Of a stretch of DNA of 64,000 nucleotides, positions 1-64,000 are shown in pieces. The notes under the pieces were generated by a model. That model did not search any database and had not been told where the DNA came from. It worked only from the letters and a program-made list of their open reading frames with translations. Numbering within the stretch: position 1 is the stretch's first letter; every line of letters begins with the position of its first letter. The DNA comes from Armatimonadota bacterium (GTDB lineage: Bacteria > Sysuimicrobiota > Sysuimicrobiia > Sysuimicrobiales > Sysuimicrobiaceae): NCBI GenBank assembly GCA_031460175.1, contig JAVKGW010000006.1, forward strand, positions 62,001-126,000. Direction: 5' to 3'. Both the position numbers and the translations under genes were made by a program.

Positions 1-1571
1 CCTTCGTGACCCTGAGCGAGCTCGAGGACGGCCGCTGTCCCCGCCACCTCATCGAGCCCCAGGTGATCGAGGAGGAGAACTACTTCTTCCGGCTCTCCCG
101 CTACCGCACCGAGCTGCGCCGCCTGTTCGAGGAGCGGCCCGATTTCGTGGTGCCGCCTTCCCGGGCCGCGGAGATGCAGAACCTCATCGAGACCCTCGAG
201 GACATCTCCGTCTCCCGGCCGGTGGAGAAGCTCCGGTGGGGGATCCCCGTGCCGGACGATCCTTCCCACGTGATCTATGTGTGGTTCGATGCCCTCACCA
301 ACTATCTCAGCGCCATCGGGTTTGCCCAGGATGAAGCGCGCTTCCGGACCTGGTGGCCCGCCCACCACCTCATCGGGAAGGACATCAACCGGTTCCACTC
401 TCTCCTCTGGCCGGCCATGCTGCTGAGCGCCGGGGTGGAGGTCCCGCGGCAGGTACTGGTGCACGGGTTCCTCACCGTCGAGGGCCAGAAGATCAGCAAA
501 ACCCTGGGCAACGTCATCGACCCCGTGGCGGTGGCCCGGGAACTGGCGGCGCAGAGCGGGGCGGAAGTGGAGGTGTGCGTGGATGCCCTGCGCTACTTCC
601 TCCTTCGGGAGATCCCCTTCGGGGAGGACGGAGACTTCAGCCGCGCGCAGCTGGCGCACCGGTTCAACGCGGACCTCGCCAACGACTACGGGAATCTCCT
701 CAACCGAACCCTGCCCCTCGTGGAGCGCTGCTGCGAAGGGGTGATCCCGGAAGCGGGCGCGGAGGAGGGGGCGGACGCGGCCCTGCGACAGAGTGCACAG
801 GATCTAGTGAATGCAGTGCTGGAGCACGTACACCGGTACGATTTCCCGCGGGCCCTGGGAGCCGTCTGGCAGCTCCTGGCCGCCGCGAATCGCTACCTGG
901 ACCAGGAGGCGCCCTGGAGCCTGTACCGGGCAGGGCGAAGGGAACGGGCGGCCACGGTCCTCCGCAACGCCCTGGAAGCCCTGCGGGTGGCCACGGTGCT
1001 CCTGGAGCCCGTGATGCCCTCCGCCACCCTGAAGGTCTGGTCGCAGTTGGGATACCCCCAGTTCGAGCAGCGGGCGAGGGAGATCCGGGCACGGGGAGGC
1101 CCCTACCGGGGAACGGGGCTACGGGTGGAGGACGCCCGCACCTGGCGGTGGCTTCGGCCCGGGACCAGAGTTCGGCCCGGTCCTCCCATCTTTCCCCGCA
1201 TCGAGACCCGCCTCCAGATCCCGGCAGCGGAGGAGGAGAAGATGCCGGAGACCGTCTCCATCGAGGAGTTCCGGAAGCTGGATCTGCGGGTGGCCAAGGT
1301 GCTGGAGGCCGAGCGGGTGCCCGGTACGGACAAGCTCATTCGGGCGAAGGTGGATCTGGGCGGTGAGGTGCGCACCATCGTCACGGGTCTATTGCCCCAC
1401 TACACACCGGAAGAGCTGGTGGGAAAGACCATCGTGGTGGTCGCGAACCTCGAGCCGCGCCGGGTGCGGGGCGTGGAGTCGCAGGGCATGCTGCTCGCCG
1501 CGGAGTGGGAGGGGCGGATCGTCCTCGTGACCCTGGATCGGGACCTTCCGCCGGGAGCCCGGGTGACGTGA
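1..1571 (+). CDS. metG: Methionyl-tRNA synthetase, C-terminal part (5' end outside window)
   Basis: Charges tRNA-Met with methionine in the cytoplasm. The reading frame is open from the first base, so the N-terminal Rossmann half with its HIGH-type motif lies upstream of the window. What is visible is the rest of the catalytic domain (WFDALTNY, then HLIGKDINRFH), the KMSKS-type loop as KISKTLGN near residue 163 of the visible part, the helical anticodon-binding domain, and a C-terminal Trbp111/EMAP-like tRNA-binding domain over about the last 105 residues (IEEFRKLDLRVAKV to GMLLAAE). The C-terminal domain is the type found in dimeric bacterial MetRS. The TGA stop overlaps the GTG start of tatD by 4 bp, so the two are probably co-translated. 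Identity is secure; the true start is not visible. Confidence 0.95.
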   Translation, partial: FVTLSELEDGRCPRHLIEPQVIEEENYFFRLSRYRTELRRLFEERPDFVVPPSRAAEMQNLIETLEDISVSRPVEKLRWGIPVPDDPSHVIYVWFDALTNYLSAIGFAQDEARFRTWWPAHHLIGKDINRFHSLLWPAMLLSAGVEVPRQVLVHGFLTVEGQKISKTLGNVIDPVAVARELAAQSGAEVEVCVDALRYFLLREIPFGEDGDFSRAQLAHRFNADLANDYGNLLNRTLPLVERCCEGVIPEAGAEEGADAALRQSAQDLVNAVLEHVHRYDFPRALGAVWQLLAAANRYLDQEAPWSLYRAGRRERAATVLRNALEALRVATVLLEPVMPSATLKVWSQLGYPQFEQRAREIRARGGPYRGTGLRVEDARTWRWLRPGTRVRPGPPIFPRIETRLQIPAAEEEKMPETVSIEEFRKLDLRVAKVLEAERVPGTDKLIRAKVDLGGEVRTIVTGLLPHYTPEELVGKTIVVVANLEPRRVRGVESQGMLLAAEWEGRIVLVTLDRDLPPGARVT

Positions 1572-2323
1572 TCGATACCCACCTCCACCTGGACGATCCG
1601 CGGTTCGACGCGGACCGGGATGCGGTGGTGGAGCGCTCGCTCCGGGCCGGGGTCCGGATCCTGATCACCATGGGGGTGGATCTTGCGAGCAGTCGCCGGG
1701 CCGTGGCGCTCGCGGAGCGCTATCCTGCGGTGTACGCGGCGGTGGGGATTCATCCCAACCACGCCCACCAGGCCCGTCCCGGGGACTTCGCGGCCATCGC
1801 GGAGCTGGCACAACACCCGAAAGTGGTGGCCATCGGCGAGTGCGGCCTCGACTACGGGCGGGATCGGTGTCCGCGGGAGGTCCAGCAGGAGAACCTGCGC
1901 CGCCACGCACACCTGGCGAATGCGCTCCGAAAGCCCCTCGTGATCCACAACCGCGAGGCCCACGCGGACATCCTGCGCATCCTCGAGGAGGAAGGCGCTT
2001 GGCGGGTGGTGATGCATATGTTCACGGGGCCTCCTGAACACGCCCTGACGTGCGCCCGGAGGGGATACTGGATGGGGGTGGGTGGGGTGGTCACGTACCC
2101 GAACGCGCAGGGAGTCCGGGAGGCGGTGCGTTGGATCCCGGATGGGCTGCTTTTGGTGGAGACCGATGCGCCGTACCTCGCCCCGCACCCGGATCGGAGC
2201 AAGCGCAACGAGCCCGCGTTTCTCCCCCGCATCGTGGAAGCCTTGGCCGCGGCCCGGGCGCAGGGAACCGAAACGGTGGCATCCCTCGTAGAGCGCAACG
2301 CACGGAGATGCTTCGGTCTGTAG
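1568..2323 (+). CDS. tatD: TatD-family metal-dependent DNase/hydrolase
   Basis: Predicted cytoplasmic metal-dependent 3'-5' exonuclease/hydrolase of the TatD family, 251 residues, the usual length. Metal-ligand motifs appear in family order: DTHLHLD at the N-terminus, GECGLDY mid-protein, then VIHNREAH, VMHMFTG and ETDAPYLAP near the C-terminus. The GTG start at 1568 is chosen because it overlaps the metG stop (GTGA) and puts the HxH motif at residues 4-6; a longer open frame upstream lacks family similarity. The metG-tatD pairing is common in bacteria. Its 3' end overlaps the next gene by 16 bp. Confidence 0.93.
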   Translation: MIDTHLHLDDPRFDADRDAVVERSLRAGVRILITMGVDLASSRRAVALAERYPAVYAAVGIHPNHAHQARPGDFAAIAELAQHPKVVAIGECGLDYGRDRCPREVQQENLRRHAHLANALRKPLVIHNREAHADILRILEEEGAWRVVMHMFTGPPEHALTCARRGYWMGVGGVVTYPNAQGVREAVRWIPDGLLLVETDAPYLAPHPDRSKRNEPAFLPRIVEALAAARAQGTETVASLVERNARRCFGL

Positions 2324-3378
2324 CCGTCCTTCTGAGCGTGCTGCTCCTCGCGGTCCCCGGGATCTCGCAGACCGCGGAGGACCGATCGGAGGTGGAGCAG
2401 GGCCGCCGGGCCGCCCAGCAGGTGGAGCGGGCCCTGCGGGTGGTGACGGATCCCGCGGTGGCGGGTCGGGTGGAGCGGATCGGGAAGGCGGTGTCGGCTC
2501 AAACAGAGCGGCCGCAGCTTCCCTGGACCTTCCGGGTGGTGGAGCATCGGTTCCCCAATGCGGTGGCCCTGCCGGGCGGATTCGTGTACGTCACGAGCGC
2601 CATGCTGCAGCTCGTGCGCACGGACCACGAGCTCGCGGGCCTGCTGGCCCATGAGGCGGCGCATGTGGCGCGGCGGCATCACCGTCGCATGGCCCAGGAG
2701 GCGCTGCGCACCAACCTCCTCGTGATGCTGGTGGCGGTGCTGGTGCGGGATCCCAGATTGGCTACGGGCGCGCAGCTGTTGGGCGGGGGGATCCTGAGCG
2801 CCTTCTCGCGGGACCTGGAGCGGGAGGCGGATGTGGCCGCGGTCGGGTATGTGCAGCGCACCCCCTGGCATCCCGTGGGCGTGCTTACCCTGCTGGAGCG
2901 GCTTGCTCGGGAGGAGAGTCTATCCGCGAACCCCGATCCCGGGGCCTTCCGCACGCACCCGACCTGGGAGGAACGCATCCGGGCGGTGCAGGAGGAGCTG
3001 GCCCGCCGGGGAATTCCCCTGCATCGCCGGGTCTCCGCGGGATTCCTGCGGGTCACCATCGGGGGGGATGGGTCCGTGGGCGAGGTGATGGTGAACGGGG
3101 AGGTGGTCATGCGTCTTGCGGGCGGGAAGGCGCGGGCGGAGGAGGTGGCAGCCCGGCTGGATCGGGCCTTCAACGAGGATCCTTCTCCCCTGGAGGTGGA
3201 GGCGGTCGGGATCCTGGACGAGTGGTCGGTGCGGATCGGAGGCGTTCCCATCGTGGTGATCACGGACCAGGACGCACGGCTTTTGGACCGGCCCCGACGG
3301 GAGATCGCCCAGGATTACGCCGCGGCCCTCCGGCGGGTGATCACGGAGGACCGGCGGCGCCGGGCTCTGGGAGGGTGA
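2308..3378 (+). CDS. Secreted or membrane-anchored M48 (Ste24/HtpX-like) metalloprotease
   Basis: 356-residue zinc metalloprotease. An N-terminal signal sequence (about residues 1-19, hydrophobic VAVLLSVLLLAVPGIS) indicates export. The zinc site HEAAH is followed by a downstream glutamate in LEREADVAAVGY, the usual third ligand of M48 peptidases. The GTHPTWEER-type ending of the catalytic domain appears as RTHPTWEERI. About 110 residues after it resemble no domain I know. The ATG at 2308 is favoured because it starts directly at the signal peptide and overlaps the tatD end; the open frame extends further upstream without signal-like sequence. The 3' end overlaps the convergent HD-GYP gene by 38 bp. 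A role in envelope protein quality control is an inference. Confidence 0.85.
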   Translation: MLRSVAVLLSVLLLAVPGISQTAEDRSEVEQGRRAAQQVERALRVVTDPAVAGRVERIGKAVSAQTERPQLPWTFRVVEHRFPNAVALPGGFVYVTSAMLQLVRTDHELAGLLAHEAAHVARRHHRRMAQEALRTNLLVMLVAVLVRDPRLATGAQLLGGGILSAFSRDLEREADVAAVGYVQRTPWHPVGVLTLLERLAREESLSANPDPGAFRTHPTWEERIRAVQEELARRGIPLHRRVSAGFLRVTIGGDGSVGEVMVNGEVVMRLAGGKARAEEVAARLDRAFNEDPSPLEVEAVGILDEWSVRIGGVPIVVITDQDARLLDRPRREIAQDYAAALRRVITEDRRRRALGG

Positions 3379-5275
3379 AGGGCTCTTCCTCCATCAAGCG
3401 CAGGAACGCCTCCACCACGGCCGGATCGAACTGCTTCCCCGCCTGCTCCCGGATGTACTGCAGGGCCTTCTCTCTGGACCAGGCGGGCCGGTAGGGACGC
3501 TCGGAGGTGAGGGCGTCGTAGACGTCCACCACCGCGAAGATGCGGGCCGAAAGCGGGATCTCCTCTCCCCGCAGCCCCCGCGGGTATCCGGTGCCATCCC
3601 ACCGCTCGTGGTGAGCGTACGGGATGTCGAGGGCGGGGCGGAGGAATTCGATGCCCGCGAGCCACCGATAGGCGTACACGGGATGCAGACGCATGATCGC
3701 CCACTCCTCTTCCGTGAGGGGGCCGGGCTTGCGCAGGATCTCGTCCGGGACCCCGATCTTGCCGATGTCGTGCAGCAGGGCCCCGCGCCGGATGTGCACG
3801 ATCTCGGATTCCGCAACCCCCATGGCCCGGGCCAGGGCCACCGTGAGCTCCGCCACCCGCTGGGTGTGCCCCTCCGTCTCCCGATCCCGCAGGTCCATGG
3901 CCCGGGACCATCCTTCCAGGGTGGCATCGTAGGCCCTCTGCAGCTCCAGGTTGGCCCGTTGCAGGTTCTCGAGCAGGGTGCCGTTGTCGATGGCCACCGC
4001 GGCCTGGCCTGCCAGGGCTTCCAGGAACTCCCACCACTCGGGATCGTCCGGGAAGTCTTTGCGCGAGAGGGTTTCCAGCACGCCCAGGACCTGGCCTTTG
4101 ATCGTAAGCGGCAGCGCGCAGTAGGCCCGGAACCCTTCCGCCACGAGCCGGGCTTCCCGGCTCCCGGGCACTTCCGAGAGGTTGGGGACGTGCAAGCGCT
4201 CTCGGCCCAGGACCACCCGGCCCACCAGCCCCTCGCCGATCCGCACCCCCTGGGTCACCAGGTCCCGCCGCAGCCCCCGGGCGACCACGGCCCGGAAGGA
4301 AGCGGTACCGGGGTCCAGCAGCAGCACCGCGGCGGCCTCCACGCCGAGGTGGATGGTGAGCTGATCCAGGATCACGTTGAGGGTGATCCGCAGATCAAAG
4401 CTGCCGGTGATGGCGGTGTCCACCAGGCGTAGGGCTTGGAGTCGGTGCACCTGTCGCTCCAGCCGCTCCCGCAGCCGGCGCTCCCGTTCCTCCGCCTCGA
4501 CGAGCGGGGTGACGTCCTCCGCCACGCAGACGAATCGGAAGGTTTGGCCCGTCTCGTCCCAAAGGGCGGAGATGGCCAGCATGACCCACGCGGGACTCCC
4601 ATCCTTCCTCCGCACCTGCACCTCTCCCCGCCAGCCCTTGCCGGATTCCACCGCCTTCCGGATCTCCCGACGCAGCTCGTCCGGGAGGGAGATGAGGAGT
4701 CCGATCTCCTCTACGGGCCTTCCCAGGACCTCTTCCGCCGGAATCCCTGTGACCTCTGTCCATCGCCGGTTCACGTAGGTCACGCGCCGTTCGGGATCCA
4801 TCACCAGGACCAGACTCGATCCCTGCTCCACCGCCTGCCACAGGAGCCGGGCCTGCGCTTCCGCCTGCCGCCGGGCCCGCCGGACCTCCGCCTCCCGCAG
4901 CTCCCGGGCTATGGCCGCGGGGAGCCGGGTGAGGTTGTCTTTCATCACGTAGTCGTTGGCCCCGGCCCGCATCATCTCCACCGCCAGCTCCTCGCCCACG
5001 GTCCCGCTCACCACGAGGAAGGGAAGATCCGGATCGTGCGCCCGCACGATCCGCAGGGCCTCGTGGGCGTTGAAACCGGGCATCCGGTAGTCGCACAGCA
5101 CCACGTCCCAGGCCTCTGCGCGTAAGGCCTCGGCGAGGCTTGCCGCGGAGTCCACCCGGTGCCACCGTACCGTCCATCCGCTGCGCTGGAGGAGCCGCGC
5201 GAGCAGCACCGCATCGTCCTCCACGTCCTCCACGCAGAGGACCCGCAGGAGCTGCGAGGATTGCGCCTCCGACAT
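3341..5275 (-). CDS. REC-PAS-GAF-HD-GYP response regulator (probable c-di-GMP phosphodiesterase)
   Basis: 644-residue cytoplasmic signalling protein. Domains in order: receiver (about 10-130, phosphoacceptor D62 in CDYRMPGF), PAS (about 145-265, ending ICVAEDVT-like as FVCVAEDVT), coiled linker, GAF (about 300-440), and a C-terminal HD-GYP domain (about 460-630). The HD-GYP part has LLHDIGKIGVPD and HHERWDGTGYP, the signature residues of active c-di-GMP hydrolases. It is the last gene of a minus-strand operon behind a histidine kinase and a single-domain regulator (3 nt gap), so its activity is probably set by that kinase. A c-di-GMP riboswitch lies 14 kb away, but any direct link is an inference. 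The intact HD and GYP motifs make catalytic activity likely. Confidence 0.9.
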   Translation of the reverse strand: MSEAQSSQLLRVLCVEDVEDDAVLLARLLQRSGWTVRWHRVDSAASLAEALRAEAWDVVLCDYRMPGFNAHEALRIVRAHDPDLPFLVVSGTVGEELAVEMMRAGANDYVMKDNLTRLPAAIARELREAEVRRARRQAEAQARLLWQAVEQGSSLVLVMDPERRVTYVNRRWTEVTGIPAEEVLGRPVEEIGLLISLPDELRREIRKAVESGKGWRGEVQVRRKDGSPAWVMLAISALWDETGQTFRFVCVAEDVTPLVEAEERERRLRERLERQVHRLQALRLVDTAITGSFDLRITLNVILDQLTIHLGVEAAAVLLLDPGTASFRAVVARGLRRDLVTQGVRIGEGLVGRVVLGRERLHVPNLSEVPGSREARLVAEGFRAYCALPLTIKGQVLGVLETLSRKDFPDDPEWWEFLEALAGQAAVAIDNGTLLENLQRANLELQRAYDATLEGWSRAMDLRDRETEGHTQRVAELTVALARAMGVAESEIVHIRRGALLHDIGKIGVPDEILRKPGPLTEEEWAIMRLHPVYAYRWLAGIEFLRPALDIPYAHHERWDGTGYPRGLRGEEIPLSARIFAVVDVYDALTSERPYRPAWSREKALQYIREQAGKQFDPAVVEAFLRLMEEEPFTLPEPGAAGPP

Positions 5276-5278
5276 GGT

Positions 5279-5719
5279 TCACCGCACGGGCGGTGGCTCG
5301 TTGAGCAGCAGCCAATAGAGGCCCAGCTGGCGCACCGCCTCCGTGAACTGCTGGAAGTCTACGGGCTTGCGCACATAGCTGTTACAGCCCAGGCGGTAGC
5401 TCGCCACGAGGTCCTGCTCCTCCCGGGAGGAGGTAAGCACCACCACAGGGACAAGCCGCGTGCGCTCGTCGGCCCGGATGCGCTGCAGGACCTCCAGCCC
5501 GTCGAGCTTCGGGAGCTTCAGGTCCAGCAGCACCAGGGCCGGCAGCTCCCGTGGGTCCCGGCCCGTGTACTTCCCGGTCCCGAACAGGTACTCCAGGGCT
5601 TCCGCACCGTCCTCCGCCACCACGACCTCGTTGACGAGGTGATGCGCCCTCAGGGCTCGGAGGGTGAGGGCCACGTCGTCCGGGTTATCCTCCACCAGCA
5701 AGATGGTCTTGGGCCGCAT
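5279..5719 (-). CDS. Single-domain response regulator, Rcp1-like CheY protein
   Basis: 146-residue stand-alone receiver. [10 protein letters not shown] gives the acidic pocket, [14 protein letters not shown] the phosphoacceptor aspartate, VVVLTSS the conserved Thr/Ser, and YVRKPVD the switch lysine. The insertion after the acidic pocket and the C-terminal [16 protein letters not shown] resemble Rcp1-type regulators that partner phytochrome-like kinases. I chose the ATG at 5719, not the longer open frame, because the upstream residues are a shadow of the kinase gene. The start overlaps the 3' end of the kinase gene by 35 bp, so the two are translationally linked. With no output domain, it probably relays phosphate or tunes the neighbouring HD-GYP protein. 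Confidence 0.9.
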
Positions 5720-7457
5720 CGGTTTCCTCCCGCAGTCCCGGCAGGATGAAGTAGAAGGTGGCGCCCCGATCCGCCTCGGCTTCTGCCCACACCCGCCCGC
5801 CGTGTCGTGCCACGATCCGCTGCACCGTTGCGAGCCCGATGCCGGATCCGGGGAATTCCGAGGGCTTGTGCAGGCGCTGGAAGGGGGCAAAGAGCTTGTC
5901 CGCGTACCGCATCTCGAAGCCCACCCCGTTGTCCTGGATGAAGCACGCGAGGCCGTGCGGGGTCGGAGCTGCGCCGAACGCGATCCGGGCGTGGGGCCGG
6001 GGACGGGTGAACTTCCATGCGTTGTGCAGGAGGTTTTCCAGGGCCACGCGCATCAACCGCGGATCTGCTCGGGCCCGAATCCCGGGCGTGATGTGCACCT
6101 CGACCGCCCGGTCCGGCTCTCGCTGGCGCAACTCCTCCACGATGGCCTGCACGAGCGCGCTGAGGTCCACCTCCTGCGCCTCCAGCGGTGCCCGGGTGAC
6201 GCGGGAGAGCTGCAGGAGGTCGTCGATGAGCTCCGCCATGCGCTGGCTTGCGGCCCGGACCCGCCGCAGGTAGTCCTGACCCGCCTCGTCCAGCCGGTCC
6301 GCGTAGTCCTCCAGCAGGGCCTGGCTGAACCCGTCGATGCTGCGCAGGGGCGAGCGGAGGTCGTGGGCCACGGAGTAGCTGAAGGCCTCCAGCTCCCGGT
6401 TCGCGGCCTCCAGCTCCGCGGTTCTCAGACGCACCCGCTCCTCCAGCTCCCGCGTGAGGGCCCGCAGGGCCTCCTCCGCTTCCTTCTGCTCCGTGACGTC
6501 CACCAAGGTACCGATCACCGCGGGTCGGCCCTGGTAGACCGTACGGGCGCCGTACACCTCCACGTGGATCACCTGGCCGTCCTTGCGCATGCCCCGGAAC
6601 CCGTACCGCAGCGCCTGCACCTCTCCTTCGAGGCGGCGGCGGAGGTTTGCGTCCACGAGAGGCCAGTCCTCCGGGTGCACGAGGTCCTTGGGCCCGCGCC
6701 GCTCAATGAGCTCCTCCCGTGGGTATCCGAAGATGTCCGCGAGGGCGGGGTTCACGTACCGGAACACACCGTCCTGGATGAGGTACACGCCCACCAGGGA
6801 CTGCTCCACGAGGCTCCGAAACAGCCCCTCCGACTCCTGCAAGGCCTGCTCTGTGCGGTAGCGCTCCGTGACGTCATGGGCCACCACCAGAACTGCGGGC
6901 CGGCCCCCGTAGGGGAGGGTATGGGAAGTGACCTCCACGTGGAGGATGCGGCCGTCCTTGGTGCGGTGCCGCCACGTTCCGGAGGCCTGGAGGGCGGGTC
7001 GGGGCCTTTGCACGTCCTCCAGCAGCCGGGGCACGTCCTCCGGAGGCCGGATGTCGAGGATGCGCATCCGCAGAAACTCCTCCCGGCTGTACCCGTACCG
7101 CTGGACCGCGGCCTCGTTCACCTCCAGGAATCGCAGGGTCTCGAGGTCATACACCCACATGGGTTGCGGATTCCTGCGGAAGAGCACGGCCAGGGCCTCC
7201 TCCAGCTGTCGCCGCGCCTCCGCCTCCTCAAGGCGCACCGCGAGCTCCGTGGCCCGGGCCGTCTGGACCACCATCCGTCTCCGGAGAACTCCCACCAGTA
7301 CCGCGAGGGCCAGCACCGCGAGGAGGTAGACGGCCGCGGGGTTGGGGAGGCGGACTCCGAGGCGGCTCGCGAGTTCCAGGCCGAGGAGGAGGAGCACGGC
7401 GAGGGCAGGTCCCGCGAGGGGGGCCGCCCTGACCCATCGCCTCGGTCCAGCCCGCAT
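5685..7457 (-). CDS. Membrane PAS-PAS sensor histidine kinase
   Basis: 590 residues. Two N-terminal membrane segments (about 15-32 and 42-60) enclose only a short loop, so sensing is probably cytoplasmic, through two PAS domains (about 90-215 and 218-340). After a coiled coil comes a HisKA domain with the phosphoacceptor His in [13 protein letters not shown], then a HATPase domain with N box [10 protein letters not shown]1 DNGVGF and G2 GSGIGLATV. The HisKA region resembles phytochrome-type kinases, fitting its Rcp1-like partner. First gene of the three-gene signalling operon; the promoter should lie in 7458-7566, which it shares back-to-back with the tRNA-Arg gene. Confidence 0.9.
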
Positions 7458-7526
7458 CCGTACCCCCGGCTCTTTGCTCCAGGGTAGCGTAATAGCAAGA
7501 TCCGTTCCACTCCGGGGAGGACCCCG

Positions 7527-7555
7527 TTGCGGATGAAGCCCCTCCTGCGTATGAT
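7527..7555 (+). promoter_or_regulatory. Promoter of tRNA-Arg
   Basis: TTGCGG (7527-7532), a 17-nt spacer and TATGAT (7550-7555) fit a housekeeping sigma-70 promoter. It would start transcription about 5 nt before the mature tRNA. It could also read through into the element's integrase gene. Confidence 0.65.
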
Positions 7556-7566
7556 GGAGTTCGGAC

Positions 7567-7642
7567 GCGCCCGTAGCTCAGAGGACAGAGCGTTGGCCTC
7601 CGGAGCCAAAGGTCGCAGGTTCGAATCCTGCCGGGCGCGCCA
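7567..7642 (+). tRNA. tRNA-Arg (anticodon CCG)
   Basis: 76-nt cloverleaf with encoded CCA. The acceptor GCGCCCG (7567-7573) pairs with CGGGCGC (7632-7638), the anticodon stem is TTGGC/GCCAA with loop CTCCGGA (anticodon CCG, reading CGG), and the T arm is GCAGG-TTCGAAT-CCTGC. From base 7588 on, the sequence is duplicated at 14243, because an integrative element has used this gene as its attachment site. The 3' half is therefore element-derived but identical, so the tRNA stays intact. Confidence 0.97.
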
Positions 7643-7711
7643 GCACTTGTACCACAAGGATTCCAGTCACCCTCATCCTCTCTAGACCGGCCCGGAAAGC
7701 CAAGGTTCACC
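7588..7711 (+). repeat. attL: left 124-bp direct repeat
   Basis: Covers the tRNA-Arg from the end of the D arm through CCA plus 69 bp downstream. Identical to 14243-14366. Bases just outside differ at both ends (A7587 against T14242; G7712 against C14367), which sets the limits. Confidence 0.93.
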
Positions 7712-7714
7712 GGG

Positions 7715-8572
7715 TTGAGCGAGGCCTTCCTGCTCACCAAGCGGCTGAGCGGGTGTACGGAGGCCACTCTGGTCACCTACCGGTGGTGGCTGGAGCGGCT
7801 GTGCGCCTTCCTGGGTCCGGAAGAGCCTAGTCCGGCCCGGGTGGTGGAGTTCTTCTCGACCCTGGAGGGCAAGTCGAGCAGTCACCGGCACCAGGCGTAT
7901 CGGACGCTCCGGACCTTCTTCAGGTGGGCGGTCTCGATCGGCGAGATCGTCCAGGACCCGCTCGCCGGCTTCAGGCTCCGGACACCCAAGACCCTGCCGC
8001 GGGTGCCCACGGACGACGAGCTGCGGCAGGTCTTGCGGTGCTGCCCGGACACCTTCGAGGGCCTCCGGAACCGGACCATTATCCTGGTCCTCGCCGACTC
8101 CGGCCTGCGGGCCCAAGAACTCCTGCGCCTGCTGGTCCAGGACTGGAACCCGGCGGAGAGGAGCCTGTTCGTGAGGGCCGGCAAAGGGCAGAAGGATCGG
8201 GTGGTCTTTGTGGGCCCGACCACCGCCCGCTCGCTGCGGGCGTGGCTGGCTACCCACCCGCGGCCGGCACCGGAAGAGCACCTGTTCTGCGACAGGAGAG
8301 GGCGGCCGATCAAGGCCCGCCACCTGGTGCAGATCCTCCACCGCCTCTCGCAGCGGGCAGGGCTACCACGTGAACGGTGGCTCCACCCGCACGCGCTGCG
8401 GCACTACTGCGCCACGGGCCTGCTGCGTCACGGAGCCGACCTCGAGGCGGTGCGGCGGCTGTTGGGCCACTCCACCTTGAACATGGTGCTGAGGTACGCC
8501 CACCTGGTCGGGCGCGACGTGCAGCAGGCCCACCGGAGGGCCGCCCACCTGGAGCGGCTGGACCTACGGTGA
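7715..8572 (+). CDS. int: Tyrosine recombinase/integrase of the element
   Basis: 285-residue XerC/D-like integrase that would catalyse insertion and excision at tRNA-Arg. The N-terminal SAM-like core-binding domain spans about 1-88 (TYRWWLERLCAFL, YRTLRTFFRWA) and the catalytic domain about 95-285. All catalytic residues are present: R132 (SGLRAQE), K157 (GKGQKDR), H226 and R229 (HPHALRH), H252 (LLGHST) and the nucleophile Y261 (LRYAHL). The TTG at 7715 is the only reasonable start; it lies 4 nt past the att repeat and has no clear ribosome-binding site. In the integrated state transcription may come from the tRNA promoter. The stop overlaps the GTG of the next gene (GTGA). Confidence 0.95.
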   Translation: MSEAFLLTKRLSGCTEATLVTYRWWLERLCAFLGPEEPSPARVVEFFSTLEGKSSSHRHQAYRTLRTFFRWAVSIGEIVQDPLAGFRLRTPKTLPRVPTDDELRQVLRCCPDTFEGLRNRTIILVLADSGLRAQELLRLLVQDWNPAERSLFVRAGKGQKDRVVFVGPTTARSLRAWLATHPRPAPEEHLFCDRRGRPIKARHLVQILHRLSQRAGLPRERWLHPHALRHYCATGLLRHGADLEAVRRLLGHSTLNMVLRYAHLVGRDVQQAHRRAAHLERLDLR

Positions 8573-8895
8573 GGTGCGGCGTGCGGTACAGGCTCGCTCC
8601 ACCGGGCCCAGGGCTGCGGCTGAAGCTGGTGCCACGGCCGCTCCAGTACCTGGCCACCCGGAGGGTGGACGGCATGCTGGAGCTGCGGTGCACCGCCTGC
8701 GGCCTGCGAGCGGCCCTGGCCCCGGCCCGAGCCATTCCGGCCCCGGGCCCGGTGGCTCGAGGTGGTGGAGGCGAGGTGGAGAGGGGCACCATACCGAAAC
8801 GTTGCGCAACACTACGGGGCCACGAGCAGGAGCAGGCCCCGGACCCCAGGAGGCCGACCAGGCCCTGGTGGATGGCCTGCCTTGCCGGCGCATAG
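8569..8895 (+). CDS. Hypothetical element protein with CxxC, possibly frameshifted
   Basis: 108 residues from a GTG overlapping the int stop; a second GTG at 8581 is an alternative start. The first 60 residues look like a real small protein (LVPRPLQYLATRRV, then LRCTACGLRAA, half a zinc ribbon). After about residue 60 the frame becomes low-complexity Pro/Arg/Gly, while the two other frames turn helix-turn-helix-like (around 8750-8830 and 8836-8930). The gene may therefore have decayed by frameshifts, and only its 5' part is reliable. No family recognised. Confidence 0.45.
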   Translation: MRCGVRYRLAPPGPGLRLKLVPRPLQYLATRRVDGMLELRCTACGLRAALAPARAIPAPGPVARGGGGEVERGTIPKRCATLRGHEQEQAPDPRRPTRPWWMACLAGA

Positions 8896-8927
8896 CGGCG
8901 CACTACGGGCTTTCTGAACGGAAGACA

Positions 8928-9003
8928 CGACGGGGTCGTCACCCCGTCGTCGTCACCTCTCATGCTAGTGTCGCTCTACCGCGGCGCTAGCAAGGCTAGC
9001 ATG
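8928..9003. promoter_or_regulatory. Palindrome cluster in the 8896-9075 intergenic stretch
   Basis: A perfect 9-bp stem with 4-nt loop (CGACGGGGT at 8928-8936, ACCCCGTCG at 8941-8949) is followed by CATGCTAG (8961-8968) inverted as CTAGCATG (8996-9003), with GCTAGC repeated at 8986 and 8995. No T-run follows, so an operator or a processing/replication signal is more likely than a simple terminator. The rest of 8896-9075 shows only the ribosome-binding site of the next gene. Confidence 0.45.
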
Positions 9004-9075
9004 CGGTTGCCAGGCCCCTGCTCACGCCTGCAAACTAGGGGCGCTCCGCAGGAACGGGAGGGGAGGTGGCAGGCG

Positions 9076-9285
9076 ATGGGCGCGAAGAGGAAGGGCACGG
9101 ACCCCGTTTTCGGTGGCGTGCTGGTCCGCCGGAGCTCCGGCACGTGGGTGTGGGCAGACACCGGCGAACCTGAACCGCGGGTGCGGGACTGGCGGCTGGG
9201 CCGGCGGGGCGCGGTGATCTTCCACGCATCGGTCGCGCGCGACCTGTTCGAGCGTTTCGGCCAGAGCAGGAGGAGCAGGACATGA
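9076..9285 (+). CDS. Small hypothetical element protein (69 aa)
   Basis: ATG with a good ribosome-binding site (GGGAGGTGG, 5-6 nt upstream). The product is basic, with a central segment VLVRRSSGTWVWADTG and an amphipathic helix SVARDLFERFGQ near the C-terminus. The stop overlaps the start of the next tiny frame (ATGA), placing it first in a three-gene cluster with 9282-9359 and 9356-9571. No family recognised. The good start and the gene chain support it being real. Confidence 0.55.
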   Translation: MGAKRKGTDPVFGGVLVRRSSGTWVWADTGEPEPRVRDWRLGRRGAVIFHASVARDLFERFGQSRRSRT

Positions 9286-9359
9286 CCTCCTCGGACTCCG
9301 TCTTGGCCCTGGAGGCGGCGGAGGCGATGCTCCGGGCGGCGCGTCGAGGTGGACCGTGA
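9282..9359 (+). CDS. 25-residue ORF bridging two overlapping genes
   Basis: ATG overlaps the preceding stop (ATGA) and its own stop overlaps the next start (GTGA). The 25-residue product is a short Ala/Leu/Glu-rich helix. It may be a real micropeptide or only a coupling frame that delivers ribosomes to 9356-9571. Evidence is purely positional. Confidence 0.3.
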   Translation: MTSSDSVLALEAAEAMLRAARRGGP

Positions 9360-9571
9360 GCCGATCCGGCTCCACCCGCCCTCCGTGCCAGGAATGCGGC
9401 TTGGCCGACCGGGTGGCGCGGGTGGTGTACGGGCTGCCTGCGCCCGACTACGAACCGCCCGAGCCCGTGGTCCTCGGTGGCTGCATCGTCCACCCGGACG
9501 CTCCGGCCTGGCGCTGCCTCCGGTGCGGCGAGTGGTTCGGGCGGGTGGGCGAATCGCATCAGCCCGGATAG
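9356..9571 (+). CDS. Small two-knuckle zinc-ribbon protein
   Basis: 71 residues. PPCQECGL near the N-terminus and WRCLRCGEWFG near the C-terminus form a four-cysteine zinc ribbon; between them ARVVYGLP and VVLGGCIVHPDAP match a widespread small bacterial family of unknown function (as I recall it, not searched). GTG start overlaps the preceding stop. Convergent with the replication module; the 31 bp between them contain a T-run (9590-9597) but no convincing stem. Confidence 0.7.
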   Translation: MSRSGSTRPPCQECGLADRVARVVYGLPAPDYEPPEPVVLGGCIVHPDAPAWRCLRCGEWFGRVGESHQPG

Positions 9572-9602
9572 GCTCGGATAGTCTCGGCATTTTTTTCGCC
9601 CG

Positions 9603-9890
9603 CTACCCGAGCCGGCGGGCGGTGCGCGGCCGCAACCCGCCTCGGGCCGTGCGGACCATGGGCGACCCGGGCGGTGCTGCGGCGAGGCGCGCCAGGTCCT
9701 CCGGGTCTGCCTCCGTCCGAGCCGGGTGGGCTTCCTCCTGCGCCCGCGCCTCTGCGGCCTCGCTCAAGAGCTCGGCGATCTGGGCGCACAGGGCGGCACG
9801 TGACCAGTCACCCGCGCGGACGAGGCGGAGAGCGAGGGCCGTCCAGCCCTCCGCCAAGGCCTCGCGCAGGTTGCACTCCTCGGTGGTCAC
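9603..9890 (-). CDS. Hypothetical element protein (95 aa), last gene of the rep operon
   Basis: GTG at 9890 overlaps the stop of the upstream gene (GTGA); another GTG sits one codon earlier. N-terminal helical segment LREALAEGWTALALRLVRAG, then an acidic helix and a basic tail ending RTARRLG. The helical part resembles the neighbouring 60-aa product (both have an EAW/EGW-A-L-R-AG pattern), so the two may be ancient duplicates. No family recognised. Confidence 0.5.
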   Translation of the reverse strand: MTTEECNLREALAEGWTALALRLVRAGDWSRAALCAQIAELLSEAAEARAQEEAHPARTEADPEDLARLAAAPPGSPMVRTARGGLRPRTARRLG

Positions 9891-10069
9891 CACTCGCCTC
9901 GGCCTTCGAGGAGTTGCAGGACCTTGCGCCCCTCCGACGCCGCGGCCCGGGCCCGGACCGAGGCGTCTTCGTAGCCTGCCCGCAGCAACCAGTCGGAGAC
10001 GGCGCGCCAGGCCTCCGTCAAGGTCCGAATCAGGTCGAGGTCGTCCTCGTCCAGACGCCGGCCCGTCAT
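9887..10069 (-). CDS. Hypothetical element protein (60 aa)
   Basis: ATG at 10069 overlaps the preceding stop (ATGA). An acidic start (RRLDEDDLDLIRTL) leads into the helix EAWRAVSDWLLRAGYEDA. Position within an unbroken chain of overlapping genes supports translation. Function unknown; probably a small accessory of the replication module. Confidence 0.5.
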   Translation of the reverse strand: MTGRRLDEDDLDLIRTLTEAWRAVSDWLLRAGYEDASVRARAAASEGRKVLQLLEGRGEW

Positions 10070-10590
10070 AGCCCGCCGCTCCGCTCCAGCCGCTCCTCGG
10101 CCGACTTGACCGCAGAGAGGGCGTCCTCGATCGGCCTGGTCCAGAACGGGTCCGGCCGCCCACCCGCGGCCGCCACGGCGCGCTCGATCTCCGCGGCTTC
10201 GGCAAGTAGCGCCTCCACGGCCGGGCGGACCTCCTCCACGAACCGCCGCAGGACCGCCAGCCGGCGCGGTTCCGCCTGGGCGGCCACGTGGGCCACGTTC
10301 GCGCGCTTCAACCGGCCCTGGACCGCGGCCTCCAGCTCGGCGAGACGGGCCTCCAGGGCCGGTCGGTGGCGCTCGATCAGGGCAACCCGGCCCTCGGCGG
10401 CTTGCGCGGCGAGCAAGGCCCGATCGGTGCCCCTCGCGTTCGAAAGGGCCTGCTCGAAGGCCTCGGAGGCAAGGCGGGTGGCCTCCTCGCGGGCATGTCG
10501 TTCGAGGCCGGGCAGGGCCGCGAGTTGCCGGCGAAGTCGCTCGATTTCGAGCAGAGCTCCTCGATAGTCAGCATGTTGCTCGAAGGTCAT
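10066..10590 (-). CDS. Coiled-coil hypothetical element protein (174 aa)
   Basis: ATG preceded by GGAGGTGAACC, one of the best ribosome-binding sites in the element. The product is almost wholly alpha-helical, with Leu/Ala heptads (LEIERLRRQLAALPGLERHA; ALEARLAELEAAVQGRLK) and no cysteines or membrane segments. It could be a structural or DNA-associated accessory protein; no family recognised. Only 3 nt separate it from the gene upstream. Confidence 0.6.
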   Translation of the reverse strand: MTFEQHADYRGALLEIERLRRQLAALPGLERHAREEATRLASEAFEQALSNARGTDRALLAAQAAEGRVALIERHRPALEARLAELEAAVQGRLKRANVAHVAAQAEPRRLAVLRRFVEEVRPAVEALLAEAAEIERAVAAAGGRPDPFWTRPIEDALSAVKSAEERLERSGGL

Positions 10591-10593
10591 GGT

Positions 10594-10986
10594 TCACCTC
10601 CGGTCGTGCTGTTTTGCAAGCCAATCTCCATACGCCTCCAGCCCACCCTCCGCCACCACCTCGAAGCCCGGAAGCCGGCGGATCCGGACCCTCTTCAGGT
10701 CGGCCCCAAGTTCCACCACCACCGCCTCTGCGCCGGGCGCCTGGCTCAGGCGCCATAGAACCTCCAATTGCGGTCCGCGAGGGCCGGGTAAGGGCGCACC
10801 GTAAGGCAGAACCTCCACCAGGGCCACCGGCTCGTACAGGACCAGCCCGGGCTCGGGCTCGACCCGCCGGAACTCCACCAGGTCCACGTCCGCGGCGAGG
10901 GCCCAGGGCGGCAGGGCGCGTCGGTGCCAGGCGAGGAACCGCCGCCGCAACCCGGTGTCGCGGCCTTGCCAGCGCCGCGCACTCAC
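10594..10986 (-). CDS. Hypothetical protein with phage nuclease-like pattern (130 aa)
   Basis: GTG at 10986 overlaps the preceding stop (GTGA); a longer frame upstream is Gly/Pro-rich shadow. The segment FLAWHRRALPPWALAADVDL followed by VEFRR and PVALVEVLPYG resembles small phage/plasmid proteins with a WHR...D-D-E...VA-E-K pattern, possibly PD-(D/E)XK-like. The lysine expected after the second Glu is absent here (VEVLPYG), so nuclease activity is doubtful. This resemblance is recalled, not searched. Confidence 0.5.
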   Translation of the reverse strand: MSARRWQGRDTGLRRRFLAWHRRALPPWALAADVDLVEFRRVEPEPGLVLYEPVALVEVLPYGAPLPGPRGPQLEVLWRLSQAPGAEAVVVELGADLKRVRIRRLPGFEVVAEGGLEAYGDWLAKQHDRR

Positions 10987-11276
10987 CGGCGGACCTCCGC
11001 CCGGGCCACCGCCTCCAGGGCCTGGGCCCAGCCGGTAGTACCCGGCCACCACCGCTTGCCCTCAAGGTGCTCCTGCCACCACCTCCTGCGGCCCGGGTCC
11101 AGCAGGTCCTGGGCGGCAACCTGGTAGAAGGCACCAGCTCGCTCCAGGCACCCAGGGTGCCCGACCAGCCACCTGGCGGGCGGCCGGCGGAGGGCCCGGG
11201 CCGGGTCCACCGCCAGGGTCGCCTCCTCCGGGCAGACTGGGCGGCGACAGACCTCGCAAACCAGGGCGGGCCTCAT
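10983..11276 (-). CDS. Hypothetical Cys-containing element protein (97 aa)
   Basis: ATG at 11276 overlaps the stop of the replication gene (ATGA). The N-terminus LVCEVCRRPVCPEEATL and the later GHPGCLERAG supply four or five Cys/His ligands, suggesting a zinc-binding fold. The C-terminal half is rich in Trp and basic residues (RRRWWQEHLEGKRWWPG). Probably a DNA-associated accessory of the replication protein; unrecognised. Confidence 0.6.
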   Translation of the reverse strand: MRPALVCEVCRRPVCPEEATLAVDPARALRRPPARWLVGHPGCLERAGAFYQVAAQDLLDPGRRRWWQEHLEGKRWWPGTTGWAQALEAVARAEVRR

Positions 11277-13102
11277 AGGAGGCCCTCCTGCCTCGCCGGG
11301 CCGTTCAGCCGGCGCCCGGGCCGCAGGTCCTCGATCCGGGCGTAGGCGAGGCACCCGGAGCACCTGACCCAGCCGGGCCACTCAGGGTCCGGATGCCACC
11401 TGCCACCGCACGTCTGCGGTGGCAGGTCCAGGACCGGGCCGGGTGGTGAGGGCCGGGCAGGGTCTTGAGCAGAGCCCGGGTCTGGGCCGGGCGAGGGTGG
11501 CCCACCCGGTGCCGGGTCGCCCAGGGTCGGGTCGGGCGGCGAGGGCCGGGTGGCCGCCGGTGGGTGGGCAGCCTCCTCGGAGGGTACGGTGTTACGTGTT
11601 ACGCCTGTTACGGTGTTACGGTCACGCCCAGGCCGTAACACCGTAACAGGCGTAACAGGCGTAACAGGTGTAACAGGCGTAACAGGCATAACAGGTACCC
11701 GAGCTCCTTGTTCCTCGCCGGAGGGCCCTTGGGTGATGGCGTACCGCCCATCCGGGCACCTCTGAAGGTACCCGGCTCGGGCCATCCTGGAGAGGCGCAT
11801 GCGGACCGCCTCGGCCCGGATGCCCAGGGCGGCCGCGATCTCGGAGGGCCGCATCGGCCCGCCCACCCGGAGGGTTTCCAGGACCTCTTGTTGCTCTCGG
11901 GTGGCCATGACCTCCTGGGCCGGACCCTCCACCACCCACAGCCCGCCCTCGAAGCGGAGGGCCAGCTCCTGGTCCTCCACGTCTCGCCCCGTGATCGAGA
12001 GGGTCGCCTCCTGCGCGCCACGAGTCCGCCGGAGGACCCACACCGTGTCCGCGGCACCCGTGATGCCCGCGGACCCGCTGACCAGGTCCATTGGGTCATC
12101 GGCGGGTGCCTTCCGGGTGTGGTGGACCACCAGTATGGCCACGCCGTGCCGGCGGGCGAGGTCTGCCAACGGGCCGAGGGTCTCGTAGTCTAGGGCGTAG
12201 GCGTTCGTGCGCGCATCCTGCCGGCCGCGCAGCCGCTGGAGGGTGTCAACGACCACCAGTCTGGCTTCCGGGTGGGCTCGCAGCCAGGCCTCAAGGGCCC
12301 GCAGGCCGCCATCACTCAACGTGGGCCACTCGAAGGCCAGGTGCAGCCGGCTCAGGTCCGCACCGGTGGCGCCTAACTGTTCCAGGCGGCTCCGGATGCG
12401 CCTTGGCGTGTCCTCCAGGGCGATGTACAGTACCTCGCCCGGTTCGCACCTCCACCGGCTCAAGGCCATTCCGCCGGTTGCTACGGCAACCGCGACACCG
12501 AGCGAGGCGTAAGACTTTCCGGCTTTTGGCTTGCCGGCAAAGACCGCAACGCCCTCGGGCAGGACCGACGAAACGACCCACCTGGGCTCCGAGGGCGGGC
12601 AGGCCATCAGATCGGCGGCGGAGGTCGTCGCAGGCCACGGGCCGGCAGCCTCGTGGTCGCGCTCCTCCAGGGCCCGCCTGAGGTCCTCCAGGGCCTCCTG
12701 GGCCCTCCGGTCGCCCGTCTCCAGGTAGTGGGCCACCGCCCTGGCCGCCAGGGCCAACCGGCGCTTTCGAGCCTGGGCCCGCACCTTCTCGAGGAGGACC
12801 TCGGCGCCCGCGGAGGTGGCCACCGAGTTCTGGAGGGCGATGAGGTAGGCGGACCCGCCGACTTCATCGAGCGACTTACCTTCCTCGACCAGGTGAGCCG
12901 CAACCGTGCCGATGTCCGCGGGTACGCCCTGCTCGACTAGGACCCTGATCACCCGGGCGATCTCCTGGTGCTGCGGCGCCCGGAAGTCACCCGGGTCCAG
13001 GTGCTCGGCCAAGGCCCGCTGCCTGGCCGAGTCCTCCAGGAGCAGGAGGCTACCCAGCAACTGGCGCTCAACCTCGAGGACTGCCTCAACCGATCCGGAC
13101 AT
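11273..13102 (-). CDS. Replication protein: DnaB-N domain plus RepA-like AAA ATPase
   Basis: 609 residues. A DnaB-like N-terminal helical domain (about 8-110, VERQLLGSLLL, VGGSAYLIAL) precedes a RepA/RecA-like ATPase (about 175-390) with Walker A GKPKAGKS (190-197) and Walker B LVVVDT (282-287). A winged-helix segment follows (about 405-450, PSEIAAALGIRAEAVRMRLS), then a Val-Thr-Pro repeat (471-487) encoded by 9-nt tandem repeats, a Pro-rich linker and a C-terminal Cys pair (CSGC). Plasmid and phage helicase/primase-loading proteins share this plan, so it probably replicates the excised element. First gene of a six-gene leftward operon. The repeat segment may double as origin DNA. Confidence 0.85.
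   Translation of the reverse strand: MSGSVEAVLEVERQLLGSLLLLEDSARQRALAEHLDPGDFRAPQHQEIARVIRVLVEQGVPADIGTVAAHLVEEGKSLDEVGGSAYLIALQNSVATSAGAEVLLEKVRAQARKRRLALAARAVAHYLETGDRRAQEALEDLRRALEERDHEAAGPWPATTSAADLMACPPSEPRWVVSSVLPEGVAVFAGKPKAGKSYASLGVAVAVATGGMALSRWRCEPGEVLYIALEDTPRRIRSRLEQLGATGADLSRLHLAFEWPTLSDGGLRALEAWLRAHPEARLVVVDTLQRLRGRQDARTNAYALDYETLGPLADLARRHGVAILVVHHTRKAPADDPMDLVSGSAGITGAADTVWVLRRTRGAQEATLSITGRDVEDQELALRFEGGLWVVEGPAQEVMATREQQEVLETLRVGGPMRPSEIAAALGIRAEAVRMRLSRMARAGYLQRCPDGRYAITQGPSGEEQGARVPVMPVTPVTPVTPVTPVTVLRPGRDRNTVTGVTRNTVPSEEAAHPPAATRPSPPDPTLGDPAPGGPPSPGPDPGSAQDPARPSPPGPVLDLPPQTCGGRWHPDPEWPGWVRCSGCLAYARIEDLRPGRRLNGPARQEGLL
11598..11697. repeat. Iteron-like 9-nt repeats and 24-bp inverted repeat inside rep
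   Basis: A perfect 24-bp inverted repeat (11598-11621 and 11633-11656, 11-nt spacer) is built from TGTTACGCC/TGTTACGG-type units. The right arm runs into six tandem 9-nt units TAACAGGCG (11644-11697, third, fifth and sixth units slightly varied). On the minus strand these encode the Val-Thr-Pro repeat. Such iterons plus hairpin inside a rep gene are typical of origins, but coding-repeat expansion alone could also give the tandem part. Confidence 0.7.
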
Positions 13103-13139
13103 ACGGCACCTCGCCCATAGATGGTCCTTTGCACCCAGG

Positions 13140-13166
13140 TTGCAGTCCGGCCGGGCCGGGCTGCAA
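13140..13166. promoter_or_regulatory. 27-bp palindrome between divergent element genes
   Basis: TTGCAGTCCGGCC (13140-13152) and GGCCGGGCTGCAA (13154-13166) form 13-bp arms with one mismatch and a single central base. It lies in the 90-bp gap between the rep operon (start 13102) and the gene at 13193, so it is a natural operator for divergent promoters; an origin role is also possible. Confidence 0.55.
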
Positions 13167-13192
13167 AATAAGCGTTAGGCGAGGCGTTTGAG

Positions 13193-13891
13193 GTGCGGGT
13201 ACGGTGGCTCCAGGCATCTAAGGACCAGGTCCAGGCCGCTGTTCGCGGGCTGAGGACGGGGTCCTGGCGGGTGCTGCAGCTGATCGCGGAGGGGCTGGGC
13301 CTGCCGGAGGGTGCCGTGGTGCTGGCGCCCTCCGGTGCGGCTGATGCCTATGAGCGGGCATGCTACGACCTGCTCGCGGCCATGGGTGGGCGGGTGGTGG
13401 TGGACCAGAAAGGTCGCGAGGTGGAGGTGGTGGAGCCTATGCAGGTGCGTCCGGAGGAAGCAGAGCGCCTGGAGCGCACGGTCTGGCTACACGCGTTCAG
13501 CGGTGATCTAAGCGCGGTGCGGCAGCTGACGGGGCGGCCTATCGGCGAGCGAGAGGCACAGAGGTTCCGCGAGTTCGTGGAGCGGGTGGTAACGGGCGAG
13601 GTGCGGGCCACCGCGGGCTGGTGGAAAGCGGTGGAACGCCGGGCCCTGAGCGCGAGGCCGGAGGCGGTACTGTACGCCTCGCTCCTGCGGGCCTACGAAG
13701 CCCGAGGCCTGGGGCGGCGTGAGGTTACTCGGAGGAAGGTTGCCCTGGCGAGTCGGTGCATGGTCTGTGGCACGTCCTTTGAGCGCCGCGGTGCTGCCCG
13801 CACCTGTGGGCGCCCGGAGTGTCGGCGAGAGGCCGCCCGTCGCAGGTTCCGCAGGTGGTACGCGCTCCATAAAGGGCGGCGGGCGCGGTAA
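13193..13891 (+). CDS. Hypothetical element protein with C-terminal zinc finger (232 aa)
   Basis: GTG start; weak ribosome-binding site (GAGG). The first about 175 residues are mixed alpha/beta with no familiar motif (AVVLAPSGAADAYERACYDL; VVVDQKGREVEVVEP). The C-terminus has four cysteines, CMVCGTSF then TCGRPECRREAARRRFRRW, a basic zinc-finger tail likely to bind nucleic acid and similar in layout to CGNR-type fingers. Divergent from the rep operon across a large palindrome, so it may be the element's regulator, by position only. Confidence 0.6.
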   Translation: MRVRWLQASKDQVQAAVRGLRTGSWRVLQLIAEGLGLPEGAVVLAPSGAADAYERACYDLLAAMGGRVVVDQKGREVEVVEPMQVRPEEAERLERTVWLHAFSGDLSAVRQLTGRPIGEREAQRFREFVERVVTGEVRATAGWWKAVERRALSARPEAVLYASLLRAYEARGLGRREVTRRKVALASRCMVCGTSFERRGAARTCGRPECRREAARRRFRRWYALHKGRRAR

Positions 13892-13948
13892 GATAGGCTT
13901 GGGCGGCGGCCCGCACCGCACCTCGCCCAGAGCCACCGCCGCCCACAC

Positions 13949-13982
13949 GAAGGGCAGCTCGAGGAGCACCGGGCTGCCCTTC
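13949..13982 (+). terminator. Hairpin downstream of 13193-13891
   Basis: GAAGGGCAGC (13949-13958) pairs perfectly with GCTGCCCTTC (13973-13982) around a 14-nt loop, 58 nt after the stop codon. No U-tract follows, so it would be a weak intrinsic terminator or an RNA-stabilising hairpin. Confidence 0.4.
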
Positions 13983-14242
13983 TGCCTGCTCGCCGTGGTA
14001 AGATGGTCCTGGTGCGGTAGCCACCGCCCTCGCACGCCGCACCCAGCCTCCTGTGCCGCGGCCTGGACCACCACCCGGGCCGCGGCCTTCTACTTGGCCA
14101 CCCGGGTGATTCACCCTGGCAGGACTTTGGTCCGAGCCTGTCGAATCAGATCCGCACCTCGGCCAAGCAGGAGGCGGGCGGTGCGAAGCCAAGGTTCACC
14201 CTTCCAGGATGCAGGAGTGGTGCGGCCTTCGGGCCCTGAGGT
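13983..14242. other. Non-coding right end of the element with third copy of a 15-mer
   Basis: No convincing gene in 13892-14242. The 15-mer AAGCCAAGGTTCACC, which ends both att repeats (7697-7711, 14352-14366), occurs a third time at 14186-14200 in the same orientation. It may be an integrase arm site or the scar of an earlier, shorter attachment site. GGTAAGATAGG and GGTAAGATGG recur at 13887 and 13997. In the excised circle this stretch would lie upstream of int and could hold its promoter. Confidence 0.5.
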
Positions 14243-14366
14243 GAGCGTTGGCCTCCGGAGCCAAAGGTCGCAGGTTCGAATCCTGCCGGGCGCGCCAGCA
14301 CTTGTACCACAAGGATTCCAGTCACCCTCATCCTCTCTAGACCGGCCCGGAAAGCCAAGGTTCACC
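14243..14366 (+). repeat. attR: right 124-bp direct repeat with tRNA-Arg fragment
   Basis: Identical to 7588-7711. It contains the last 55 nt of a tRNA-Arg (14243-14297) without the acceptor 5' strand and D arm, so it is not a functional tRNA. 14367-14603 beyond it is host DNA in which I see no gene. Confidence 0.93.
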
Positions 14367-14603
14367 CCCGGAGCGGGCGGTCGTGGCCGTCAAGCGGGAA
14401 GGTGGTCTGGTGGCGTTCGAGAGACCCCTCTGCCCCCATCCCACCTTCGCCCGGTACGAGGGCGGGAATCCCCGGGAGGCGCGGGGTTTCCGCTGTATGC
14501 CAACCCGGTAGCCGGTTCGGGACGAGCCCAAAGAATGAGCTGACAGATGTCACCCTTCTCTGGTACCCTGATGGGCCGGAACCAAACCGTGGGGAGGTCG
14601 GAA

Positions 14604-14813
14604 ATGGCGGAGGTGACCATCACGCCCCGGGACAACGGCCCGTACCTGGTGCGGGGGCCGGTGCGCTTGGTGGACGCGGAGGGACGCGCGTGGAACCTCG
14701 ACCGCGAGGTCATCGCCCTGTGCCGGTGCGGGGGGAGCGCCAACAAGCCCTTCTGCGATGGTACCCATGCCCGCATCGGCTTCCAGTCTCAGGTCCGGGC
14801 CTCCGCTCCCTAA
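14604..14813 (+). CDS. CDGSH iron-sulfur domain protein
   Basis: 69 residues; the motif CRCGGSANKPFCDGTH (three Cys and one His) binds a 2Fe-2S cluster in CDGSH/mitoNEET-like proteins. The ATG at 14604 follows GGGGAGGTCGGA, a strong ribosome-binding site; the longer frame upstream has none. The N-terminal GPYLVRGPVRLVDAEG is the usual beta part of single-motif bacterial family members. Redox or Fe-S transfer role; no partner gene nearby. Convergent with the MFS gene (12 bp apart). Confidence 0.9.
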   Translation: MAEVTITPRDNGPYLVRGPVRLVDAEGRAWNLDREVIALCRCGGSANKPFCDGTHARIGFQSQVRASAP

Positions 14814-14825
14814 AGGCTTACCTGA

Positions 14826-15995
14826 TCAAGGGCGCAGGCGCAGCCAGGCGGTGGCCCCGGCCGCGGCCATCCAGGCGGCGGAGAGGAGGAGCACTGGCCG
14901 CGGACCCAGGCTCTCGAGGAGCACGCCGGCAAGGAGGGGGGCCAGAATTCCGCGCACGCCAATGAGGGAGGTGTAGGCTCCCGCGTAATGCACCACCAGG
15001 TGCGGGGGTGCGAGCTCCATCGTCGTGGTCATCCACGCGAGCTCCACCGCGGCGATGAGGAATCCATCCGCGGCTGCGGGCATGAGGGCCACCCACGCGG
15101 AGGGAGCAAGGGCGTAGAGCAGGGGGGTGAGGGGAGAGAGCACGAGCGCTCTGCGCAGGGTAGTAAGCCCGCTCGACTGGTCAATGGTTCTCCCCCATAG
15201 GAAGAAGCCTACCACGGAGGCTGCGTTGGAGATGGCGGCCAGGATCCCGACCTGGGTGTGCCGGGCCTGGAGGACGTCCACCAGCAGAAGGGGGAGTGCC
15301 GGCGCCATGGTCCACCCGCCGAACCCGAACGCGAAGGTGGCCACGAGTACCCACCGGAACCGTCCGTCCGCCCACGCGGCGTGCCACACCTCCCGCAGGG
15401 AGGGTCGGGGAGGAGATGCGGGGAGACGGGGAGGCCGGATGCGGCTGTAAGCCAGGGCACCCGCCACGCCGAACAGGGCCGCGGCGGGAAGGACCACCTG
15501 GGGACCGAACCGTTCCAGGAGAGGGCCTGCCAGGAGGGAACCCAGGATGGAGGCACAGCTGAGCCCGGTGCGTACCAGGCCCAGCAGGGTGCCCCGGGAT
15601 TCCTGCGGGTAGAGGAGCTGCACCGTGGCCGCGTAGGCGGGGGTGGTGATGCCGTTTACGGCGTGGTAGGCAAGCACCAGGACCGCGAAGGCATCCGGAT
15701 GTGTGATCGCCGGGGTGAGCAAGAAGAGGCTGCGGGCCAGCACACCCGGCCACACAAGGTACGGGACAGGATTCCGACCTGCCACCACCACGCTCCAGTA
15801 AGCGGCAAGCAGCAGCCCCACCGCGGGACCGGCGACCACCAGGGAGACCAGGAACGGGCTGGCGCCCATCCGGCGGGCGGTGACCCCGAGGAAGGGGATC
15901 ACCATCCCGCTGAAGATGCCGAACAGCAAAGCCCCGGTGAGGTCCCACAGGAATGCCAGACGGGCCCTTGGGCGCAAGGGAGGGACCCAGCGCAC
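14826..15995 (-). CDS. MFS transporter
   Basis: 389-residue inner-membrane protein with about 11-12 hydrophobic helices in two halves (LTGALLFGIFSGMVIPFLG; SLVVAGPAVGLLLAAYW; YAGAYTSLIGVRGILAPL). A loop with RMGASPF between helices 1-2 and 2-3 follows the MFS pattern. The GTG at 15995 is chosen because the residues upstream of it are hydrophilic and unlike a transporter, and because a TATACT box lies 7 nt ahead, which would give a leaderless mRNA. Substrate unknown. Confidence 0.8.
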   Translation of the reverse strand: MRWVPPLRPRARLAFLWDLTGALLFGIFSGMVIPFLGVTARRMGASPFLVSLVVAGPAVGLLLAAYWSVVVAGRNPVPYLVWPGVLARSLFLLTPAITHPDAFAVLVLAYHAVNGITTPAYAATVQLLYPQESRGTLLGLVRTGLSCASILGSLLAGPLLERFGPQVVLPAAALFGVAGALAYSRIRPPRLPASPPRPSLREVWHAAWADGRFRWVLVATFAFGFGGWTMAPALPLLLVDVLQARHTQVGILAAISNAASVVGFFLWGRTIDQSSGLTTLRRALVLSPLTPLLYALAPSAWVALMPAAADGFLIAAVELAWMTTTMELAPPHLVVHYAGAYTSLIGVRGILAPLLAGVLLESLGPRPVLLLSAAWMAAAGATAWLRLRP

Positions 15996-16080
15996 AGACC
16001 GTAGTATAGCGCAGGGTCGGGTAGGAGAATTCCCGAAGGGGGGCGAATGCCCTTCCCAGAACGCCTTGCGGAGGTGCCCG

Positions 16081-16143
16081 GTGGACGTCCTGCTGTGGGT
16101 GCTCATCGCCCTGCTCCTCTACCTGGTGTTCTTTCAGGGCTAG
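16081..16143 (+). CDS. Putative 20-residue single-pass membrane micropeptide
   Basis: GTG preceded by GGAGG with a 6-nt spacer, an optimal ribosome-binding site. The product VDVLLWVLIALLLYLVFFQG is one uninterrupted hydrophobic helix. It sits between the divergent MFS gene and the solute-binding protein genes, 98 nt before the next start. Too short for homology, so support is the ribosome-binding site and composition only. Confidence 0.4.
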   Translation: MDVLLWVLIALLLYLVFFQG

Positions 16144-16241
16144 CGGCAAATACCCAAGCATGCAGGTGGGTGGAGCGGAGGAAACCCGGTGCGAGGGGCG
16201 AATCTCGCTTTTCTCAGACACAGCCTGACGAGGTGGTGAAG

Positions 16242-17309
16242 ATGGGAGGAGGCGGGAGGCTGGTTCGAGCGGGCCCGTGGGTGATCGTGGGGTTGGCCCT
16301 GATCGGCTGGCTGCTGGCTCCCGCGGGCGGAGCCGCGCCGTCCCGGGAGTGGGATCAGGTCATCCAGGCCGCGCGGCGAGAGGGCCGTTTGGTGGTCTAC
16401 GACGCCTTTGGAGGGGCGGTCCCCACGGTGCAGTACGCCGCGGAGCGGTTCGAGGCCATGCATCGGGTGAAGGTCGAGATCGCCGTGATGCGGGCCAGCG
16501 AGTCCATCGAGCGCATCCGGGTGGAGCAACGGGCCGGTCGGGCCATCGCGGACCTGGTGACCGCGGGCTCCGGGACCACCCGCCCCATGCTGGACGAGGG
16601 CGTTCTGCGTCCCTTCGAGGGACTTCCCAGCGCTCCACGGATCGCGCCGCAGGTCCGGTTAAAGGTTCAGGAGTGGGAGCTGCAGCAGTACCTTCTGCCC
16701 TTCCTGATCCAGCTGTACGGGATCCTGGTCAACACGAGCCTGGTGCGGCCCGAGGAGGAGCCGAAGAGCTGGAGCGATCTCGCGGATCCCCGATGGCGTG
16801 GCCGGCTCATCATGGACGATCCCAGGGCGCCGGGAGGGGGTCAGGTCCTCTTCCAGGTGACCTACCGGGCGCTGGGGCGGAGGTTCCAGGAAGATCTCGC
16901 GGCCCAGCGGCCGTTCCTCACCCGGGGAATCGCGGACGCGGCCAGCCGGGTCGCCCGGGGAGAGTTCGCGGTGATGGCCCCCTTTGCCCTGGGGCTCTAC
17001 CCGCGTGTTCGCGGAGGGCCCGTGAAGCTCATTATCCCCCGGGAGGGGGCCCCCTATGTCCCCCTGGGCGTCTCCCTGCCGCGGCGCAGCGATCACCCGA
17101 ACGCGGCGGTGGCCTTCAGCGAGTTCCTCCTCTCCCGGGAGGTTCAGGTCCGACTGATGCACGATTTCATCCTGCCGGTGGTGCGCGGGTATGATCAGCA
17201 GGCGCCGGAAGAGGTCCGGCCGTTCCTGCGGGCCCGGCTGTGGGACACCGTGGTGGATCCCCGGGTAGAGCCCGAGTATCTCCGGCGGGCAAGCGAAATC
17301 TACCGGTAG
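16242..17309 (+). CDS. Periplasmic solute-binding protein (FbpA-like), copy 1
   Basis: 355 residues with a signal sequence (WVIVGLALIGWLLAPAGGAA). The mature part follows family-1 extracellular binding proteins: REGRLVVYDAFGG, a mid-protein LYGILVNTSLV, PKSWSDLADPRWRGRL and GEFAVMAPF. These steps are typical of iron(III)/thiamine/phosphonate-type binding proteins. ATG 16242 is chosen with GAGGTGG upstream; GTGs at 16233 and 16236 are alternatives. Closely related to the next gene in length and motifs, a tandem duplication. No permease or ATPase gene is adjacent, so the ligand and transporter are unknown. Confidence 0.85.
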   Translation: MGGGGRLVRAGPWVIVGLALIGWLLAPAGGAAPSREWDQVIQAARREGRLVVYDAFGGAVPTVQYAAERFEAMHRVKVEIAVMRASESIERIRVEQRAGRAIADLVTAGSGTTRPMLDEGVLRPFEGLPSAPRIAPQVRLKVQEWELQQYLLPFLIQLYGILVNTSLVRPEEEPKSWSDLADPRWRGRLIMDDPRAPGGGQVLFQVTYRALGRRFQEDLAAQRPFLTRGIADAASRVARGEFAVMAPFALGLYPRVRGGPVKLIIPREGAPYVPLGVSLPRRSDHPNAAVAFSEFLLSREVQVRLMHDFILPVVRGYDQQAPEEVRPFLRARLWDTVVDPRVEPEYLRRASEIYR

Positions 17310-17324
17310 CGGAGGGACCTAAGC

Positions 17325-18371
17325 ATGCGTCGGATCCTCCAAGCAGTCATCCTCGTCCTCGCGTTGGCCGGGTGGAGCCATGAGGTGGCGGGAAGCCCCG
17401 GGGGCCTCTGGGCCCAGGTGGTGGCCGCGGCCCGGAGGGAGGGAACCCTGGTCCTCTACGACGGGCACGGAGGGGCGCTTCCCACCATCCAGTTCGCCGC
17501 GGACCTGTTCCAGAAAACGTACGGCATCCGGGTGGAGATGAGCGTGATGCGGGCCAGCGAGGCCCAGGAGCGGGTGCGGATCGAGCAGCGGGCGGGCCGA
17601 CCGCTCGCGGACCTCGTCACCGTGGGTCCGAGCCAGGCCTGGCAGATGAAGAAGCTGCAGCAAACCGTGCAGCCCCTCGGAGACCTTCCCAGCAGGAAGA
17701 GGGTGGCCGCGCAGATCCGGCTGAAGCTGCAGGAGTGGGAGATCGAAGACGTCATGCTCGTGGAAGCCGTGCAGCTCTACGGCATCCTGATCAACACCCG
17801 GCTGGTCCCTCCCGGAGAGGAACCCCGAAGCTGGATGGACCTTCTGGATCCCCGGTGGCGGGGCAGGATGATCGCGGACGACCCCCGGGCCTTCGGCGGG
17901 GGATCCGTGTTCTTCGCCGCCACCTACAAGCGACTCGGGCGGGGGTACCACGAGCAACTGGCGGGGCAGCGTCCCTTCTTCACGAGGGCCATCGCGGAGG
18001 CCGCGAACCGGGTGGCGCGGGGAGAGTTCGCCTTGATGTACCCGTTTGCCCTGGGGTTGTATCCGCGGGTCCGGGACCTCCCCAACGTGAAGGTGATCAT
18101 CCCCCGGGAGGGCGCGCCCTACGTGCTGCAGGGGGTTTCGATCCCGCGGGAGGTACCGCACCCCAATGCCGCCCGGCTCTTCGCGGAGCTGCTCCTCTCG
18201 GATGCCGTCCAGCGGAATCTCTACGAGAATTTCGTCCTGCCCGCCGTGGCGGGTTTCATCCGTCAGGCGCCGTCCGAACAGCGAACCCTCCTGGGGGTTC
18301 CCCTGTGGGAGACCTCGGATCCCCCGAGGGGAGAGGAGCTCCTCCGACTCGCCTCGGAGATCTATCGCTGA
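17325..18371 (+). CDS. Periplasmic solute-binding protein (FbpA-like), copy 2
   Basis: 348 residues with a signal sequence (ILQAVILVLALAGWSHEVAG). Shares with copy 1 REGTLVLYDGHGG, VMRASEAQERVRIEQRAGR, the LYGILINTRLV core, DPRWRGRMIADDPRA and the terminal ASEIYR, so the two arose by duplication. Only 15 nt separate them, which suggests one mRNA. They differ in the pocket-flanking stretch after QEWE (IEDVMLVEAVQ against LQQYLLPFLIQ), so ligand preference may have diverged. The FAD oxidoreductase follows 32 nt later and may act on the imported compound (inference). Confidence 0.85.
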   Translation: MRRILQAVILVLALAGWSHEVAGSPGGLWAQVVAAARREGTLVLYDGHGGALPTIQFAADLFQKTYGIRVEMSVMRASEAQERVRIEQRAGRPLADLVTVGPSQAWQMKKLQQTVQPLGDLPSRKRVAAQIRLKLQEWEIEDVMLVEAVQLYGILINTRLVPPGEEPRSWMDLLDPRWRGRMIADDPRAFGGGSVFFAATYKRLGRGYHEQLAGQRPFFTRAIAEAANRVARGEFALMYPFALGLYPRVRDLPNVKVIIPREGAPYVLQGVSIPREVPHPNAARLFAELLLSDAVQRNLYENFVLPAVAGFIRQAPSEQRTLLGVPLWETSDPPRGEELLRLASEIYR

Positions 18372-18403
18372 GGCTCGGCCCGTGGGAGAGGGCGGTTCGG
18401 GTC

Positions 18404-19717
18404 ATGGCGCCTCAGGTGCGAACCCGCACGGCTCGCCGGGAGTCCGGAGCGCGGTGGCGGCTGGAGGGGGAGGTCTGCGTGGTGGGGTCCGGGATCGCGG
18501 GGATCTCCGCCGCCCTGGAAGCCGCCCGACTCGGCCGGGAGGTGGTGCTCGTGGAGGGGGCTCCCTTCATCGGGGGCCAGGCGGTGGGGGCTCCCATCGG
18601 CACCATCGCGGGGCTCTTTTCCTGCGGCCAGAACCCTCACCAGCTGACCCATCTCGTGGCGGACGAGCTCCTGGCCGCCCTGGAACGGGAGGGCGCGGTG
18701 TACCGTCGCTACTCGGAGAAGGCCCGCACCATCGTCCTGGTCTACGACGAGGTGGCGCTGGGGCGCTGGATGGAGCGGGAGGTACACCGGCGGGGGATTC
18801 GAGCGGTGACGGGGGCCGTCCTGCGGGAGGTGCGGCGGGAGGGGGCGAGGATCCACTCCCTCTCCTTCCTCACGCGGTTTGGGGATCTGGAGGTAAAGGC
18901 CTCCATGTACATCGACGCCACGGGGGACGCCGCGGTGGCCTGGTTTGCGGGACTCCCCTGCCGGGAACCGGATCGTCCCATTTACGGGTCGCAGATGGCG
19001 GTCCTGGAGGGCGTGCGGGATGAGTTGCTCCTGCCGGAATCGGCTTTCTTCGCCCGGCTCCAGTCCGTCCTGCAAGAGAAGGGGGACCGCTACGGGTTGG
19101 GACGGAAGGACGGGCTCGTGTTCCTGTTCCCCGGGCGGGGCATGGCCATCGTAAACATGACCCACGTGCAGACTCCTCTCGAACCGGCCGCCTTCACCCG
19201 CCGGAGCCTGGAAGGCAAGGATCAGGTAGATCGGGCGATCCAGCTGCTGCGGGAAGAGTTCCCGGAGGCGTTCGGGAGGGCACGGGTTCGGGTGTACGGG
19301 CAGCTGGGGATCCGGCAGACCCGGTGGATCGTGGGAAGGTACCAACTGTCCGTGGAGGACGTCCGGACGGGCAGGAGGTTCGAGGACGCGGTTGCCCGCA
19401 CCGCGTGGCCCATCGAGCTCCACGACCGGGCGGAAGGGTATTACTGGGAGCCCTTTGAAGAGGGCCACGTACACTACGTGCCCCTCCGGAGCCTGATCCC
19501 AGAGGGGACGGAGAATCTCCTGGCGGTGGGGCGTTGCATCGACGCGGACCCTCTGGCCCTCTCCAGCGTACGGGTGATGGGACCCTGCATCGCCATGGGG
19601 GCCGCGGCCGCACACGTAGCAGACCTCTGCCTCGGGCGCTCCACCCCCGCGCAGGGGGTGGACCTGGAGGCCCTTGCCGAACGACTTCGACCGAACCTGG
19701 AGGATTCCGCTTCCTAA
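18404..19717 (+). CDS. FAD-dependent oxidoreductase (FAD_oxidored type)
   Basis: 437 residues. The N-terminal dinucleotide site VVGSGIAGISAALEAARLG is followed by VLVEGAPFIGGQA, typical of the FAD_oxidored (PF12831-like) family. YIDATGDAAVAWFAG marks the second FAD segment and NLLAVGRCIDAD the C-terminal FAD-binding stretch. ATG at 18404 lies about 20 residues before the glycine motif; the frame upstream of it is a shadow of the binding-protein gene. No signal peptide is seen. Substrate unknown; context suggests catabolism of whatever the tandem binding proteins bring in. Last gene before a new promoter. Confidence 0.85.
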   Translation: MAPQVRTRTARRESGARWRLEGEVCVVGSGIAGISAALEAARLGREVVLVEGAPFIGGQAVGAPIGTIAGLFSCGQNPHQLTHLVADELLAALEREGAVYRRYSEKARTIVLVYDEVALGRWMEREVHRRGIRAVTGAVLREVRREGARIHSLSFLTRFGDLEVKASMYIDATGDAAVAWFAGLPCREPDRPIYGSQMAVLEGVRDELLLPESAFFARLQSVLQEKGDRYGLGRKDGLVFLFPGRGMAIVNMTHVQTPLEPAAFTRRSLEGKDQVDRAIQLLREEFPEAFGRARVRVYGQLGIRQTRWIVGRYQLSVEDVRTGRRFEDAVARTAWPIELHDRAEGYYWEPFEEGHVHYVPLRSLIPEGTENLLAVGRCIDADPLALSSVRVMGPCIAMGAAAAHVADLCLGRSTPAQGVDLEALAERLRPNLEDSAS

Positions 19718-19730
19718 CCCCGCGACCGAC

Positions 19731-19760
19731 TTGACAGAGAATTCGGAGTCCCTCTAAGCT
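19731..19760 (+). promoter_or_regulatory. Promoter ahead of the c-di-GMP riboswitch
   Basis: TTGACA (19731-19736), 18-nt spacer, TAAGCT (19755-19760). Transcription would begin near 19767, about 10 nt before the riboswitch P1 stem. Confidence 0.65.
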
Positions 19761-19775
19761 CTGAAAAAAGTAAAC

Positions 19776-19866
19776 GAGCCTCCCGAAAGGGCAAACCCGC
19801 AGCAATGCGGGGGCGCAAAGCTGACGGGACCGCGGACGCGGTTGGCTGGGCTGCCGAAGGAGGCGC
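19776..19866 (+). promoter_or_regulatory. Cyclic di-GMP-I (GEMM) riboswitch aptamer
   Basis: Contains the family's invariant pieces in order: AGGGCAAACC, a P2 hairpin CCCGCA-GCAA-TGCGGG with a GNRA tetraloop, GGCGCAAAGC, then P3 and CTGCCGAAGG. P1 closes GCCTCC (19778-19783) with GGAGGC (19859-19864). The GNRA loop docking against P3 is characteristic of class I aptamers. It precedes a terminator and a secreted FG-GAP protein gene, so c-di-GMP probably controls transcription read-through. Ligand-on or ligand-off logic cannot be settled by eye. Confidence 0.88.
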
Positions 19867-19871
19867 GAGGA

Positions 19872-19915
19872 GGCTGGGGAGACTCCGGTGCAAGGATCCC
19901 CGGCCTGTTTTGTTG
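19872..19915 (+). terminator. Riboswitch expression-platform terminator
   Basis: GGCTGGGGA (19872-19880) pairs with TCCCCGGCC (19897-19905) through one G-U pair and is followed by TGTTTTGTTGT. It begins 5-8 nt after the aptamer P1, the normal place for an intrinsic terminator controlled by a riboswitch. 19916-19990 then holds only leader and the ribosome-binding site. Confidence 0.75.
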
Positions 19916-19990
19916 TGCCCTCCTGTGGACCCTACCGTCCGACCAGAACGGTTCCCCGCAGCGAAAAACATCTCGGGACGAGGTGAGGCC

Positions 19991-21697
19991 ATGCGACCAG
20001 TACGGGTAATCTGTGCTGCGGTTCTGGCTGCATTTCTGGGGGTACAGGGGATTCCCCCTGTTTTCTCTCAGAATGTCGGGAGTATTCAATTTCAGGACGT
20101 GACGGATCAGGTTTTCCCCTATCCGGTCCGACCTCTTTACGGTGAGAGCCACGGGCAATCCTGGGGCTTCATTGCGGTGGGGGACTACGACGGGGACGGC
20201 TGGGACGACCTCTACATCAATGAGATGAGCATGGTCCACACCGTAGAGCACCAGAACATTCACGGGCGGCCTCAATCCGGATATCTCCTGCGGAATACGG
20301 GAGGCCGATTCGTGGACGAAACCTACAAATTGCCGGTTATTGATGAGGACACGGAGCACCGGCATGCGGCGGTGTGGTGCGATTTCGACAACGACGGGGA
20401 TGAGGATTTGCTTTTGGGCACCGGGATGGACGACGAATTCCCCTTGGGACATCCGGAGCGCATGACCGGAAATCTGGACGTGTGGCTCCGGAACGACGGC
20501 ACCCACTTCACCGACGTGAGCCGGCAGGTGACCGTGGAAGGGTACGACACCCGGCACAGCAAGGTGTTCCACGGGTACACCTGTGCGGATGTAGACGGGA
20601 ACGGGTGGCCCGACATTCTCCTCCAGAACAAAAAGGCCCCGGAGGTGTACGGGAGCGGGGGGACTCCCGTCTTCCGTTTGTACCTGAATCTGGGGGGCTT
20701 TCGTTATCGGGAGGCCGCGGCGGAACGGGGCTTCAAGGACACGGAATACCCCACAAGCAACATTGATCCCTGGGGCTTGGGTTGCTATGACTTCAACGGG
20801 GTCCGAGGCATGGACTGCCGTTCTGCAGGGGGGAATCTGGGCCGCTGGATCCTCAATAAAGGCGGCGGGTTCTTCGATGTCCACACGGGAGTATACCGGC
20901 CTATTGCGGACCTCAACGCCTACAGCAACGACCTCGCCTGGGCCGACTACAACGGGGACGGGCTCATTGACCATTCGGATGCCGGATTGACACAGATCGT
21001 GCGGATCTTCGTCAACAACGGGTCCACGGTCCACAATGATGGGATGGCCGATTCCACTAAGGCAGCGGCTTCGAATCGGGTGCGCCTGCGCAGCACTGCT
21101 GCCTTGGATGCCGACAACGATGGGGATGCGGATCTCTTCGTCACGGTCGAAGGTTCGGGTCCGCAGACGCCGGATGGATGGACGACCAAGGCTCCGGATC
21201 TGTTCTTCCGCAACGACAATATGACATTCGTGGAAATGGCCAGGCAGGTCGGACTAGACGGCGGAATTTGCGTGGGTAAGCGGGCGGATTCTCGGCCCGC
21301 GGATCACTGCGCGGGAGGTGGCGGGGCTGCGGTCGTCGACTACGACCGGGATGGCCGGCTGGATCTTGTGGTTTCCTACACGCCCTGGTTCAAGCCTGCC
21401 GGGGGTGTGGAGCGGGTGCGGGTGTACCGCAACGTGACCCAGAATCCCGGGAACTGGATCGGGGTGATCGTACAGGGCAGGAGATCTTTGGGGAGTCGTG
21501 TTACGGTTGAGGCGTGCGGGAAAACCCACGTCCGGCAAGTGGTGAACGACACGCATCATCTGGCCCAGAACACGCGGGCGATCCACGTGGGGTTGGGAGG
21601 GTGCACGAACCGACCTTATGTGGTCATCCAGTGGTCGGACGGGGCTGTGACCCGGACCTACCTTAGCCGGAACCGGTACCACCTGGTGAGGCGGTGA
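19991..21697 (+). CDS. Secreted FG-GAP/VCBS repeat protein with ASPIC/UnbV domain
   Basis: 568 residues with a signal peptide (about 1-27, CAAVLAAFLGVQGIPPVFS). At least six DxDxDG-type calcium-binding repeats (VGDYDGDGWDDLYIN, CDFDNDGDEDLLLG, ADVDGNGWPDILLQ, ADYNGDGLIDHSD, LDADNDGDADLFV, VDYDRDGRLDLVV) indicate an extracellular beta-propeller. An ASPIC/UnbV domain follows (about 500-565, NWIGVIVQGR, IQWSDGAV). ATG chosen with GAGGTGAGG upstream. Controlled by a c-di-GMP-I riboswitch. Its A/T content looks higher than that of neighbouring genes, a possible sign of transfer. Adhesion or matrix role is inferred. Confidence 0.88.
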   Translation: MRPVRVICAAVLAAFLGVQGIPPVFSQNVGSIQFQDVTDQVFPYPVRPLYGESHGQSWGFIAVGDYDGDGWDDLYINEMSMVHTVEHQNIHGRPQSGYLLRNTGGRFVDETYKLPVIDEDTEHRHAAVWCDFDNDGDEDLLLGTGMDDEFPLGHPERMTGNLDVWLRNDGTHFTDVSRQVTVEGYDTRHSKVFHGYTCADVDGNGWPDILLQNKKAPEVYGSGGTPVFRLYLNLGGFRYREAAAERGFKDTEYPTSNIDPWGLGCYDFNGVRGMDCRSAGGNLGRWILNKGGGFFDVHTGVYRPIADLNAYSNDLAWADYNGDGLIDHSDAGLTQIVRIFVNNGSTVHNDGMADSTKAAASNRVRLRSTAALDADNDGDADLFVTVEGSGPQTPDGWTTKAPDLFFRNDNMTFVEMARQVGLDGGICVGKRADSRPADHCAGGGGAAVVDYDRDGRLDLVVSYTPWFKPAGGVERVRVYRNVTQNPGNWIGVIVQGRRSLGSRVTVEACGKTHVRQVVNDTHHLAQNTRAIHVGLGGCTNRPYVVIQWSDGAVTRTYLSRNRYHLVRR

Positions 21698-21774
21698 GGG
21701 GGGCGGCAGGGAATTCCGGTCGAGGGGTCAAAAATCCTCCATCGTTCGGGCATGCGGGCCGGAGGAGGGAGAAA

Positions 21775-23202
21775 ATGGGGGCGACAGCACCTGTGGAGAG
21801 TCTGCAGACGCTCCTGGACCGGGTGCCGAGTCTGGTCGATCACCTGTACCGGAATCCCAAGGGGGCGCTGCGGGCCATCTTTCAGCTGTTTCCGCCCGCG
21901 GTCCTGCCGCCGGAATTCACCAACTGGCGGGACGAACAGCGGGCCCGGCGGGAGTCCGTGGCCCTCCTGGACCAATCGTTTCACATGAGCAACCTGTCCC
22001 TGAGGGGGCCGGATGCCCTGCGGCTGCTGGAAAGTCTGGCCATCAACAGTTTCCGGAACTTCGGCCCGAACCGGGCAAAGCAGTTCGTGGCGTGCTCCCC
22101 GGAAGGATACGTGATCGGGGACAACATCCTCTACGGGCTGGAAGAGGATTCGGCGGTGCTGGTCGGCTCCGAGGTCGTCCAGAACTGGGTGACCTACCAC
22201 GCGGAGACCGGCGGGTACCGGGTTCGGGTGGAGCGGGACCCCGCATGGTCCGTGAACCCCACCGGACGGCGGACGGAGTACCGGTTCCAGGTGGAGGGTC
22301 CGAAGGCCCTGGCCCTGCTGGAGAAGGCCACGGGAGGGCCGCTGCCGGAGGTGAAGTTCTTCCACTGGACGTGGCTTGTCATCGCGGGGCGGAGGGTACG
22401 GGCGTTGCGGCACAGTATGGCAGGAGTCCCGGGCATGGAGCTCTCGGGCCCGTGGGAGGACCGAGAGGTGGTGCGGACTGCCCTCGTGGAGGCTGGCAGG
22501 GAGTTCGGCCTCCGGGAGGTGGGCTCCCTCGCGTACCTCTCCAGCGGCGGGCTGGAGTCCGGGTGGGTCCCCAATCCACTTCCCGCCATCTACACCAGCC
22601 CTGACCTGCGCGCCTACCGGGAGTGGCTTCCGGCCACCGGTCAGGAGGCCAGGGGATCTCTGGGGGGGAGTTTCTACTCGCCCCGCATCGAGGACTACTA
22701 CCTGACCCCCTGGGAGTTGGGATTCGAGCACATTCTCCGGTTCGATCACGACTTCGTGGGGCGGCTCGCCCTGGAGGAGCGGGCCCGGGAGCGGCATCGG
22801 AGGAAGGTGACCCTCGTCTGGCACCCGGAGGACACCGCCCAGGTCTTCGGTTCTCTCCTGCGCCCGGGGCCGATGGCGAAGTACCTGGATCTCCCCTGGC
22901 TTCACTACGCCACCTGGCAATACGACAGGGTCCTGAGCCCGCGGGGGGAGCCGGTGGGTCTCTCCCTGTATGCTGGCTACACCTCAAACGAGCGCGCGGT
23001 GGTGGCTCTGGCGGTGGTCGACGCGGATTACAGCCAGCCCGGGACGGAAGTGGTCCTCGTGTGGGGCGAGGACGGCGGAGGTGCTCGCAGCGCGGCGTGG
23101 GTGGAACCGCACGTCCCCGTGGAGATCCGGGCCACGGTGGCTCCGGTCCCCATCAGCCAGGCGGCCCGGCAGTACCGGGCCGCCATGCGGTCCGGACGCT
23201 AG
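21775..23202 (+). CDS. GcvT-fold tetrahydrofolate-dependent enzyme, LigM/DmdA-like
   Basis: 475 residues, aminomethyltransferase (GcvT) fold. The N-terminal WRDEQRARRESVALLDQSFH and VEGPKALALLEKAT, the central GMELSGPWEDREVV and the C-terminal WELGFEHILRFDHDF-VGRLAL fit GcvT relatives such as THF-dependent aromatic O-demethylases (LigM/DesA) and dimethylsulfoniopropionate demethylase. The length suits LigM better than GcvT (about 365 residues). ATG 21775 follows GGAGGAGGGAGAA; a TCCTCC 21 nt upstream could pair with this ribosome-binding site. No glycine-cleavage partner is nearby, so demethylation is more likely than glycine cleavage; the substrate is unknown. Confidence 0.75.
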   Translation: MGATAPVESLQTLLDRVPSLVDHLYRNPKGALRAIFQLFPPAVLPPEFTNWRDEQRARRESVALLDQSFHMSNLSLRGPDALRLLESLAINSFRNFGPNRAKQFVACSPEGYVIGDNILYGLEEDSAVLVGSEVVQNWVTYHAETGGYRVRVERDPAWSVNPTGRRTEYRFQVEGPKALALLEKATGGPLPEVKFFHWTWLVIAGRRVRALRHSMAGVPGMELSGPWEDREVVRTALVEAGREFGLREVGSLAYLSSGGLESGWVPNPLPAIYTSPDLRAYREWLPATGQEARGSLGGSFYSPRIEDYYLTPWELGFEHILRFDHDFVGRLALEERARERHRRKVTLVWHPEDTAQVFGSLLRPGPMAKYLDLPWLHYATWQYDRVLSPRGEPVGLSLYAGYTSNERAVVALAVVDADYSQPGTEVVLVWGEDGGGARSAAWVEPHVPVEIRATVAPVPISQAARQYRAAMRSGR

Positions 23203-23218
23203 CAGGTCCCCGGGCCCC

Positions 23219-23248
23219 TTTACGGCTCCTCCCGCGCGGTGCTAAAAT
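23219..23248 (+). promoter_or_regulatory. Promoter of rpsU
   Basis: TTTACG (23219-23224), 18-nt spacer and TAAAAT (23243-23248), 53 nt before the rpsU start codon. Confidence 0.6.
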
Positions 23249-23301
23249 GAGCCGTCGGCGAGAGCGCCCCAGGAGTTCGGTTCCCGGAAGGAGGTGTGAG
23301 G

Positions 23302-23487
23302 TTGGCCACGGTTCGCGTGGGGAAGGACGAGTCCCTGGACAGCGCCCTCAAGCGGTTCCGCCGGGAGGTCCAACGGTCGGGGATCCTCGTGGAGGCCAAG
23401 CGGCATGAGCACTACGAGAAGCCCAGTGACCGGCGGCGCCGCAAGCTGGCCAAGCGGGCCCGCAAGCAGAAGGCGAAGTCCAGGTAG
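23302..23487 (+). CDS. rpsU: Ribosomal protein bS21
   Basis: 61 residues of the small-subunit protein S21: ATVRVGKDESLDSALKRFRR, EVQRSG and the basic tail KLAKRARKQKAKSR are diagnostic. TTG at 23302 is chosen because AGGAGG lies 7 nt ahead; the GTG two codons earlier would sit almost on the ribosome-binding site. Own promoter upstream and a strong terminator directly downstream. S21 followed by a YqeY gene is a common bacterial arrangement. Confidence 0.95.
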   Translation: MATVRVGKDESLDSALKRFRREVQRSGILVEAKRHEHYEKPSDRRRRKLAKRARKQKAKSR

Positions 23488-23511
23488 CTCGCCGCCCCGA
23501 TCGCACAGCTT

Positions 23512-23546
23512 CCGGGCTCCGAACTCGTTCGGGGCCCGGTTTTTTT
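23512..23546 (+). terminator. Intrinsic terminator after rpsU
   Basis: CCGGGCTCCGAAC (23512-23524) and GTTCGGGGCCCGG (23527-23539) form a long stem with one G-U pair, followed by seven T. The next start codon lies only 4 nt after the T-run, so it may act as an attenuator between rpsU and yqeY. Confidence 0.88.
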
Positions 23547-23550
23547 GACC

Positions 23551-24003
23551 ATGACCCTTCTGGAACGGCTGGGAGAGGATCTCAAACAGGCCCTCAAGGC
23601 GAGGGATACGATTCGGGTCTCCACCCTGAGGCTCGCCCGGGCCGCCCTGCACAACGCGGAGATCCAGCGGGGCCGTCCCCTCACGGACGAGGAGGCCCAG
23701 GAGGTCCTGCGGCTCGAAGCCCGGCGCCGGAAGGAGGCCATCGAGGCCTTCCGCCGGGCCGGGCGGGAGGAGATGGCCCACCGGGAGGAGCTGGAGCTTG
23801 CGGTGCTCCTGGAGTACCTCCCTGCCCCGCTCTCCAGGGAGGAACTCCGGAGGATCGTGCAGGAGGCGATCCAGAAGCTCGGAGCCCGCACGGAACGGGA
23901 CGCGGGCCGGGTAATCGGAGCGGTGATGCGGGAGGTTCGGGGCAGGGCCGAGGGCCGGGACGTGGAACGTCTGGTGCGGGAGGCCCTCGGGTCCGGACCA
24001 TAG
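23551..24003 (+). CDS. yqeY: GatB/YqeY-domain protein
   Basis: 150 residues; LLERLGEDLKQALKARD at the N-terminus, VLRLEARRRKEAIEAFRRAG centrally and GRVIGAVMREVRGRAEG near the end are typical of YqeY, which shares a domain with the tRNA amidotransferase subunit GatB. ATG 23551 is used; TTG at 23545 inside the terminator T-run is the alternative. No ribosome-binding site can fit between the terminator and the ATG, so translation must be leaderless or depend on read-through. Function uncertain (tRNA-related inferred). Confidence 0.9.
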   Translation: MTLLERLGEDLKQALKARDTIRVSTLRLARAALHNAEIQRGRPLTDEEAQEVLRLEARRRKEAIEAFRRAGREEMAHREELELAVLLEYLPAPLSREELRRIVQEAIQKLGARTERDAGRVIGAVMREVRGRAEGRDVERLVREALGSGP

Positions 24004-24009
24004 CCGGGG

Positions 24010-24495
24010 ATGACCAGGAAGCGCTTGCGGCGGTCGGTCCCCAAATCGCGGAGCTGGAAGCGGGCGGTGAGCGCGGGCGGGGTGGTGTTCCGTCCCGGTC
24101 CCTCCGGCCCGGAGGTCCTGCTGCTCCTCCACCGCAACGGCCGGTGGATGCTCCCCAAGGGGACCGTGGAGGCAGGGGAGACGGAGGAGGAGGTTGCCCG
24201 CCGGGAGGTGGGGGAGGAGGCCGGAGTACACAACCTCCGGCTGGTGGCAGACCTCGGCGAGGAACGTTATCGGTTCTACTGGCCCCCGGAGAAGACCTTC
24301 TACGACAAGACCGTGCGCTACTACCTCCTGGAGTGGCTGGGCGGAGAGGAGCCCAGGCCGCAGGCGGAGGAGGGGTTCGTGGAAGCCCGTTGGGTTCCCC
24401 TGGACGAGGCGGTGGAGCGGGTAAGGTACAGGGAGACGCGCGAGATCCTGCTTCGAGCCCGGGAGATCCTGAAGGCCCAGGAGGCGGAGACGTGA
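24010..24495 (+). CDS. Nudix hydrolase
   Basis: 161 residues. The full Nudix box is present, starting GTVEAGETEEEVARREVGEE and ending AGV (about residues 55-77), with SAGGVVFRP before it and the late WVPLDEAVERV helix typical of Ap4A/NTP-type Nudix enzymes. Hydrolyses a nucleoside diphosphate linked to another group; the substrate cannot be told. 6 nt after yqeY; its stop overlaps the next start (GTGA), so these genes form an operon. Confidence 0.92.
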   Translation: MTRKRLRRSVPKSRSWKRAVSAGGVVFRPGPSGPEVLLLLHRNGRWMLPKGTVEAGETEEEVARREVGEEAGVHNLRLVADLGEERYRFYWPPEKTFYDKTVRYYLLEWLGGEEPRPQAEEGFVEARWVPLDEAVERVRYRETREILLRAREILKAQEAET

Positions 24496-25772
24496 GGGAG
24501 CCTGCGATCGGAACCGCGGACCTGGTGGAGGATACCTTCCGGAAATACGCGGAGCACGTGAACCCGGGGCTCGTGAAACTGTGGCGGTTCGCGGGGATCG
24601 AGACCCTGGAGTGGGAGGCCGAGGGCGCGGTGGTCCGGGACGTCCACGGCCGGGAGTACCTGGACTTCTCCGGCGGCCCCGCGGTCTTCGTCCTGGGCCA
24701 CCGGCACCCGCGGGTGGTCCAGGCGGTCGTGGAGCAGATCCAGCGCATGCCCATGTCCGTGCGGGCCCTGCCCCGGCGGTCGGAGGCGGAGCTCGCGGCG
24801 CTCTTGGCCGAGATCACGCCCGGAGACCTCCGCTACGCCTTCTTCTGCAACAGCGGCGCGGAAGCGGTGGAAGGAGCCATCAAGCTGGCCCGCCTGGCCA
24901 CCGGGAAGCCCGGCATCATCGCCACGGAGGGAGCCTTCCACGGAAAGACCCTGGGGGCCCTTTCCGCCACGGGCCGGGAGAAGTACCGAAAGCCTTTTGA
25001 GCCCCTCGTGCCCGGGTTCCGGCACATCCCCTTCGGAGATCCCGAGGCCCTGGAGGAGGCCATTGACGGGGATACCGCGGCCTTCCTGGTGGAGCCCATC
25101 CAGGCGGAGGGCGGAGTGCGGATCCCGCCGGACGACTACCTCGGCCGGGTGCGGGAGATCTGCGACCGCAGAGGGATCCTCCTCATCGTGGACGAGGTGC
25201 AGACCGGGATGGGCCGCACGGGCCGGATGTTCGCGTGCGAGCACGCGGGCATCACTCCCGACATCCTCACCCTGGCGAAGGGACTCGGGGGCGGGGTGAT
25301 GCCCATCGGGGCGTTCGTGGCCCGCCCCCACCTCTGGGAGGCCTTCGCCACCGATCCCTACCTGCACTCCTCCACCTTTGGGGGGAATCCCGCGGCCTGC
25401 GCGGCAGCCATCGCCACCATCCGGGTTCTGCTTGAGGAGCGTCTGCCGGAGCGGGCCGCGGATCTCGGCGCGTTCCTGCTGGAAGGCCTGCGTTCCCTTG
25501 CCGACCGCTATCCGGACCTCGTGCGGGAGGTGCGCGGGAAGGGCCTGCTCCTGGGAGTGGAATTCGTGGACCCGGACGTGGCGTTGCTGTGTGCCGCGGA
25601 GGCCCTGCGGCGGGGAGTGATCTTTTACTTCGCCCTCAACCGGCCCGAGGTGATCCGCATCGCCCCACCCCTGGTCATCACCCGGGAGCAGATCGGAACC
25701 GCCCTGGCGTGCGTGGACGCGGCCCTGGGAGCCACGCGGGAGATGCTGGAGAGCCTCCGATCTGCCGGATGA
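24492..25772 (+). CDS. Class III PLP-dependent aminotransferase (GABA/ornithine type)
   Basis: 426 residues. CNSGAEAVEGAIKLAR, GAFHGKTLGALS, VDEVQTGMGRTGR and the PLP lysine segment LAKGLGGGVMPIGA identify a class III (subgroup II) omega-aminotransferase; HSSTFGGNPAACAA follows. The nearest reactions are 4-aminobutyrate, acetylornithine or similar omega-amine transamination. GTG at 24492 overlaps the Nudix stop. Its own stop overlaps the M24 peptidase start (ATGA), so a joint amino-acid or peptide catabolic role is likely; the exact substrate is not resolved. Confidence 0.9.
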   Translation: MREPAIGTADLVEDTFRKYAEHVNPGLVKLWRFAGIETLEWEAEGAVVRDVHGREYLDFSGGPAVFVLGHRHPRVVQAVVEQIQRMPMSVRALPRRSEAELAALLAEITPGDLRYAFFCNSGAEAVEGAIKLARLATGKPGIIATEGAFHGKTLGALSATGREKYRKPFEPLVPGFRHIPFGDPEALEEAIDGDTAAFLVEPIQAEGGVRIPPDDYLGRVREICDRRGILLIVDEVQTGMGRTGRMFACEHAGITPDILTLAKGLGGGVMPIGAFVARPHLWEAFATDPYLHSSTFGGNPAACAAAIATIRVLLEERLPERAADLGAFLLEGLRSLADRYPDLVREVRGKGLLLGVEFVDPDVALLCAAEALRRGVIFYFALNRPEVIRIAPPLVITREQIGTALACVDAALGATREMLESLRSAG

Positions 25773-26908
25773 TCCCGCGGGAGGAGTACCGGGAACGACA
25801 GGAACGCGTCCGGGCGGGCATGCGGAGCTCGGGACTGCGGGCCCTGGTGGTGGTCTCCGGGCCGTTTTACGAGCGGCCCGGAGATGTGGCCTATCTCAGC
25901 GGCCACTTCCCTCCCTTCCCCACCTCCGAGGCCGAGCCCCCCATCGCCGGGATGGGATACGCGGCCGTGGTCCTGGACCACCGGGAGACGGTGCTCCTCG
26001 TGGACACGCCCCGCTACCGGGCCGAGGAGGTGGTGGCGGATGAGGTGCGGGTGGGTCCGGACCTGTGGGGGGCGCTGGTGGAGGTTCTCCGGGAGCGAGC
26101 TGCGGGGGAGGTCGGAGTCGTGGGCACGGACGTGGCTCCCCTGGAGATGGCCCGTCGACTGGAGGAAGCCGGGTTCCAGACGATCCCCGCGGACGGCCTC
26201 CTCCGGTCCCTGCGCCGGCGCAAGAGTGCTGCGGAGGTGGATCTGCTGCGGCGGGCCGTGGCGTGCGCCCGGGAGGGGCTCGTGGCCGCCTGTACGGCGT
26301 GCCTCCCGGGAACATCCGAACAGGAGGTCTGCGCGACAGGGGTTGCCGCGGCCCTCCGGGCCGGCGCGGATTTCGTGCGGTACCTCCGGGTGCACTCCGG
26401 TCCGTGGAGCGCGTGGACCACCCGCTGGCCGCCCGCCACGGACCGCAGGCTCATCAAGAGCGATCTCGTGCTCCTGGACCTCGTGGGTGCCCGGGAGGGC
26501 TATCACTTCGACGTCCTGCGCACAACCCTGGTGGGCTTCGATGCGCTGCCCTGGCAGCGCGTGCTCCTGGAGGCCACCCAGCGGGCCCTGGCCCGGGCTC
26601 TTGAGAGCATTCGCCCGGGGGTTCAGGTGCATGAGGTGGTGGCCGCGGCTCTGGGGGCCTACGAGGAGGCGGGCTTGGGCGGGCATGCCTCGACGTTCCT
26701 CGGCCACGGGATCGGGCTGGAAACCGTGGAAGCTCCCTACCTCCGGCCCGGGAGCGCGGTGCGGCTGGAGGAGGGGATGGTGCTGTGCGTGGAGCCCTCC
26801 GTCTGCCTGCCGGGCCGGGGCGGGGCGTGCATCGAGGAGGAGGTGGTGGTGACCCGGGAGGGGTGCGAGGTGCTCACGGGCGACATCCCACGCCTCCTGT
26901 GGGCGTGA
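25769..26908 (+). CDS. M24-family metallopeptidase (Xaa-Pro aminopeptidase/creatinase-like)
   Basis: 379 residues with an N-terminal creatinase-type domain (about 1-150) and a C-terminal pita-bread domain. All five metal ligands are visible: D237 (LLDLVG), D248 (YHFDVLRT), H313 (LGHGIGLE), E342 (CVEPSV) and E356 (CIEEEVV). Presumably removes N-terminal residues next to proline, or acts on a related amide. ATG overlaps the aminotransferase stop. Ends exactly where the convergent gene at 26909 ends. Confidence 0.9.
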   Translation: MIPREEYRERQERVRAGMRSSGLRALVVVSGPFYERPGDVAYLSGHFPPFPTSEAEPPIAGMGYAAVVLDHRETVLLVDTPRYRAEEVVADEVRVGPDLWGALVEVLRERAAGEVGVVGTDVAPLEMARRLEEAGFQTIPADGLLRSLRRRKSAAEVDLLRRAVACAREGLVAACTACLPGTSEQEVCATGVAAALRAGADFVRYLRVHSGPWSAWTTRWPPATDRRLIKSDLVLLDLVGAREGYHFDVLRTTLVGFDALPWQRVLLEATQRALARALESIRPGVQVHEVVAAALGAYEEAGLGGHASTFLGHGIGLETVEAPYLRPGSAVRLEEGMVLCVEPSVCLPGRGGACIEEEVVVTREGCEVLTGDIPRLLWA

Positions 26909-27427
26909 CTACCGGGAGGTCAGGAGGGGAGGGCCCCAGAGGTCGTCCTGGGAGCCTTCCCGGAGGGCGAGCTGTACCTCTTGGTCCGTCTTCAGCAGGA
27001 ACACCCGCTCCATCTCATCGATGCCCTGGAGGTCCTGGTAGACCTCGAAGGCTTCCTCCGAGATCATGGCCCGCAGCTGGGCTTCCAGGCGCAACTTGCT
27101 CAGGAAAAACTGCTCCAGGTGGATGCGCCGGTAAAGCCACACGTGGTGCTGGAGGATCTGCCGGAGTTTCTGCTCGTGGCTGAAGAGGAGGTCCCGGCGG
27201 TCCACGAGCTCCAGGGCCCGGCGGTAAGATCGAGATAGGTCAAGGAGGAGATCCCGGAGATCCTGGATGAGGACTTCCGGAGTCGTATCACCTTTGGCCG
27301 CCTGTCGCACCGCCCGGAGCAGCCGCCCCTCCATCAGCCGCAGGCCGTGTGCGAGGTCCGCGAGGGTGCGGGCGAGGCCGGGATTCGGAGGATGCTGGAG
27401 CTTGGTCACGCGTCTTGGCGCATTCAT
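26909..27427 (-). CDS. Hypothetical helical protein (172 aa)
   Basis: Not recognised. Nearly all alpha-helical: LARTLADLAHGLRLMEGRLL, LIQDLRDLLLDLSRSYRRAL, and EQFFLSKLRLEAQLRAMI, without cysteines, membrane segments or signal peptide. ATG has a GGAGGGG ribosome-binding site. Its stop touches that of the M24 gene. It is followed on the same strand by nothing, and preceded by a 66-bp gap containing the palindrome GGTTTTT-GGAG-AAAAACC (27472-27489), so it is probably a separate transcript from the glycan genes upstream. Confidence 0.65.
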   Translation of the reverse strand: MNAPRRVTKLQHPPNPGLARTLADLAHGLRLMEGRLLRAVRQAAKGDTTPEVLIQDLRDLLLDLSRSYRRALELVDRRDLLFSHEQKLRQILQHHVWLYRRIHLEQFFLSKLRLEAQLRAMISEEAFEVYQDLQGIDEMERVFLLKTDQEVQLALREGSQDDLWGPPLLTSR

Positions 27428-27493
27428 GGACGCCCCTCCCGCACTCCCACTCGGGCCCTCTCCGTCCTTCAGGTTTTTGGAGAAAAACCCGGC

Positions 27494-28522
27494 TCAGGTC
27501 TTCCGTGTTCTGGCCCCGTTCAGCCCTACGCGCTCCGGCCGCCCGAAGTTCAGGACGAGGGTCGTCCCGCCCACGATGGCCGCTGAGACCGCGGCACCCA
27601 CCGATCCCCACAGGGCCATCCCCAACCCTCCGGCTCCCAGCACCGCGCTGAGTCCGCAGATGCGCAGCACCACCTCGTGCGGCCGCAGCCCTGAATGCAA
27701 CAGCCGGTGAGGCAGGTGGTCCTTGCCGGTGGAGACCATGATTTGGATGGGGTTCCGCAGCCCCTTCCGGTAGCGCCGCCAGTGCACCAGCAGGAAGTCC
27801 CAGGCCGGGAGCGCCAGGATCACGCCCAGGGCGAGGATCTCCCAGGCGGAGTCCAGGCTGGTGGCCAGCGCCGCGCTCAGGGCTGCCAGGAGGAACCCCA
27901 GCATGAGGCTTCCGGAGTCCCCGAGGAAGATGCGGGCGGGCGGGAAGTTGTAGCGCAGAAACCCCAACGACGCCCCGGCCAGGGCCGCGGCCGTGGTGGC
28001 GACCGCCCACCGGTGGAGGAAGATGGCGAGGAGGGCCAGCGCCACCGCGCTCACCGCCGCGGCCCCGGAGGCCGTCCCGTCCGCGCAGTCCAGGCAGTTG
28101 AGGGCGTTCGCCAAGCCCACGATCCAGCCCGCGGCCAGGAGGTGGCCCGCATACGGCCAGGGAAGCCCGATCCGGAAATCACCCAGCCCCACGATGAGCA
28201 CCACCACCGCGGCTTCCGCCGCGAGCTTCGCGGCCCCCACGCCCCGCACGTCGTCCACGATTCCGATCAGGGCAAAGGCCGCGGCTCCCGCCAGCAGCAG
28301 GATCACGTGCAGGTCGTTCACGGGCCGCGCCCACATCAGGGTGGCCGAGCTGAAGGCCAGGTAGACCGCCGCCCCGCCCAGGAGCGGCGTCGGCGTGCGG
28401 TGGAGCTTGCGGGGCGCAGGGAGGTCCAGGATCCCGAGCCTTCGGGCCGCCCACGCGGCCGCGGGCGTGACCAGGAGTGCCAGCCCTAGCGCGCAGAAGA
28501 AGGCAAGGAGTACGCCCGCCAC
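27494..28522 (-). CDS. Polyprenyl-phosphate sugar-1-phosphate transferase (WecA/MraY family)
   Basis: 342 residues, about ten membrane helices. PAPRKLHRTPTPLLGG, the acidic GIVDDVRG, NALNCLDCADG and the cytoplasmic IFLGDSGSLMLGFLLA are the family's catalytic motifs. It would load a sugar-1-phosphate onto undecaprenyl phosphate to start a surface glycan. Compared with WecA, the aspartate motif reads LDCADG instead of LDGVDG, a mild deviation. Start overlaps the 3' end of the DegT gene by 37 bp; probably one operon with the DegT and PIG-L genes. Confidence 0.87.
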   Translation of the reverse strand: MAGVLLAFFCALGLALLVTPAAAWAARRLGILDLPAPRKLHRTPTPLLGGAAVYLAFSSATLMWARPVNDLHVILLLAGAAAFALIGIVDDVRGVGAAKLAAEAAVVVLIVGLGDFRIGLPWPYAGHLLAAGWIVGLANALNCLDCADGTASGAAAVSAVALALLAIFLHRWAVATTAAALAGASLGFLRYNFPPARIFLGDSGSLMLGFLLAALSAALATSLDSAWEILALGVILALPAWDFLLVHWRRYRKGLRNPIQIMVSTGKDHLPHRLLHSGLRPHEVVLRICGLSAVLGAGGLGMALWGSVGAAVSAAIVGGTTLVLNFGRPERVGLNGARTRKT

Positions 28523-29592
28523 CTGTGCCTCTCCCGTGCGGTGAACGTGGCTTCCAGGGCCACAAGGATCCGGTTCACCTCCTCCTCCCGCAGCGACGGA
28601 TAGAGGGGGATCGAGAGGGCGGTGCGGTACGCCTGCTCCGTGCGCGGGAATCCCGGTAGGCCCAGGTACCGGTGGAGGGGCCAGAACACCGGGGGACTCG
28701 TCTCCACGCCATGGGCCCGCAGCGCCTCCCGGGCCTTGGCCGCATCTGGGACCGCGACCACGTACCGATAAAAAATGGGGTTTGTTCCGGGCCGCACGGT
28801 CGGAGGCCGCAGCCCCAGGGCCCGAACCCGCTCTGCGTAACGGACCGCGAGCCGCCGCCGGCGGTCCAAGAGGGCCGGGAGCTTGTGGACCTGCGACAGC
28901 CCGAGAGCAGCCTGGAAGTCCGTGATCTTGTAGTTAAACCGGACCCCCAGGCGCCGCCGGCCGTCGTAGTCCCGCATCTCCCGCACCCGCCGCAGCAGCA
29001 GGTCGGAGTTCGAGAGCACCATCCCGCCCTCGCCCGTGGTGATCACCTTCGTGGCGTAGAAGGAGCAGACCGCCACGTCCCCGAAGGACCCCACGGGACG
29101 GCCCCTCACCGTGGTGCCCAGGGCCTGGGCGATGTCCTCGATCACGGGAATTTCGAGGCCGCGGAGGGCCTCGATGTCCGCGGCGAACCCGAACATGTGG
29201 GGGATCAGGAGGGCCCGGGTGCGCCGGGTGATGACCCGCCGGACTTCCTCCACGGAGAGGTTGTAGCCGTCGGGCTCCAGATCCACGAGTTTCGGGGTTG
29301 CGCCCACGTACCGGGCCGCCTGCAGCAACGCCACGCAGGTGTAGCTGGGCAGGATCACCTCGTCCCCGGGCCCCACCCCCAGGGCCACCAGCGCGAGATG
29401 TAAAGCCGCGGTCCCGGAGCTCGTGGCCACCCCGCCCCGCACGCCCACGAACCGGGCCACCGCCTCCTCGAACCGCCGGGTTACCTCCCCTTGGGCGATC
29501 TGGCCCGAGCGGAGGACCTCGGCCACGGCCCGGACGTCCGCCTCGTCCAGGGTGGGACGGGAGTGCTGGACTACAGCACCATGCGGTGACAT
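28486..29592 (-). CDS. DegT/DnrJ/EryC1 sugar aminotransferase
   Basis: 368 residues, PLP-dependent, typically making an amino sugar on a nucleotide carrier. SGTAALHLALVALGVGPGDEV is near residue 50 (quoted piecewise: SGTAALHLAL and GPGDEVI), EDIAQALG supplies the PLP aspartate region, and the PLP lysine is in FYATKVITTGEGG. FNYKITDFQAALG is also typical. ATG at 29592; the longer frame upstream is a shadow of the PIG-L gene, which this start overlaps by 22 bp. Works with the deacetylase and the membrane transferase on a dedicated sugar precursor (inferred). Confidence 0.92.
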   Translation of the reverse strand: MSPHGAVVQHSRPTLDEADVRAVAEVLRSGQIAQGEVTRRFEEAVARFVGVRGGVATSSGTAALHLALVALGVGPGDEVILPSYTCVALLQAARYVGATPKLVDLEPDGYNLSVEEVRRVITRRTRALLIPHMFGFAADIEALRGLEIPVIEDIAQALGTTVRGRPVGSFGDVAVCSFYATKVITTGEGGMVLSNSDLLLRRVREMRDYDGRRRLGVRFNYKITDFQAALGLSQVHKLPALLDRRRRLAVRYAERVRALGLRPPTVRPGTNPIFYRYVVAVPDAAKAREALRAHGVETSPPVFWPLHRYLGLPGFPRTEQAYRTALSIPLYPSLREEEVNRILVALEATFTARERHRWRAYSLPSSAR

Positions 29593-30278
29593 ACGAACGC
29601 CTCCGCGGCCTCCACGGACACCTCCGCGCCCCGCAGCCGCGCAAGCCGCTCCACGTTCATCAAGCTCCCGTGGTGGGGCGCAGGCCGGAGCTGCGAGGCA
29701 TGGCAGCGGAGCGCCCGCAGCTTCACCTCCAGGAACTCCGAGATGTCCACGTAGAAGTTGGGGTGGAAGGGGGTGGGGCTCCAGCACAGCTGCGGGGCGT
29801 CACACGAGAGCACGAGCCGCACGAAGGGTTTGTCCTCCGGCAGGTGCGGCCGGCAGGCCGCAAACCCCGCCCGAAACAGGGCCTCGTGATCCTGGTTGTA
29901 GCTGGGGTGGGGGAGGATCACCACGGTCGGCCGCACCCGGTCGATGCTGTACCGGGCTTCTCGCTCGATCAACGTCACGAGATCCCGGCGGGGAACGGCG
30001 TCCAGGCGCATGTGGTGGCGGCTGTCCTCGAAGAGGACTTCGTACCCGTCCACCCCCAGGACCTCCATGGCCCTGCGCAGCTCCTCCACCCGCTGGCCGG
30101 CCGTGACGAGGAGGTGCTCGGCGTTGTAGTGCCGGAGGTCGCCCACCGACCCCACGATCACGAACACCTCCCCTCCCTCGGCCTTCACCCTGGCGATGGT
30201 GCCCCCGCACCCGTAGGCCTCGTCGTCGGGGTGGGGGGCGATCACGAGGACCCTCTGGCCCGAAAAGAAAGCCTCCAT
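29571..30278 (-). CDS. PIG-L (LmbE-like) N-acetyl-sugar deacetylase
   Basis: 235 residues. The zinc motif AHPDDEAYGCGG near the N-terminus and HPSYNQDHEALF (third ligand region) identify the PIG-L/LmbE family, which deacetylates GlcNAc-type substrates. No signal peptide, so it probably acts in the cytoplasm on a nucleotide- or lipid-linked precursor. First gene of the minus operon; a TACAAT box lies about 13-18 nt upstream of its ATG on the minus strand. A second PIG-L gene lies at the end of the window. Confidence 0.9.
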   Translation of the reverse strand: MEAFFSGQRVLVIAPHPDDEAYGCGGTIARVKAEGGEVFVIVGSVGDLRHYNAEHLLVTAGQRVEELRRAMEVLGVDGYEVLFEDSRHHMRLDAVPRRDLVTLIEREARYSIDRVRPTVVILPHPSYNQDHEALFRAGFAACRPHLPEDKPFVRLVLSCDAPQLCWSPTPFHPNFYVDISEFLEVKLRALRCHASQLRPAPHHGSLMNVERLARLRGAEVSVEAAEAFVCHRMVL

Positions 30279-30403
30279 CGTCTCGGCCCATTGTAGGTGC
30301 CCCCTTGCTCAGTGACTTCTACCCAAACGGAGGGTTTGGATCTATCAAGAGGAGGATTGCGGGGAAGGGCCGGGTTGGGAGAGGCAGGGTACAATGGTTC
30401 GGG

Positions 30404-31444
30404 ATGCCGTTCACGGTGGAGGACCTGCAGGATCTGCTCCGGCTGCTGGAGCAGCAGCCCCAGTGGAAGGAAGCGGTGCGGGCCGCCCTCTGGAGCGAGG
30501 CGGAGTTCGCCTCTTGGCTTCGGGAGAGGCTTCCCAGGTTGCTGCAGGAGGACCCCCGGTTCGGGGCAGAGGTGATCGGAGTCCTCCAGCAGACCCTGAG
30601 TCCCCGGTCGGAGTTCGTACGGGTGCTGGAGGAGATCCGGGCCCTCCGGGAGGACTTCGGCCGCCGGTTTGAGGTCATCGAGCGGACCTTGCAGCTCCAC
30701 ACGGAGCGGTTCGAGGCCATGGACCGCCGGTTTGAGGTCATCGAGCGGACCTTGCAGCTCCACACGGAGCGGTTCGAGGCCATGGACCGCCGGTTTGAGG
30801 CCATCGAGCGGACCTTGCAGCTCCACACGGAGCGGTTCGAGGCCATGGACCGCCGGTTTGAGGCCTTGGAGCGGGAGATGGACCGCCGGTTCGAGGCGGT
30901 GGACCGGCGGTTCGAGGCGGTGGACCGGCGGTTCGAGGCGGTGGACCGGCGGTTCGAGGCCCTGCAGCGGGAGATGGACCGCCGGTTCGAGCTGCAGGCG
31001 AGGATCCTGGCCGAGCACAGCAGAACCCTGCGCCGGATGGAGGTAGGGCTAGGGAGTCTCGGCCGCCGGTTCGGGAAGGGATTCGAGGAGGCCGTGCGGG
31101 CCACCATCGAGGAGTTCGCGGGCGTCGGCCCCCTCACAGCGGAGCGCCTCGTGATCCGGGACGTGAACGGCGAGCTGTACGGGGTACCCAACCAGGAGGT
31201 GGAGTTCGACGCCTTCGTGCACGACGGGCGGCGGTTCCTGGTGGAGGTGAAGGGTTTCGCGGAGCCGGAGGACGTCCTGAACTTCGTCCGGAAGGTGGAG
31301 TTCGCCCGCCGCCACCTTGCCGAGCCCTTCGAGGCGGTGCTCCTCGCGCCGTACGCCACGAAGCGGGCCGTGGAACTGGCCCGGGAGCTGGGGGTGCGGC
31401 TCCTGATGGAGCCCGAGGAGGAAGCCCCCGACGAGGGAAACTAG
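30404..31444 (+). CDS. Coiled-coil repeat protein with C-terminal nuclease-like domain (DUF3782-like)
   Basis: 346 residues. N-terminal helical region starting MPFTVEDLQDLLRLL (1-85), a long coiled coil made of near-identical repeats (RRFEVIERTLQLHTERFEAM three times, then FEAVDRR three times), and a C-terminal alpha/beta domain (about 215-346) with VEFDAFVHDGRRFLVEVKGF, which matches a D-x(n)-E-x-K restriction-like core. The family is known to me as DUF3782, common in thermophiles and cyanobacteria. Nuclease activity is unproven. A TACAAT box lies 8 nt before the ATG. A short relative lacking the coiled coil is at 36635-36982. Confidence 0.75.
   Translation: MPFTVEDLQDLLRLLEQQPQWKEAVRAALWSEAEFASWLRERLPRLLQEDPRFGAEVIGVLQQTLSPRSEFVRVLEEIRALREDFGRRFEVIERTLQLHTERFEAMDRRFEVIERTLQLHTERFEAMDRRFEAIERTLQLHTERFEAMDRRFEALEREMDRRFEAVDRRFEAVDRRFEAVDRRFEALQREMDRRFELQARILAEHSRTLRRMEVGLGSLGRRFGKGFEEAVRATIEEFAGVGPLTAERLVIRDVNGELYGVPNQEVEFDAFVHDGRRFLVEVKGFAEPEDVLNFVRKVEFARRHLAEPFEAVLLAPYATKRAVELARELGVRLLMEPEEEAPDEGN
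30668..30952 (+). repeat. Coding tandem repeats: 63-nt x3 and 21-nt x3
   Basis: Three 63-nt units (30668-30856), nearly identical in DNA, precede a short unique stretch and three identical 21-nt units (30890-30952). All keep the frame, so copy number can change without breaking the coiled coil. Near-identity at DNA level indicates recent expansion or gene conversion. Confidence 0.85.
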
Positions 31445-31478
31445 CCCCGTCCCGGAATTCCAAGCGGTTTAACCGTTT

Positions 31479-31517
31479 GATCCCGGGTTTTCCTTCCCAT
31501 GGAGGATTGCCGGGGTT
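31479..31517 (+). promoter_or_regulatory. PEP-CTERM leader element A (two-tier hairpin)
   Basis: Outer stem GATCCCGG (31479-31486) with CCGGGGTT (31510-31517), inner stem TCCTTC (31491-31496) with GGAGGA (31501-31506), four-base loop CCAT. It lies 58 nt before the start of the 61-aa PEP-CTERM gene. Related to elements at 31822 and 37210. Preceded by the imperfect palindrome AAGCGGTTTAACCGTTT (31463-31479). Confidence 0.6.
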
Positions 31518-31564
31518 TGGCGAGGTCGGAGAATGGGGGGCGAGAACACCCGAGGAGGCCTGGA

Positions 31565-31750
31565 ATGGGGCGGCAGGCGGGATACGCGGCGGTTGTGGTG
31601 ACGGCGGTGCTGCTCTCCCTCGCGGACGCTCTGCCGGCCTGGGCGCAGGTCCGACCCGTGGAGGTCCCTGAGCCGGGCGGGTTCGCCCTCATGGGCACCG
31701 CCCTGTTCGGGGCCCTCGCGGCGTGGAGGCTGTTGAGGCGGCGGGCGTGA
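31565..31750 (+). CDS. Minimal PEP-CTERM protein (61 aa)
   Basis: Signal peptide (about 1-28, hydrophobic GYAAVVVTAVLLSLADALPA ending AWA), then only about eight residues, then a full PEP-CTERM sorting signal: VPEPGGFALMGTALFGAL followed by AAWRLLRRRA. If both signal peptidase and exosortase cut it, almost nothing would remain, so it may be a pseudosubstrate, a membrane peptide or a competitor for sorting. ATG preceded by GAGGAGG at 6-7 nt. Its leader has the shared hairpin. The short length is not due to a visible frameshift. Confidence 0.75.
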   Translation: MGRQAGYAAVVVTAVLLSLADALPAWAQVRPVEVPEPGGFALMGTALFGALAAWRLLRRRA

Positions 31751-31821
31751 GGGCCTCCGTCGTTGCAGGCTGTAAAGCAGCCTCCGGAGGCGGAAGCCCA
31801 CGGCTTGGTCGACCGGACGAG

Positions 31822-31857
31822 CGGGCCCATTCCTCCAAACGGAGGATGGACGTCCCG
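31822..31857 (+). promoter_or_regulatory. PEP-CTERM leader element B (two-tier hairpin)
   Basis: Outer CGGG (31822-31825) with CCCG (31854-31857), inner TCCTCC (31831-31836) with GGAGGA (31841-31846), loop AAAC. The outer pair is base-swapped relative to A and C, as if covarying. Ends 39 nt before the start codon at 31897 (inner stem 50 nt before). Another hairpin, AGGCTG-TAAAG-CAGCCT, lies upstream at 31767-31783. Confidence 0.55.
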
Positions 31858-31896
31858 ACGGCCTGGAGGTAAGGGTTTGGGGTGAAGGAGGAGGAC

Positions 31897-32745
31897 ATGC
31901 GACGTTGCAAACGCAGGTTGGCTGGGCGGGTGCCCCTGACCGCGGGGGTGATCGCCGGGCTCGTCGGTGCCTCCGCGCTGGCCGCCCATGCCTTCGTCAT
32001 CAACCTGGGCGGGCCCGCGGGTTACAGGGCTCGGATCGAAGTCACCCAGGTGGGGCTCAGCCAGCTCAAGATCGTCGTCACGAACCTGACCACCCTTGGG
32101 ATGTCCGTTCCTCTGCCTACCGGGGTGTCAGGAGGTTGCCCCCAGAATGTCACGTCGGGTATCGACGCAGCCTGCCGGCTGCTCACGAGCTTCGGGTATA
32201 CGCCCAATGCGATCTCTCAGAACATCACCGGTGGGTCGGCGAAGATCGCCACCGGGTCCACGGGGAAGGGGGACAAGTCGCCCTTCAACTATTCCGCCGG
32301 GGACGACTGGAGCGCGGAGTGGGGGTTTGGGAACAACGCGCCGATGGACGGCACGGGTAATCTCGACTTCCTGTCGACGAACGCATCACACATGACCCGG
32401 TTCGCAACCAGTCCCAACCGGGACGGGCCGGCAGGGCTTGACGGGCCGCAGGGCGGGCTGCTGAGTAGAGCGTTCACCGGCGCGGGTGGACTCGGGTTCG
32501 TGCAGGACACCCTGGAGTTCCTCGTGAACTACAGCGCCAACCTGACGGCTGCGGACCTCTTAGCCCTCCAGAACGCGACCTGGTGGGTGGAGTTCGGGAG
32601 CAGCGGCTACTTCCTGTGTGTCGGGCCGGATCCGCGCTGCCCGCCTCCACTCCGTGCCTCCGAACCCGGCTCCCTTGCCCTGATGGGTACGGCGCTCGCG
32701 GGTGTGCTGGCGGTAGGGGGGCTACGCCGCAAGCACCGGGCCTGA
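31897..32745 (+). CDS. PEP-CTERM surface protein (282 aa)
   Basis: Signal peptide (about 1-32, VPLTAGVIAGLVGASALAAH), a 220-residue Gly/Ser/Asn-rich mature part with several possible N-x-S/T sites (NVTSG, NITGG, NATWW), and a C-terminal sorting signal EPGSLALMGTALAGVL then RRKHRA. The signal reads SEPGS instead of the usual PEP, but its LMGTALxG core matches that of the 61-aa neighbour. ATG follows GAAGGAGGAGGAC. Adjacent to the exosortase gene, so it is a likely dedicated substrate. Mature function unknown. Confidence 0.85.
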   Translation: MRRCKRRLAGRVPLTAGVIAGLVGASALAAHAFVINLGGPAGYRARIEVTQVGLSQLKIVVTNLTTLGMSVPLPTGVSGGCPQNVTSGIDAACRLLTSFGYTPNAISQNITGGSAKIATGSTGKGDKSPFNYSAGDDWSAEWGFGNNAPMDGTGNLDFLSTNASHMTRFATSPNRDGPAGLDGPQGGLLSRAFTGAGGLGFVQDTLEFLVNYSANLTAADLLALQNATWWVEFGSSGYFLCVGPDPRCPPPLRASEPGSLALMGTALAGVLAVGGLRRKHRA

Positions 32746-32908
32746 TCCGCCGGACCGCAGGAATCCCGGCGGCGGTCGCGGGGATCCTGCCGCCTCCTCC
32801 AGGCTCCGCGTTCCGCGGACAGGCTCCTCCGAACGATCCGGCCTGATCCTCCCCTCGGACGAAGGCGAACGGCGGCTCGGGGTGCCATTATTCGGAAGGC
32901 GGACCGTC

Positions 32909-33733
32909 ATGGGAGGAGGAGTGCGCGGTTACGGCGCTGCGGCGGGAATCGGGGGAATCGTCGGCCTCCTGGGTTGGCTCTATGCCCCGGTCCTCCGGGA
33001 GATGGCCTCCCAGTGGGCGGTGGACACCACCTACGGGTACGGGTACTACATCCCGCCGGTGGCCGCCTACCTCGTGTGGGAGCGGCGCAGGGCCCTCGCG
33101 GCCGCCCGGGCGGAGGGAACTTGGCTCGGGCTGGCCGTCCTGCTGTTGGGGCTCGGGGCCCTGGTGGTCGGCCGGGCCGGCGGGATCGCGCTCCTGTCCC
33201 GTACCTCCCTGATCCCGGTGCTCTTCGGCCTCGTCCTGCTCCTCGGGGGGTGGCGGACGGCGCGCCTGGTGGCCTTCCCGATCCTGTTCCTGAGCCTCAT
33301 GATCCCCCTCCCGCAGGGCCTCCTGCAGCGGCTCACCTGGCCCCTGCAGATCTTCACGGCCCAGTTCAGCACCGAAGTGCTGCGCCTGATGGGTTACCCC
33401 GTGTACGTGGAGGGAATCTACATCGACCTCCCCAACGTGCGGCTGGAGGTGGCGGAGGCCTGCAGCGGCTTCCGGTCCCTCGTGGCCCTCGGGGCCACGG
33501 GGATCCTGCTGGCGCACCTCACCCAGGAGCGGTGGCGGGAGCGGGTGGTGCTCGTGGCCTCCGTGGTGCCCATCGCGGTCCTGGCGAACGCGGTGCGGGT
33601 GACCAGCAACATCGCCCTGGGGATCTACGAGGGCACGTACCACACGGTCTCCGGGTGGATGGTGTTCGTGGCGGCCACGGCCATGCTGGTCGGGGTCTCC
33701 TCCGCCCTGGGGAGAGGGGGGAGGGCCGCGTGA
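32909..33733 (+). CDS. Exosortase (EpsH family)
   Basis: 274-residue membrane protein with about eight hydrophobic helices. The proposed active site is complete: Cys in EVAEACSGFRSLVAL, Arg in ANAVRVTSNIALG, His in TYHTVSGWMVF. Exosortases cleave PEP-CTERM signals at the periplasmic side of the membrane and attach or release the protein. ATG 32909 is preferred over the GTG at 32882 because the extra nine residues are hydrophilic and unlike the family. Its stop overlaps the GTG of epsI. 32746-32908 upstream holds no gene or clear promoter. Confidence 0.93.
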   Translation: MGGGVRGYGAAAGIGGIVGLLGWLYAPVLREMASQWAVDTTYGYGYYIPPVAAYLVWERRRALAAARAEGTWLGLAVLLLGLGALVVGRAGGIALLSRTSLIPVLFGLVLLLGGWRTARLVAFPILFLSLMIPLPQGLLQRLTWPLQIFTAQFSTEVLRLMGYPVYVEGIYIDLPNVRLEVAEACSGFRSLVALGATGILLAHLTQERWRERVVLVASVVPIAVLANAVRVTSNIALGIYEGTYHTVSGWMVFVAATAMLVGVSSALGRGGRAA

Positions 33734-34344
33734 GCGGTCCGAAGCTCTTCGCGGCCCTCGCGAGTCTCTTCCTGGCCGCGGTGACGGTGCAGGCCACCCT
33801 GGGACACGCGGTCCCCCTCCGGGTGAGCCTCACGGAGTTTCCCCGCTCGATCGGTCCGTGGGTGGGCTCGGACGAACCCCTCGACCCCGAGGCCCTCTCG
33901 CGCGCGCGTCCAGATGCCTACCTGAGCCGCCGCTACACCGATCCCCGGGGACCATCCGTGCTCCTGTACGTCGCGTACTTCGCCCGGGATTCCTCTCGGG
34001 CCCGGATCCAGGCCGCGTGCTGGGGAGATTGCCAGGTGCGCCAGACGGCCACACACCGCGTGGAGATCGGCGGTCGCACGCTCGCGGTGAACCGGGCCCT
34101 GGTGGTGCAGGAGGGGGAGCCCGCGGTGATCCTGTACTGGTTCCAGCTGGGACAGCGCATCCTGCAGGATCCCGATCAGCTCAGGCTGAGCCAGGTGCGG
34201 CGGGCGCTTCTGGGGCGGCGGTCGGACGGGGCCCTCGTGCGGATCTCGAGTCCGGTGCGTTCAGATCCCGAAGAAGCCCTGAGCCGGGCGGAGGCGTTCC
34301 TGCGGGCGGTCCTTCCCGGGCTTCTGCGGCACCTTCCCGAGTGA
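33730..34344 (+). CDS. epsI: EpsI-family exosortase-associated protein
   Basis: 204 residues. N-terminal membrane/signal helix (FAALASLFLAAVTVQATLG), then PRSIGPWVGSDEPLDPE and YVAYFARDS, the EpsI (DUF3485-like) layout. EpsI accompanies exosortase, often fused to its C-terminus; here it is separate but starts with a GTGA overlap. In many family members a His-x-Pro-x-x-Cys segment follows the YY/YF strand; here the segment reads RIQAACWGDCQ, so the His/Pro are absent while Cys is doubled. Role in EPS export or sorting is not established. Confidence 0.8.
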   Translation: MSGPKLFAALASLFLAAVTVQATLGHAVPLRVSLTEFPRSIGPWVGSDEPLDPEALSRARPDAYLSRRYTDPRGPSVLLYVAYFARDSSRARIQAACWGDCQVRQTATHRVEIGGRTLAVNRALVVQEGEPAVILYWFQLGQRILQDPDQLRLSQVRRALLGRRSDGALVRISSPVRSDPEEALSRAEAFLRAVLPGLLRHLPE

Positions 34345-34355
34345 GGAGGCGAAAG

Positions 34356-36593
34356 ATGACGGTGGACGCGTTGCCCGTATCCAAGGCCCGGTCGAGCCGG
34401 CCCAGGCGGGTCTGGATCCTGGGAGTGGTGTTCCTCGGCGTGCTGGGCTTGGCCACCGCCGGGCTAGCGGTGTGGCGGAGCCCTCAAGCGCGGCTGGCCC
34501 GCAGCTGGAGGCAGGGGGAGACCTTCTTCGCCGCGGAGCGGTACCGGGAGGCCATCATCGCCTACCGGAACATCCTGCAGGTCCGGCCCCAGGACGCCCG
34601 CGCCCACTACCGGCTGGGCGTCTCCTACCTCCGCATCGGAGACCTCCCCCGGGCCCACGCCTTCCTCCGGAAGAGCCTGGAACTCGATCCGGACCTCCTC
34701 GACGCGCGGCTGGACCTCGCGGAGCTGTACCTGTCGGCCCGGCAACCCGCCCGGGCGGAGGAAGAGGCCCGGCGCGCCCTCTCCCGCAGGCCCAGAGACG
34801 CGAAGGGCCACCTGCTGCTGAGCCAGGCCGTGGGAGCCCGCGGGGATCCCGGGCCGGCTCTCGGGCTCGTGGACGCCGCGTTGCGGTTGGATCCGAAGCT
34901 CGGCCGGGCGTACGTCTGGAAGGCCACGCTGCTTTTGGCCCAAAAGCGGGTGGAAGACGCGGAGCGGATCCTGCGGGAGGGGGTACGGCGTGCCCCTCAG
35001 GCTCCCGAGCCCAGGGTCTCCCTCGCGGCGCTGCTCGCCCGGACGGACCGGCAGGAGGAGGCGGAGCGGGTCCTCACGGAGGCTGCAGAAGCCCTCCCGC
35101 GGCGGCCCGAGCCGCTTCTGGCCCTGGGGGACTTCTACACATCCCGGCGCAAGCTCCCCGAGGCCATGGACCACTACCGGCGGGCGTGGGACCTCGCCCC
35201 GCACGCCAACGCGGCCGGGATCAAGCTGGGAGAGCTGCTCTTGCTACAGGAGCGGTGGGAGGAGGCCGCGGAGGTGGCCCGCAGGCTCCTCCTCGCGAAC
35301 GCCAACGATCCCCTCGGCCACTACCTCCTGGGCCGGGTGCGGCTGGGAGAAGGGAAGCTCGAGAAGGGGATCGAGGCCCTGCGGGCCACGGTGCTCCTGG
35401 CCCCAGATCTCGTGCAGGCGCGGTTCCTGCTGGCCCAGGCCTTCCTGGTGCAGGGGAAGCCCGAGCGGGCCCGGGAGCAGCTGGAGGAGGCCGCTCGGCG
35501 CGCGCCCCGGTTCGCCCTAGCCCGAGTAGCCCTCGCGGACGTCTACGCGGCCCTGGGGATGCCGGATCGAGGGGAGCGGGAGCTCCGGGAGCTCGTGACC
35601 CTCTTCCCGAGGAGTGCGGCGGCATACCTGGCCCTGGGAGACTTCTACGCGCGCCGGCAGCGGCTCCAGCCTGCTCTAGACGCCTACCGGAAGGCCGTGG
35701 AGGTGGAGCCCAAGGACGTGGCGGCCCGGATCCGTGCGGGGATCGTGTACCGGATGCTCAGGGACTACGAGGCCGCGCTGCGGGAGTTCGAGGTCGCGCT
35801 TGCGATCCGGCCCGACGCCGCCGACGCCCTCGCGGAGATCGCCCGGGTCTACATCCTCCGCGGGCGGCCGGATCTCGCCATTGCCCGAGTGCAGCGGGAG
35901 ATCCGGAAGTCCCCCGAGCACGCGAACGCGTACGTGGTGCTGGGGATGATCTACGAGGAGATGGGGGATCTGGTGCGGGCGGAACAGGCCTACATCCGGG
36001 GAACCGTCGCGAACCCTAAACTCCCCAGAGCCTACCTCATGCTGGGCCGGCTGTACACCCGCAAGGGGAAGTTCGAGCTCGCGGCCCGGAAGTACGAGGA
36101 GGCGCTGCGGCTGGACCCCCGCAACCCGCACCTGTACACCCTCATCGGCAACCTCCACGAGCAGCAGGGCAACGTGGACCTGGCCCAGAGCTACTACGAG
36201 CGGGCGTTGCGGGTGGACCCCAACCACGCCCTGGCCGCCAACAACCTGGCCTACACCCTCGCGGACCGAGGGGTGAACCTCGACCGGGCCCTGGAACTGG
36301 CGAAGATGGCCAGGGAGCGGATGCCCAAAGACCCTCATGTGGCGGACACCCTGGGATGGGTGTACTACCGGCGGGGGCAACTCCGAGAGGCCCTCCCGCT
36401 CCTGGAGGAGGCGGCGCGGGGTCTACCGGACAACCCCACGGTCCGCTACCACCTGGGCATGACCCACCACCGGCTCGGGAACCGCGCGGAAGCCAGGCGG
36501 GCGCTCGAGGCCGCCCTGGGCCTCAAACGAGACTTCCCGGAGTCCGGGGAGGCAAAGCGGGTACTGGAGGAACTGAGGGCCCCCGTGAGGTGA
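34356..36593 (+). CDS. TPR protein of the PEP-CTERM system (PrsT-like)
   Basis: 745 residues. One N-terminal membrane anchor (VWILGVVFLGVLGLATAGLA) and then about 18-19 tetratricopeptide repeats to the C-terminus (for example AHYRLGVSYLRIGDLPRAHA, ALDAYRKAVEVEPKDVAARI, YYERALRVDPNHALAANN). PrsT proteins of this plan occur beside exosortase in EPS loci, where they are thought to act in polymer export or protein sorting. ATG with GAGGAGGCGAAAG upstream, 11 nt after epsI, so these three genes form an operon. Somewhat shorter than the usual about 900 residues. Confidence 0.85.
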   Translation: MTVDALPVSKARSSRPRRVWILGVVFLGVLGLATAGLAVWRSPQARLARSWRQGETFFAAERYREAIIAYRNILQVRPQDARAHYRLGVSYLRIGDLPRAHAFLRKSLELDPDLLDARLDLAELYLSARQPARAEEEARRALSRRPRDAKGHLLLSQAVGARGDPGPALGLVDAALRLDPKLGRAYVWKATLLLAQKRVEDAERILREGVRRAPQAPEPRVSLAALLARTDRQEEAERVLTEAAEALPRRPEPLLALGDFYTSRRKLPEAMDHYRRAWDLAPHANAAGIKLGELLLLQERWEEAAEVARRLLLANANDPLGHYLLGRVRLGEGKLEKGIEALRATVLLAPDLVQARFLLAQAFLVQGKPERAREQLEEAARRAPRFALARVALADVYAALGMPDRGERELRELVTLFPRSAAAYLALGDFYARRQRLQPALDAYRKAVEVEPKDVAARIRAGIVYRMLRDYEAALREFEVALAIRPDAADALAEIARVYILRGRPDLAIARVQREIRKSPEHANAYVVLGMIYEEMGDLVRAEQAYIRGTVANPKLPRAYLMLGRLYTRKGKFELAARKYEEALRLDPRNPHLYTLIGNLHEQQGNVDLAQSYYERALRVDPNHALAANNLAYTLADRGVNLDRALELAKMARERMPKDPHVADTLGWVYYRRGQLREALPLLEEAARGLPDNPTVRYHLGMTHHRLGNRAEARRALEAALGLKRDFPESGEAKRVLEELRAPVR

Positions 36594-36634
36594 GCCTGCA
36601 CTCCCGGGCGCAAGTCCAGGGTGGACCGCCGTCC

Positions 36635-36982
36635 TCACTTCCCCACCGCGGCGATGAGGAGCACCCCGGTGCGGTCTGCGGCTTCCCGGGCCGAGGGGTG
36701 GATCACGAACCCGAACAGGGCCGGGACCGGAGGGCCCGCGAGTTGCGGGGCGAGGCTTCGGAAGCGCCGCACCAGGGTCTCCACGTCCCGGCCGTAGATG
36801 CGGCTGCGGACCTCGCCCACCACCACGACCCGCTCTCCGTCCCGCATCCCCTCCCCGAAGAAGTCTACCTCCACCTCCTCGCCGTCCACGGTGAGCAGCA
36901 CCCGGCGCAGCTCGTCCCGCCACTCCGGGCGCTCCCTGAGCAGCCTCACGAGGTCCTGGAAGTCCTTCACCGTGAACGGCAT
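36635..36982 (-). CDS. Short nuclease-like protein, truncated relative of 30404-31444
   Basis: 115 residues. It begins MPFTVKDFQDLVRLLRERPE, clearly matching the N-terminus of the 346-aa protein, but jumps after about 30 residues to a compact core (EEVEVDFFGEGM, VVVVGEVRSRIYGRDVET) with the same D-x(n)-E-x-R/K pattern; the lysine is replaced by Arg. The whole coiled coil is missing. The 5' flanks also match: both have TACAAT 8-9 nt before the ATG. It is a separate subfamily or an internal deletion product. Function unknown. Confidence 0.7.
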   Translation of the reverse strand: MPFTVKDFQDLVRLLRERPEWRDELRRVLLTVDGEEVEVDFFGEGMRDGERVVVVGEVRSRIYGRDVETLVRRFRSLAPQLAGPPVPALFGFVIHPSAREAADRTGVLLIAAVGK

Positions 36983-37303
36983 CTCACAGGCATTGTACCT
37001 CAGGCCACGGGTCGCCTTCCGGGGCCGTCTTGCGGGGTCAGGGGCCGGTGCAGGGGAGGGCGAGGAACTCTGTCGTCCCGGCTTCTTAGCAGGCGCTGGA
37101 GCACGGTGCGATGGTGCGGGTGCCAGGGGGAGAAGTCCGGAGTGGCCCGGGGGTTGTAAGGGCTAAAAGGCTGAGGCCCTCTCCGAGGGTGGTGGGGCCC
37201 CCGTAAATTGATCCCGGAGAATCCTCCTTTTGGAGGAGAGACCGGGGTGGGCTTTCGGGCGAGGATGAAACCGGTCCGAGCGACTCCAGATGGGGAGGTC
37301 TGC
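36983..37303. other. 321-bp intergenic region with PEP-CTERM leader C
   Basis: Holds the TACAAT promoter box of the minus-strand gene at its left edge, a GC-rich stretch without a credible frame, a hairpin-forming segment around 37161-37200 (AGGGC...GGCCCT, and GAGGGTGGTGGGGCCCCC), leader element C and the strong ribosome-binding site GGGGAGG of the gene at 37304. Confidence 0.5.
37210..37248 (+). promoter_or_regulatory. PEP-CTERM leader element C (two-tier hairpin)
   Basis: Outer stem ATCCCGG (37211-37217) with CCGGGGT (37242-37248), inner stem TCCTCC (37222-37227) with GGAGGA (37232-37237), loop TTTT. It shares TTGATCCCGG and its 4-nt spacing to the inner stem with element A. Inner stem ends 66 nt before the ATG of the next PEP-CTERM gene. 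Confidence 0.6.
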
Positions 37304-38065
37304 ATGGGGGACTCGAAGGAAATGCGGCAGTCGGGGCCGTGGGTGGTCCGGGGATTGCGGTGGGTTGCCTTGCCGGCCCTCGCCACCCTGTTTCTCGTGT
37401 TGGGCGGGGCAGCGGTAGCTGGCGCTGTGCCGGTTCTCGACTTCAATATGGACGCGACACACCCCGCGGGTGCGAGCATCTCGTACGCGGGGGGAACGAA
37501 TCCGCTGGTGGGCATAAACATCAGCGTGGATAACGTAACAGGGCTGGGTACGCCTTTGAACAGCGGCATCACGCTAACCATCGTGGGAGGAATCCTCAAC
37601 TTCACCACGGGGAACCTTATCGGGTCTACTTCGACGTCCTGGCTGTTTGGGGGCGGAGGTTCTATCACCCTTGTCGGAAAGATTCCGGATCTTGGCATCA
37701 ATACCCTCACCACGCTGCTGAGCGGGACCTGGACGAGCGCCAGCGTGTTCAAGATCGGCGATACGTTCCGGATCGTGGGAGGCACGTTCGTGGACACGAA
37801 GCTCAAGGCCCTTACCGACTACTTCGGACTCCCAGACGGGGTCACGCTCTACCTGGGGAACATCAACTTGAGCTTTAGTGCTACGGGAAGTCCACCCAAC
37901 GCGTTCTCAAGCACTCGGGTCCTGAGTGGGGACCTGTTGAACACGCCCAGAGTTCCGGAGCCGTCCGCGGGTCTGCTCTTCGCGTCCGCGCTCGCCTCGG
38001 CTCTCGGGGCCGTTTCCCTGGGCTCGCTCAGGCGTAAGGGCACGCCCGCCTGCGCGGCGGCCTAG
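37304..38065 (+). CDS. PEP-CTERM surface protein (253 aa)
   Basis: Signal peptide (about 20-47, LRWVALPALATLFLVLGGAA), a beta-rich mature part full of Gly/Thr/Asn (VLDFNMDATHPAGASISYAG, GNLIGSTSTSWLFGGGG), and a C-terminal sorting signal VPEPSAGLLFASALASALGA then SLRRKGTP. ATG 37304 with GGGGAGG 6 nt upstream is preferred; the open frame begins 32 codons earlier inside the leader hairpin. Divergent from the short nuclease-like gene. Followed by a very strong terminator, so it is monocistronic. Probably a surface or matrix protein processed by the nearby exosortase. Confidence 0.88.
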   Translation: MGDSKEMRQSGPWVVRGLRWVALPALATLFLVLGGAAVAGAVPVLDFNMDATHPAGASISYAGGTNPLVGINISVDNVTGLGTPLNSGITLTIVGGILNFTTGNLIGSTSTSWLFGGGGSITLVGKIPDLGINTLTTLLSGTWTSASVFKIGDTFRIVGGTFVDTKLKALTDYFGLPDGVTLYLGNINLSFSATGSPPNAFSSTRVLSGDLLNTPRVPEPSAGLLFASALASALGAVSLGSLRRKGTPACAAA

Positions 38066-38093
38066 TTTCTGGGTCTGGGAACTGGTCGGGGAG

Positions 38094-38131
38094 AGCTGGA
38101 GCAGGCTCTGCCTGAAGAGCCTGCTCCAGCT
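38094..38131 (+). terminator. Long hairpin terminator after PEP-CTERM gene
   Basis: AGCTGGAGCAGGCTCT (38094-38109) and its perfect complement (38116-38131) form a 16-bp stem with a 6-nt loop, then TGTTTGTGG. The tract is only moderately T-rich. It also lies just past the end of the minus-strand regulator gene and may serve both directions. Confidence 0.75.
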
Positions 38132-38143
38132 GTTTGTGGCCCG

Positions 38144-38434
38144 CTATCCCTTCCCTCCGCTCAAGGCCAGCAGCGTCTCCAGCTCCTCCCGGAACGCCTC
38201 CCGGCCCTCGGGGGTGGCCCGGACCCAGGTGCGGGGCCTACGGCCCACGTACCCTTTGTCCACCGCCACATATCCCGCTTCTTCCAGGACCCGAAGGTGG
38301 GCGGAGAGGTTCCCGGGCGTGAGGCCCAGGAGCTCCCGGAGCGCCTCGAATTCCAGGGCGCTTTCCTCCGGCAGGGCCGATAAAGCGGCCATGATGCGTA
38401 GCCGCGTGCCCTGCGCGAGGGCATCCCGGGCCAT
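38144..38434 (-). CDS. Winged-helix transcriptional regulator (HTH_34/ArsR-like)
   Basis: 96 residues. TRLRIMAALSALP, LEFEALRELLGLTPGNLSAH with LRVLEEAGYV as recognition helix and wing entry, and RTWVRATPEGREAF as the wing, fit the single-domain regulators often paired with a membrane protein. No metal-binding cysteines, so not a classic ArsR sensor. Its start directly abuts the stop of the upstream membrane gene. It probably represses this two-gene operon, perhaps at the palindrome 39020-39029. Confidence 0.85.
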   Translation of the reverse strand: MARDALAQGTRLRIMAALSALPEESALEFEALRELLGLTPGNLSAHLRVLEEAGYVAVDKGYVGRRPRTWVRATPEGREAFREELETLLALSGGKG

Positions 38435-39004
38435 CTACCGCCACCCCCACCGGGTTCCCGTGAGGAGCCCGCTCGCCAGCAGGGCAACCGCCCAGGCGAG
38501 GGCGCCGATGGGCCTCAGGTGCGCGGGGGCCAGGAAGTGGCCCAGCAGCACGGCAACCCCCGCCGCGGTTCCGGCCAGGGCCGCCACCGGGAACCACCAC
38601 AGCCCGTAGAGCACGTACCCCAGGGCGAAGACAAGGTGCGGTAGAAGGCTACCCTCCCCTGACCAATCCAGCCCCGCAAGATGCGGGAGCCCGAGGGCCA
38701 CCAGCGTCACCAGGGCCCAGTGGAGCGGGTGCCGCCACCACAGGGGATCCCGGACCCGGACCTGAGGTCCCAGCACCCAGCCCACGACGATGCTCGCCAC
38801 GGCTCCCAGTCCAACCAGGATCGGCCAAGCGACCCTTCTCACCTCCTGGGAACCCGTCAGCTCTGCGACCCCTCCCCCGAGGAGCACAAGCCCCCACAGG
38901 ATGGAGTACGGGGCGAATAGGCCGGCGGTGGCCCAGCGCCGGGCCCGATCCACCACGGCCCGCACCTCCCGGACTTCCCGCACCAGCCCTTCCTCAGCTC
39001 CCAT
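38435..39004 (-). CDS. Integral membrane protein paired with the regulator (189 aa)
   Basis: Six hydrophobic segments (APYSILWGLVLLGGGVAEL, PILVGLGAVASIVVGWVLG, HWALVTLVALGLPHLAG, HLVFALGYVLYGLWWF, VAALAGTAAGVAVLLGHFL, GALAWAVALLASGLL) after a charged N-terminus. ATG 39004 has GGGAGGTGGGAGAAC upstream; the longer frame includes the promoter region. No family name recognised. Such membrane proteins with small winged-helix partners are common and mostly uncharacterised. Both hydrophobicity and operon structure are directly visible. Confidence 0.75.
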   Translation of the reverse strand: MGAEEGLVREVREVRAVVDRARRWATAGLFAPYSILWGLVLLGGGVAELTGSQEVRRVAWPILVGLGAVASIVVGWVLGPQVRVRDPLWWRHPLHWALVTLVALGLPHLAGLDWSGEGSLLPHLVFALGYVLYGLWWFPVAALAGTAAGVAVLLGHFLAPAHLRPIGALAWAVALLASGLLTGTRWGWR

Positions 39005-39019
39005 GTTCTCCCACCTCCC

Positions 39020-39029
39020 AGAGTACTCT
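39020..39029. promoter_or_regulatory. Candidate operator of the 39004-38144 operon
   Basis: Perfect 10-bp palindrome AGAGTACTCT, with half of it (GTACT) repeated at once (TGTACTAC), 16 nt ahead of the membrane-protein ATG. TTTGCAAAT follows at 39043-39051. Natural target for the autoregulating winged-helix protein. Confidence 0.4.
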
Positions 39030-39134
39030 GTACTACAAACACATTTGCAAAATCCGCGTAGACTTGTCAAGGGGCTGCCTCAAGCGGGGTTCTTGGGCTT
39101 ACGAAGGGCTCAGGACGGCTACCGGGATGGGTCT

Positions 39135-39857
39135 CTAGGGGATCCGGGTCGCAGGGGGCACGGGCCGGTCCGGCCGGCCCATCAGGATCTCCAGGGCGCG
39201 GTCTCCCTCGTTGAAGAGGAGGTCCACCACGGAGAGGTCCGGCAAGAAGCCCGCCTGGGGGAACAGCTGGCGGTACGTAGGGCAGCTCCAGTTCTGCAGC
39301 CGCACTTCGATCCCCGCCTCCTCGAAGAGGCCTACGTCCAGGTGGTTCGTGGCCGCGTAGTCGCCCGTGAGGTAGACGTCGGCTCCCAGGGCCCGGCAGA
39401 TGGCCACGAGCCGCTCCGTGGCCCGGCCCGGCACCCCGAGCTCGGAGCTGCGCACGAGCTGGGTGCCCGCGCCCAGCGCCCGGAGGATCTCCGCCAACAG
39501 GTGCAAATTCAGCTCCCACAGGGACTCCCACTCCCGGGCGTAGACCGCCTCGAAGACCTCCGCGTACCGGCGGAAGTAGGGGGCCCGGCCGTAGTTCGTG
39601 CGCAGGGCGTTCCAGTGCTTCCTGCGCCAACTTTCCCGGTTGCAGATGCGCACCTCGACGATGGGTTTGCCGAAGGGATCCTCCACGGGCACGGTGAGGT
39701 AGGTCCAGCCCTGCGCGGTCTTGATCCTGTTGCGGTTCTGCCACCCGTTCTTCGTGTACTGGGCGTCGTCCAGGAGCACGAACACCTCGCTGCGCACGAC
39801 CTTGTCCACGTACCGCAACCAGGGGAGGTAGTGGGGCTGGTGGGCGGCGACGATCAT
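39135..39857 (-). CDS. WbqC-family protein
   Basis: 240 residues. IVAAHQPHYLPWLRYVDKV, LLDDAQYTKNGWQNRNRIK and TYLTVPVEDPFGKPI are diagnostic of WbqC, a family found in O-antigen and other glycan loci. It is thought to modify nucleotide sugars, possibly by acylation, but its chemistry is not firmly known. ATG overlaps the epimerase stop (ATGA), so the two act together in making a glycan precursor. No signal peptide. Confidence 0.88.
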   Translation of the reverse strand: MIVAAHQPHYLPWLRYVDKVVRSEVFVLLDDAQYTKNGWQNRNRIKTAQGWTYLTVPVEDPFGKPIVEVRICNRESWRRKHWNALRTNYGRAPYFRRYAEVFEAVYAREWESLWELNLHLLAEILRALGAGTQLVRSSELGVPGRATERLVAICRALGADVYLTGDYAATNHLDVGLFEEAGIEVRLQNWSCPTYRQLFPQAGFLPDLSVVDLLFNEGDRALEILMGRPDRPVPPATRIP

Positions 39858-40861
39858 CCCCGGAGTCCCGCGGGCGCAGGGGGGGCGTGCCGCAAAAAGC
39901 CGTTCTCCCGACACCACCCGATGGTCCGGCGCAACCCCTCCTCCAGGTCCACCTGGGGTCGGTAGCCCAGGACCAGGCGGGCCCGGGTGAGGTCCGGCAC
40001 CCGCCGGGGCGTGTCCTCGAACCGCTGGCCGTATTGGTCCTCGTAGGGCACGAACACGATGCGGGACGCACTGCCCGCGAGGTCCCGGATCAGCTCCGCG
40101 AGCTCGCGGATGCGGATCTCCCGGTCGTTGCCGAGGTTGAAGACCTGTCCTTCCGCCTCCGGAGCCTCCGAGGCCAGCAGCACCCCGGCCACCAGGTCGT
40201 CCACGTAGCAGAAGCAGCGGGATTGTTTGCCGTCCCCGTGCACGGTGAGGTCCTCGCCAAGCAGGGCCTGCCGGATGAACCGGGCCACCACCGTCCCGTA
40301 GCCGTTCTCGTGGATGCGGGGGCCGTACACGTTGAAAAAGCGCAGGATCACCACGGGAAGGCCCTGGGCCGCGTAGGCCCAGGCGAAGTGCTCGTCGATG
40401 GCCTTGGCGCTGCTGTACGACCACCGGCTCACCGTGGTGGGCCCCAGGACCCGGTCGTCGTCCTCCCGCAGGGGCGCCTTCGTCGCCTTCCCGTACACCT
40501 CGCTGGAGCTCGCGAGGACCACCTTCTTCCAGTGCCGGAAGGCGGCCCGCAGCACCGTCTCCGTCCCCTCCACGTTCACCTGGATGGCCTGCAGGGGGTT
40601 CTGCACGATGTACCAAACGCCCACCGCGGCCGCCAGGTGGAACACGAGGTCGCAGGACTCCACGAGCTCGTCCACCACCGCCGGGTTCAGGATGGAGTCG
40701 TTCACGAACCGGAACCGGGGGTTCTCCAGGTGGTGGCGGACGTTCTGGATCCGGCCCGTGGAGAGGTTGTCCAGCACCACCACCTCATCCCCCCGCTCCA
40801 GCAGCCGGTCCACCAAGTGCGACCCGATGAACCCGGCACCACCGGTCACCAGCGCGCGCAT
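39854..40861 (-). CDS. NAD-dependent nucleotide-sugar epimerase/dehydratase
   Basis: 335 residues, extended SDR. VTGGAGFIGSHLVDRLLERG binds NAD, LASSSEVYG and YSSAKAIDEH supply Ser and Tyr-x3-Lys, and RFFNVYGPR is typical. Sequence style resembles UDP-glucuronate decarboxylase or UDP-glucose 4-epimerase relatives; the exact sugar cannot be told. ATG 40861 is the start that places the glycine motif at residue 7; an upstream ATG at 40888 would add nine basic residues. GAGGAGGTCGG gives the ribosome-binding site. Confidence 0.88.
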   Translation of the reverse strand: MRALVTGGAGFIGSHLVDRLLERGDEVVVLDNLSTGRIQNVRHHLENPRFRFVNDSILNPAVVDELVESCDLVFHLAAAVGVWYIVQNPLQAIQVNVEGTETVLRAAFRHWKKVVLASSSEVYGKATKAPLREDDDRVLGPTTVSRWSYSSAKAIDEHFAWAYAAQGLPVVILRFFNVYGPRIHENGYGTVVARFIRQALLGEDLTVHGDGKQSRCFCYVDDLVAGVLLASEAPEAEGQVFNLGNDREIRIRELAELIRDLAGSASRIVFVPYEDQYGQRFEDTPRRVPDLTRARLVLGYRPQVDLEEGLRRTIGWCRENGFLRHAPPAPAGLRG

Positions 40862-40879
40862 CCGACCTCCTCGGGTGTA

Positions 40880-40893
40880 GGGTTTCAAAACCC
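40880..40893. promoter_or_regulatory. Palindrome in epimerase promoter region
   Basis: GGGTTTCAAAACCC is a 14-bp palindrome 19 nt upstream of the epimerase ATG (minus strand), just downstream of a possible TATCCT -10 box. Possible operator. Confidence 0.3.
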
Positions 40894-40997
40894 AGGATAC
40901 GGCGGCCTCCCGGGGAGGCTCATCCCCCGGATGCAGGAAGAAGCCGGATCAGACGGGGGATGCGTACTCCCGTCGGATGGGGTATTCTGGGCGGGCC

Positions 40998-41426
40998 ATG
41001 GACGCCACCCCGCACCTTTTGTTCGGCGCGGCCCTGGGCATGCGGATGCGCAACCCCTTCCTCGCCTTCGCGGCAGGGGTCGCGAGCCATGCGGTCTTGG
41101 ATCTCATCCCCCACGCCAACTACACGGGGTGGCGACCCCTCTCCCCGGCCATGGTACTGGACGTGGCGGTGGCCACAGGTCTGAGCCTCCTCATCGCGCG
41201 CCTCGCTCCCTCGCCCCTCGGGGCCCTGGCGGGTGCCGCGGGCGGTGCCTTCCCGGACGTGGAACGGGTTCTGACGGGGCATGCGAAGGACTTCCTCCGG
41301 CGGCCGCCCTTTGGCCTTCACCAGAACGAGATCCCGCCGCCGTGGGGACTCCTGACGCAGGCCGCGGCGGTGGGGGTGGCGCTGTGGCTCGTGTGGCGGA
41401 ACTCGAAGCGCTCCGTTCCGACTTGA
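40998..41426 (+). CDS. Small membrane protein resembling YdjM-type metal-dependent hydrolases (142 aa)
   Basis: N-terminal PHLLFGAALGMRMR, then AGVASHAVLDLIPHANYTGW with His/Asp residues in the H-x3-D-x3-H style of membrane metal-dependent hydrolases (YdjM-like), and hydrophobic segments (VLDVAVATGLSLLIARLA; LLTQAAAVGVALWLVW). Shorter than YdjM (about 196 residues), so assignment is tentative. A TATTCT box ends 9 nt before the ATG and there is no ribosome-binding site, suggesting a near-leaderless mRNA. Confidence 0.6.
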   Translation: MDATPHLLFGAALGMRMRNPFLAFAAGVASHAVLDLIPHANYTGWRPLSPAMVLDVAVATGLSLLIARLAPSPLGALAGAAGGAFPDVERVLTGHAKDFLRRPPFGLHQNEIPPPWGLLTQAAAVGVALWLVWRNSKRSVPT

Positions 41427-41497
41427 CACCCGCTTTCGGAGCTATGAGATTAATAGGCTGAGTTCAGGTTTGGCCTGAGCTGGCCTACAGGGGAGCC

Positions 41498-42223
41498 GTG
41501 CTGATCGCGGAGGGGCTGCATAAGCGGTTCGGGGGTGTGGCGGCGATCCGGGGGGTGAGCCTGGAGGTCCGCGAGGGGGAGATCGTGGGGCTCGTGGGAC
41601 CGAACGGCGCGGGGAAGACCACCCTCTTCAACCTCCTCACGGGCATGCTGCTCCCGGACGAGGGACGGATCCGCTTCCGGGGCCAGGATCTCACCGGCCC
41701 CCCCTGGCTGCGGGCCCGGCTGGGCATGGGCCGGACCTTCCAGGTGCCGCGGGTCTTCGGCCCTCTCACCTGCCTCGATCACATCCTCCTGGCCGCGGAT
41801 GCCCGGAACGGAGCAGGATCCCCGGCGCAAACCAGAAACCCGGATCCCCGGGATCTTCTCTCCTTCGTGGGGCTGAACGGCCTGGAGCACGTCCCCGCGG
41901 CACTCCTCAACCCCACGCACCGGAAGCTCCTGGAACTCGCCACCGTGCTGGCCACGGGACCCTCCCTGGTCCTGCTGGACGAGCCCATGGCGGGGATGAC
42001 GCCCGTGGAGGTTCAGAACACCATGGGCCTGATCCGGCGGCTGCGGGAGGAACGGGGGATCACCGTGGTGTGGGTGGAGCACCTCATGCACGCGGTCACC
42101 AGGGTCGCGGATCGGATGGTCGTCCTGCATCAGGGCGAGGTGATCGCGGAAGGGCCTCCCGAACAGGTCATGCGGGACTCCAGGGTGGTGGACGTCTACC
42201 TGGGAGAGGGGACGGGCGCATGA
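41498..42223 (+). CDS. livG: Liv-type ABC transporter ATPase (LivG-like) with degenerate signature
   Basis: 241 residues. Walker A GPNGAGKTTLF, Q-loop region, Walker B LVLLDEPMAGM and H-loop VVWVEH are intact, and the order GLVGPNG...LTGMLLPDEGRI fits LivG. The ABC signature, normally LSGGQ or LPYGxQ in LivG, reads LNPTHRKLLELA, without the glycine and serine. One composite ATP site should therefore be weak, as in asymmetric ABC transporters. GTG start; its stop overlaps the livF ATG. A TTGACA box overlaps the preceding stop (41423-41428), 70 nt upstream, though no well-spaced -10 box is obvious. Confidence 0.9.
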   Translation: MLIAEGLHKRFGGVAAIRGVSLEVREGEIVGLVGPNGAGKTTLFNLLTGMLLPDEGRIRFRGQDLTGPPWLRARLGMGRTFQVPRVFGPLTCLDHILLAADARNGAGSPAQTRNPDPRDLLSFVGLNGLEHVPAALLNPTHRKLLELATVLATGPSLVLLDEPMAGMTPVEVQNTMGLIRRLREERGITVVWVEHLMHAVTRVADRMVVLHQGEVIAEGPPEQVMRDSRVVDVYLGEGTGA

Positions 42224-42948
42224 CCGAGCCCCTCCTGCGGGTGGAGCACCTGCATGCGGGCTACGGGGCCCTCTCCGTGGTCTGGGACGTCAGCCTGGTG
42301 GTGCATCCCGGGGAGTGGGTGGTGGTCCTGGGCCCCAACGGCGCGGGCAAGACCACCCTCTTCCGGGCCCTGGCCGGGGTGCGGTCGAACGGTCTCCGGG
42401 TCAGTGCCGGGAAAGTGATGGTCCGGGATCGGCCCCTGGTGCCCCTGGATGGATACCACCGGGCGCGGGCGGGCATCGCGTACGTCCCCGAGGGGCGGCA
42501 CGTGTTCCCGGGGCTCACGGTGCAGGAGAACCTGGAGCTCGCGGGCGCGGTCTGCCTGGATCGGCGGGAGCGGCCGCGGGCCATGGAGGAAGTGTTCCGT
42601 CTCCTGCCGGTCCTCGGGGAGCGGCGACGGCAGCTGGCGGGCACCCTCTCCGGCGGAGAGCAGCAGATGCTGGCCATCGGGCGGGCCCTCATGCAGCGGC
42701 CCGCCCTGCTGATCCTGGATGAGCCCAGCCAGGGGCTCGCCCCGAAGGTGGTGCTGGCCCTGTACGAGTTTCTCTCCCGCCTGCGGGAGCGGGGGGTGAC
42801 CCTGCTCATGGCGGAGCAGAACGTCCGCGAGGCCCTCCGCCTGGCCAGTCGGGCCTACGTCCTGGAGCACGGGCGGGTGGTGCGGGAAGGGCCAAGCGAG
42901 GCGTTGATGGAGGACGAGACCCTGCGCAGGGCGTTTCTGGGCGTGTGA
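42220..42948 (+). CDS. livF: Liv-type ABC transporter ATPase (LivF-like)
   Basis: 242 residues with intact Walker A GPNGAGKTTLF, signature LSGGEQQMLAIGRAL, Walker B LLILDEPSQGLAPK and H-loop; YVPEGRHVFPGLTVQENL is the diagnostic LivF sequence. Starts with an ATGA overlap on livG. Together they energise the uptake of branched-chain amino acids or, as often in such operons, other amides or aromatic acids. Canonical motifs make this subunit the likely main ATPase. Confidence 0.93.
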   Translation: MTEPLLRVEHLHAGYGALSVVWDVSLVVHPGEWVVVLGPNGAGKTTLFRALAGVRSNGLRVSAGKVMVRDRPLVPLDGYHRARAGIAYVPEGRHVFPGLTVQENLELAGAVCLDRRERPRAMEEVFRLLPVLGERRRQLAGTLSGGEQQMLAIGRALMQRPALLILDEPSQGLAPKVVLALYEFLSRLRERGVTLLMAEQNVREALRLASRAYVLEHGRVVREGPSEALMEDETLRRAFLGV

Positions 42949-42999
42949 GGGATCGGGCTTCCGGCACCGGAAACTCCAAATAAAGGGGGGAGAAACAAC

Positions 43000-44235
43000 A
43001 TGGCGCACCGCATGGATCGGAGGCAGTTCCTGAGGGTGGCGGCGGGGGCCACGGCCACGGCCCTGCTGCCCCACTCCTGGGCGAGGGCGCAGGCGAGGCC
43101 CGTGCGGGTGGGGTTCGCCATCTCGGAGACGGGGCCGTACGCCATCGGAGCACGGCTCACGCAGATCCCCAACTACTACCTGTGGCGGGACGAGGTCAAC
43201 GCCCGGGGAGGGCTGCTGGTTCGCGGGGAAGGGCGCCGTCCCATCGAGTTCGTGAACTACGACGACCGCAGCGACATCGGAACCGCGGTGCGGCTGTTCG
43301 AGAAGCTCATCCGGGAGGACCGCGTGGACCTGGTTCTTCCCCCCTGGGGGACGGCCATGCACTTCGCGGTGGCGCCCGTGGTGAGCCGGCTGGGGTACGT
43401 GCTCCTGGGGATCACGGTAGGCTCCCTGCGGATCCGGGAGTTGGGGGCGGAGAACTTCTTTGCCCTCCTCCCTCAACCGGATTCCGTCACCATCAGCATC
43501 GTCCAGTTCCTGCGGGAGGTGCGGGAGCGCCACGGGTACAACCGGGTGGCCCTCCTGCACGTGGCGGACCTCCACGGCGTGGAGCACCAGACCGCCATCG
43601 TGCCCCTGCTGAGGCGGGAGCGGTTCGAGATCGTGGAAGACCGGAGCTATCCCCTCACGGTCACGGACCTCTCGGATGTCCTGCGGACGATCCAGGCCCG
43701 CCGGCCGGAGATTTTGGTGGCCTTCAACTACCCTGCGGATGGCAATCTGATCGTGCAGCAGTCCATCGCCCTGCGCTTTAACCCTCCCGTCATGATTTTG
43801 GGTGTAGGGGCTTTCTTCCAGGAATTCGCCCAGCAGTTCGGGAGGAACGTGGAGGGGATCATCTGTCACCAGGCGGCCTGGAGCCCGAAGCTCAAGATCC
43901 CCGGAGCCCGGGAGTACTACGAGGCCTTTCGGAGGAAGTTCGGGCGGAACCCCGACCACGCGGGAAGCTCGCTCGTCTACCAGAGCCTGAAGATGCTGGA
44001 GCAGGCCATCGCGGAGGTGGGTCTGGACCAGCGGCGCATCAAGGAGTACCTGGAGCGGCATGAGTTCAACGGCCCGTGGGGTCCCGTGAAGTTCGAACGC
44101 GGGATCAACCGGGCGGGGAACTACGTGGGGAGGCCGAACCGGCTGGGCCAGTGGCAGCCAAGCGGGTACGAGGTCATCTGGCCCTCGGAGTACGCCACCG
44201 CGCGGCCCATCATCCCGAAACCCGCCTGGAAGTGA
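43000..44235 (+). CDS. Liv-type periplasmic substrate-binding protein (Tat-exported)
   Basis: 411 residues. The N-terminus DRRQFLRVAAGATATALLP is a twin-arginine signal (RRxFL), then VRVGFAISETGPYAIGA starts the Leu/Ile/Val-binding fold; VALLHVADLHGVEHQ and LVAFNYPADGNLIVQQ follow the family plan. Tat export implies folding, or cofactor or ligand loading, before export. ATG has GGGGGGAG upstream. Unlike most liv operons it sits between the ATPase and permease genes. Ligand unknown. Confidence 0.9.
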   Translation: MAHRMDRRQFLRVAAGATATALLPHSWARAQARPVRVGFAISETGPYAIGARLTQIPNYYLWRDEVNARGGLLVRGEGRRPIEFVNYDDRSDIGTAVRLFEKLIREDRVDLVLPPWGTAMHFAVAPVVSRLGYVLLGITVGSLRIRELGAENFFALLPQPDSVTISIVQFLREVRERHGYNRVALLHVADLHGVEHQTAIVPLLRRERFEIVEDRSYPLTVTDLSDVLRTIQARRPEILVAFNYPADGNLIVQQSIALRFNPPVMILGVGAFFQEFAQQFGRNVEGIICHQAAWSPKLKIPGAREYYEAFRRKFGRNPDHAGSSLVYQSLKMLEQAIAEVGLDQRRIKEYLERHEFNGPWGPVKFERGINRAGNYVGRPNRLGQWQPSGYEVIWPSEYATARPIIPKPAWK

Positions 44236-44240
44236 CGGGG

Positions 44241-45149
44241 ATGGACCTGCGGCTGTTCCTCGAGATCGGGGCCGGGGGGGTGCTCCTGGGGGGGCTGTAT
44301 GCCCTGATCGCCGCGGGCCTGAACCTGCAGTACGGTCTCATGCGGGTGCTCAACGTGGCCCACGGCGAGTTCGTGATGCTGGGCGCGTACGTGACGTACA
44401 CCCTGTACACCTCCCTGGGCCTGAGTCCCCTCCTGGGATTGGTCCTGCAGCTCCCGCTGTTCTTCCTCCTGGGCTGGGGCATCTACGGCGTGGTGTATCG
44501 AGGGGTGCTGGAGCAGGGAGGAGGCCCCGCGCAGCTGGAGGCCAACTCCCTGCTCCTGTCCTTCGGGCTCCTTTTCATCCTGGAGAACCTGGCCCTGGTG
44601 GTGTGGGGTCCGTCCCTCCGGGGGTATCAGTACCTGCACCGTCCCGTCTCCGTCTTCGGGACCCTCTTCCCTGTGAACCGCCTGGTGGCCCTGGGGGTGG
44701 CGTTGCTGCTGACCGTTTTGCTCCTCGGATTCCTGCACCGGACCGCTCTGGGGACGGCCCTGCGGGCCCTGATGCAGGATCCGGAAGGGGCGGAGGCGGT
44801 GGGATTGCCCCTCGTGCGCCTCCATGGCTTCAGCTTCGGCCTGGGCTGTGCCCTCGCAGGTCTCACGGGGGCGCTCGTGAGCATGCTGTTCACCCTGACG
44901 CCGAGCATCGGGATGCCGTACACCATCACGGCCCTGGTGGTGATCATCCTGGGGGGCTTGGGGAGCGTGGCCGGAAGCCTGCTCGGGGGCCTCCTCCTGG
45001 GCGTACTGGAAGCCCTGGGCGCCTATGTGGTGGGCGCGGACCTGCGCACGGCCCTCACCTACGCCCTCCTGGTGGCAGTACTCCTGTTCCGGCCGTACGG
45101 GTTGTTCCAGGCGAAGACCCGCTCCCCGGGGCAGGCTGCGGGAGGGTAG
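44241..45149 (+). CDS. livH: Liv-type ABC permease (LivH-like)
   Basis: 302 residues, about eight membrane helices. GGLYALIAAGLNLQYGLMRV and LNVAHGEFVMLGAYVTY are the LivH hallmark, and TALRALMQDPEGAEAVGLPL is the cytoplasmic EAA-like coupling loop. Starts 5 nt after the binding protein, with weak GACGGGG as ribosome-binding site. Works with the LivM-like subunit as the membrane channel. Confidence 0.92.
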   Translation: MDLRLFLEIGAGGVLLGGLYALIAAGLNLQYGLMRVLNVAHGEFVMLGAYVTYTLYTSLGLSPLLGLVLQLPLFFLLGWGIYGVVYRGVLEQGGGPAQLEANSLLLSFGLLFILENLALVVWGPSLRGYQYLHRPVSVFGTLFPVNRLVALGVALLLTVLLLGFLHRTALGTALRALMQDPEGAEAVGLPLVRLHGFSFGLGCALAGLTGALVSMLFTLTPSIGMPYTITALVVIILGGLGSVAGSLLGGLLLGVLEALGAYVVGADLRTALTYALLVAVLLFRPYGLFQAKTRSPGQAAGG

Positions 45150-45151
45150 CT

Positions 45152-46144
45152 TTGACAGCGCGCGGATCGGTCCGTCCGGCCTGGCTGGTGGCGCTCGGCG
45201 GCCTGGGAGCCTTGGTGTCCCTTCCCCTGTGGGCCTCCTCCTACGTGGTGGGGCTCCTCCAGGCGCTCTTCGCCTACGTGGCCCTCGCGAGTGCCTGGGC
45301 GCTGTTCAGCGGCCTCAGCGGGTACTTCTCCCTGGGGAGCGCGGCCTTCTTCGGGGTGGGGACGTACGCCACCTTCCTGCTGGCGGCCGCGGTGGGCTGG
45401 ATCCCCTCCATCTTCCTGGGAGCGGCCGTGGGAGGACTGGTGGCCCTGGCGGTGGGAGGGGTTTCCCTCCGGCTCCGGGGACCGTACTTCGCCATCCTGA
45501 CCTTCGGCCTCAGCGAGCTCGTGCGCTATCTGGCCTTGGGCTACGAGATGCGGTTTTCGAAGACCGTGGGGCGGGTGCTCATCCTCCCCGTGGACGTGGG
45601 AGGGGTGTACCTCGCGGTGTTGGCCGTGGCCGTGGTGGCGGTGGGGCTCAGCAGGTGGCTGTACGGCAACCGGTACGGTCGTCTGCTGGCGGCCATCGGG
45701 GCGGATGAGGAGCGCCTGGAATCCCTGGGCTTCCGCACCACGGGTCTGAAGGTGCTCATGTTCGCGGTGAGCGGAGCCCTCTCCGCGGCGGTGGGGGGCG
45801 CCCTGGCGCCCCGGTGGACCTACATCGATCCCCACATCGCCTTCAGCCCGCTCATCTCCTTCCAGACGGTCCTCATGGCCCTGCTGGGAGGGGTGACGCG
45901 GTGGTGGGGACCGCCGCTGGGAGCCCTGGCCCTGGGTCTGGTCAGCGAGTTCCTGTCCATCCGGTTCCGCTACCTGTACCTCATCCTGCTGGGTCTGTTG
46001 CTGATCGCCCTGGTCCGGTTCTGGCCTCGGGGGCTCGTGGAGGTGGAAGAGCAGGTCCGGCGCTGGAGGAGCCGGAGGCTCCTACTGGGAAAGGAGAGGC
46101 GGACCGAACTCCAACCCGGGTGGGGCGCGGAGTCGGATCCGTAG
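45152..46144 (+). CDS. livM: Liv-type ABC permease (LivM-like)
   Basis: 330 residues, about ten hydrophobic helices. FSGLSGYFSLGSAAFFGVGT and LAAIGADEERLESLGF are LivM signatures. TTG at 45152 is the start: GGGAGG lies just upstream and it begins 2 nt after livH; no ATG or GTG is available. The last 35 residues form a basic cytoplasmic tail (RWRSRRLLLGKERR). Convergent with the EPS operon across only 18 bp with no clear terminator. Confidence 0.9.
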   Translation: MTARGSVRPAWLVALGGLGALVSLPLWASSYVVGLLQALFAYVALASAWALFSGLSGYFSLGSAAFFGVGTYATFLLAAAVGWIPSIFLGAAVGGLVALAVGGVSLRLRGPYFAILTFGLSELVRYLALGYEMRFSKTVGRVLILPVDVGGVYLAVLAVAVVAVGLSRWLYGNRYGRLLAAIGADEERLESLGFRTTGLKVLMFAVSGALSAAVGGALAPRWTYIDPHIAFSPLISFQTVLMALLGGVTRWWGPPLGALALGLVSEFLSIRFRYLYLILLGLLLIALVRFWPRGLVEVEEQVRRWRSRRLLLGKERRTELQPGWGAESDP

Positions 46145-46162
46145 CAGGCACGGGAACCTCGC

Positions 46163-47326
46163 TCAGAAGCCTTTCGCCCGCAGGAGCCGTTCGTACAGGG
46201 CTTCGAGCCGGTCCACCATGGCCTCCACCCCGTAAACTTCCGCGTCCTGCCTGGCGGCTCTGCCAAACTCCCGCATCCGCTCCGGGTGCAGGAACAGGTC
46301 CGTGACGGCCCGGGCCAGGGCCTCGGGGTCTCCGGGAGGGACCAGCACGCCGTTGCGGTCCGGCCGCACCACGTCCACAAGCCCGCTCACCGCGCTCGCG
46401 ACCACGGGCTTCCCCGCCGCCATGGCCTCCACCGCGGCCTTCCCCATCCCCTCGTTGAGGGAGGGCTGGACCGCCACCTCGAAGAGCGGCACGATCTCCG
46501 CCACGTCCCGCCGCAGCCCCAAAAACCGGACGGCGCCGTCCACCCCGAGCTCCCGGGCCCGCCGCTCCAGCTGCGGCCGCAGCTCCCCGTCGCCCACGAA
46601 CACCACCACCGCCTCGGGCACGCGCTCCCGGATGCGGGGGACGGCCTCCAGGAGCACCTGCACCCCCTTTACGGGCACGAGGCGCGCCACGCACCCGATG
46701 ATCCGGGCCCGGTCCGGAAGCCCCAACTCCTGTCGCTTTGCTCCCGGGTTGACCGCGGGGGGGCAGAACCGGGAGAGATCTACCCCACTGTGGATCACCT
46801 CCAACTGCTCCGGACGACCCACTCCGAGCCGCAAGTGGTCTGCCCGCTCCGCCTCCGTGAGGCAGACGATGGCGTCCGTCCACCGAGCCAGGGCCGCCTC
46901 CACCCTCCGCAGGGCCTTCGACCCCAGGGGTCCCAGGTACCCGTGGAAGGCGTGGCCGTGGGGCGTGTGGACCACCACAGGCGCACCCGCCCACCGGGCC
47001 GCGATCCGGCCCAGGATCCCCGCTTTCGTGGTGTGGGTGTGCACGAGGTGGTATCGGCCCTGTCGCATCAGCCGGTAGAGCTTCCCTAGGGCCACGGGGT
47101 CCTTGAGGGGGTGGGGTGACCGCGTGAGTTCCGGGATCCGCACGAACACCACGTCCTCGGGGACTTCGGACTCCAGACTTCCCTCCGGTCCGAGGCTCGG
47201 ACCGCTCGCGAGGGTGAGCTCGTAACGGTTGCGGTCGAGGGAGCGGACGGTGAGGAGGGTGTTCTCCTGGGCCCCGCCCACCACGAGGCGCGTGATCACG
47301 TGCAGCACCCGGATCCTCCGGCTCAC
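46163..47326 (-). CDS. Family 4 glycosyltransferase
   Basis: 387 residues, GT-B fold. RVLHVITRLVVGGAQENTLL is the N-terminal acceptor motif, VHTHTTKAGILGRIAAR the second, and NEGMGKAAVEAMAAGKPVVA carries the E-x7-E donor motif. GTG at 47326 overlaps the upstream stop (GTGA). Last gene of the EPS operon in this window. Sugar specificity unknown. Confidence 0.92.
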   Translation of the reverse strand: MSRRIRVLHVITRLVVGGAQENTLLTVRSLDRNRYELTLASGPSLGPEGSLESEVPEDVVFVRIPELTRSPHPLKDPVALGKLYRLMRQGRYHLVHTHTTKAGILGRIAARWAGAPVVVHTPHGHAFHGYLGPLGSKALRRVEAALARWTDAIVCLTEAERADHLRLGVGRPEQLEVIHSGVDLSRFCPPAVNPGAKRQELGLPDRARIIGCVARLVPVKGVQVLLEAVPRIRERVPEAVVVFVGDGELRPQLERRARELGVDGAVRFLGLRRDVAEIVPLFEVAVQPSLNEGMGKAAVEAMAAGKPVVASAVSGLVDVVRPDRNGVLVPPGDPEALARAVTDLFLHPERMREFGRAARQDAEVYGVEAMVDRLEALYERLLRAKGF

Positions 47327-48474
47327 GGCGCCGCCTCCAGCGCCTCGCTCCACACCCGGCGCACCGCCTCCGCCCACGCGGCCTCCATCCGCTCCGCCCG
47401 GGCCCTTCCCGCCTCCCCCATCCGACGGCGGAGCTCGGGATCCCGGAGGAGCCTTCCGAGGGCCCGGACGAGCTCACCGGGGTCTTCGGGGTCCACGAGC
47501 CATCCCGTGACCCCGTCCTCTACCGCCTCCGCCACCCCGCCGCTCTTCCCGCCGATCACGGGCTTCCCACAGGCCCCCGCCTCTAAGAACACCGTCCCGA
47601 ACCCCTCGATCCCGTCCCTCGCTTTAAGCGTCCGGCTCGGCATCACGAACACCTCGCAGGCGGCATATAACCCGGGCAGGTCCTCCTCCGGGACGTACCC
47701 CGCGAAGATGACCCGGCCTCCGACCCCCAGTTCCTCCGCGAGCCGGCGCAGCCGGTCTTCCTCGGGCCCCGTGCCCGCGATCACGTACCGGACGGGCCCC
47801 AACTCCTCCCCCAGGGCCGCGAGGGCCCGGATGACGAGATCGTGCCCCTTGCGTGGCACGAGCCTTCCTACGGTGAGCACCACCCGGCAATCCCGCAGTC
47901 CGTATCGCTCCCGCACGCTCCGGGGATCCAGGTCGGGCCGGAACCGGCGGGTGTCGGCAACGGGCGGGAGGACCTCCGTCCTTCTGGGTCGCATTCCCAG
48001 GGCCCCGTAGTGATCCAGGGTGAAGCGACTGTTGGCCACCACGAGGATCGCCCCCTCCACCACCCCCCGTGCCAGTCTCCGCACCGCCCGGCTTCGCATG
48101 TACGGCGCCATCTCCCCGCCGTGCAGGTAGAGGACGTAGGGGATGCGGTGCCACCGCCGGAGGAGGAGGCCCACGATCCCGAGGTACAGGTGCCCGATGT
48201 GGAGCACCCGGATGTCGTCGGAGCGCACGAGCTGGCGGGCGGCGAGGAGCATGCGGCCGATCTGCACCATCCGGGCCGCGGGATGCGGGGAGGTCGGCAC
48301 CCGGACCCGCACGATGGGGTAGTGCTCGTGGAGGTCGAAGAGGACGTCGTCCGGGAGATGGGGGGCCAGGACCATCACCCGGTCGGGCGGCACGGCCCGG
48401 CAGATGTGGGCATACAGCCGCGCCTCCCCGCCCACCATGGGCGGGAAGTCATTGGTGAGGAAAAGGCCCCGCAT
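47323..48474 (-). CDS. Family 4 glycosyltransferase
   Basis: 383 residues. LTNDFPPMVGGEARLYAHI at the N-terminus, VLTVGRLVPRKGHDLVIRAL for the donor domain and EGFGTVFLEAGACGKPVIGG for the E-x7-E motif define a GT4 enzyme of the mannosyl/glucosyl type. Start overlaps the 3' end of the PaaK-like gene by 26 bp. Cytoplasmic or peripheral on the inner membrane, extending the EPS repeat unit (inferred). Confidence 0.92.
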   Translation of the reverse strand: MRGLFLTNDFPPMVGGEARLYAHICRAVPPDRVMVLAPHLPDDVLFDLHEHYPIVRVRVPTSPHPAARMVQIGRMLLAARQLVRSDDIRVLHIGHLYLGIVGLLLRRWHRIPYVLYLHGGEMAPYMRSRAVRRLARGVVEGAILVVANSRFTLDHYGALGMRPRRTEVLPPVADTRRFRPDLDPRSVRERYGLRDCRVVLTVGRLVPRKGHDLVIRALAALGEELGPVRYVIAGTGPEEDRLRRLAEELGVGGRVIFAGYVPEEDLPGLYAACEVFVMPSRTLKARDGIEGFGTVFLEAGACGKPVIGGKSGGVAEAVEDGVTGWLVDPEDPGELVRALGRLLRDPELRRRMGEAGRARAERMEAAWAEAVRRVWSEALEAAP

Positions 48475-49765
48475 GGTCCCGCGCGAAGTACGCGACCTTC
48501 CCGGAGGGCAGCCGGTCGATCCTCGCCCGGTCCACCTCCACCTGCCATCCGGGCCCCAGGAGGTCTTTGAGCAGATCCCGCGCCCGGAGGAGGTCTAGGC
48601 CCGAGCCTCCCGATGCCTCCACGGTCAACCGAGCCGACGTCCGCTGCCGGATCCGAACCCGGCCGCCGAGATGGGGCGGCAGGAGCTCGAAGAGCCGGTC
48701 GAGGACCTCGTGGGCGAACCGGACTTCCCCGTCGGCTATGAGCAGGTCCTGCACGCGGCCCAAGGCCCGTACGGCCGGAAGGGCCCGGCCGCAGGGGCAG
48801 GCGGTGTCCTCGATGTGCCCCACGTCTCCGATCTCGTACCGCAGGAGGGGAAATCCGCGGTTGTGGAGGGAGGTGACGAGGATGCGGCCGCCCTGGGGAA
48901 GCGCCGGATCCCCGAGCGTCTCGAGGTACACGCTCTCCGCGGTGAGGTGCAGGGTGCCCCGAGGGCACTCGAAGGCCAGGCAGCCCACCTCCCCGCTTCC
49001 GTACTCCCGCACCGCGGGACATCCGAACGCCTCCTCGATCTCCCGGCGCTGGAAGGTGTAGAGGGGTTCTCCGGTGAGCACGGCCACCTTGAGGTCAGCC
49101 GGCGGCTTCTCCCCGCCCTCCAGGATGCGCCGGGCGAGGGCATGGGCCGCGGAGGGGAAGGCATAGAGGTAGGCGGGTCCGTAGGCGCGGATGCGGCGCA
49201 GGAGGTGGGGGATCCGTGCCTCGAAGTGGCGGTCCACGGGAAGGCGCAGCCAGTTCATCACCCAGTCCTTGGTGCGGGTGAGAAGGCCCAGGAGACCGCG
49301 GGGGCCAGGGCCCAGCAGGACCACGCCCCGCTCCGTGAAATCCGTTCCCCACCACCGCAGGCCCCGCCAGGTGCCCGCCAGATACCACGCGTAGGCGGAC
49401 CGATCCACGGGAATCCTGAGCCCTCTTCCCCCAGTCCCACCGGATCCCCGGGTGAAGCCCGTGCGGCCCGTGCGGATCCGGGAGGCGTATCGCTCGACCT
49501 CCGCACGGGTGAGGGGCGGGGTCCGGGCGTAGTCCTCGAAGCTGAAGGACGCGGAGAGAGGGAGGAGCCGCTCCCGGTAGAAGGAGCTCGCTTCCCGAGC
49601 GTAGGCGACCAACGCCCCGAGCCGCTCCCGTTGCTTTTCCCGCACCAGCCACCCCGGATACCACTGCTCCACCCACACCGCAAACCGCGCCCGATCCAGC
49701 TCCCGCCCGAAGGAGCGCTGCCCTGCCCGGCGGAGGGTGTCGGCCAGGAAGAGGAGGTGGATCAT
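48449..49765 (-). CDS. PaaK/CapK-like adenylate-forming protein
   Basis: 438 residues. SGGTGGRGLRIPV gives the ATP P-loop-like motif, EYGSGEVGCLAFEC and RYEIGDVGHIEDTACPCGR are core motifs of phenylacetate-CoA-ligase relatives (CapK type) found in capsule loci. ATG 49765 overlaps the GT2 stop upstream; the longer frame is shadow. In EPS clusters such proteins may activate an acyl group for glycan decoration, though most lack proven activity. The Cys pair TACPCGR suggests a structural metal. Confidence 0.85.
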   Translation of the reverse strand: MIHLLFLADTLRRAGQRSFGRELDRARFAVWVEQWYPGWLVREKQRERLGALVAYAREASSFYRERLLPLSASFSFEDYARTPPLTRAEVERYASRIRTGRTGFTRGSGGTGGRGLRIPVDRSAYAWYLAGTWRGLRWWGTDFTERGVVLLGPGPRGLLGLLTRTKDWVMNWLRLPVDRHFEARIPHLLRRIRAYGPAYLYAFPSAAHALARRILEGGEKPPADLKVAVLTGEPLYTFQRREIEEAFGCPAVREYGSGEVGCLAFECPRGTLHLTAESVYLETLGDPALPQGGRILVTSLHNRGFPLLRYEIGDVGHIEDTACPCGRALPAVRALGRVQDLLIADGEVRFAHEVLDRLFELLPPHLGGRVRIRQRTSARLTVEASGGSGLDLLRARDLLKDLLGPGWQVEVDRARIDRLPSGKVAYFARDHAGPFPHQ

Positions 49766-50712
49766 AAAGAGTCTTCCCGCAGCCACAGCGTCCCCCACAC
49801 GTAGCCCGCGGCGTAGGTGAGGAGGGTGCCCAGGTAGATCCAGCGGAGGGTCAGTAAGGAGGCGGCCAGGTTCAGGGCGTACCGGAGGGCCCGGCGCACG
49901 AGGGAGGTCCGCTCCGCCACGGGCTGGCTGTGGGAAGTGGCCTGGTCGATGACGAACTCCGGGTAGAACTTGCGCACGTAGGCGGCCCCCAGGCCGTTGC
50001 GGAAGTACTGCCGGAGGATGCCCCACAGGGTCGGCGGCAACAGGTGGTGGATCCACGCGTTCGGGATCACCACCACCCGGTAGCCCGCCCTGCGCACCTC
50101 GCGCCGGAGGTACGGATCGAGCCCCCTCGGGATCTGCTCGTGTTCCCCGCCCACCCGGTAGAAGAGGTCCCGGCGGATGGCAAGACACGGGTGCTCGGCC
50201 ATGTCGCTGTCCGTCACGTGGTCCACGAGGGGGGAATAGCGGCGGGGCAGCTCCCGCATGGCCCGCCGCACCACCCAGGGCGCGTCCGGGGGTGGGAGGT
50301 TGGACACCCCCGCGATGCCGATCCGGGGATCCTCCTCGAAGGCCTGCAGGAGGCGAGCTAAAAGCTCCCGGTGGCCGATCCGGGTGTCGTCGTCCATGGT
50401 GACCAGGATCTCGCCCCGGGCGAGGGCGGCACCGGTGTTGATGGCCCGGCCCTGCCGGCGGTCACCCTCCACCAGGATCACCTCGAAGCGCTGCTCGGTC
50501 TGCCCCTCGAGCTGCCCGAGGAGTTGGGTCAGGAGCCCGCTGCGGTTCTCGCGGGCCGTGGGGATGATGATGGAAAGGCGCGGGTGCTCGTCTTCCCGGC
50601 CGCGGAGCACCCGCACCCGTGGAGGAGGACCTTCCCGGAGATAGCGCACGAAGGACTTCCGGCGCTCGAAGGCCTGCTCGGCGAGCTCAGGGGGAGCCTG
50701 GAGCTCCGTCAT
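49762..50712 (-). CDS. Family 2 glycosyltransferase with membrane tail
   Basis: 316 residues. LSIIIPTARENRSGLLTQLL begins the GT-A domain; VTMDDDTRIG provides the metal-binding acidic motif. VRAMRELPRRYSPLVD is replaced here by VRRAMRELPRRYS; the C-terminus has hydrophobic segments (LAASLLTLRWIYLGTLLTY) that would anchor it in the inner membrane. ATG overlaps the next gene's stop on both sides (ATGA chain). Sugar unknown. Confidence 0.87.
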   Translation of the reverse strand: MTELQAPPELAEQAFERRKSFVRYLREGPPPRVRVLRGREDEHPRLSIIIPTARENRSGLLTQLLGQLEGQTEQRFEVILVEGDRRQGRAINTGAALARGEILVTMDDDTRIGHRELLARLLQAFEEDPRIGIAGVSNLPPPDAPWVVRRAMRELPRRYSPLVDHVTDSDMAEHPCLAIRRDLFYRVGGEHEQIPRGLDPYLRREVRRAGYRVVVIPNAWIHHLLPPTLWGILRQYFRNGLGAAYVRKFYPEFVIDQATSHSQPVAERTSLVRRALRYALNLAASLLTLRWIYLGTLLTYAAGYVWGTLWLREDSL

Positions 50713-51827
50713 GTGGGCCGGTAGACCACCCGGGTGATGGCGGGTTCCGCGGGCCTCCAGGTCCAGCTCCCGTGCATCCGGTAGTTCCACCCCACCGCCA
50801 CCCCGATCCCCAGGAGGTTGCTCAGCAGGTACGGGAGCCCCGCCCCGGTGAGCAGGAGGTAGAGGGCGTACTGGATCGCCGATCCGACCCCCGTCACCGC
50901 CCAGTACTGGAGGTAGCGGCGGAGCTTCGTGCGGAGGTTCCGGGAACGCCGGTCCCGCCAGGTGAAGGCATCGTTCCAAAGGAAGTTCCAGGTGATGGCC
51001 GTGGCGATGGCAAGGGCGCCCGCGGGCCGGTAGGGCATCCCGGACCGCACGAGTCCCCACAGGGCCCCGGTGTTCACCCCGATCCCGCTTGCGCCCACCA
51101 GGAGAAACCGCATAAACCGCAGGTCCTCGGGGTTTGCGGGGAGCAGCCGCAGGAGGTGGCGGAGGTAGTCGAGGTTCTGACGCAGGGTGAGCTTACTCTG
51201 GCCCGCGGCCCGGGCCTCGAAGGCGTACGGTACTTCTGCCACCTTCCGGAAGTTCCCCCGTGCCAGGATCTCCAGCAGGATCTTGAAGCCCACGGGCTCC
51301 AGACGCACACCCTCCACCACGGACCGGCGGAAGGCGAAGAACCCCGACATGGGGTCGGAGACGAGCCGCGCCCGGCGCAGCAGGAGCTTCGCAAGCCCCG
51401 TGGCCACACGGCTTGCAAGCCGCCGGAGGCCGGAAAGGCCCCGGTAGGAGCCGCCGGGAAGATAGCGGCTGGCCACCACCACCTCCGCCCCCGTCTCCTC
51501 CAGGGCCCTGAGGAGGTCCGGGATCCGTTCGGGCGGGTGCTGGAGGTCTGCGTCCAACACGCACAGCACCTCTCCCCGGGCCGCCCCGATCCCCTCCACC
51601 ACCGCGCGGGCAAGCCCGCGCCGGCCCGGGCGGTGCAGCAGCCGGATCCGGGGATCCGACTGGGCGAGGGTCCTGATCACCGCGTCCGTGCCGTCCGTGC
51701 TGTCGTCCACGAACAGCAGCTCGTACGGAAGCGCTCCCAAGGCCTGGCGCACCCGGTCCACGAGGGGCCGTATCGCCTCCCGCTCGTTGTACGTAGGCAC
51801 GATGAGCGAAAGCAAGCCTTCCTTCAT
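50709..51827 (-). CDS. Dolichol-phosphate-mannose synthase-like GT2 fused to GtrA domain
   Basis: 372 residues. N-terminal GT2 (about 1-235): LSLIVPTYNEREAIRPLVD, LFVDDSTDGTDAVI, VLDADLQHPPE. C-terminal GtrA-like membrane domain (about 245-370, four helices; FLLVGASGIGVNTGALWGLV, WNFLWNDAFTW). The pair makes polyprenyl-phosphate-linked sugar and probably flips it. ATG 51827 has GGGAGGGAG directly upstream; an earlier ATG at 51863 lies within rmlB. Confidence 0.92.
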   Translation of the reverse strand: MKEGLLSLIVPTYNEREAIRPLVDRVRQALGALPYELLFVDDSTDGTDAVIRTLAQSDPRIRLLHRPGRRGLARAVVEGIGAARGEVLCVLDADLQHPPERIPDLLRALEETGAEVVVASRYLPGGSYRGLSGLRRLASRVATGLAKLLLRRARLVSDPMSGFFAFRRSVVEGVRLEPVGFKILLEILARGNFRKVAEVPYAFEARAAGQSKLTLRQNLDYLRHLLRLLPANPEDLRFMRFLLVGASGIGVNTGALWGLVRSGMPYRPAGALAIATAITWNFLWNDAFTWRDRRSRNLRTKLRRYLQYWAVTGVGSAIQYALYLLLTGAGLPYLLSNLLGIGVAVGWNYRMHGSWTWRPAEPAITRVVYRPT

Positions 51828-52852
51828 CTCCCTCCCACGGCCTGCAGGGTCTTCCCGTACCACGTCTCATAGTACGCCCGGTAGGCCCCGGATCTCACCG
51901 CTTCCCACCAGGCACGGTTCTCCCGGTACCACGCCACGGTACGCTCCAGGCCCTCCTCCAGGTCTACCCGGGGTCTCCAGTTGAGGTAGGCCCGGGCGCG
52001 GTGGGTGTCCAGGGCGTAGCGACGGTCGTGGGCGGGGCGGTCCCGGACGTGCTGCAGGAGGGAGGCGGGCTTGTCCAGCAGCCGAAGGATGGTGCGGGCC
52101 ACCTGGAGGTTGGTGACCGTGCGGCCGGAGGCGAGGTTCAGCACGGGCCGGGGATCCGGATGCAGGAGGACCTGCAGCAGCCCCTCGCAGTGATCCTCCA
52201 CATAGAGCCAGTCCCGCTCCTGCCGCCCGTCCCCGTAGATGGGGACGGGCTGGTCCAGCAGGGCGTTCGTGATCACGAGGGGGATGAACTTCTCCGGAAA
52301 CTGGTAGGGGCCGTAGTTGTTGGTGCACCGGGTGATCACCACGGGAAGCCCGTACGTCTTCCGGTATGCGAGGCAGAGGAGATCCGCGGCCGCCTTGCTG
52401 GCCGCATAGGGGCTGGTGGGGTTCAGGGGGCTATCTTCGGAGAAGCCCACGCCGGGCGGAGCCGGCCCGTACACCTCGTCCGTGCTCACCTGGACGAACC
52501 GCCGGATCCCATGCCGGAGGGCTGCCTCCAGCAGGGTTTGGGTCCCCACCACGTTCGCGCGCACGAAGGGCCGGCCGTCGAGGATGCTGCGGTCCACGTG
52601 GGTCTGGGCGGCAAGGTGCACCACCGCGTCCAACCCCTCCCGGAAGAGCCCGTTTACGAGCCGCGCGTCCGCCACGTCCCCCCGCACGAACCGGTACCGG
52701 GGATCCCGGGCCACATCCTCCAGGTTCGCGAGATTCCCCGCGTAGGTGAGCTTGTCCAGGTTGGTCACCTCGACGTCGGGGAGGGCCCGCAGCAACATCC
52801 GGATGAAGTGACTCCCGATGAATCCGGCCCCGCCCGTCACCAGCACCCGCAT
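51824..52852 (-). CDS. rmlB: dTDP-glucose 4,6-dehydratase
   Basis: 342 residues, extended SDR. VTGGAGFIGSHFIRMLL binds NAD; VSTDEVYG and YAASKAAADLL give Thr/Asp-Glu and Tyr-x3-Lys catalytic residues; TRCTNNYGPYQFPEKFIPLV is the RmlB hallmark. Converts dTDP-glucose to dTDP-4-keto-6-deoxyglucose. Overlaps the GT2-GtrA start by 4 bp and follows rmlA by 13 bp, but rmlC and rmlD are not in the window, so the product may lead to a sugar other than rhamnose. Confidence 0.95.
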   Translation of the reverse strand: MRVLVTGGAGFIGSHFIRMLLRALPDVEVTNLDKLTYAGNLANLEDVARDPRYRFVRGDVADARLVNGLFREGLDAVVHLAAQTHVDRSILDGRPFVRANVVGTQTLLEAALRHGIRRFVQVSTDEVYGPAPPGVGFSEDSPLNPTSPYAASKAAADLLCLAYRKTYGLPVVITRCTNNYGPYQFPEKFIPLVITNALLDQPVPIYGDGRQERDWLYVEDHCEGLLQVLLHPDPRPVLNLASGRTVTNLQVARTILRLLDKPASLLQHVRDRPAHDRRYALDTHRARAYLNWRPRVDLEEGLERTVAWYRENRAWWEAVRSGAYRAYYETWYGKTLQAVGGR

Positions 52853-52865
52853 GCTCCCACCCCCT

Positions 52866-53942
52866 CTACAGCACCACCTCGGAGTCGTCGCTCACAAACA
52901 CCCGGAGCCCCCTGGGCCCGTTGGGGGATCGGCGGATCACCACGTGGCGGCCGAGCACGCTGTCCAACAGCCGCTCGATCCCCTCGAGCCGACAGCCCTC
53001 CAGGACCACGGAGTGCTCGATGCTGACCTCCCGGAGGATACTGCCCGCCCCGATGGCCGTGTAGGGGCCGATGTAGGAGTCGGTGATGCGGCAGCCCCCG
53101 CCGATCACCACCGGGCCCCGCACCACGCTGCGCTCGATCACCGTCCCCTCCTCCACCTCCACCCGCCCGGTGAGCACGGACGCCTCGTCCACCTTCCCGA
53201 GGATCCGCGTCTGCGCGTAGGCATCCAGCACCGCCCGGTTGGCCTCCAGGAGGTCGTCCTTCTTCCCCGTATCGAGCCACCACCCCTCCAGGATCACAGT
53301 TTCCACCCGACCTCCGGCGTCGAGCAGGGCCTGGATGGCGTCCGTGATCTCCAGCTCCCCTCTCGCAGAGGGGCGGATGCGGGCGATGGCCTCGTGGATC
53401 GGGGGACGGAAGAGGTACACCCCGACCAGGGCCAGGTTGCTGGGCGGATCCCGGGGCTTCTCCACGAGGCGCTGCACGCTCCCGTCTCCGTTGAGCACCG
53501 CCACCCCGAACCGCCGGGGATCCGGGACCTCCTTGAGGAGGATGAGGGCGTCCGCGGAGCTCCGGGAGAACCGGTCCACGAGGTGGGCCACCCCACCCTG
53601 GATGAGGTTGTCGCCCAGGAACATGAGGAAAGGGGCATCCTCCAGAAACGGCCGGGCGGTCCTGACCGCGTGGGCGAGTCCTCCGGGGAACTCCTGCAGG
53701 AGGTAGGTGATCCGGATCCCCCACCGTTCGCCTGAGCCCACCGCGGCCCGGACCGCCTCCCCGGTCTCCGGGGAGATGATGACGCCCACCTCCTCGACCC
53801 CTGCCTCTGCTACCTGCTCCAGGACGAAGTGCAGGATGGGCTTGTTGGCCACGGGCAGCAGCTGCTTGGCGCTCGTATACGTGAGGGGACGTAGCCGCGT
53901 GCCGCGGCCGCCGGAGAGCACAAGCCCCTTCATCCCGTCCAT
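52866..53942 (-). CDS. rmlA: Glucose-1-phosphate thymidylyltransferase, long form
   Basis: 358 residues. [19 protein letters not shown] is the nucleotide-binding loop, [13 protein letters not shown] carries the catalytic Asp, [12 protein letters not shown] and [18 protein letters not shown] are typical. The last 110 residues form a left-handed beta-helix (hexapeptide-like [18 protein letters not shown]), the long type also seen in streptomycete antibiotic clusters. Start could be the ATG at 53942 or that at 53933; neither has a strong ribosome-binding site. Supplies dTDP-glucose to RmlB. Confidence 0.93.
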
Positions 53943-53979
53943 CCGGATCCCCGACTCCCCATCATGGGCCGCCCCCCGC

Positions 53980-54936
53980 TTAGGTGTCCTGCTCCAAACG
54001 AACGAATTCGTCCGATCGTTTCACCGATCTCCTCCTCCGGGCGAGCCGGAGGATGGCTTTGGGGATCAGGCTCAAGGCCAGGACGGCCGCGTACGCGGGG
54101 TTTTGGGGCCGCAGCCGAAAGGCCAGAGCCGCGCACCCCCGGGCCTCCTCCACCTCTCCCGCCACCAGCATCTCCCGGGCCAGGAACCAGAACCGGCGGT
54201 GCAGGGCAGCGGCCCGGTCTCTAGCGGCCCTCCGCACGTGCGCAGGGAGCTCCGGATCCCGGCTCAGGCGGTGGAGGGACCGGAGGAGGTGCTCCGTGGA
54301 CTCCCGCCGGCGGGTGTTGGAGAGGGAGCGCGGGTTCCGCCGGTAGACCACGAGGGGCTCGGGGTTGCGGCGGAACGGGGCGCCGGAGCGGGCGAGCTTC
54401 AGCAGGAGGCTCACGTCCGGCCCCCACCGCAGGCCTTCCGGGAAGAGATCCGCCCGGAGCAGCGCCTCCCTGGGGACCAGAACCCCGTCCATGGGGATGG
54501 GGAACCCACGCACGATGGAAAGTACGGGGTCCGACTCGTCGAAGGGCCCAGCCCCGTCCTGCGTCCGCCGGCCTTCTACCCATGCATCGCAGAACACGAG
54601 GCACCCGCCGCCCGAGGCTTCGTAGACCCGGAGCTGGGAGGCAAGGTACCCGGGAAGCCAGAGATCGTCCGCATCGAGGAAGGCCACGAGCTCCCCGCGG
54701 GCACTCCGCACCCCGGTGTTCCGGGCCGCGGCCTCCCCGCGGTTGGGCTGGCGGACCAGGCACACCCGGTCCCCGTAGGAGGCCGCGATCTCCGCGGTTC
54801 GGTCGGTGGACCCGTCGTCCACCACGACCACCTCGTCCGGGAGCCGGGACTGGGCGAAGACAGAGTCCAAGGCCTCCCGCAGGGAGGCTTCGGCGTTGTA
54901 GGCGGGGATGACGAGGGAGACGGTGGGCATCGCCAA
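53980..54936 (-). CDS. Family 2 glycosyltransferase
   Basis: 318 residues. [35 protein letters not shown] and [10 protein letters not shown] are the GT-A donor and metal motifs. The C-terminal 110 residues are helical and Arg-rich, without membrane spans. Starts 5 nt after the upstream gene. Second in-frame Met at residue 3 is an equal start. Sugar unknown. Confidence 0.92.
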
Positions 54937-54941
54937 CCTCC

Positions 54942-56402
54942 CTACCAGAATGCCCGCGTCGGAATGGTTCCCGCGTACCCCTCCACCCGAACCCCGGTCT
55001 CGAAAGAGACCGAGGATATGGGGTGCATCGCGGATCGGAGGTGCGTTCGGACCCGGCCGCGAGGGTCCACGGACTCGGGCTGCCGCGACACAAGCCAGAC
55101 CCGCCGGCTTCCCCGGACAAGCTCGTGCACCCGTTCCAGGTCCTGCCGGCCGTAGTACCGCACGAAGCGCACGGGCTTCGCGTGGGAACTGAAGTAGAAC
55201 TCAAACGGCCGCGCCCAGTGCCCGCTCACGACCACGATCCCATCCCCCGGCTGGACCCGCTCGGCCACGTACGCCGCCACGGACCGCCATGGGCCCCAGA
55301 GGGGCCTCGGGCCCAGGTACACGCGGGGGAGGGAGAAGAGGTTCAGCGCCACGAGGGCGCCGAGCAAGGTCCAGCCCACAGGCCGGGGCCTGAGGTGGAC
55401 GGCGGCCACGCCGAGGAGCACGAGGTACCCGATGGAGGCCAGGAGCAAGGTGCGCGGGATCAGGACGTATGTGCCCACGGAGATGGCCTGAAACCGTAGC
55501 CCCGCTATCGCCGCGATCCCGAGCGCCCCCAGGCTCGTGCCGACCAGCGCGGCCGCGGACTCCGGCCGCCGCCGGAGGATCCACGATCCGTAGAGGGTCG
55601 CGCCTCCAGACCCCAGCAGGATCACGGCCTTGAGCACCGGCCGGCCGGGAGGGAGGAAGTCGCTCGCGAAGGCCACCAGCGCATAGGCCACCTGCTGTAG
55701 GGGTAACAGCGCGCTCCCCGGCACCTCCGGCGGACCCGTGCGTCCGAGATGCTGCAGGAGCACGAAGGCCCAGGGCGAGAACCCCGCAAGGGCCGCCCCC
55801 ACGGAGGTGATCCAAGCTCGGAGCGGCAAGACCCTGCGGGCAGCCCACACCCAAGCCAGGGCCAAGGCCTCCCCTGCCAGGAGCAGGAAAGCGCCGTAGT
55901 GGGTATACAGGGCAAGGACGAGGAAGCCCGTGTGAAGGGCCCAGTCGGCCGCCCTCCCGTCGCGCAGCCCCCGGACGAAGCACAGCAGGGCGCAGCTCCC
56001 GAGCAGCAGCAGGAGGGCGTACATGCGGAGGTCCTGGGCGTGGAAGACGTGGAGGGGGGAGAGCGCGAAGAGCAGGGCTGCCACCAGTGCGGTGCGCTCG
56101 TCCACGAGCTCCCGCCCCAGGGCGTAGACCACGGGCACCGCCGCGGAGCCGAAGACCACGTTGGGGAACCGGAGCCAGAACTCGTCGTTCCCCGCCACCG
56201 ACCGCCAGAAGTGCAGGAAGACGTAGTACAGAGGGGGGTGGAAGTCGTCCCGGGCGACGAACGCCACGAGGTCCGGAAGCGGTCGGGCCGCCACCAGGGC
56301 GCTGTAGGCTTCATCCAGGCCGATGTCCCAGGTCCCCAGCCGCACCAGCCGCAGCCCCGCGGCGAGGGCCACAAGCCCGACGACCCAGGGAACCCGCCTC
56401 AT
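54942..56402 (-). CDS. Polytopic membrane glycosyltransferase (GT39/ArnT-like)
   Basis: 486 residues with about 10-11 membrane helices. The periplasmic first loop has GTWDIGLDEAYSALVAAR and RDDFHPPLYYVFLHF, the D-E and H-P-P-L-Y pattern of GT39/PMT-like enzymes that use polyprenyl-phosphate sugars. The C-terminal about 100 residues form a soluble domain. ATG overlaps the stop of the fusion gene upstream (ATGA). Likely uses the lipid-linked sugar made by the GT2-GtrA enzyme (inference). Confidence 0.88.
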   Translation of the reverse strand: MRRVPWVVGLVALAAGLRLVRLGTWDIGLDEAYSALVAARPLPDLVAFVARDDFHPPLYYVFLHFWRSVAGNDEFWLRFPNVVFGSAAVPVVYALGRELVDERTALVAALLFALSPLHVFHAQDLRMYALLLLLGSCALLCFVRGLRDGRAADWALHTGFLVLALYTHYGAFLLLAGEALALAWVWAARRVLPLRAWITSVGAALAGFSPWAFVLLQHLGRTGPPEVPGSALLPLQQVAYALVAFASDFLPPGRPVLKAVILLGSGGATLYGSWILRRRPESAAALVGTSLGALGIAAIAGLRFQAISVGTYVLIPRTLLLASIGYLVLLGVAAVHLRPRPVGWTLLGALVALNLFSLPRVYLGPRPLWGPWRSVAAYVAERVQPGDGIVVVSGHWARPFEFYFSSHAKPVRFVRYYGRQDLERVHELVRGSRRVWLVSRQPESVDPRGRVRTHLRSAMHPISSVSFETGVRVEGYAGTIPTRAFW

Positions 56403-58111
56403 CGCACACCCTCCGGCCTTGCGACCCACCGCCCGGCCTGCTCCACGGCCCGGGCGATCCTCCCGTACACCGCCCGGTAACCGGCGCCGTCCGCGCCGTA
56501 CGGGTCCCGGATCTCCGGGTCACCCTCCAGCAGGAGCCCGAGGAGGAACACCTTCTCCCTGTGCTCGGGGTGCTCGCGCCGGACGCGCTCCAGGTCCGAG
56601 GCGTCGAAGGTCAGCACCACCTGCGCTTGCTCCAGCAGGGCGGGCTCCAGCCGCACGGCGCGGTGAAACCGGAGGTCCACTCCGAACGCCGAGGCTGCTT
56701 TAAGCGCCTCCGGCGGGGACGTGGCTCCCGGCCGGGCCCGGGTGCCCGCGGCCTGGACCCGCACGGAGCGCGGGAAGATCCGGGCCGCGTACGCCTGCGC
56801 AAAGGGGCTGCGGCAGATGTTGCCCCGGCAGACGAAGAGGACGTTGTGGGATGTGGCGAGCCGCCGGCGCAGGCGCGCGCGCTCCATCCCGCGCACGAGC
56901 CCAACCCGCAGAGCAAGCCTCCGAACGCGCCACGAGACACGTGCCACGGCCGAGCGGAGGATCTTCCCCACCTCCGCCAGTCCCGGTGCCGGGTCGTCCC
57001 GGGTGAGGGTGTCGTTGTGTTCCCGCAGGAGCAGGAGGTTCCGGACCTCGCCGGCCACCTGCCGGGGTGCGGGCGCGAACGGTGGCAGGGAATGCAGGGA
57101 GCGGACGTACTCCCGCAGCCACACGAGGTCCAGGGTGAGGTTGCGGCCGTACACGCCCACGCGGTAGGTCTGCGGGAAACCGCGCTCTCCGTGCACGAGC
57201 AAGCGGTACAGGTAGTAGGGAAAGTCCGCGCCGCAGGCCACCGCCAGGGGCAGGGATCCCCAGAACCGCCCGTTGATCTCCAGGAACACCCACGCCCCCG
57301 TGCGAGGGTTGCGGCGGAACTCCACCATGGCCACCCCGGTGTAGCGGAGCGCGCCCACGAGCCTGCGGGCGGCGTCCAGCAGGTCCGGGTCCAGCCGGAC
57401 GCTGCGCCGGTAGGAGCTCCCTCCGCCCCGGAGCGGCTCGTGCACCCGCTCGTGCTGGAACGCCACGAGGACCTCCCCCCGGTCCGCCAGCACCTCCACG
57501 CCCACCCCGATTCCGGAGAAGAACTCCTGCACGAGCACCGGGTCCGCGTAGCCGGTGCGGTGCAGGAACTCCCGGAGCGCCGGTGGGTCCGGGAAGACCC
57601 GCACGCCGCGGCGGTTGGTGAGGTCGGGGTAGGCGAAGGTGGTGGGAGGTTTCAGGACGAGCGGGGGACGGAGGTCCAGGCCCGCAAGGTCCTCCGGGTG
57701 CTCCACCACGCGGCTGCGGGGCACGGGGATGCTCAGCGTCCTGGCCAGCTCGTGGCTGCGGATCTTGTCGAAGGCCACCGCGCACGCCTCCTCCTCCGGG
57801 AGGGCCAGCCGTGCCAGGCTTTCGAACTCGGACCGGAATGCCCGGATCGGGAGGAGGGTGGGGTCCTCGCACGGGATCAGGAGGTCGAACCGTTCGCGCC
57901 CGAGCAGGTTCCGGAGCGCTTCCTTCCAGCCCAGGTCGTCGGGGGAGAAGGGCGGGAGGTCGTGGACGGCCCGGAGGTAACGGGACCGGCGGGCAGGGGA
58001 GTCCGGGTCGCACCAGCCCGCGTGTACCTCCACCCCCCTGCGCCCCAGGGACCGGACCACCGCGAGGAACGCCCGGGTGTCCCCGCCGAGCACCAGCACC
58101 TTCCCGCTCAT
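56399..58111 (-). CDS. ATP-grasp enzyme fused to low-molecular-weight tyrosine phosphatase
   Basis: 570 residues. ATP-grasp part (about 1-345): N-terminal KVLVLGGDTRAFLAVVRSL, PPLVLKPPTTF (ATP lysine), VLVQEFFSGIGVGVEVL and WVFLEINGRFWGSLPLA with metal ligands E278 and N280. After a basic helical linker, an LMW-PTP domain (about 421-565): VLFVCRGNICRSPFAQAY with the C428-x5-R434 loop, and the general acid D536 in DPYG. Both active sites look complete. Stand-alone LMW-PTPs regulate EPS tyrosine kinases; this covalent link to a carboxylate-amine ligase-type enzyme is unusual. No frameshift or stop lies between domains. Confidence 0.88.
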   Translation of the reverse strand: MSGKVLVLGGDTRAFLAVVRSLGRRGVEVHAGWCDPDSPARRSRYLRAVHDLPPFSPDDLGWKEALRNLLGRERFDLLIPCEDPTLLPIRAFRSEFESLARLALPEEEACAVAFDKIRSHELARTLSIPVPRSRVVEHPEDLAGLDLRPPLVLKPPTTFAYPDLTNRRGVRVFPDPPALREFLHRTGYADPVLVQEFFSGIGVGVEVLADRGEVLVAFQHERVHEPLRGGGSSYRRSVRLDPDLLDAARRLVGALRYTGVAMVEFRRNPRTGAWVFLEINGRFWGSLPLAVACGADFPYYLYRLLVHGERGFPQTYRVGVYGRNLTLDLVWLREYVRSLHSLPPFAPAPRQVAGEVRNLLLLREHNDTLTRDDPAPGLAEVGKILRSAVARVSWRVRRLALRVGLVRGMERARLRRRLATSHNVLFVCRGNICRSPFAQAYAARIFPRSVRVQAAGTRARPGATSPPEALKAASAFGVDLRFHRAVRLEPALLEQAQVVLTFDASDLERVRREHPEHREKVFLLGLLLEGDPEIRDPYGADGAGYRAVYGRIARAVEQAGRWVARPEGVR

Positions 58112-59109
58112 CGGCCTTTGCTCCGTAAGGGATTCCGGGCCTGTACCCGGTACATCTCGTAGAACTCGCTCAGGGTGGCGGGCCGGCAGGTGCGGGACGC
58201 GCGCTCGAACAGCACCTCCAGGTCCCGGTACAGGTGCTCGATGTGCTCCCGGGTGGGAAACAGGGGGCTACCGCCCGGCATGAGTTCGGACGAGTGCACC
58301 ATGAACTCCAGGTGCACGCATCCCTCGTGGGCGGCCCGCCGGACGATGCGCAGCATGTGGGGGAGGTTGCGGCGGTCGGGCCGCAACCAGTGCACGGACG
58401 GCCAGAACCGGTGGAGGAGGCGACGGGCGAGGGGGACGGAGTTCAACCGTTCCCGCCACGGCCGGAGCGCGGAGGGGCCCGAGGGCACCACGGTCACGGG
58501 CACCTCCATCAAGGTAGAGTTCCCCGGGCGGGAGACGTCCTCGAGGTCCACGTAGTACGGGTCCTCGGGGAAGCGGCGGTAGTCCGGCCCGCCGGTCCCT
58601 TGCGGAGCCCCGAGGTGCCGCCGCCAGGAGAGGTGCGGGGTCACGGAGCAGTCCACGAGGTAGCCGTGCCGTACCAGGAGCCGCGCGTACGTCTCGTTGA
58701 AGCCCCACCGGCCCGCCCGGTGGCTGCGCATCTTCACCCCGAAGGTGTCTTCCAGGACCTGGGTGAGCACCCGGATCTTCTGTTCCATGACGGGCTCGGG
58801 GTACTCAAAGAGGTAGGGCTGGTGGTGGAGGTCGTCGGGCGTGAGCGAGACGAGGGGCGGGTTGTTCCAGGCGTGCGGGTGCGCTCCGATCTCCGCGGTG
58901 TTGCGCCGCAGCACGTCCCGCCCGAACTCCCGGAACGCCGGGGAAATCGCCATCTCGTACGTGACCAGGTAGGTGGGCCGCAGGCCGTACCGCTCGCAGA
59001 GCTCCTGGAACCGGGGAAGATACTCCGCGTTCCGGGTGGTGATCTCCCGGGGCCGGGCCCAGAGGTTGTCGCCTTCCGTGTCCACGGTGATGAGGAAGAC
59101 GGGAATCAT
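58108..59109 (-). CDS. Polysaccharide deacetylase-like protein
   Basis: 333 residues. FLITVDTEGDNLWARP holds the family's catalytic and metal Asp region (TVDTEGD), EIGAHPHAWNNPP the H-x(3-4)-H zinc site, and MRSHRAGRWGFN the conserved Arg region. No clear signal peptide, so unlike most NodB-type enzymes it may act in the cytoplasm. ATG overlaps the GT4 stop upstream (ATGA). Probably removes acetyl groups from an EPS precursor. Confidence 0.87.
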   Translation of the reverse strand: MIPVFLITVDTEGDNLWARPREITTRNAEYLPRFQELCERYGLRPTYLVTYEMAISPAFREFGRDVLRRNTAEIGAHPHAWNNPPLVSLTPDDLHHQPYLFEYPEPVMEQKIRVLTQVLEDTFGVKMRSHRAGRWGFNETYARLLVRHGYLVDCSVTPHLSWRRHLGAPQGTGGPDYRRFPEDPYYVDLEDVSRPGNSTLMEVPVTVVPSGPSALRPWRERLNSVPLARRLLHRFWPSVHWLRPDRRNLPHMLRIVRRAAHEGCVHLEFMVHSSELMPGGSPLFPTREHIEHLYRDLEVLFERASRTCRPATLSEFYEMYRVQARNPLRSKGR

Positions 59110-60236
59110 GCCGCGAGCCTCCGGGACGTCCGGCAGAGGTCCTGCCACAGTTCCAGGAACCGGTCCGCGATGCGGGAGACGGCGTACGCCGAGGCCTTCT
59201 GAACGTTGCGCTCCGCGAAGGACCCGCGCAGCCGTGGGTCGGAGAGGAGCGCGGTGATGCGGTCGGCGAGGGCCGCCTCGTCCTGCGGTGACACGAGGAA
59301 GCCGTTCTGCCCGTCCTCCACGAGGTACGGGATCCCCATCACGCGGCTCGCGACCACCGGGAGCCCGCAGCTCATGGCCTCCAGGAGCACGATCCCGAAG
59401 GACTCCACGAGGCTGGGGAGCACGAAGACGTCCGCGGCCCTCATGCACCGGATCACCTCCTCGTGGGGCCGGGCGCCGAGGAAGGCGATCCGGGGGCCGA
59501 CGCCGGTCCGCTGTGCGAGCGCCCTGAGGTTCCGGGACTCCTCGCCGTCTCCCACCACCAGGAGGAGGGCATCCGGGAAGCGGGCGAGGACCCGAGGGAA
59601 GGCTCCGAGGAGGTGGTGCACGCCCTTGATGCGGAGGAGCCGCCCTACGTAGAGGACCACCGGCACTCGGTCCGGAAGGCCCAGGGACCGCCGGGCCTCC
59701 TCCCGGCCGAGCCGGTGGGCGTCCCGCATACGCAAGCCGTGCGGGATGACCTGCACGGGCCGGTCCACGAGCTCCCCGGCGCGGCGACGCAGGTCCTCCG
59801 TGACCGCCACCACCGCGGTGCTGTGCCGCAGGGCCCACCGGACGTACGTCCGCCGGGCCCACGGGCTCGACTCATAGAGGTCCAGGCCCTGGATGTAGGT
59901 GACGGAGGGAATTCCCAGGAGCTTCCCCGCAAGCGTCACGAGGGCCCCGCAGGAGAGCGACTGCCCCTGGATCACGTCCGGTGCCCGGGCCTGCGCGATG
60001 CGCAGCAGCATCGCGGCCCTCTGGGCCATCCGGGTGACGGGAACAGGGAGAGGCCGCAGCCGCACCACTTCCACTCCGCCGGAAACCTCGCGGGCCGGTG
60101 CGTGACCCCGTGTGTTCACCACCACGGTGACCCGCCCACCCCGGGAGGCCAGCTCCTCCGCCAGGAACGCGGTGGCCATGGCGGTCCCCGCGGTCTTCTC
60201 CGGAGGGTACTCGTTCGTGAGGAGGAGGACCTTCAT
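59106..60236 (-). CDS. Family 4 glycosyltransferase
   Basis: 376 residues. LLTNEYPPEKTAGTAMATAF at the N-terminus, VVLYVGRLLRIKGVHHLL and ESFGIVLLEAMSCGLPVVAS (E-x7-E) define GT4. Starts 3 nt after its upstream neighbour. Soluble or peripheral enzyme adding one sugar to the EPS unit. Confidence 0.93.
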   Translation of the reverse strand: MKVLLLTNEYPPEKTAGTAMATAFLAEELASRGGRVTVVVNTRGHAPAREVSGGVEVVRLRPLPVPVTRMAQRAAMLLRIAQARAPDVIQGQSLSCGALVTLAGKLLGIPSVTYIQGLDLYESSPWARRTYVRWALRHSTAVVAVTEDLRRRAGELVDRPVQVIPHGLRMRDAHRLGREEARRSLGLPDRVPVVLYVGRLLRIKGVHHLLGAFPRVLARFPDALLLVVGDGEESRNLRALAQRTGVGPRIAFLGARPHEEVIRCMRAADVFVLPSLVESFGIVLLEAMSCGLPVVASRVMGIPYLVEDGQNGFLVSPQDEAALADRITALLSDPRLRGSFAERNVQKASAYAVSRIADRFLELWQDLCRTSRRLAA

Positions 60237-60239
60237 GGG

Positions 60240-61250
60240 CTAGCTCCGCGGCAACGCCGGCGGGTCCCGGAAGAGGCCGAAAAGAATGGCCAGGGACCGC
60301 GCAAGCCACGTCCCGATTCGAATGTCGCCCGGTACAGGACGTAAAAGATCCTGGAGGGCGTAGTAGACGAGCCGAAAGCCCAGCCCCACCAGGGCCACGG
60401 CGACGTACAGGGGAAGCCAGCACCGCCCCACGTGCTTCGTGAAAAGGTAGCGCCGGCTCTGCAAGGAGATGAGGGAGGCGCGCTTGGTGCGCCGGGCGTT
60501 CACCCCGTAGGCGGCCACCACCCGGACCTGGGGGGCGTAGAGCACCTTCCAGCCGTGCCGGCGGAACCGCCAGCACCAGTCGAAGTCCTCCCCGTAGAAG
60601 AAGATGTTGCCGTCCAGGAGCCCCACCTGCTCGATGGCGGTGCGCCGGACCAGCATGACCCCTCCGCCGATGAAGGGAACCTCCACGAGGTGCTCGTTCT
60701 CGTGCGGTGCAGCCCCACGCCGTCTCAGTGTGCGTTTGACCCATCGGGCCAGCTGCTGGAGGGACCATTCCGCCACCAGGAAGTGCCAGAAGCCGAGGGT
60801 GGAGGGTCCCGGGACGTGGTGGGTGTAGAGGGGCTCCCCGCGGTCGTCCACCTTCATGGGCGCCACCACCGCGGCCTGCGGGTTTTCCCGGGCGATGCGG
60901 ATCAGTTCGTGGATCTGCTCGGGATGGATCACCACGTCGTCGTCCGCCACCAACACGAACTCGCCCCGGGCCAGACGGATGCCCTCGTTCTTGCCCCGCG
61001 CGATCCCCAGGTTGTGGCCCGTCTCCACGAGGTGCACCTCCGGGAACTCCGCGCGCACCATCTCGGCACTCCCGTCCGTGCTGCCGTTGTCCACCACGAT
61101 GACCTCCAGCCGGAGGGAAGAAGGACCGCGGAGGGCTGCCAGACCTTTGCGGAGCCGGTCCCGCTTGTTCCAGTTGAGGAACACCACGGAGCAGTCCGGG
61201 ACCGCGGGTCGTGTCCGCGGACTTCCGGAGGGGTGCCGGGTCCGGATCAC
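60240..61250 (-). CDS. Family 2 glycosyltransferase (rhamnosyl-type) with C-terminal membrane helix
   Basis: 336 residues. CSVVFLNWNKRDRLRKGLAA, VIVVDNGSTDGSAEM, FVLVADDDVVIHPEQ and FIGGGVMLVRRTA follow the pattern of WbbL-like GT2 enzymes. A hydrophobic helix near the C-terminus (LPLYVAVALVGLGFRLVYYA) anchors it. GTG 61250 overlaps the next GT2 stop (GTGA); the same frame continues upstream through that gene as shadow. Confidence 0.9.
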   Translation of the reverse strand: MIRTRHPSGSPRTRPAVPDCSVVFLNWNKRDRLRKGLAALRGPSSLRLEVIVVDNGSTDGSAEMVRAEFPEVHLVETGHNLGIARGKNEGIRLARGEFVLVADDDVVIHPEQIHELIRIARENPQAAVVAPMKVDDRGEPLYTHHVPGPSTLGFWHFLVAEWSLQQLARWVKRTLRRRGAAPHENEHLVEVPFIGGGVMLVRRTAIEQVGLLDGNIFFYGEDFDWCWRFRRHGWKVLYAPQVRVVAAYGVNARRTKRASLISLQSRRYLFTKHVGRCWLPLYVAVALVGLGFRLVYYALQDLLRPVPGDIRIGTWLARSLAILFGLFRDPPALPRS

Positions 61251-62173
61251 GCGAGGATCCCCTCCTTCCGCAGGGCGAAGGAAAGGAGTCGCCGGTACAG
61301 CTCCCGGCGCTCCCGGAGGGCGGAGCCGGGACGGAGGCGGTGCAGGAGTTCCAGGATCACGGCCCTTGGGAGCGCGTTCAACAGCAGGAGGAGCCGGAAC
61401 AGCAGGACGCCCATCTTGCCGTAGTGCTTGTGGACGTACTTCTCCTGGACCGGCGGCCCGCCCACGAACCGTGGGTCGAGAGGGCCTGTGCGGCTGCCCC
61501 GGCCGTGGTGGACCACCTCCGCCCGGGAGAGGGAGAGGAACCGCAGGCCCGCGCGGGCGGCCCGGTGACACCAGTCCGTGTCGGCGCCGTAGAAGAAGTC
61601 CTCGTCCAGCAGCCCCACCCGCTCGAAGGCCCGCCGCGGCACCATCACGGCCGCGGAGCACACCCACTCCACCTCCCGGTCGGTCCGGTGGTCCCACCGC
61701 CGGTAGTCGTCCACGAGTCCCAGCCGGCCCAGTCCCAGGGCGTTGATGAGCAGCGCCTTGAGGGGAAAGCGCCAGCAGGATTGCTGCACGGACCCGTCCG
61801 GGTTTAGCAGCTTGGGGGCCACGGCGCCGAGGTCCGCCCGGGCGTCCAGCTTCGCGCACATCTCCCGCAGAGCGCCGGGACGGAGCACCGTGTCCGAGTT
61901 GAGCAGCAGGACGTTCCGGCCGCGGCTCCGCCGGATGCCGAGGTTGTTGCCCGCCGAGTAGCCCAGGTTCTGCTGAGTTCGGAGGAGCAGGACGTCCGGG
62001 AAGTGCTGGGCCACCCACTCGGGGCTCCCGTCCGTGGAGGCGTTGTCCACCACGATGACTTCCACCTTGAGCCCACTCCGCCGCGCGTCCTCGAGCACGG
62101 AGGTCAAGCAACCGTGTAGCAGCTCCCGGGTGTTGTGGTTCACGACGACCACGGAGACGTCCACGCTAGACAC
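61247..62173 (-). CDS. Family 2 glycosyltransferase (rhamnosyl-type)
   Basis: 308 residues. VSVVVVNHNTRELLHGCLTS, VIVVDNASTDGSPEWV, NVLLLNSDTVLRPGALREMC and FFYGADTDWCHRAARAG are WbbL-like motifs, similar to the gene just downstream, so the pair may be old duplicates. GTG start at 62173 (a second GTG three codons later). Overlaps the GT4 gene upstream by 8 bp. Confidence 0.9.
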   Translation of the reverse strand: MSSVDVSVVVVNHNTRELLHGCLTSVLEDARRSGLKVEVIVVDNASTDGSPEWVAQHFPDVLLLRTQQNLGYSAGNNLGIRRSRGRNVLLLNSDTVLRPGALREMCAKLDARADLGAVAPKLLNPDGSVQQSCWRFPLKALLINALGLGRLGLVDDYRRWDHRTDREVEWVCSAAVMVPRRAFERVGLLDEDFFYGADTDWCHRAARAGLRFLSLSRAEVVHHGRGSRTGPLDPRFVGGPPVQEKYVHKHYGKMGVLLFRLLLLLNALPRAVILELLHRLRPGSALRERRELYRRLLSFALRKEGILA

Positions 62174-63554
62174 GGCACACGCTCCGGCATTCCTCGTAGA
62201 TCCGCAGGAGCTCCTCCACGTGCTCCCGGATGGAAAGCGGCGGCCTCGTGTTCGCGGAAAAGCGCGCCACGAGGTCCGGGCTCTCCGCCACGAGCAGGAT
62301 CAGCCGGCGCAGGGCCGCCGCATCGCCGGACGGAAACAACAGGCCGTTGTGCCCGTGCTCCACCCACTCGGGAAGAGCGCCGAGGGCGGAGGCGATGACC
62401 GGGACCCCGGCCGCCTGCGGTTCCAGGGCCGTGAGCCCCACGGTCTCCTGAAACAGGGTGGGGACCACGGCCACGTCGATTCCCTCCAGGATCCGGGGAA
62501 GGTCTTCCCGGCGGTAGGGCCCGTAGAACTCGAGCGGCCGGCCTCCCGCAAGCCGCCGTAGCTCCTCGCAGGTCCGGGCGCTTGCGGGGCCGAAGAACAG
62601 GAACCGGGCCCGGTCGGCCGGGATCTCCCGGGCCACCTGCGCGAGGAGGTGGGCGCCCTTGAAGGGAGAGAGGCGGCCGAGATACCCGAACCGGACGGGC
62701 GAGGACGCATGCCGCACCCGCCACCGGACGCGGCCGACGACCCCGAGACCGAGGGGCAGAACCTGCATCCGGCCCTCCGGGACCCCGTGCCGCCCGTAGA
62801 CGTCCCGCACGAACCCGGAGACCGCGAGCAGCCGGTCCGCGCCCAAAAGATCCTCCACAAGCCGACGGGTCCGCTCCCCGTGGGTCCGCACATCCTGCAG
62901 GAGGGGAAGGCGCGTCGGACGGCCTGAACCCTCCCGCGGGCCGTGGGCGCTTGCCCGCAGGTACAGGTTCGCCGCGCGCTCCACGGCCGTGCGCAGGGGG
63001 CCTGAGGGAAGCACCGCGAGCAGCCTGCGGTACAGCCTCCGCCGGCGGCTCTCCGTCCGGGCGCAGAACCGGGCGCAGTTCACCCCCTCGTCCGGCCCTC
63101 CGCAGGGCGTCCCGTCGGTCCGTACGAGGGAGATGCGGGTACACAGGGCCCAGAAGTCGTGGAGGGTGACCACCACGGGGAGGCCGGTCCGTTTTGCCGA
63201 CCGGAGCAGGGAGCCCGTAAAGCCCATCAGGGAGTGGACGTGGACCACGTCCGGCCGGACCTCCTCGAAGAAGGTCGTGAGCAGGCGGTCGAGCGCAGAG
63301 CACCCGCGATCCTGGAGGGGCCGGTCCACGGAGAGGGCGGGCGGGGCCGGGGAGTTCACGAGGGATACAAGCCGGATTCCCTGCTCGATCCGGCGCCGTA
63401 GCCTCGAGCCCGGGACCCAGCTCCGCTCCGCGCCGTACAGGTGGACCACCTCAATCCCCCGGCCCCGGAGCTCTGCGAGGAGGTCCCGGCAGTACGCGGC
63501 CACCCCGCTACGGCCGCGGAAGGGATGGTCGTAGGTCACGAGGAGCACCCTCAT
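62166..63554 (-). CDS. Family 4 glycosyltransferase with Cys-rich insertion
   Basis: 462 residues, longer than its GT4 neighbours. LLVTYDHPFRGRSGVAAYC, VVTLHDFWALCTRISLVRTD, FGYLGRLSPFKGAHLLAQV and ETVGLTALEPQAAGVPVIAS (E-x7-E type). An insertion around residues 150-170 has several Cys (GTPCGGPDEGVNCARFCART), seen in some GT4 enzymes and likely to bind zinc. ATG overlaps the PIG-L stop (ATGA). Confidence 0.9.
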   Translation of the reverse strand: MRVLLVTYDHPFRGRSGVAAYCRDLLAELRGRGIEVVHLYGAERSWVPGSRLRRRIEQGIRLVSLVNSPAPPALSVDRPLQDRGCSALDRLLTTFFEEVRPDVVHVHSLMGFTGSLLRSAKRTGLPVVVTLHDFWALCTRISLVRTDGTPCGGPDEGVNCARFCARTESRRRRLYRRLLAVLPSGPLRTAVERAANLYLRASAHGPREGSGRPTRLPLLQDVRTHGERTRRLVEDLLGADRLLAVSGFVRDVYGRHGVPEGRMQVLPLGLGVVGRVRWRVRHASSPVRFGYLGRLSPFKGAHLLAQVAREIPADRARFLFFGPASARTCEELRRLAGGRPLEFYGPYRREDLPRILEGIDVAVVPTLFQETVGLTALEPQAAGVPVIASALGALPEWVEHGHNGLLFPSGDAAALRRLILLVAESPDLVARFSANTRPPLSIREHVEELLRIYEECRSVCRV

Positions 63555-64000
63555 GGCGAGACGAAGAACACCTCGTACGGGGTGAGAAACCCCCGCAGGA
63601 ACCCCTCCCCCCATGCCCCCAGGGCCTCGAACTGCGCGACCTGGGACCGGTAGGCCCAAAGCGCCTGCCGCTTGACCTCCAGGAACTCCGCCACGCGGAC
63701 CCGAACCGCCCGGCGGGCGTCTGCGAGGTGCCGCAGGGCCGCCCACCGGGCCCGTCCCCGGAGCCTCCGCCAGATCCACGGCCCGTACCAGATGGGATAC
63801 TCGTACAGGCGCGTCCCGGACCGCCGGCAGGCCCGGCCGATGAGGTAGGCGGCCACGTGATCGGGGTGGTACTCCCGTCCGTACGGGGCGAAGAGGTCCT
63901 CGATCCCCAGCTCTTCCACGAGCGTCCGAATCCGGGCCCGTGCGGTCCCCAGGTGGTCTGAGAGTCCGCCGTCCGGAAACCGCAGGAAGAAGAGGTGGTC
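63551..64000 (-). CDS. PIG-L (LmbE-like) deacetylase, N-terminus outside window
   Basis: The frame is open to the window edge; at least 149 residues are visible. FLRFPDGGLSDH, FAPYGREYHPDHVAAYLIGR and LHP-type YPIWYGPW mark the C-terminal half of a PIG-L deacetylase; the AHPDDE motif would lie beyond 64000. EVKRQALWAYRSQVAQF is the family's typical late helix. It leads the visible part of the EPS operon, whose promoter must lie further upstream. Confidence 0.85.
   Translation of the reverse strand, partial: DHLFFLRFPDGGLSDHLGTARARIRTLVEELGIEDLFAPYGREYHPDHVAAYLIGRACRRSGTRLYEYPIWYGPWIWRRLRGRARWAALRHLADARRAVRVRVAEFLEVKRQALWAYRSQVAQFEALGAWGEGFLRGFLTPYEVFFVSP

Follow-up and report, generated by a model that had tools for sequence, protein, structure and literature searches.

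Results

A c-di-GMP-I riboswitch locus in front of a secreted propeller gene

The locus lies on the forward strand of a 64,000-nt stretch of an Armatimonadota contig (hereafter the window). It consists of a promoter-like region, a c-di-GMP-I aptamer, an intrinsic terminator, a gene for a CRTAC1-like protein with FG-GAP and UnbV/ASPIC domains and, behind it, a gene for a GcvT-fold O-demethylase (Table 1). The original prediction had placed here a c-di-GMP-I riboswitch with a terminator ahead of a secreted FG-GAP/ASPIC gene, and all three elements were recovered. The covariance-model scan that it had proposed as a check was positive for Rfam c-di-GMP-I (RF01051; 57.6 bits, with the cut-off at 35), the 10-bp terminator stem is followed by the tail GTTTTGTT and has a counterpart at the same place in the sister species G036, and the ORF, preceded by the Shine-Dalgarno-like GAGGTGAGG, has a signal-peptide-like start and domain scores over the cut-offs. 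The terminator arms are 19871-19880 and 19897-19906; a simple terminator scanner missed the hairpin because its loop limit was 8 nt whereas this loop has 16. The motif GGACCCTACC follows this aptamer and four of those in genus g3; it was considered as a shared element and dismissed as chance, since it is absent in G036.

The upstream region had been described as a clear promoter, which held for one of its two boxes. The -35 box is perfect, and TTGACA also stands upstream of aptamers in G036, in G037-G040 and at the first aptamer of G035:C4. However, the candidate -10 box matches TATAAT at only three of six positions, and a promoter scanner called no promoter at this leader and did not accept TAAGCT.

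Table 1. Features of the riboswitch locus and the HD-GYP gene, in window coordinates.
Feature	Position	Strand	Basis or remark
HD_5 domain of the HD-GYP gene	3416-3901 in ORF 3341-5275	-	domain match
-35 box TTGACA, perfect	19731-19736	+	sequence
Candidate -10 box TAAGCT, weak, 18-nt spacer	19755-19760	+	sequence
5' strand AGCCUCC	19777-19783	+	19778-19783 pairs with 19859-19864 (P1); all 7 nt can pair with 19869-19875
c-di-GMP-I aptamer, type II	19780-19858	+	RF01051, 57.6 bits; covariation in the order
GGAGGC copy one, P1 3' strand	19859-19864	+	pairing
GGAGGCU copy two, putative antiterminator 3' strand	19869-19875	+	19871-19875 also forms the terminator base
Intrinsic terminator hairpin, 10 bp, 16-nt loop	19871-19906	+	one at the same place in G036
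Terminator U-rich tail GTTTTGTT	19907-19914	+	sequence
Shine-Dalgarno-like GAGGTGAGG	19980-19988	+	sequence
Secreted FG-GAP / UnbV-ASPIC beta-propeller protein, 568 aa, CRTAC1-like	19991-21697	+	domains, predicted fold
GcvT-fold O-demethylase, DesA/LigM kind	21775-23202	+	77 nt behind the FG-GAP gene

Elsewhere in the window, a perfect 124-nt direct repeat (7588-7711 and 14243-14366) spans the 3' part of a tRNA-Arg(CCG) gene. The segment of about 6.65 kb between the two copies encodes a DnaB/AAA_25 protein (11273-13102, -) besides a phage-type integrase (7715-8572, +); it is a mobile element integrated at the tRNA gene.

The FG-GAP/ASPIC protein and its downstream neighbour

The ORF starts 132 nt behind the aptamer and encodes both defining parts of an FG-GAP/ASPIC protein, with scores above the cut-offs for FG-GAP_3 (84.5 bits), FG-GAP (58.2) and a C-terminal UnbV_ASPIC domain (37.2); it is the only gene of the genome with UnbV/ASPIC. 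A crude hydropathy test found the N-terminus hydrophobic and signal-peptide-like. A search of the PDB by sequence gave no match. The predicted structure (mean pLDDT 74.6, pTM 0.83) has as its best solved match murine CRTAC1 (9etn; E 1.3e-26, TM 0.67/0.69, 18% identity), with aldos-2-ulose dehydratase second and integrin alpha chains after it. In its predicted fold the protein matches the CRTAC1 family, which combines an FG-GAP propeller with UnbV/ASPIC, although it is bacterial. Its DxDxDG-type loops make calcium binding plausible.

The downstream product is nearest to the syringate/vanillate O-demethylases DesA (561.6 bits) and LigM (515.1 bits), with both scores under the respective cut-offs of 800 and 580. 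Visual inspection of the 77 nt between the two genes revealed no terminator, and G036 has the same order of FG-GAP and O-demethylase genes. A shared transcript is therefore possible, and the O-demethylase gene may belong to the FG-GAP transcript. Six further near-full-length paralogues of the O-demethylase, 54-63% identical, are encoded in the same genome, a set that suggests the use of methoxylated aromatics. O-demethylase paralogues were noted in G000 and G036.

The aptamer is well formed and of type II

The RF01051 match is full-length (E 1.2e-8 in 64 kb) and is the only one in the 2.49-Mb genome. Type II of c-di-GMP-I is described as having a GYRA loop and no tetraloop receptor (PMC11218506, partial text), and the aptamer fits this description, with GCAA as its P2 loop and a P3 that has no tetraloop-receptor internal loop. 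The GCAA loop would also be in place for type I, but the receptor is missing. The claim that all GEMM-I signatures are present, including a GNRA tetraloop in P2, is accordingly right for the loop and the core letters and wrong for the P3 receptor. The core contains GGGC, CGCAAAG and GCCGAA, and the letters at the ligand contacts, which we take to be G20, A47 and C92 in Vc2 numbering, are the canonical ones.

Type II prevails among the relatives. Of the aptamers studied from the 43 genomes of the order, 116 of 117 could be parsed; 97 have a GYRA loop in P2 and four have GAAA. A receptor-like internal loop was flagged by folding in three of the four GAAA aptamers and in nine of the 97 GYRA aptamers. 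The receptor of the fourth GAAA aptamer (G006:C343) is visible by eye, and the single unparsed aptamer has, also by eye, GAAA and a receptor.

Covariation supports the structure. Across 49 distinct aptamers of the order, standard pairs occupy 97.0% of 931 pair cells against 78.7% after shuffling, a count that is favoured because the structure used was the RNAalifold consensus of that very alignment, but the contrast with the shuffles is large nonetheless. Two-sided changes occur at 15 of 19 pairs and support both P2 and P3, and sliding the partners by 1-3 columns reduces pairing to at most 49.1%. The 49 rows were picked from 65 non-redundant sequences among the 117, mostly by dropping receptor-bearing or long ones, and G036 was added. 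The aptamer in front of the FG-GAP/ASPIC gene is real and well formed.

We considered whether it might recognise another ligand, either 3',3'-cGAMP, as in the G20A form of GEMM-I that has been studied bound to cGAMP (PMC6274999, partial text), or whatever the c-di-GMP-I-GGC variant (RF03167) binds. The GGC variant resembles our RNA in its receptor-less P3 and similar core, and its model indeed ranks first by E-value in short searches (53.5 bits, E 4.2e-12). However, 53.5 bits fall short of its gathering score of 59, whereas RF01051 exceeds its own cut-off by 22 bits. In addition, the consensus G of the GGC model is an A in our RNA, which has a G before GC, and the same A after CGC recurs in all 116 parsed aptamers of the 117. 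As for cGAMP, the position that we take to be G20 is G and not A. Another ligand is therefore very improbable.

The genome has the enzymes for c-di-GMP turnover, encoding both makers (GGDEF) and degraders (HD-GYP). Ten GGDEF matches, two of which are adjoining pieces, amount to about nine domains, and six HD-GYP-type domains were found. One of these six is the HD-GYP phosphodiesterase that had been reported in the window and is borne out by its HD_5 domain; it lies about 15 kb away and has no special link to the switch.

Mutually exclusive pairings define the expression platform

The hexamer GGAGGC is duplicated behind the aptamer. Copy one closes P1 with GCCUCC (19778-19783), while copy two, extended to GGAGGCU, can pair with AGCCUCC to give seven base pairs, one more than P1, and overlaps the terminator 5' arm by five of its ten bases. 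P1 (ending at 19864) and the terminator (starting at 19871) do not overlap, whereas the antiterminator excludes both. In equilibrium ensembles of the growing transcript, P1 (0.77) gives way to the antiterminator (0.98) and then to the terminator (0.998). These pairings and ensembles reproduce the layout of Cd1, the Clostridioides difficile OFF switch in front of flagellar genes, in which aptamer and terminator coexist and both compete with an antiterminator (PMC9262584, partial text). Our leader differs from Cd1 in that its antiterminator draws on a duplicate of the P1 3' strand, as well as in sequence, host and target.

The same arrangement is found in G036, where the aptamer scores 56.8 bits, the terminator is at the same place, the duplicated GGAGGC is kept and the FG-GAP protein is a 78% identical orthologue. 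The seventh antiterminator pair is A-U in our leader and G-C in G036, a compensatory change that is a single event in two species. The ensembles of G036 give P1 about 0.04 at most without ligand, the antiterminator 0.79 and the terminator 0.99, so that ligand binding must compete there. When linkers were shuffled by dinucleotides, a seven-pair complement arose in 548 of 5000 shuffles for our leader and in 289 of 5000 for G036; such a complement alone is not rare, and the support that shuffling lends to the antiterminator is weak. The mutual exclusion of these pairings, like the aptamer, the terminator, the gene and their conservation in the sister species, is a computational observation.

Across the order, terminator-like sites follow 65 of the 117 aptamers, compared with 51 of 575 shuffles. 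In 64 of these 65 a P1 was found, and the terminator is clear of P1 in 55 and overlaps it in nine.

An OFF switch is the predicted mode of action

Since P1 and the terminator do not overlap, the ligand-bound form permits termination, and the coexistence of aptamer and terminator, as in Cd1, predicts an OFF response of the gene to c-di-GMP. In the ligand-free RNA, the P1 5' strand would exchange copy one (19859-19864) for copy two (19869-19875); the antiterminator so formed would remove the base of the terminator and let the polymerase read through to the gene. With c-di-GMP bound, P1 would stay closed with copy one, copy two would be left free, the terminator would form and transcription would end ahead of the FG-GAP/ASPIC gene. 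As the full-length RNA favours the terminator with or without ligand, the decision must be kinetic. We therefore propose, with a probability of roughly three in four, that a Cd1-like type II c-di-GMP-I OFF switch controls the secreted FG-GAP/ASPIC gene, with the O-demethylase gene perhaps included. Ligand binding, the direction of the switch and co-transcription of the next gene are inferred.

The opposite direction, in which c-di-GMP bound by the same aptamer blocks the terminator, has precedents in ON types of the same superfamily such as pilM (PMC9262584, partial text) and in the nine of 64 terminators of the order that overlap P1. In our leader, however, P1 and the terminator can both form, and what excludes the terminator excludes P1 as well, which makes an ON switch unlikely. 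It is just as unlikely that the leader is a relic, either worn or locked, with aptamer and terminator left but little effect of c-di-GMP on expression. The Bc1 c-di-GMP-I riboswitch of Bacillus thuringiensis behaves in this way, terminating transcription but hardly responding in vivo (PMC11218506, partial text), and the genome has a single aptamer copy where others in the order have up to 13. Against a relic, the core, P1, the duplicated GGAGGC and the terminator have all persisted in both our genome and G036, at 78% identity between the FG-GAP proteins.

c-di-GMP-I switches across the order

Matches to RF01051 occur in all 43 genomes, 1 to 13 in each and 224 in sum. The 117 that we studied are the better-scoring ones and all of those from the same family as our genome. 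No gene was called on the same strand behind 24 of them, in some cases owing to a contig end; the remaining 93 lead to 85 distinct first genes. The tally of these genes is rough because the gene caller is crude (it misplaced the start of our own ORF at 453 instead of 132 nt behind the aptamer, which we corrected by hand). Signal-peptide-like starts were seen in 47 of the 85, and the domains include sigma-70 (16), CAP (9), HD-GYP (4) and type II/IV secretion ATPases (2). FG-GAP with ASPIC was found in two, both in our genus. With aptamers in all 43 genomes and often in front of secreted proteins, the arrangement at our locus is an ordinary one: a secreted protein under a c-di-GMP-I switch is usual in the order, and the FG-GAP target is confined to our genus.

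Indeed, a full-length FG-GAP orthologue is present in two of the 43 genomes, both of this genus, and any match in four. UnbV/ASPIC was detected in five of the 43; three of these, outside our genus, contain five such genes in total, none near any of their 22 aptamers, the nearest on the same contig being about 114 kb away. The outside relatives of the protein reach 22-39% identity in the segments that match best. A general pairing of aptamer and FG-GAP gene was rejected, as no convincing aptamer turned up at the 80 loci retrieved from among 93 outside relatives, some of which have a short upstream flank because of contig ends; the best score, 17.4 bits (L042), is on the wrong strand and is not confirmed by Rfam. 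Nor do the aptamers of genera g2 and g3 lie at the same place as ours: their loci gave no blastn match to the window, and the tblastx rows were scattered short pieces that were set aside. A plasmid search gave no match.

Several other arrangements were seen in the order. Behind the sigma-70 first genes (16 of 85) there is often a small gene whose product begins near LPIYPIRT and which we take to be MerR-like, and c-di-GMP may work via a sigma factor in this order. Each of the four g3 genomes (G037-G040) has one aptamer with terminators that faces a convergent gene at its 3' end, with no same-strand gene called behind the aptamer (L133, 1001-1081, +; L134, L135 and L137, about 5001-5082, -). 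These orphans are possibly antisense-acting switches, of a kind that has already been predicted widely for c-di-GMP riboswitches (PMC9943018, partial text). Aptamers also occur in tandem or in clusters, with two or three of them inside 0.1-1.3 kb, at L129 (G035:C4, 148056, 148340 and 148487), L140, L141, L142, L143, L144 and L147. G026, G027 and G028 each have two neighbouring copies with a terminator-like hairpin overlapping P1, which is ON-like and unlike most.

Conclusion

The locus joins known parts. Type II members of RF01051 resemble it in core, P2/P3 layout, receptor-less GYRA loop and terminator platform (PMC11218506, partial text), and the aptamer itself does not differ from them; the FG-GAP/ASPIC target does. 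We found no precedent for such a target of a c-di-GMP switch in the literature searched, which includes a minority of subscription papers. The target gene is thus new to the c-di-GMP-I list, while the mechanism is already known.

It is a tentative and rather doubtful thought that the genus's lone c-di-GMP-I switch shuts off the secreted propeller and, via read-through, the O-demethylase as one unit of extracellular binding and O-demethylation. If true, the second messenger c-di-GMP would be linked to the use of methoxylated compounds, a link that was not met in the literature searched. The expression platform, in which one duplicated hexamer would choose between antiterminator and terminator, is small, well formed and easily tested. 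With it, a CRTAC1-like secreted propeller joins the targets of c-di-GMP-I switches, in an order that depends as a whole (43 of 43 genomes) on such switches, among which type II prevails.

Follow-up and report, generated by a model that had tools for sequence, protein, structure and literature searches.

Three PEP-CTERM genes in the window, which is the whole stretch of 64,000 nucleotides analysed here, are preceded by similar inverted repeats, and the question is whether these act as RNA structures or as DNA sites, and for which genes. The repeats (elements A, B and C) were found exactly where an earlier note had put them and, as it claimed, are the sole exact matches to the inner stem TCCTYC-N4-GGAGGA in the 64 kb window. 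The sequence TTGATCCCGG is indeed common to A and C with identical spacing. The distances of 50-66 nt between element and start codon are also right, provided that gene C starts at 37304, a start preferred over 37265 with GGGGAGG lying upstream at 37292-37298. The features are the following:

31479..31483, + strand: upstream box GATCC of element A, half-site-like, 12 nt before the dyad
31491..31506, + strand: core dyad of element A, TCCTTC-CCAT-GGAGGA = TCCTTCCCATGGAGGA
31529..31534, + strand: candidate -10 of element A, GAGAAT, with the best -10 score for A, at offset 22 after the dyad
31565..31750, + strand: PEP-CTERM gene A, 61 aa (PF07589 23.5 bits, above the cut-off)
31831..31846, + strand: core dyad of element B, TCCTCC-AAAC-GGAGGA = TCCTCCAAACGGAGGA
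31870-31875, + strand: weak -10 of element B, TAAGGG
31897..32745, + strand: PEP-CTERM gene B, 282 aa (PF07589 16.1 bits, C-terminal, under the cut-off of 20.7)
37210..37214, + strand: GATCC box of element C
37222..37237, + strand: core dyad of element C, TCCTCC-TTTT-GGAGGA = TCCTCCTTTTGGAGGA
37261..37266, + strand: weak candidate -10 of element C, GAGGAT, 23 nt after the dyad
37304..38065, + strand: PEP-CTERM gene C (C-terminal PEP motif visible; weak PF07589 match)

The source genome is designated G000 and its sister species G001, and the sister family is another family of the same order. The position of the GATCC box of A recurs in C, in a copy before the exosortase gene (X) and in copies from G001 and G039; no recognisable GATCC box was identified in B. 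Copy X, the fourth and an imperfect one, belongs to the following locus:

32835..32862, + strand: copy X, before the exosortase gene, GATCC-N7-TCCTCC-CCTC-GGACGA = GATCCGGCCTGATCCTCCCCTCGGACGA
32886..32891, + strand: candidate -10 of copy X, CATTAT, 23 nt after the dyad
32909..33733, + strand: exosortase, XrtA-like (PF09721 2e-71; NCBIfam XrtA 211.7 bits, cut-off 208)
33730..34344, + strand: EpsI-family protein (DUF3485)
34356..36593, + strand: PrsT-type TPR protein (TIGR02917 326 bits, cut-off 312.2)

Copy X shows a single mismatch to the composite pattern, has an orthologous copy in G001 and was matched by the profile at an E value of 4e-6, though it is a training site of that model. The exosortase gene is likely under its control.

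The inner dyad is present at 20 places in the whole source genome, 16 of them outside PEP-CTERM leaders; 14 of these 16 were examined, 13 lying within called ORFs and one (L011) without a called gene. The heuristic used extends ORFs to the first possible start, by which D and C are also called coding. A fifth copy, D, was identified by an unbiased genome scan; it lies in the leader of another PEP-CTERM gene, the fourth and unlinked to the other three, a placement with a chance probability of about 0.001. The list of PEP-CTERM genes in this genome may be incomplete; genes A and B escaped the six-frame search with Pfam.

Further PEP-CTERM leaders with the motif, which the earlier note had proposed to look for, were thus found in G000 and also in its relatives. 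The unbiased scan of G001 returned the ortholog of A, the ortholog of D and a third copy before a PEP-CTERM gene that occupies the place of C, but inverted and with no visible homology. Copies precede PEP-CTERM and exosortase genes in G001, and PEP-CTERM, exosortase and PrsT genes in the sister family. The matches listed for GATCC-N7-TCCTYC-N4-GRAGGA with at most one mismatch in 46 genomes comprise three in G000, four in G001, three in G039 (including the exosortase leader and the PrsT leader) and one each in G012 and G040. Two matches in G041, located by the DNA pattern alone, precede PEP-CTERM genes. In 12 sister-family genomes a looser composite with GATC gave 12 matches and its reversed control none, whereas the strict dyad search was not enriched over the reversed control because most sites there are degenerate. 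In a profile search of the 46 genomes all matches below E=0.003 were confined to G000, G001, G036, G039 and G041, four of them with exosortase and the fifth (64% complete) with PEP-CTERM genes; D and B'' were held out of the profile and both were recovered.

The recurring unit is TGATYC-N6/7-TCCTYC-N4-GRAGGA followed some 23 nt on by a -10-like hexamer, the TGATYC box being a third half-site-like element usually 12-13 nt upstream of the dyad. The hexamer (TANNNT) stands out at offset 23, with a mean score of 0.1 vs -2.7 at the next offset, which none of 2000 shuffles or rotations reached. Abutting the dyad, at offset 0, a degenerate -35 is prominent (2.56 matches to TTGACA vs 0.7-1.6). B, C and A' have a weak -10, and the orthologous sites L089 and L151 have theirs at another offset (GATAAT at 27). 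A scan of the region for consensus promoters found none. With the hexamer 23 nt downstream, the dyad falls at about -51 to -36 and its centre at about -43.5. Relative to these predicted starts the sites present the features of a class II activator-dependent sigma-70 promoter, namely a -10 at fixed distance and a poor -35 beside the operator. Class II activation typically shows such a layout, in which the centre lies near -43.5, the -35 is poor and the -10 follows at a fixed spacing of 23 nt.

The sister-family sites are separated from control only by the composite with GATC or by the -10. When leaders were scored for dyad plus -10 with weights taken from the source genus only and then tested on the sister family, 11 of 26 leaders of the exosortase system exceeded the 95th percentile of the control vs 6 of 108 others (p 1e-5), the other 15 scoring like controls. 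Several of the weaker sites had originally been picked out with an eye to the -10. The controls were real leaders, replacing random shuffles, with which the test overstated significance because purine-rich ribosome-binding sites mimic half-sites. The top-scoring control leader belongs to a PIG-L gene adjoining the exosortase in G039.

A, B and C do fold as first described, outer stems included, and beat dinucleotide shuffles (z -2.4, -3.1 and -3.2). A structured RNA leader, whose two-tier hairpin would control translation or transcript stability of the exosortase substrates, agrees with this folding (z -2.4 to -3.9 when A' is included) and with the position of all four elements in PEP-CTERM gene leaders, but it is very unlikely. 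Shuffled sequences fold as well as D, X, C', X', D', prsT39 and L082 do, and RNAalifold gave no consensus structure and predicted no pair for 17 aligned sites. The covariation suspected in the stems was not borne out, neither inner nor outer pairs showing any above shuffles, and the observed score was reached by 326 of 500 of these. Across 19 sites the inner stem has C:A mismatches in 8 cells and G:U in 4, and such mismatches, along with broken pairs, are seen in D', L149, L089 and the exosortase copies; a C:A mismatch is tolerated by a DNA half-site and not by an RNA stem. In the outer stem 41% of cells pair (in a register that fits C, that of A being shifted by one), and D, copy X and most copies in relatives lack this stem, so the two-tier hairpin is not the common feature it was taken for. 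Finally, if the predicted -10 is used, the transcript would begin only downstream of the dyad. An ATG in the loop of A and short ORFs after B and D had suggested a leader peptide, a reading given up because not all sites share these features. The unusually good folding of A, B, C and A' is explained by an operator only as extended symmetry.

The hairpins are probably docking sites for an activator on DNA rather than RNA structures. Of the coordinating RNA or DNA element for exosortase substrates proposed earlier, the coordinating role and the DNA half were retained and the RNA hairpin was not. Judging from sequence, the A-, B- and C-type elements are very probably DNA operators of a dimeric class II activator in promoters of an exosortase/PEP-CTERM regulon. 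Directly shown are the recurrence of the motif, its fixed geometry, the kinds of gene that it precedes and the breakdown of the RNA model. Bound to the dyad at about -51 to -36, the dimeric activator would make class II contacts with RNA polymerase at weak sigma-70-type promoters, by which exosortase, substrate proteins and, in the sister family, PrsT would be produced together. Activation instead of repression, sigma-70 as the sigma factor and an activator of the NarL/LuxR type are parts of this scheme that we infer. The same operator could instead hold a repressor that covers the -35 region and blocks the promoter, since the dyad abuts the -35 position and palindromic operators are also typical of repressors; this is unlikely, as the geometry (centre near -43.5, poor -35, 23-nt spacing) fits class II activation and the region has no consensus promoter. 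That the copies are remnants of a duplicated leader or a mobile repeat, with no regulatory function, is most improbable: B and the duplicated copy in G001 (L091, about 19122) do belong to related genes, but the flanks beyond the boxes differ among A, B, C and D, only the motif being conserved, and boxes and spacing recur in two families before genes as unlike as exosortase, PrsT, PEP-CTERM and PIG-L.

For the activator of such an operator, NarL/LuxR response regulators appear to be the leading candidates, above all a NarL-type pair located beside a polysaccharide chain-length gene on the contig of the exosortase, some 50 kb away from it. The two NarL-type regulators lie at L238:5084-5794 (- strand) and L238:7061-7792 (+ strand). 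Regulators of the NarL/LuxR family are neighbours of exosortase or PEP-CTERM genes in G015, G036 and G039; G000 and G001 share two conserved types. The pair was also identified in genomes without detected exosortase (G012, G021, G030 and G033, with type I in G003 as well), and no one regulator could be seen to follow the motif. The response regulator beside the exosortase in G039 (L097:4444-5109) was rejected as common activator, with about 41% identity at most in G000. A winged-helix (HTH_34) protein beside element C (38144-38434, - strand) is a rather doubtful alternative to the NarL/LuxR regulators: its gene is part of the exosortase locus and, of the 46 genomes, only G000 and G001 yielded it, but no copy turned up in the sister-family genomes bearing the same operator, whose sites it therefore cannot explain. 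A dedicated two-component regulon distinct from sigma-54/PrsR is a tentative further reading, nearly as probable as not, in which a NarL/LuxR regulator and the three-half-site operator, set at a constant distance from the -10, would switch on exosortase, PrsT and substrates together and so link exosortase to exopolysaccharide control.

Proteobacterial PEP-CTERM genes have a sigma-54/PrsK-PrsR cis-regulatory site (Haft et al. 2006, PMC1569441). The elements described here are likewise DNA sites near the start codon, common to many PEP-CTERM genes and coordinated with exosortase; a regulatory site common to PEP-CTERM genes is a kind already known, here in another form. The sigma-54/PrsR site consists of a -24(GG)/-12(GC) promoter and a separate enhancer motif, whereas the one here is a 6-4-6 dyad with TANNNT 23 nt away. 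A sigma-54 promoter reading was rejected because TGGC-N7-TTGC is at chance level in the window (54 matches with at most one mismatch vs 49.6 expected, none exact); none of the matches falls between the dyads and starts of A, B and C. The layout of a ComA-type operator was found, as TCCTYC-N4-GRAGGA with TGATYC upstream. ComA, a NarL-family protein of Bacillus subtilis, binds TTGCGG-N4-CCGCAA and extra half-sites (PMC4797271), and shared with it are inverted hexamers, a 4-nt spacer, a better conserved first half, extra half-sites and a place upstream of the promoter. Differences are the half-site (TTGCGG vs TCCTYC), the distant organism, the candidate operator here being known from sequence, and the extra elements, downstream in ComA promoters and upstream here. 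The DNA-binding end of EpsA (TIGR03020), an XrtB/PEP-CTERM-associated regulator, matches the candidate regulators, but their similarity to EpsA is confined to the C-terminal part (58 and 54 bits vs a cut-off of 170), and they have a receiver domain. Riboswitches for c-di-GMP (RF01051, RF01786) occur elsewhere in the genome, one type in divergent orientation to the D gene; A, B and C, which the earlier note did not recognise as a known riboswitch, match no Rfam family, all scoring below gathering (best weak match whalefall-1, 15.2 bits vs 37).

Haft et al. (PMC1569441) found their common PEP-CTERM site in Proteobacteria only, further regulators and motifs being still to find. The present sites provide a concrete candidate for PEP-CTERM regulation outside that phylum, with an exact motif at a fixed place in the promoter, a list of genes and a short list of regulators. 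PEP-CTERM substrates can also be located through their upstream DNA, as were the two in G041.

Elements A, B and C are surrounded by genes for an XrtA-like exosortase (PF09721), an EpsI-family protein, a TPR protein of the PrsT type and secreted proteins that end in a PEP-CTERM tail. The three elements lie where the earlier note placed them and are the sole exact TCCTYC-N4-GGAGGA matches within the 64-kb window; for gene C the start codon at 37304 is preferred. In the site alignment, GATCC is located 12 or 13 nt upstream of the dyad in A and C, and also in most copies of G001, the sole other genome of the genus. Features of the locus are:

31491-31506, +, dyad of A
31831-31846, +, dyad of B
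37222-37237, +, dyad of C
32835-32862, fourth, imperfect copy with GATCC, upstream of the exosortase gene
30305-31444, +, longer gene of a related-looking pair (both MPFTV.DFQDL) on either side of the locus, with DUF3782/PDDEXK matches
36635-36982, -, shorter gene of this pair, resembling a truncated copy
38435-39070, -, membrane-protein-like gene adjoining the winged-helix gene beside C, in an order conserved in G001; without match in Pfam and NCBIfam

The hairpins described in the earlier note are real at the sequence level (A -20.5, B -19.2 and C -24.4 kcal/mol, more stable than dinucleotide shuffles), and A, B, C and A', a copy in a relative, fold well. Under the DNA reading this would reflect a GATCC box mirrored downstream or an extended dyad. 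An RNA hairpin is disfavored by the wider set of sites: RNAalifold predicted zero pairs for 17 aligned sites, 7 of 15 singly folded sites were no stabler than their own shuffles (z > -0.5), and the inner stem, over 19 sites, comprises 95 Watson-Crick cells, 8 C:A, 4 G:T and 7 other. C:A is a broken pair in RNA, yet the same half-site variant as G:T when the opposite strand is read, and D (before an unlinked PEP-CTERM gene) and its counterpart D' differ by exactly this type of change. The suggested covariation did not hold, inner and outer pairs jointly being not above shuffles and the outer helix pairing in 41% of cells, both counted in a single fixed register that fits C and is shifted by one in A.

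The sites have a promoter-like geometry. A -10-like hexamer begins 23 nt past the dyad at many of them (TATGAT, TATGGT, TATCCT, TATACT, TATAAG, TTTAGT, TACGCT, CATTAT), and over 19 sites the mean -10 score at this offset is far above all others, a value reached by 0 of 2000 shuffles or rotations. Exceptions are A (best at 22), D (24) and loci L089 and L151 (27); in B, C and A' the hexamers are weak. At offset 0, 17 nt upstream of the offset-23 hexamer, TTGACA matches average 2.56, versus 0.67-1.61 at the other offsets tested. The dyad would thus lie at about -51 to -36, adjoining a poor -35, a placement expected for a class II activator.

An unbiased whole-genome scan identified the inner dyad in 20 places of G000, the genome of the window. 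Sixteen are outside PEP-CTERM leaders; 13 of the 14 examined fall within called ORFs and one (L011) has no gene by heuristic calling. Further PEP-CTERM leaders do carry the dyad: D, on another contig of G000 (probability of a chance dyad in one unseen leader, about 0.001), and three in G001, upstream of the A ortholog, of the D ortholog (74% identity) and of a gene at C's place, inverted and without visible homology to C. In G001 a composite GATCC-dyad copy (L091:8860, +) without a -10 at offset 23 also precedes a function-unassigned gene (9061-9717), and the gene B region is duplicated and partly broken (L091:13531-14560 and 18237-19122), one duplicate apparently fused to the A gene and another adjoining a glycosyltransferase gene fragment.

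Among the matches listed for GATCC-N7-TCCTYC-N4-GRAGGA (at most 1 mismatch, 46 related genomes), G000 has 3, G001 4, G039 3, and G012 and G040 one each; two of the G039 sites are upstream of the exosortase and PrsT genes, respectively. Two more matches in G041, located from DNA alone, precede genes with VPEPSS... tails; in this genome (64% complete) PEP-CTERM genes are present and exosortase was not detected. A looser GATC form gave 12 matches in 12 sister-family genomes versus 0 for the reversed control, some of them outside exosortase-system leaders. A perfect TCCTCCTTTTGGAGGA dyad with flanks conserved across two genomes was identified at L150 and L156 (G041 C277, G039 C79), with no clear gene downstream.

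The held-out leaders came from the sister family: 26 preceding PEP-CTERM, exosortase or PrsT genes and, from the same genomes, 108 others. They were scored with weights derived from G000 and G001 plus a textbook -10 matrix. Above the control 95th percentile were 11 of 26 versus 6 of 108 leaders for dyad plus -10 (p 1e-5), a test not fully independent because offset 23 was picked on a set containing some of these leaders, and 7 of 26 versus 6 of 108 for the dyad alone (p 0.004). The highest-scoring control leader belongs to a PIG-L gene adjoining the exosortase in G039, which may be a regulon member. A sequence-only profile over the 46 genomes recovered D and the copy B'', both absent from training; most other top matches were training sites, and none at E<0.003 was outside G000, G001, G036, G039 and G041.

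A shared PEP-CTERM regulatory site is already known in kind: proteobacterial PEP-CTERM genes have a common sigma-54/PrsR site (PMC1569441), whose pattern is only at chance level in this window. The same work anticipates more PEP-CTERM-associated motifs and regulators. Searches of the open-access literature found no description of the present motif.

NarL/LuxR response regulators are candidate activators of the dyad promoters, by analogy with ComA of the NarL family, which binds two inverted hexamers 4 nt apart together with extra half-sites (PMC4797271), as in the dyad plus GATCC box. In G015, G036 and G039 such regulators are encoded beside exosortase or PEP-CTERM genes. Two types are kept in G000 and G001 (64-71% and 57-63% identity to sister-family counterparts); among the loci compared, the pair is also present in relatives without detected exosortase. 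In G000 the two genes flank a histidine-kinase-like gene some 50 kb away from the exosortase; their neighbors are genes for a nucleotide-sugar dehydrogenase and a polysaccharide chain-length/tyrosine kinase protein. Of the 46 genomes, only G000 and G001 yielded the winged-helix gene that adjoins C.

Riboswitches for c-di-GMP are also present:

19780-19858, +, c-di-GMP-I (57.6 bits), immediately upstream of an FG-GAP + UnbV/ASPIC gene (19805-21697)
L005:1273-1357, - (G000 C1), c-di-GMP-II
L100:2504-2588, +, c-di-GMP-II

The latter two, by which c-di-GMP may be linked to the dyad regulon, are each oriented divergently from the PEP-CTERM gene that follows D in one genome and its ortholog in the other, and they face prepilin/pseudopilin-like genes.
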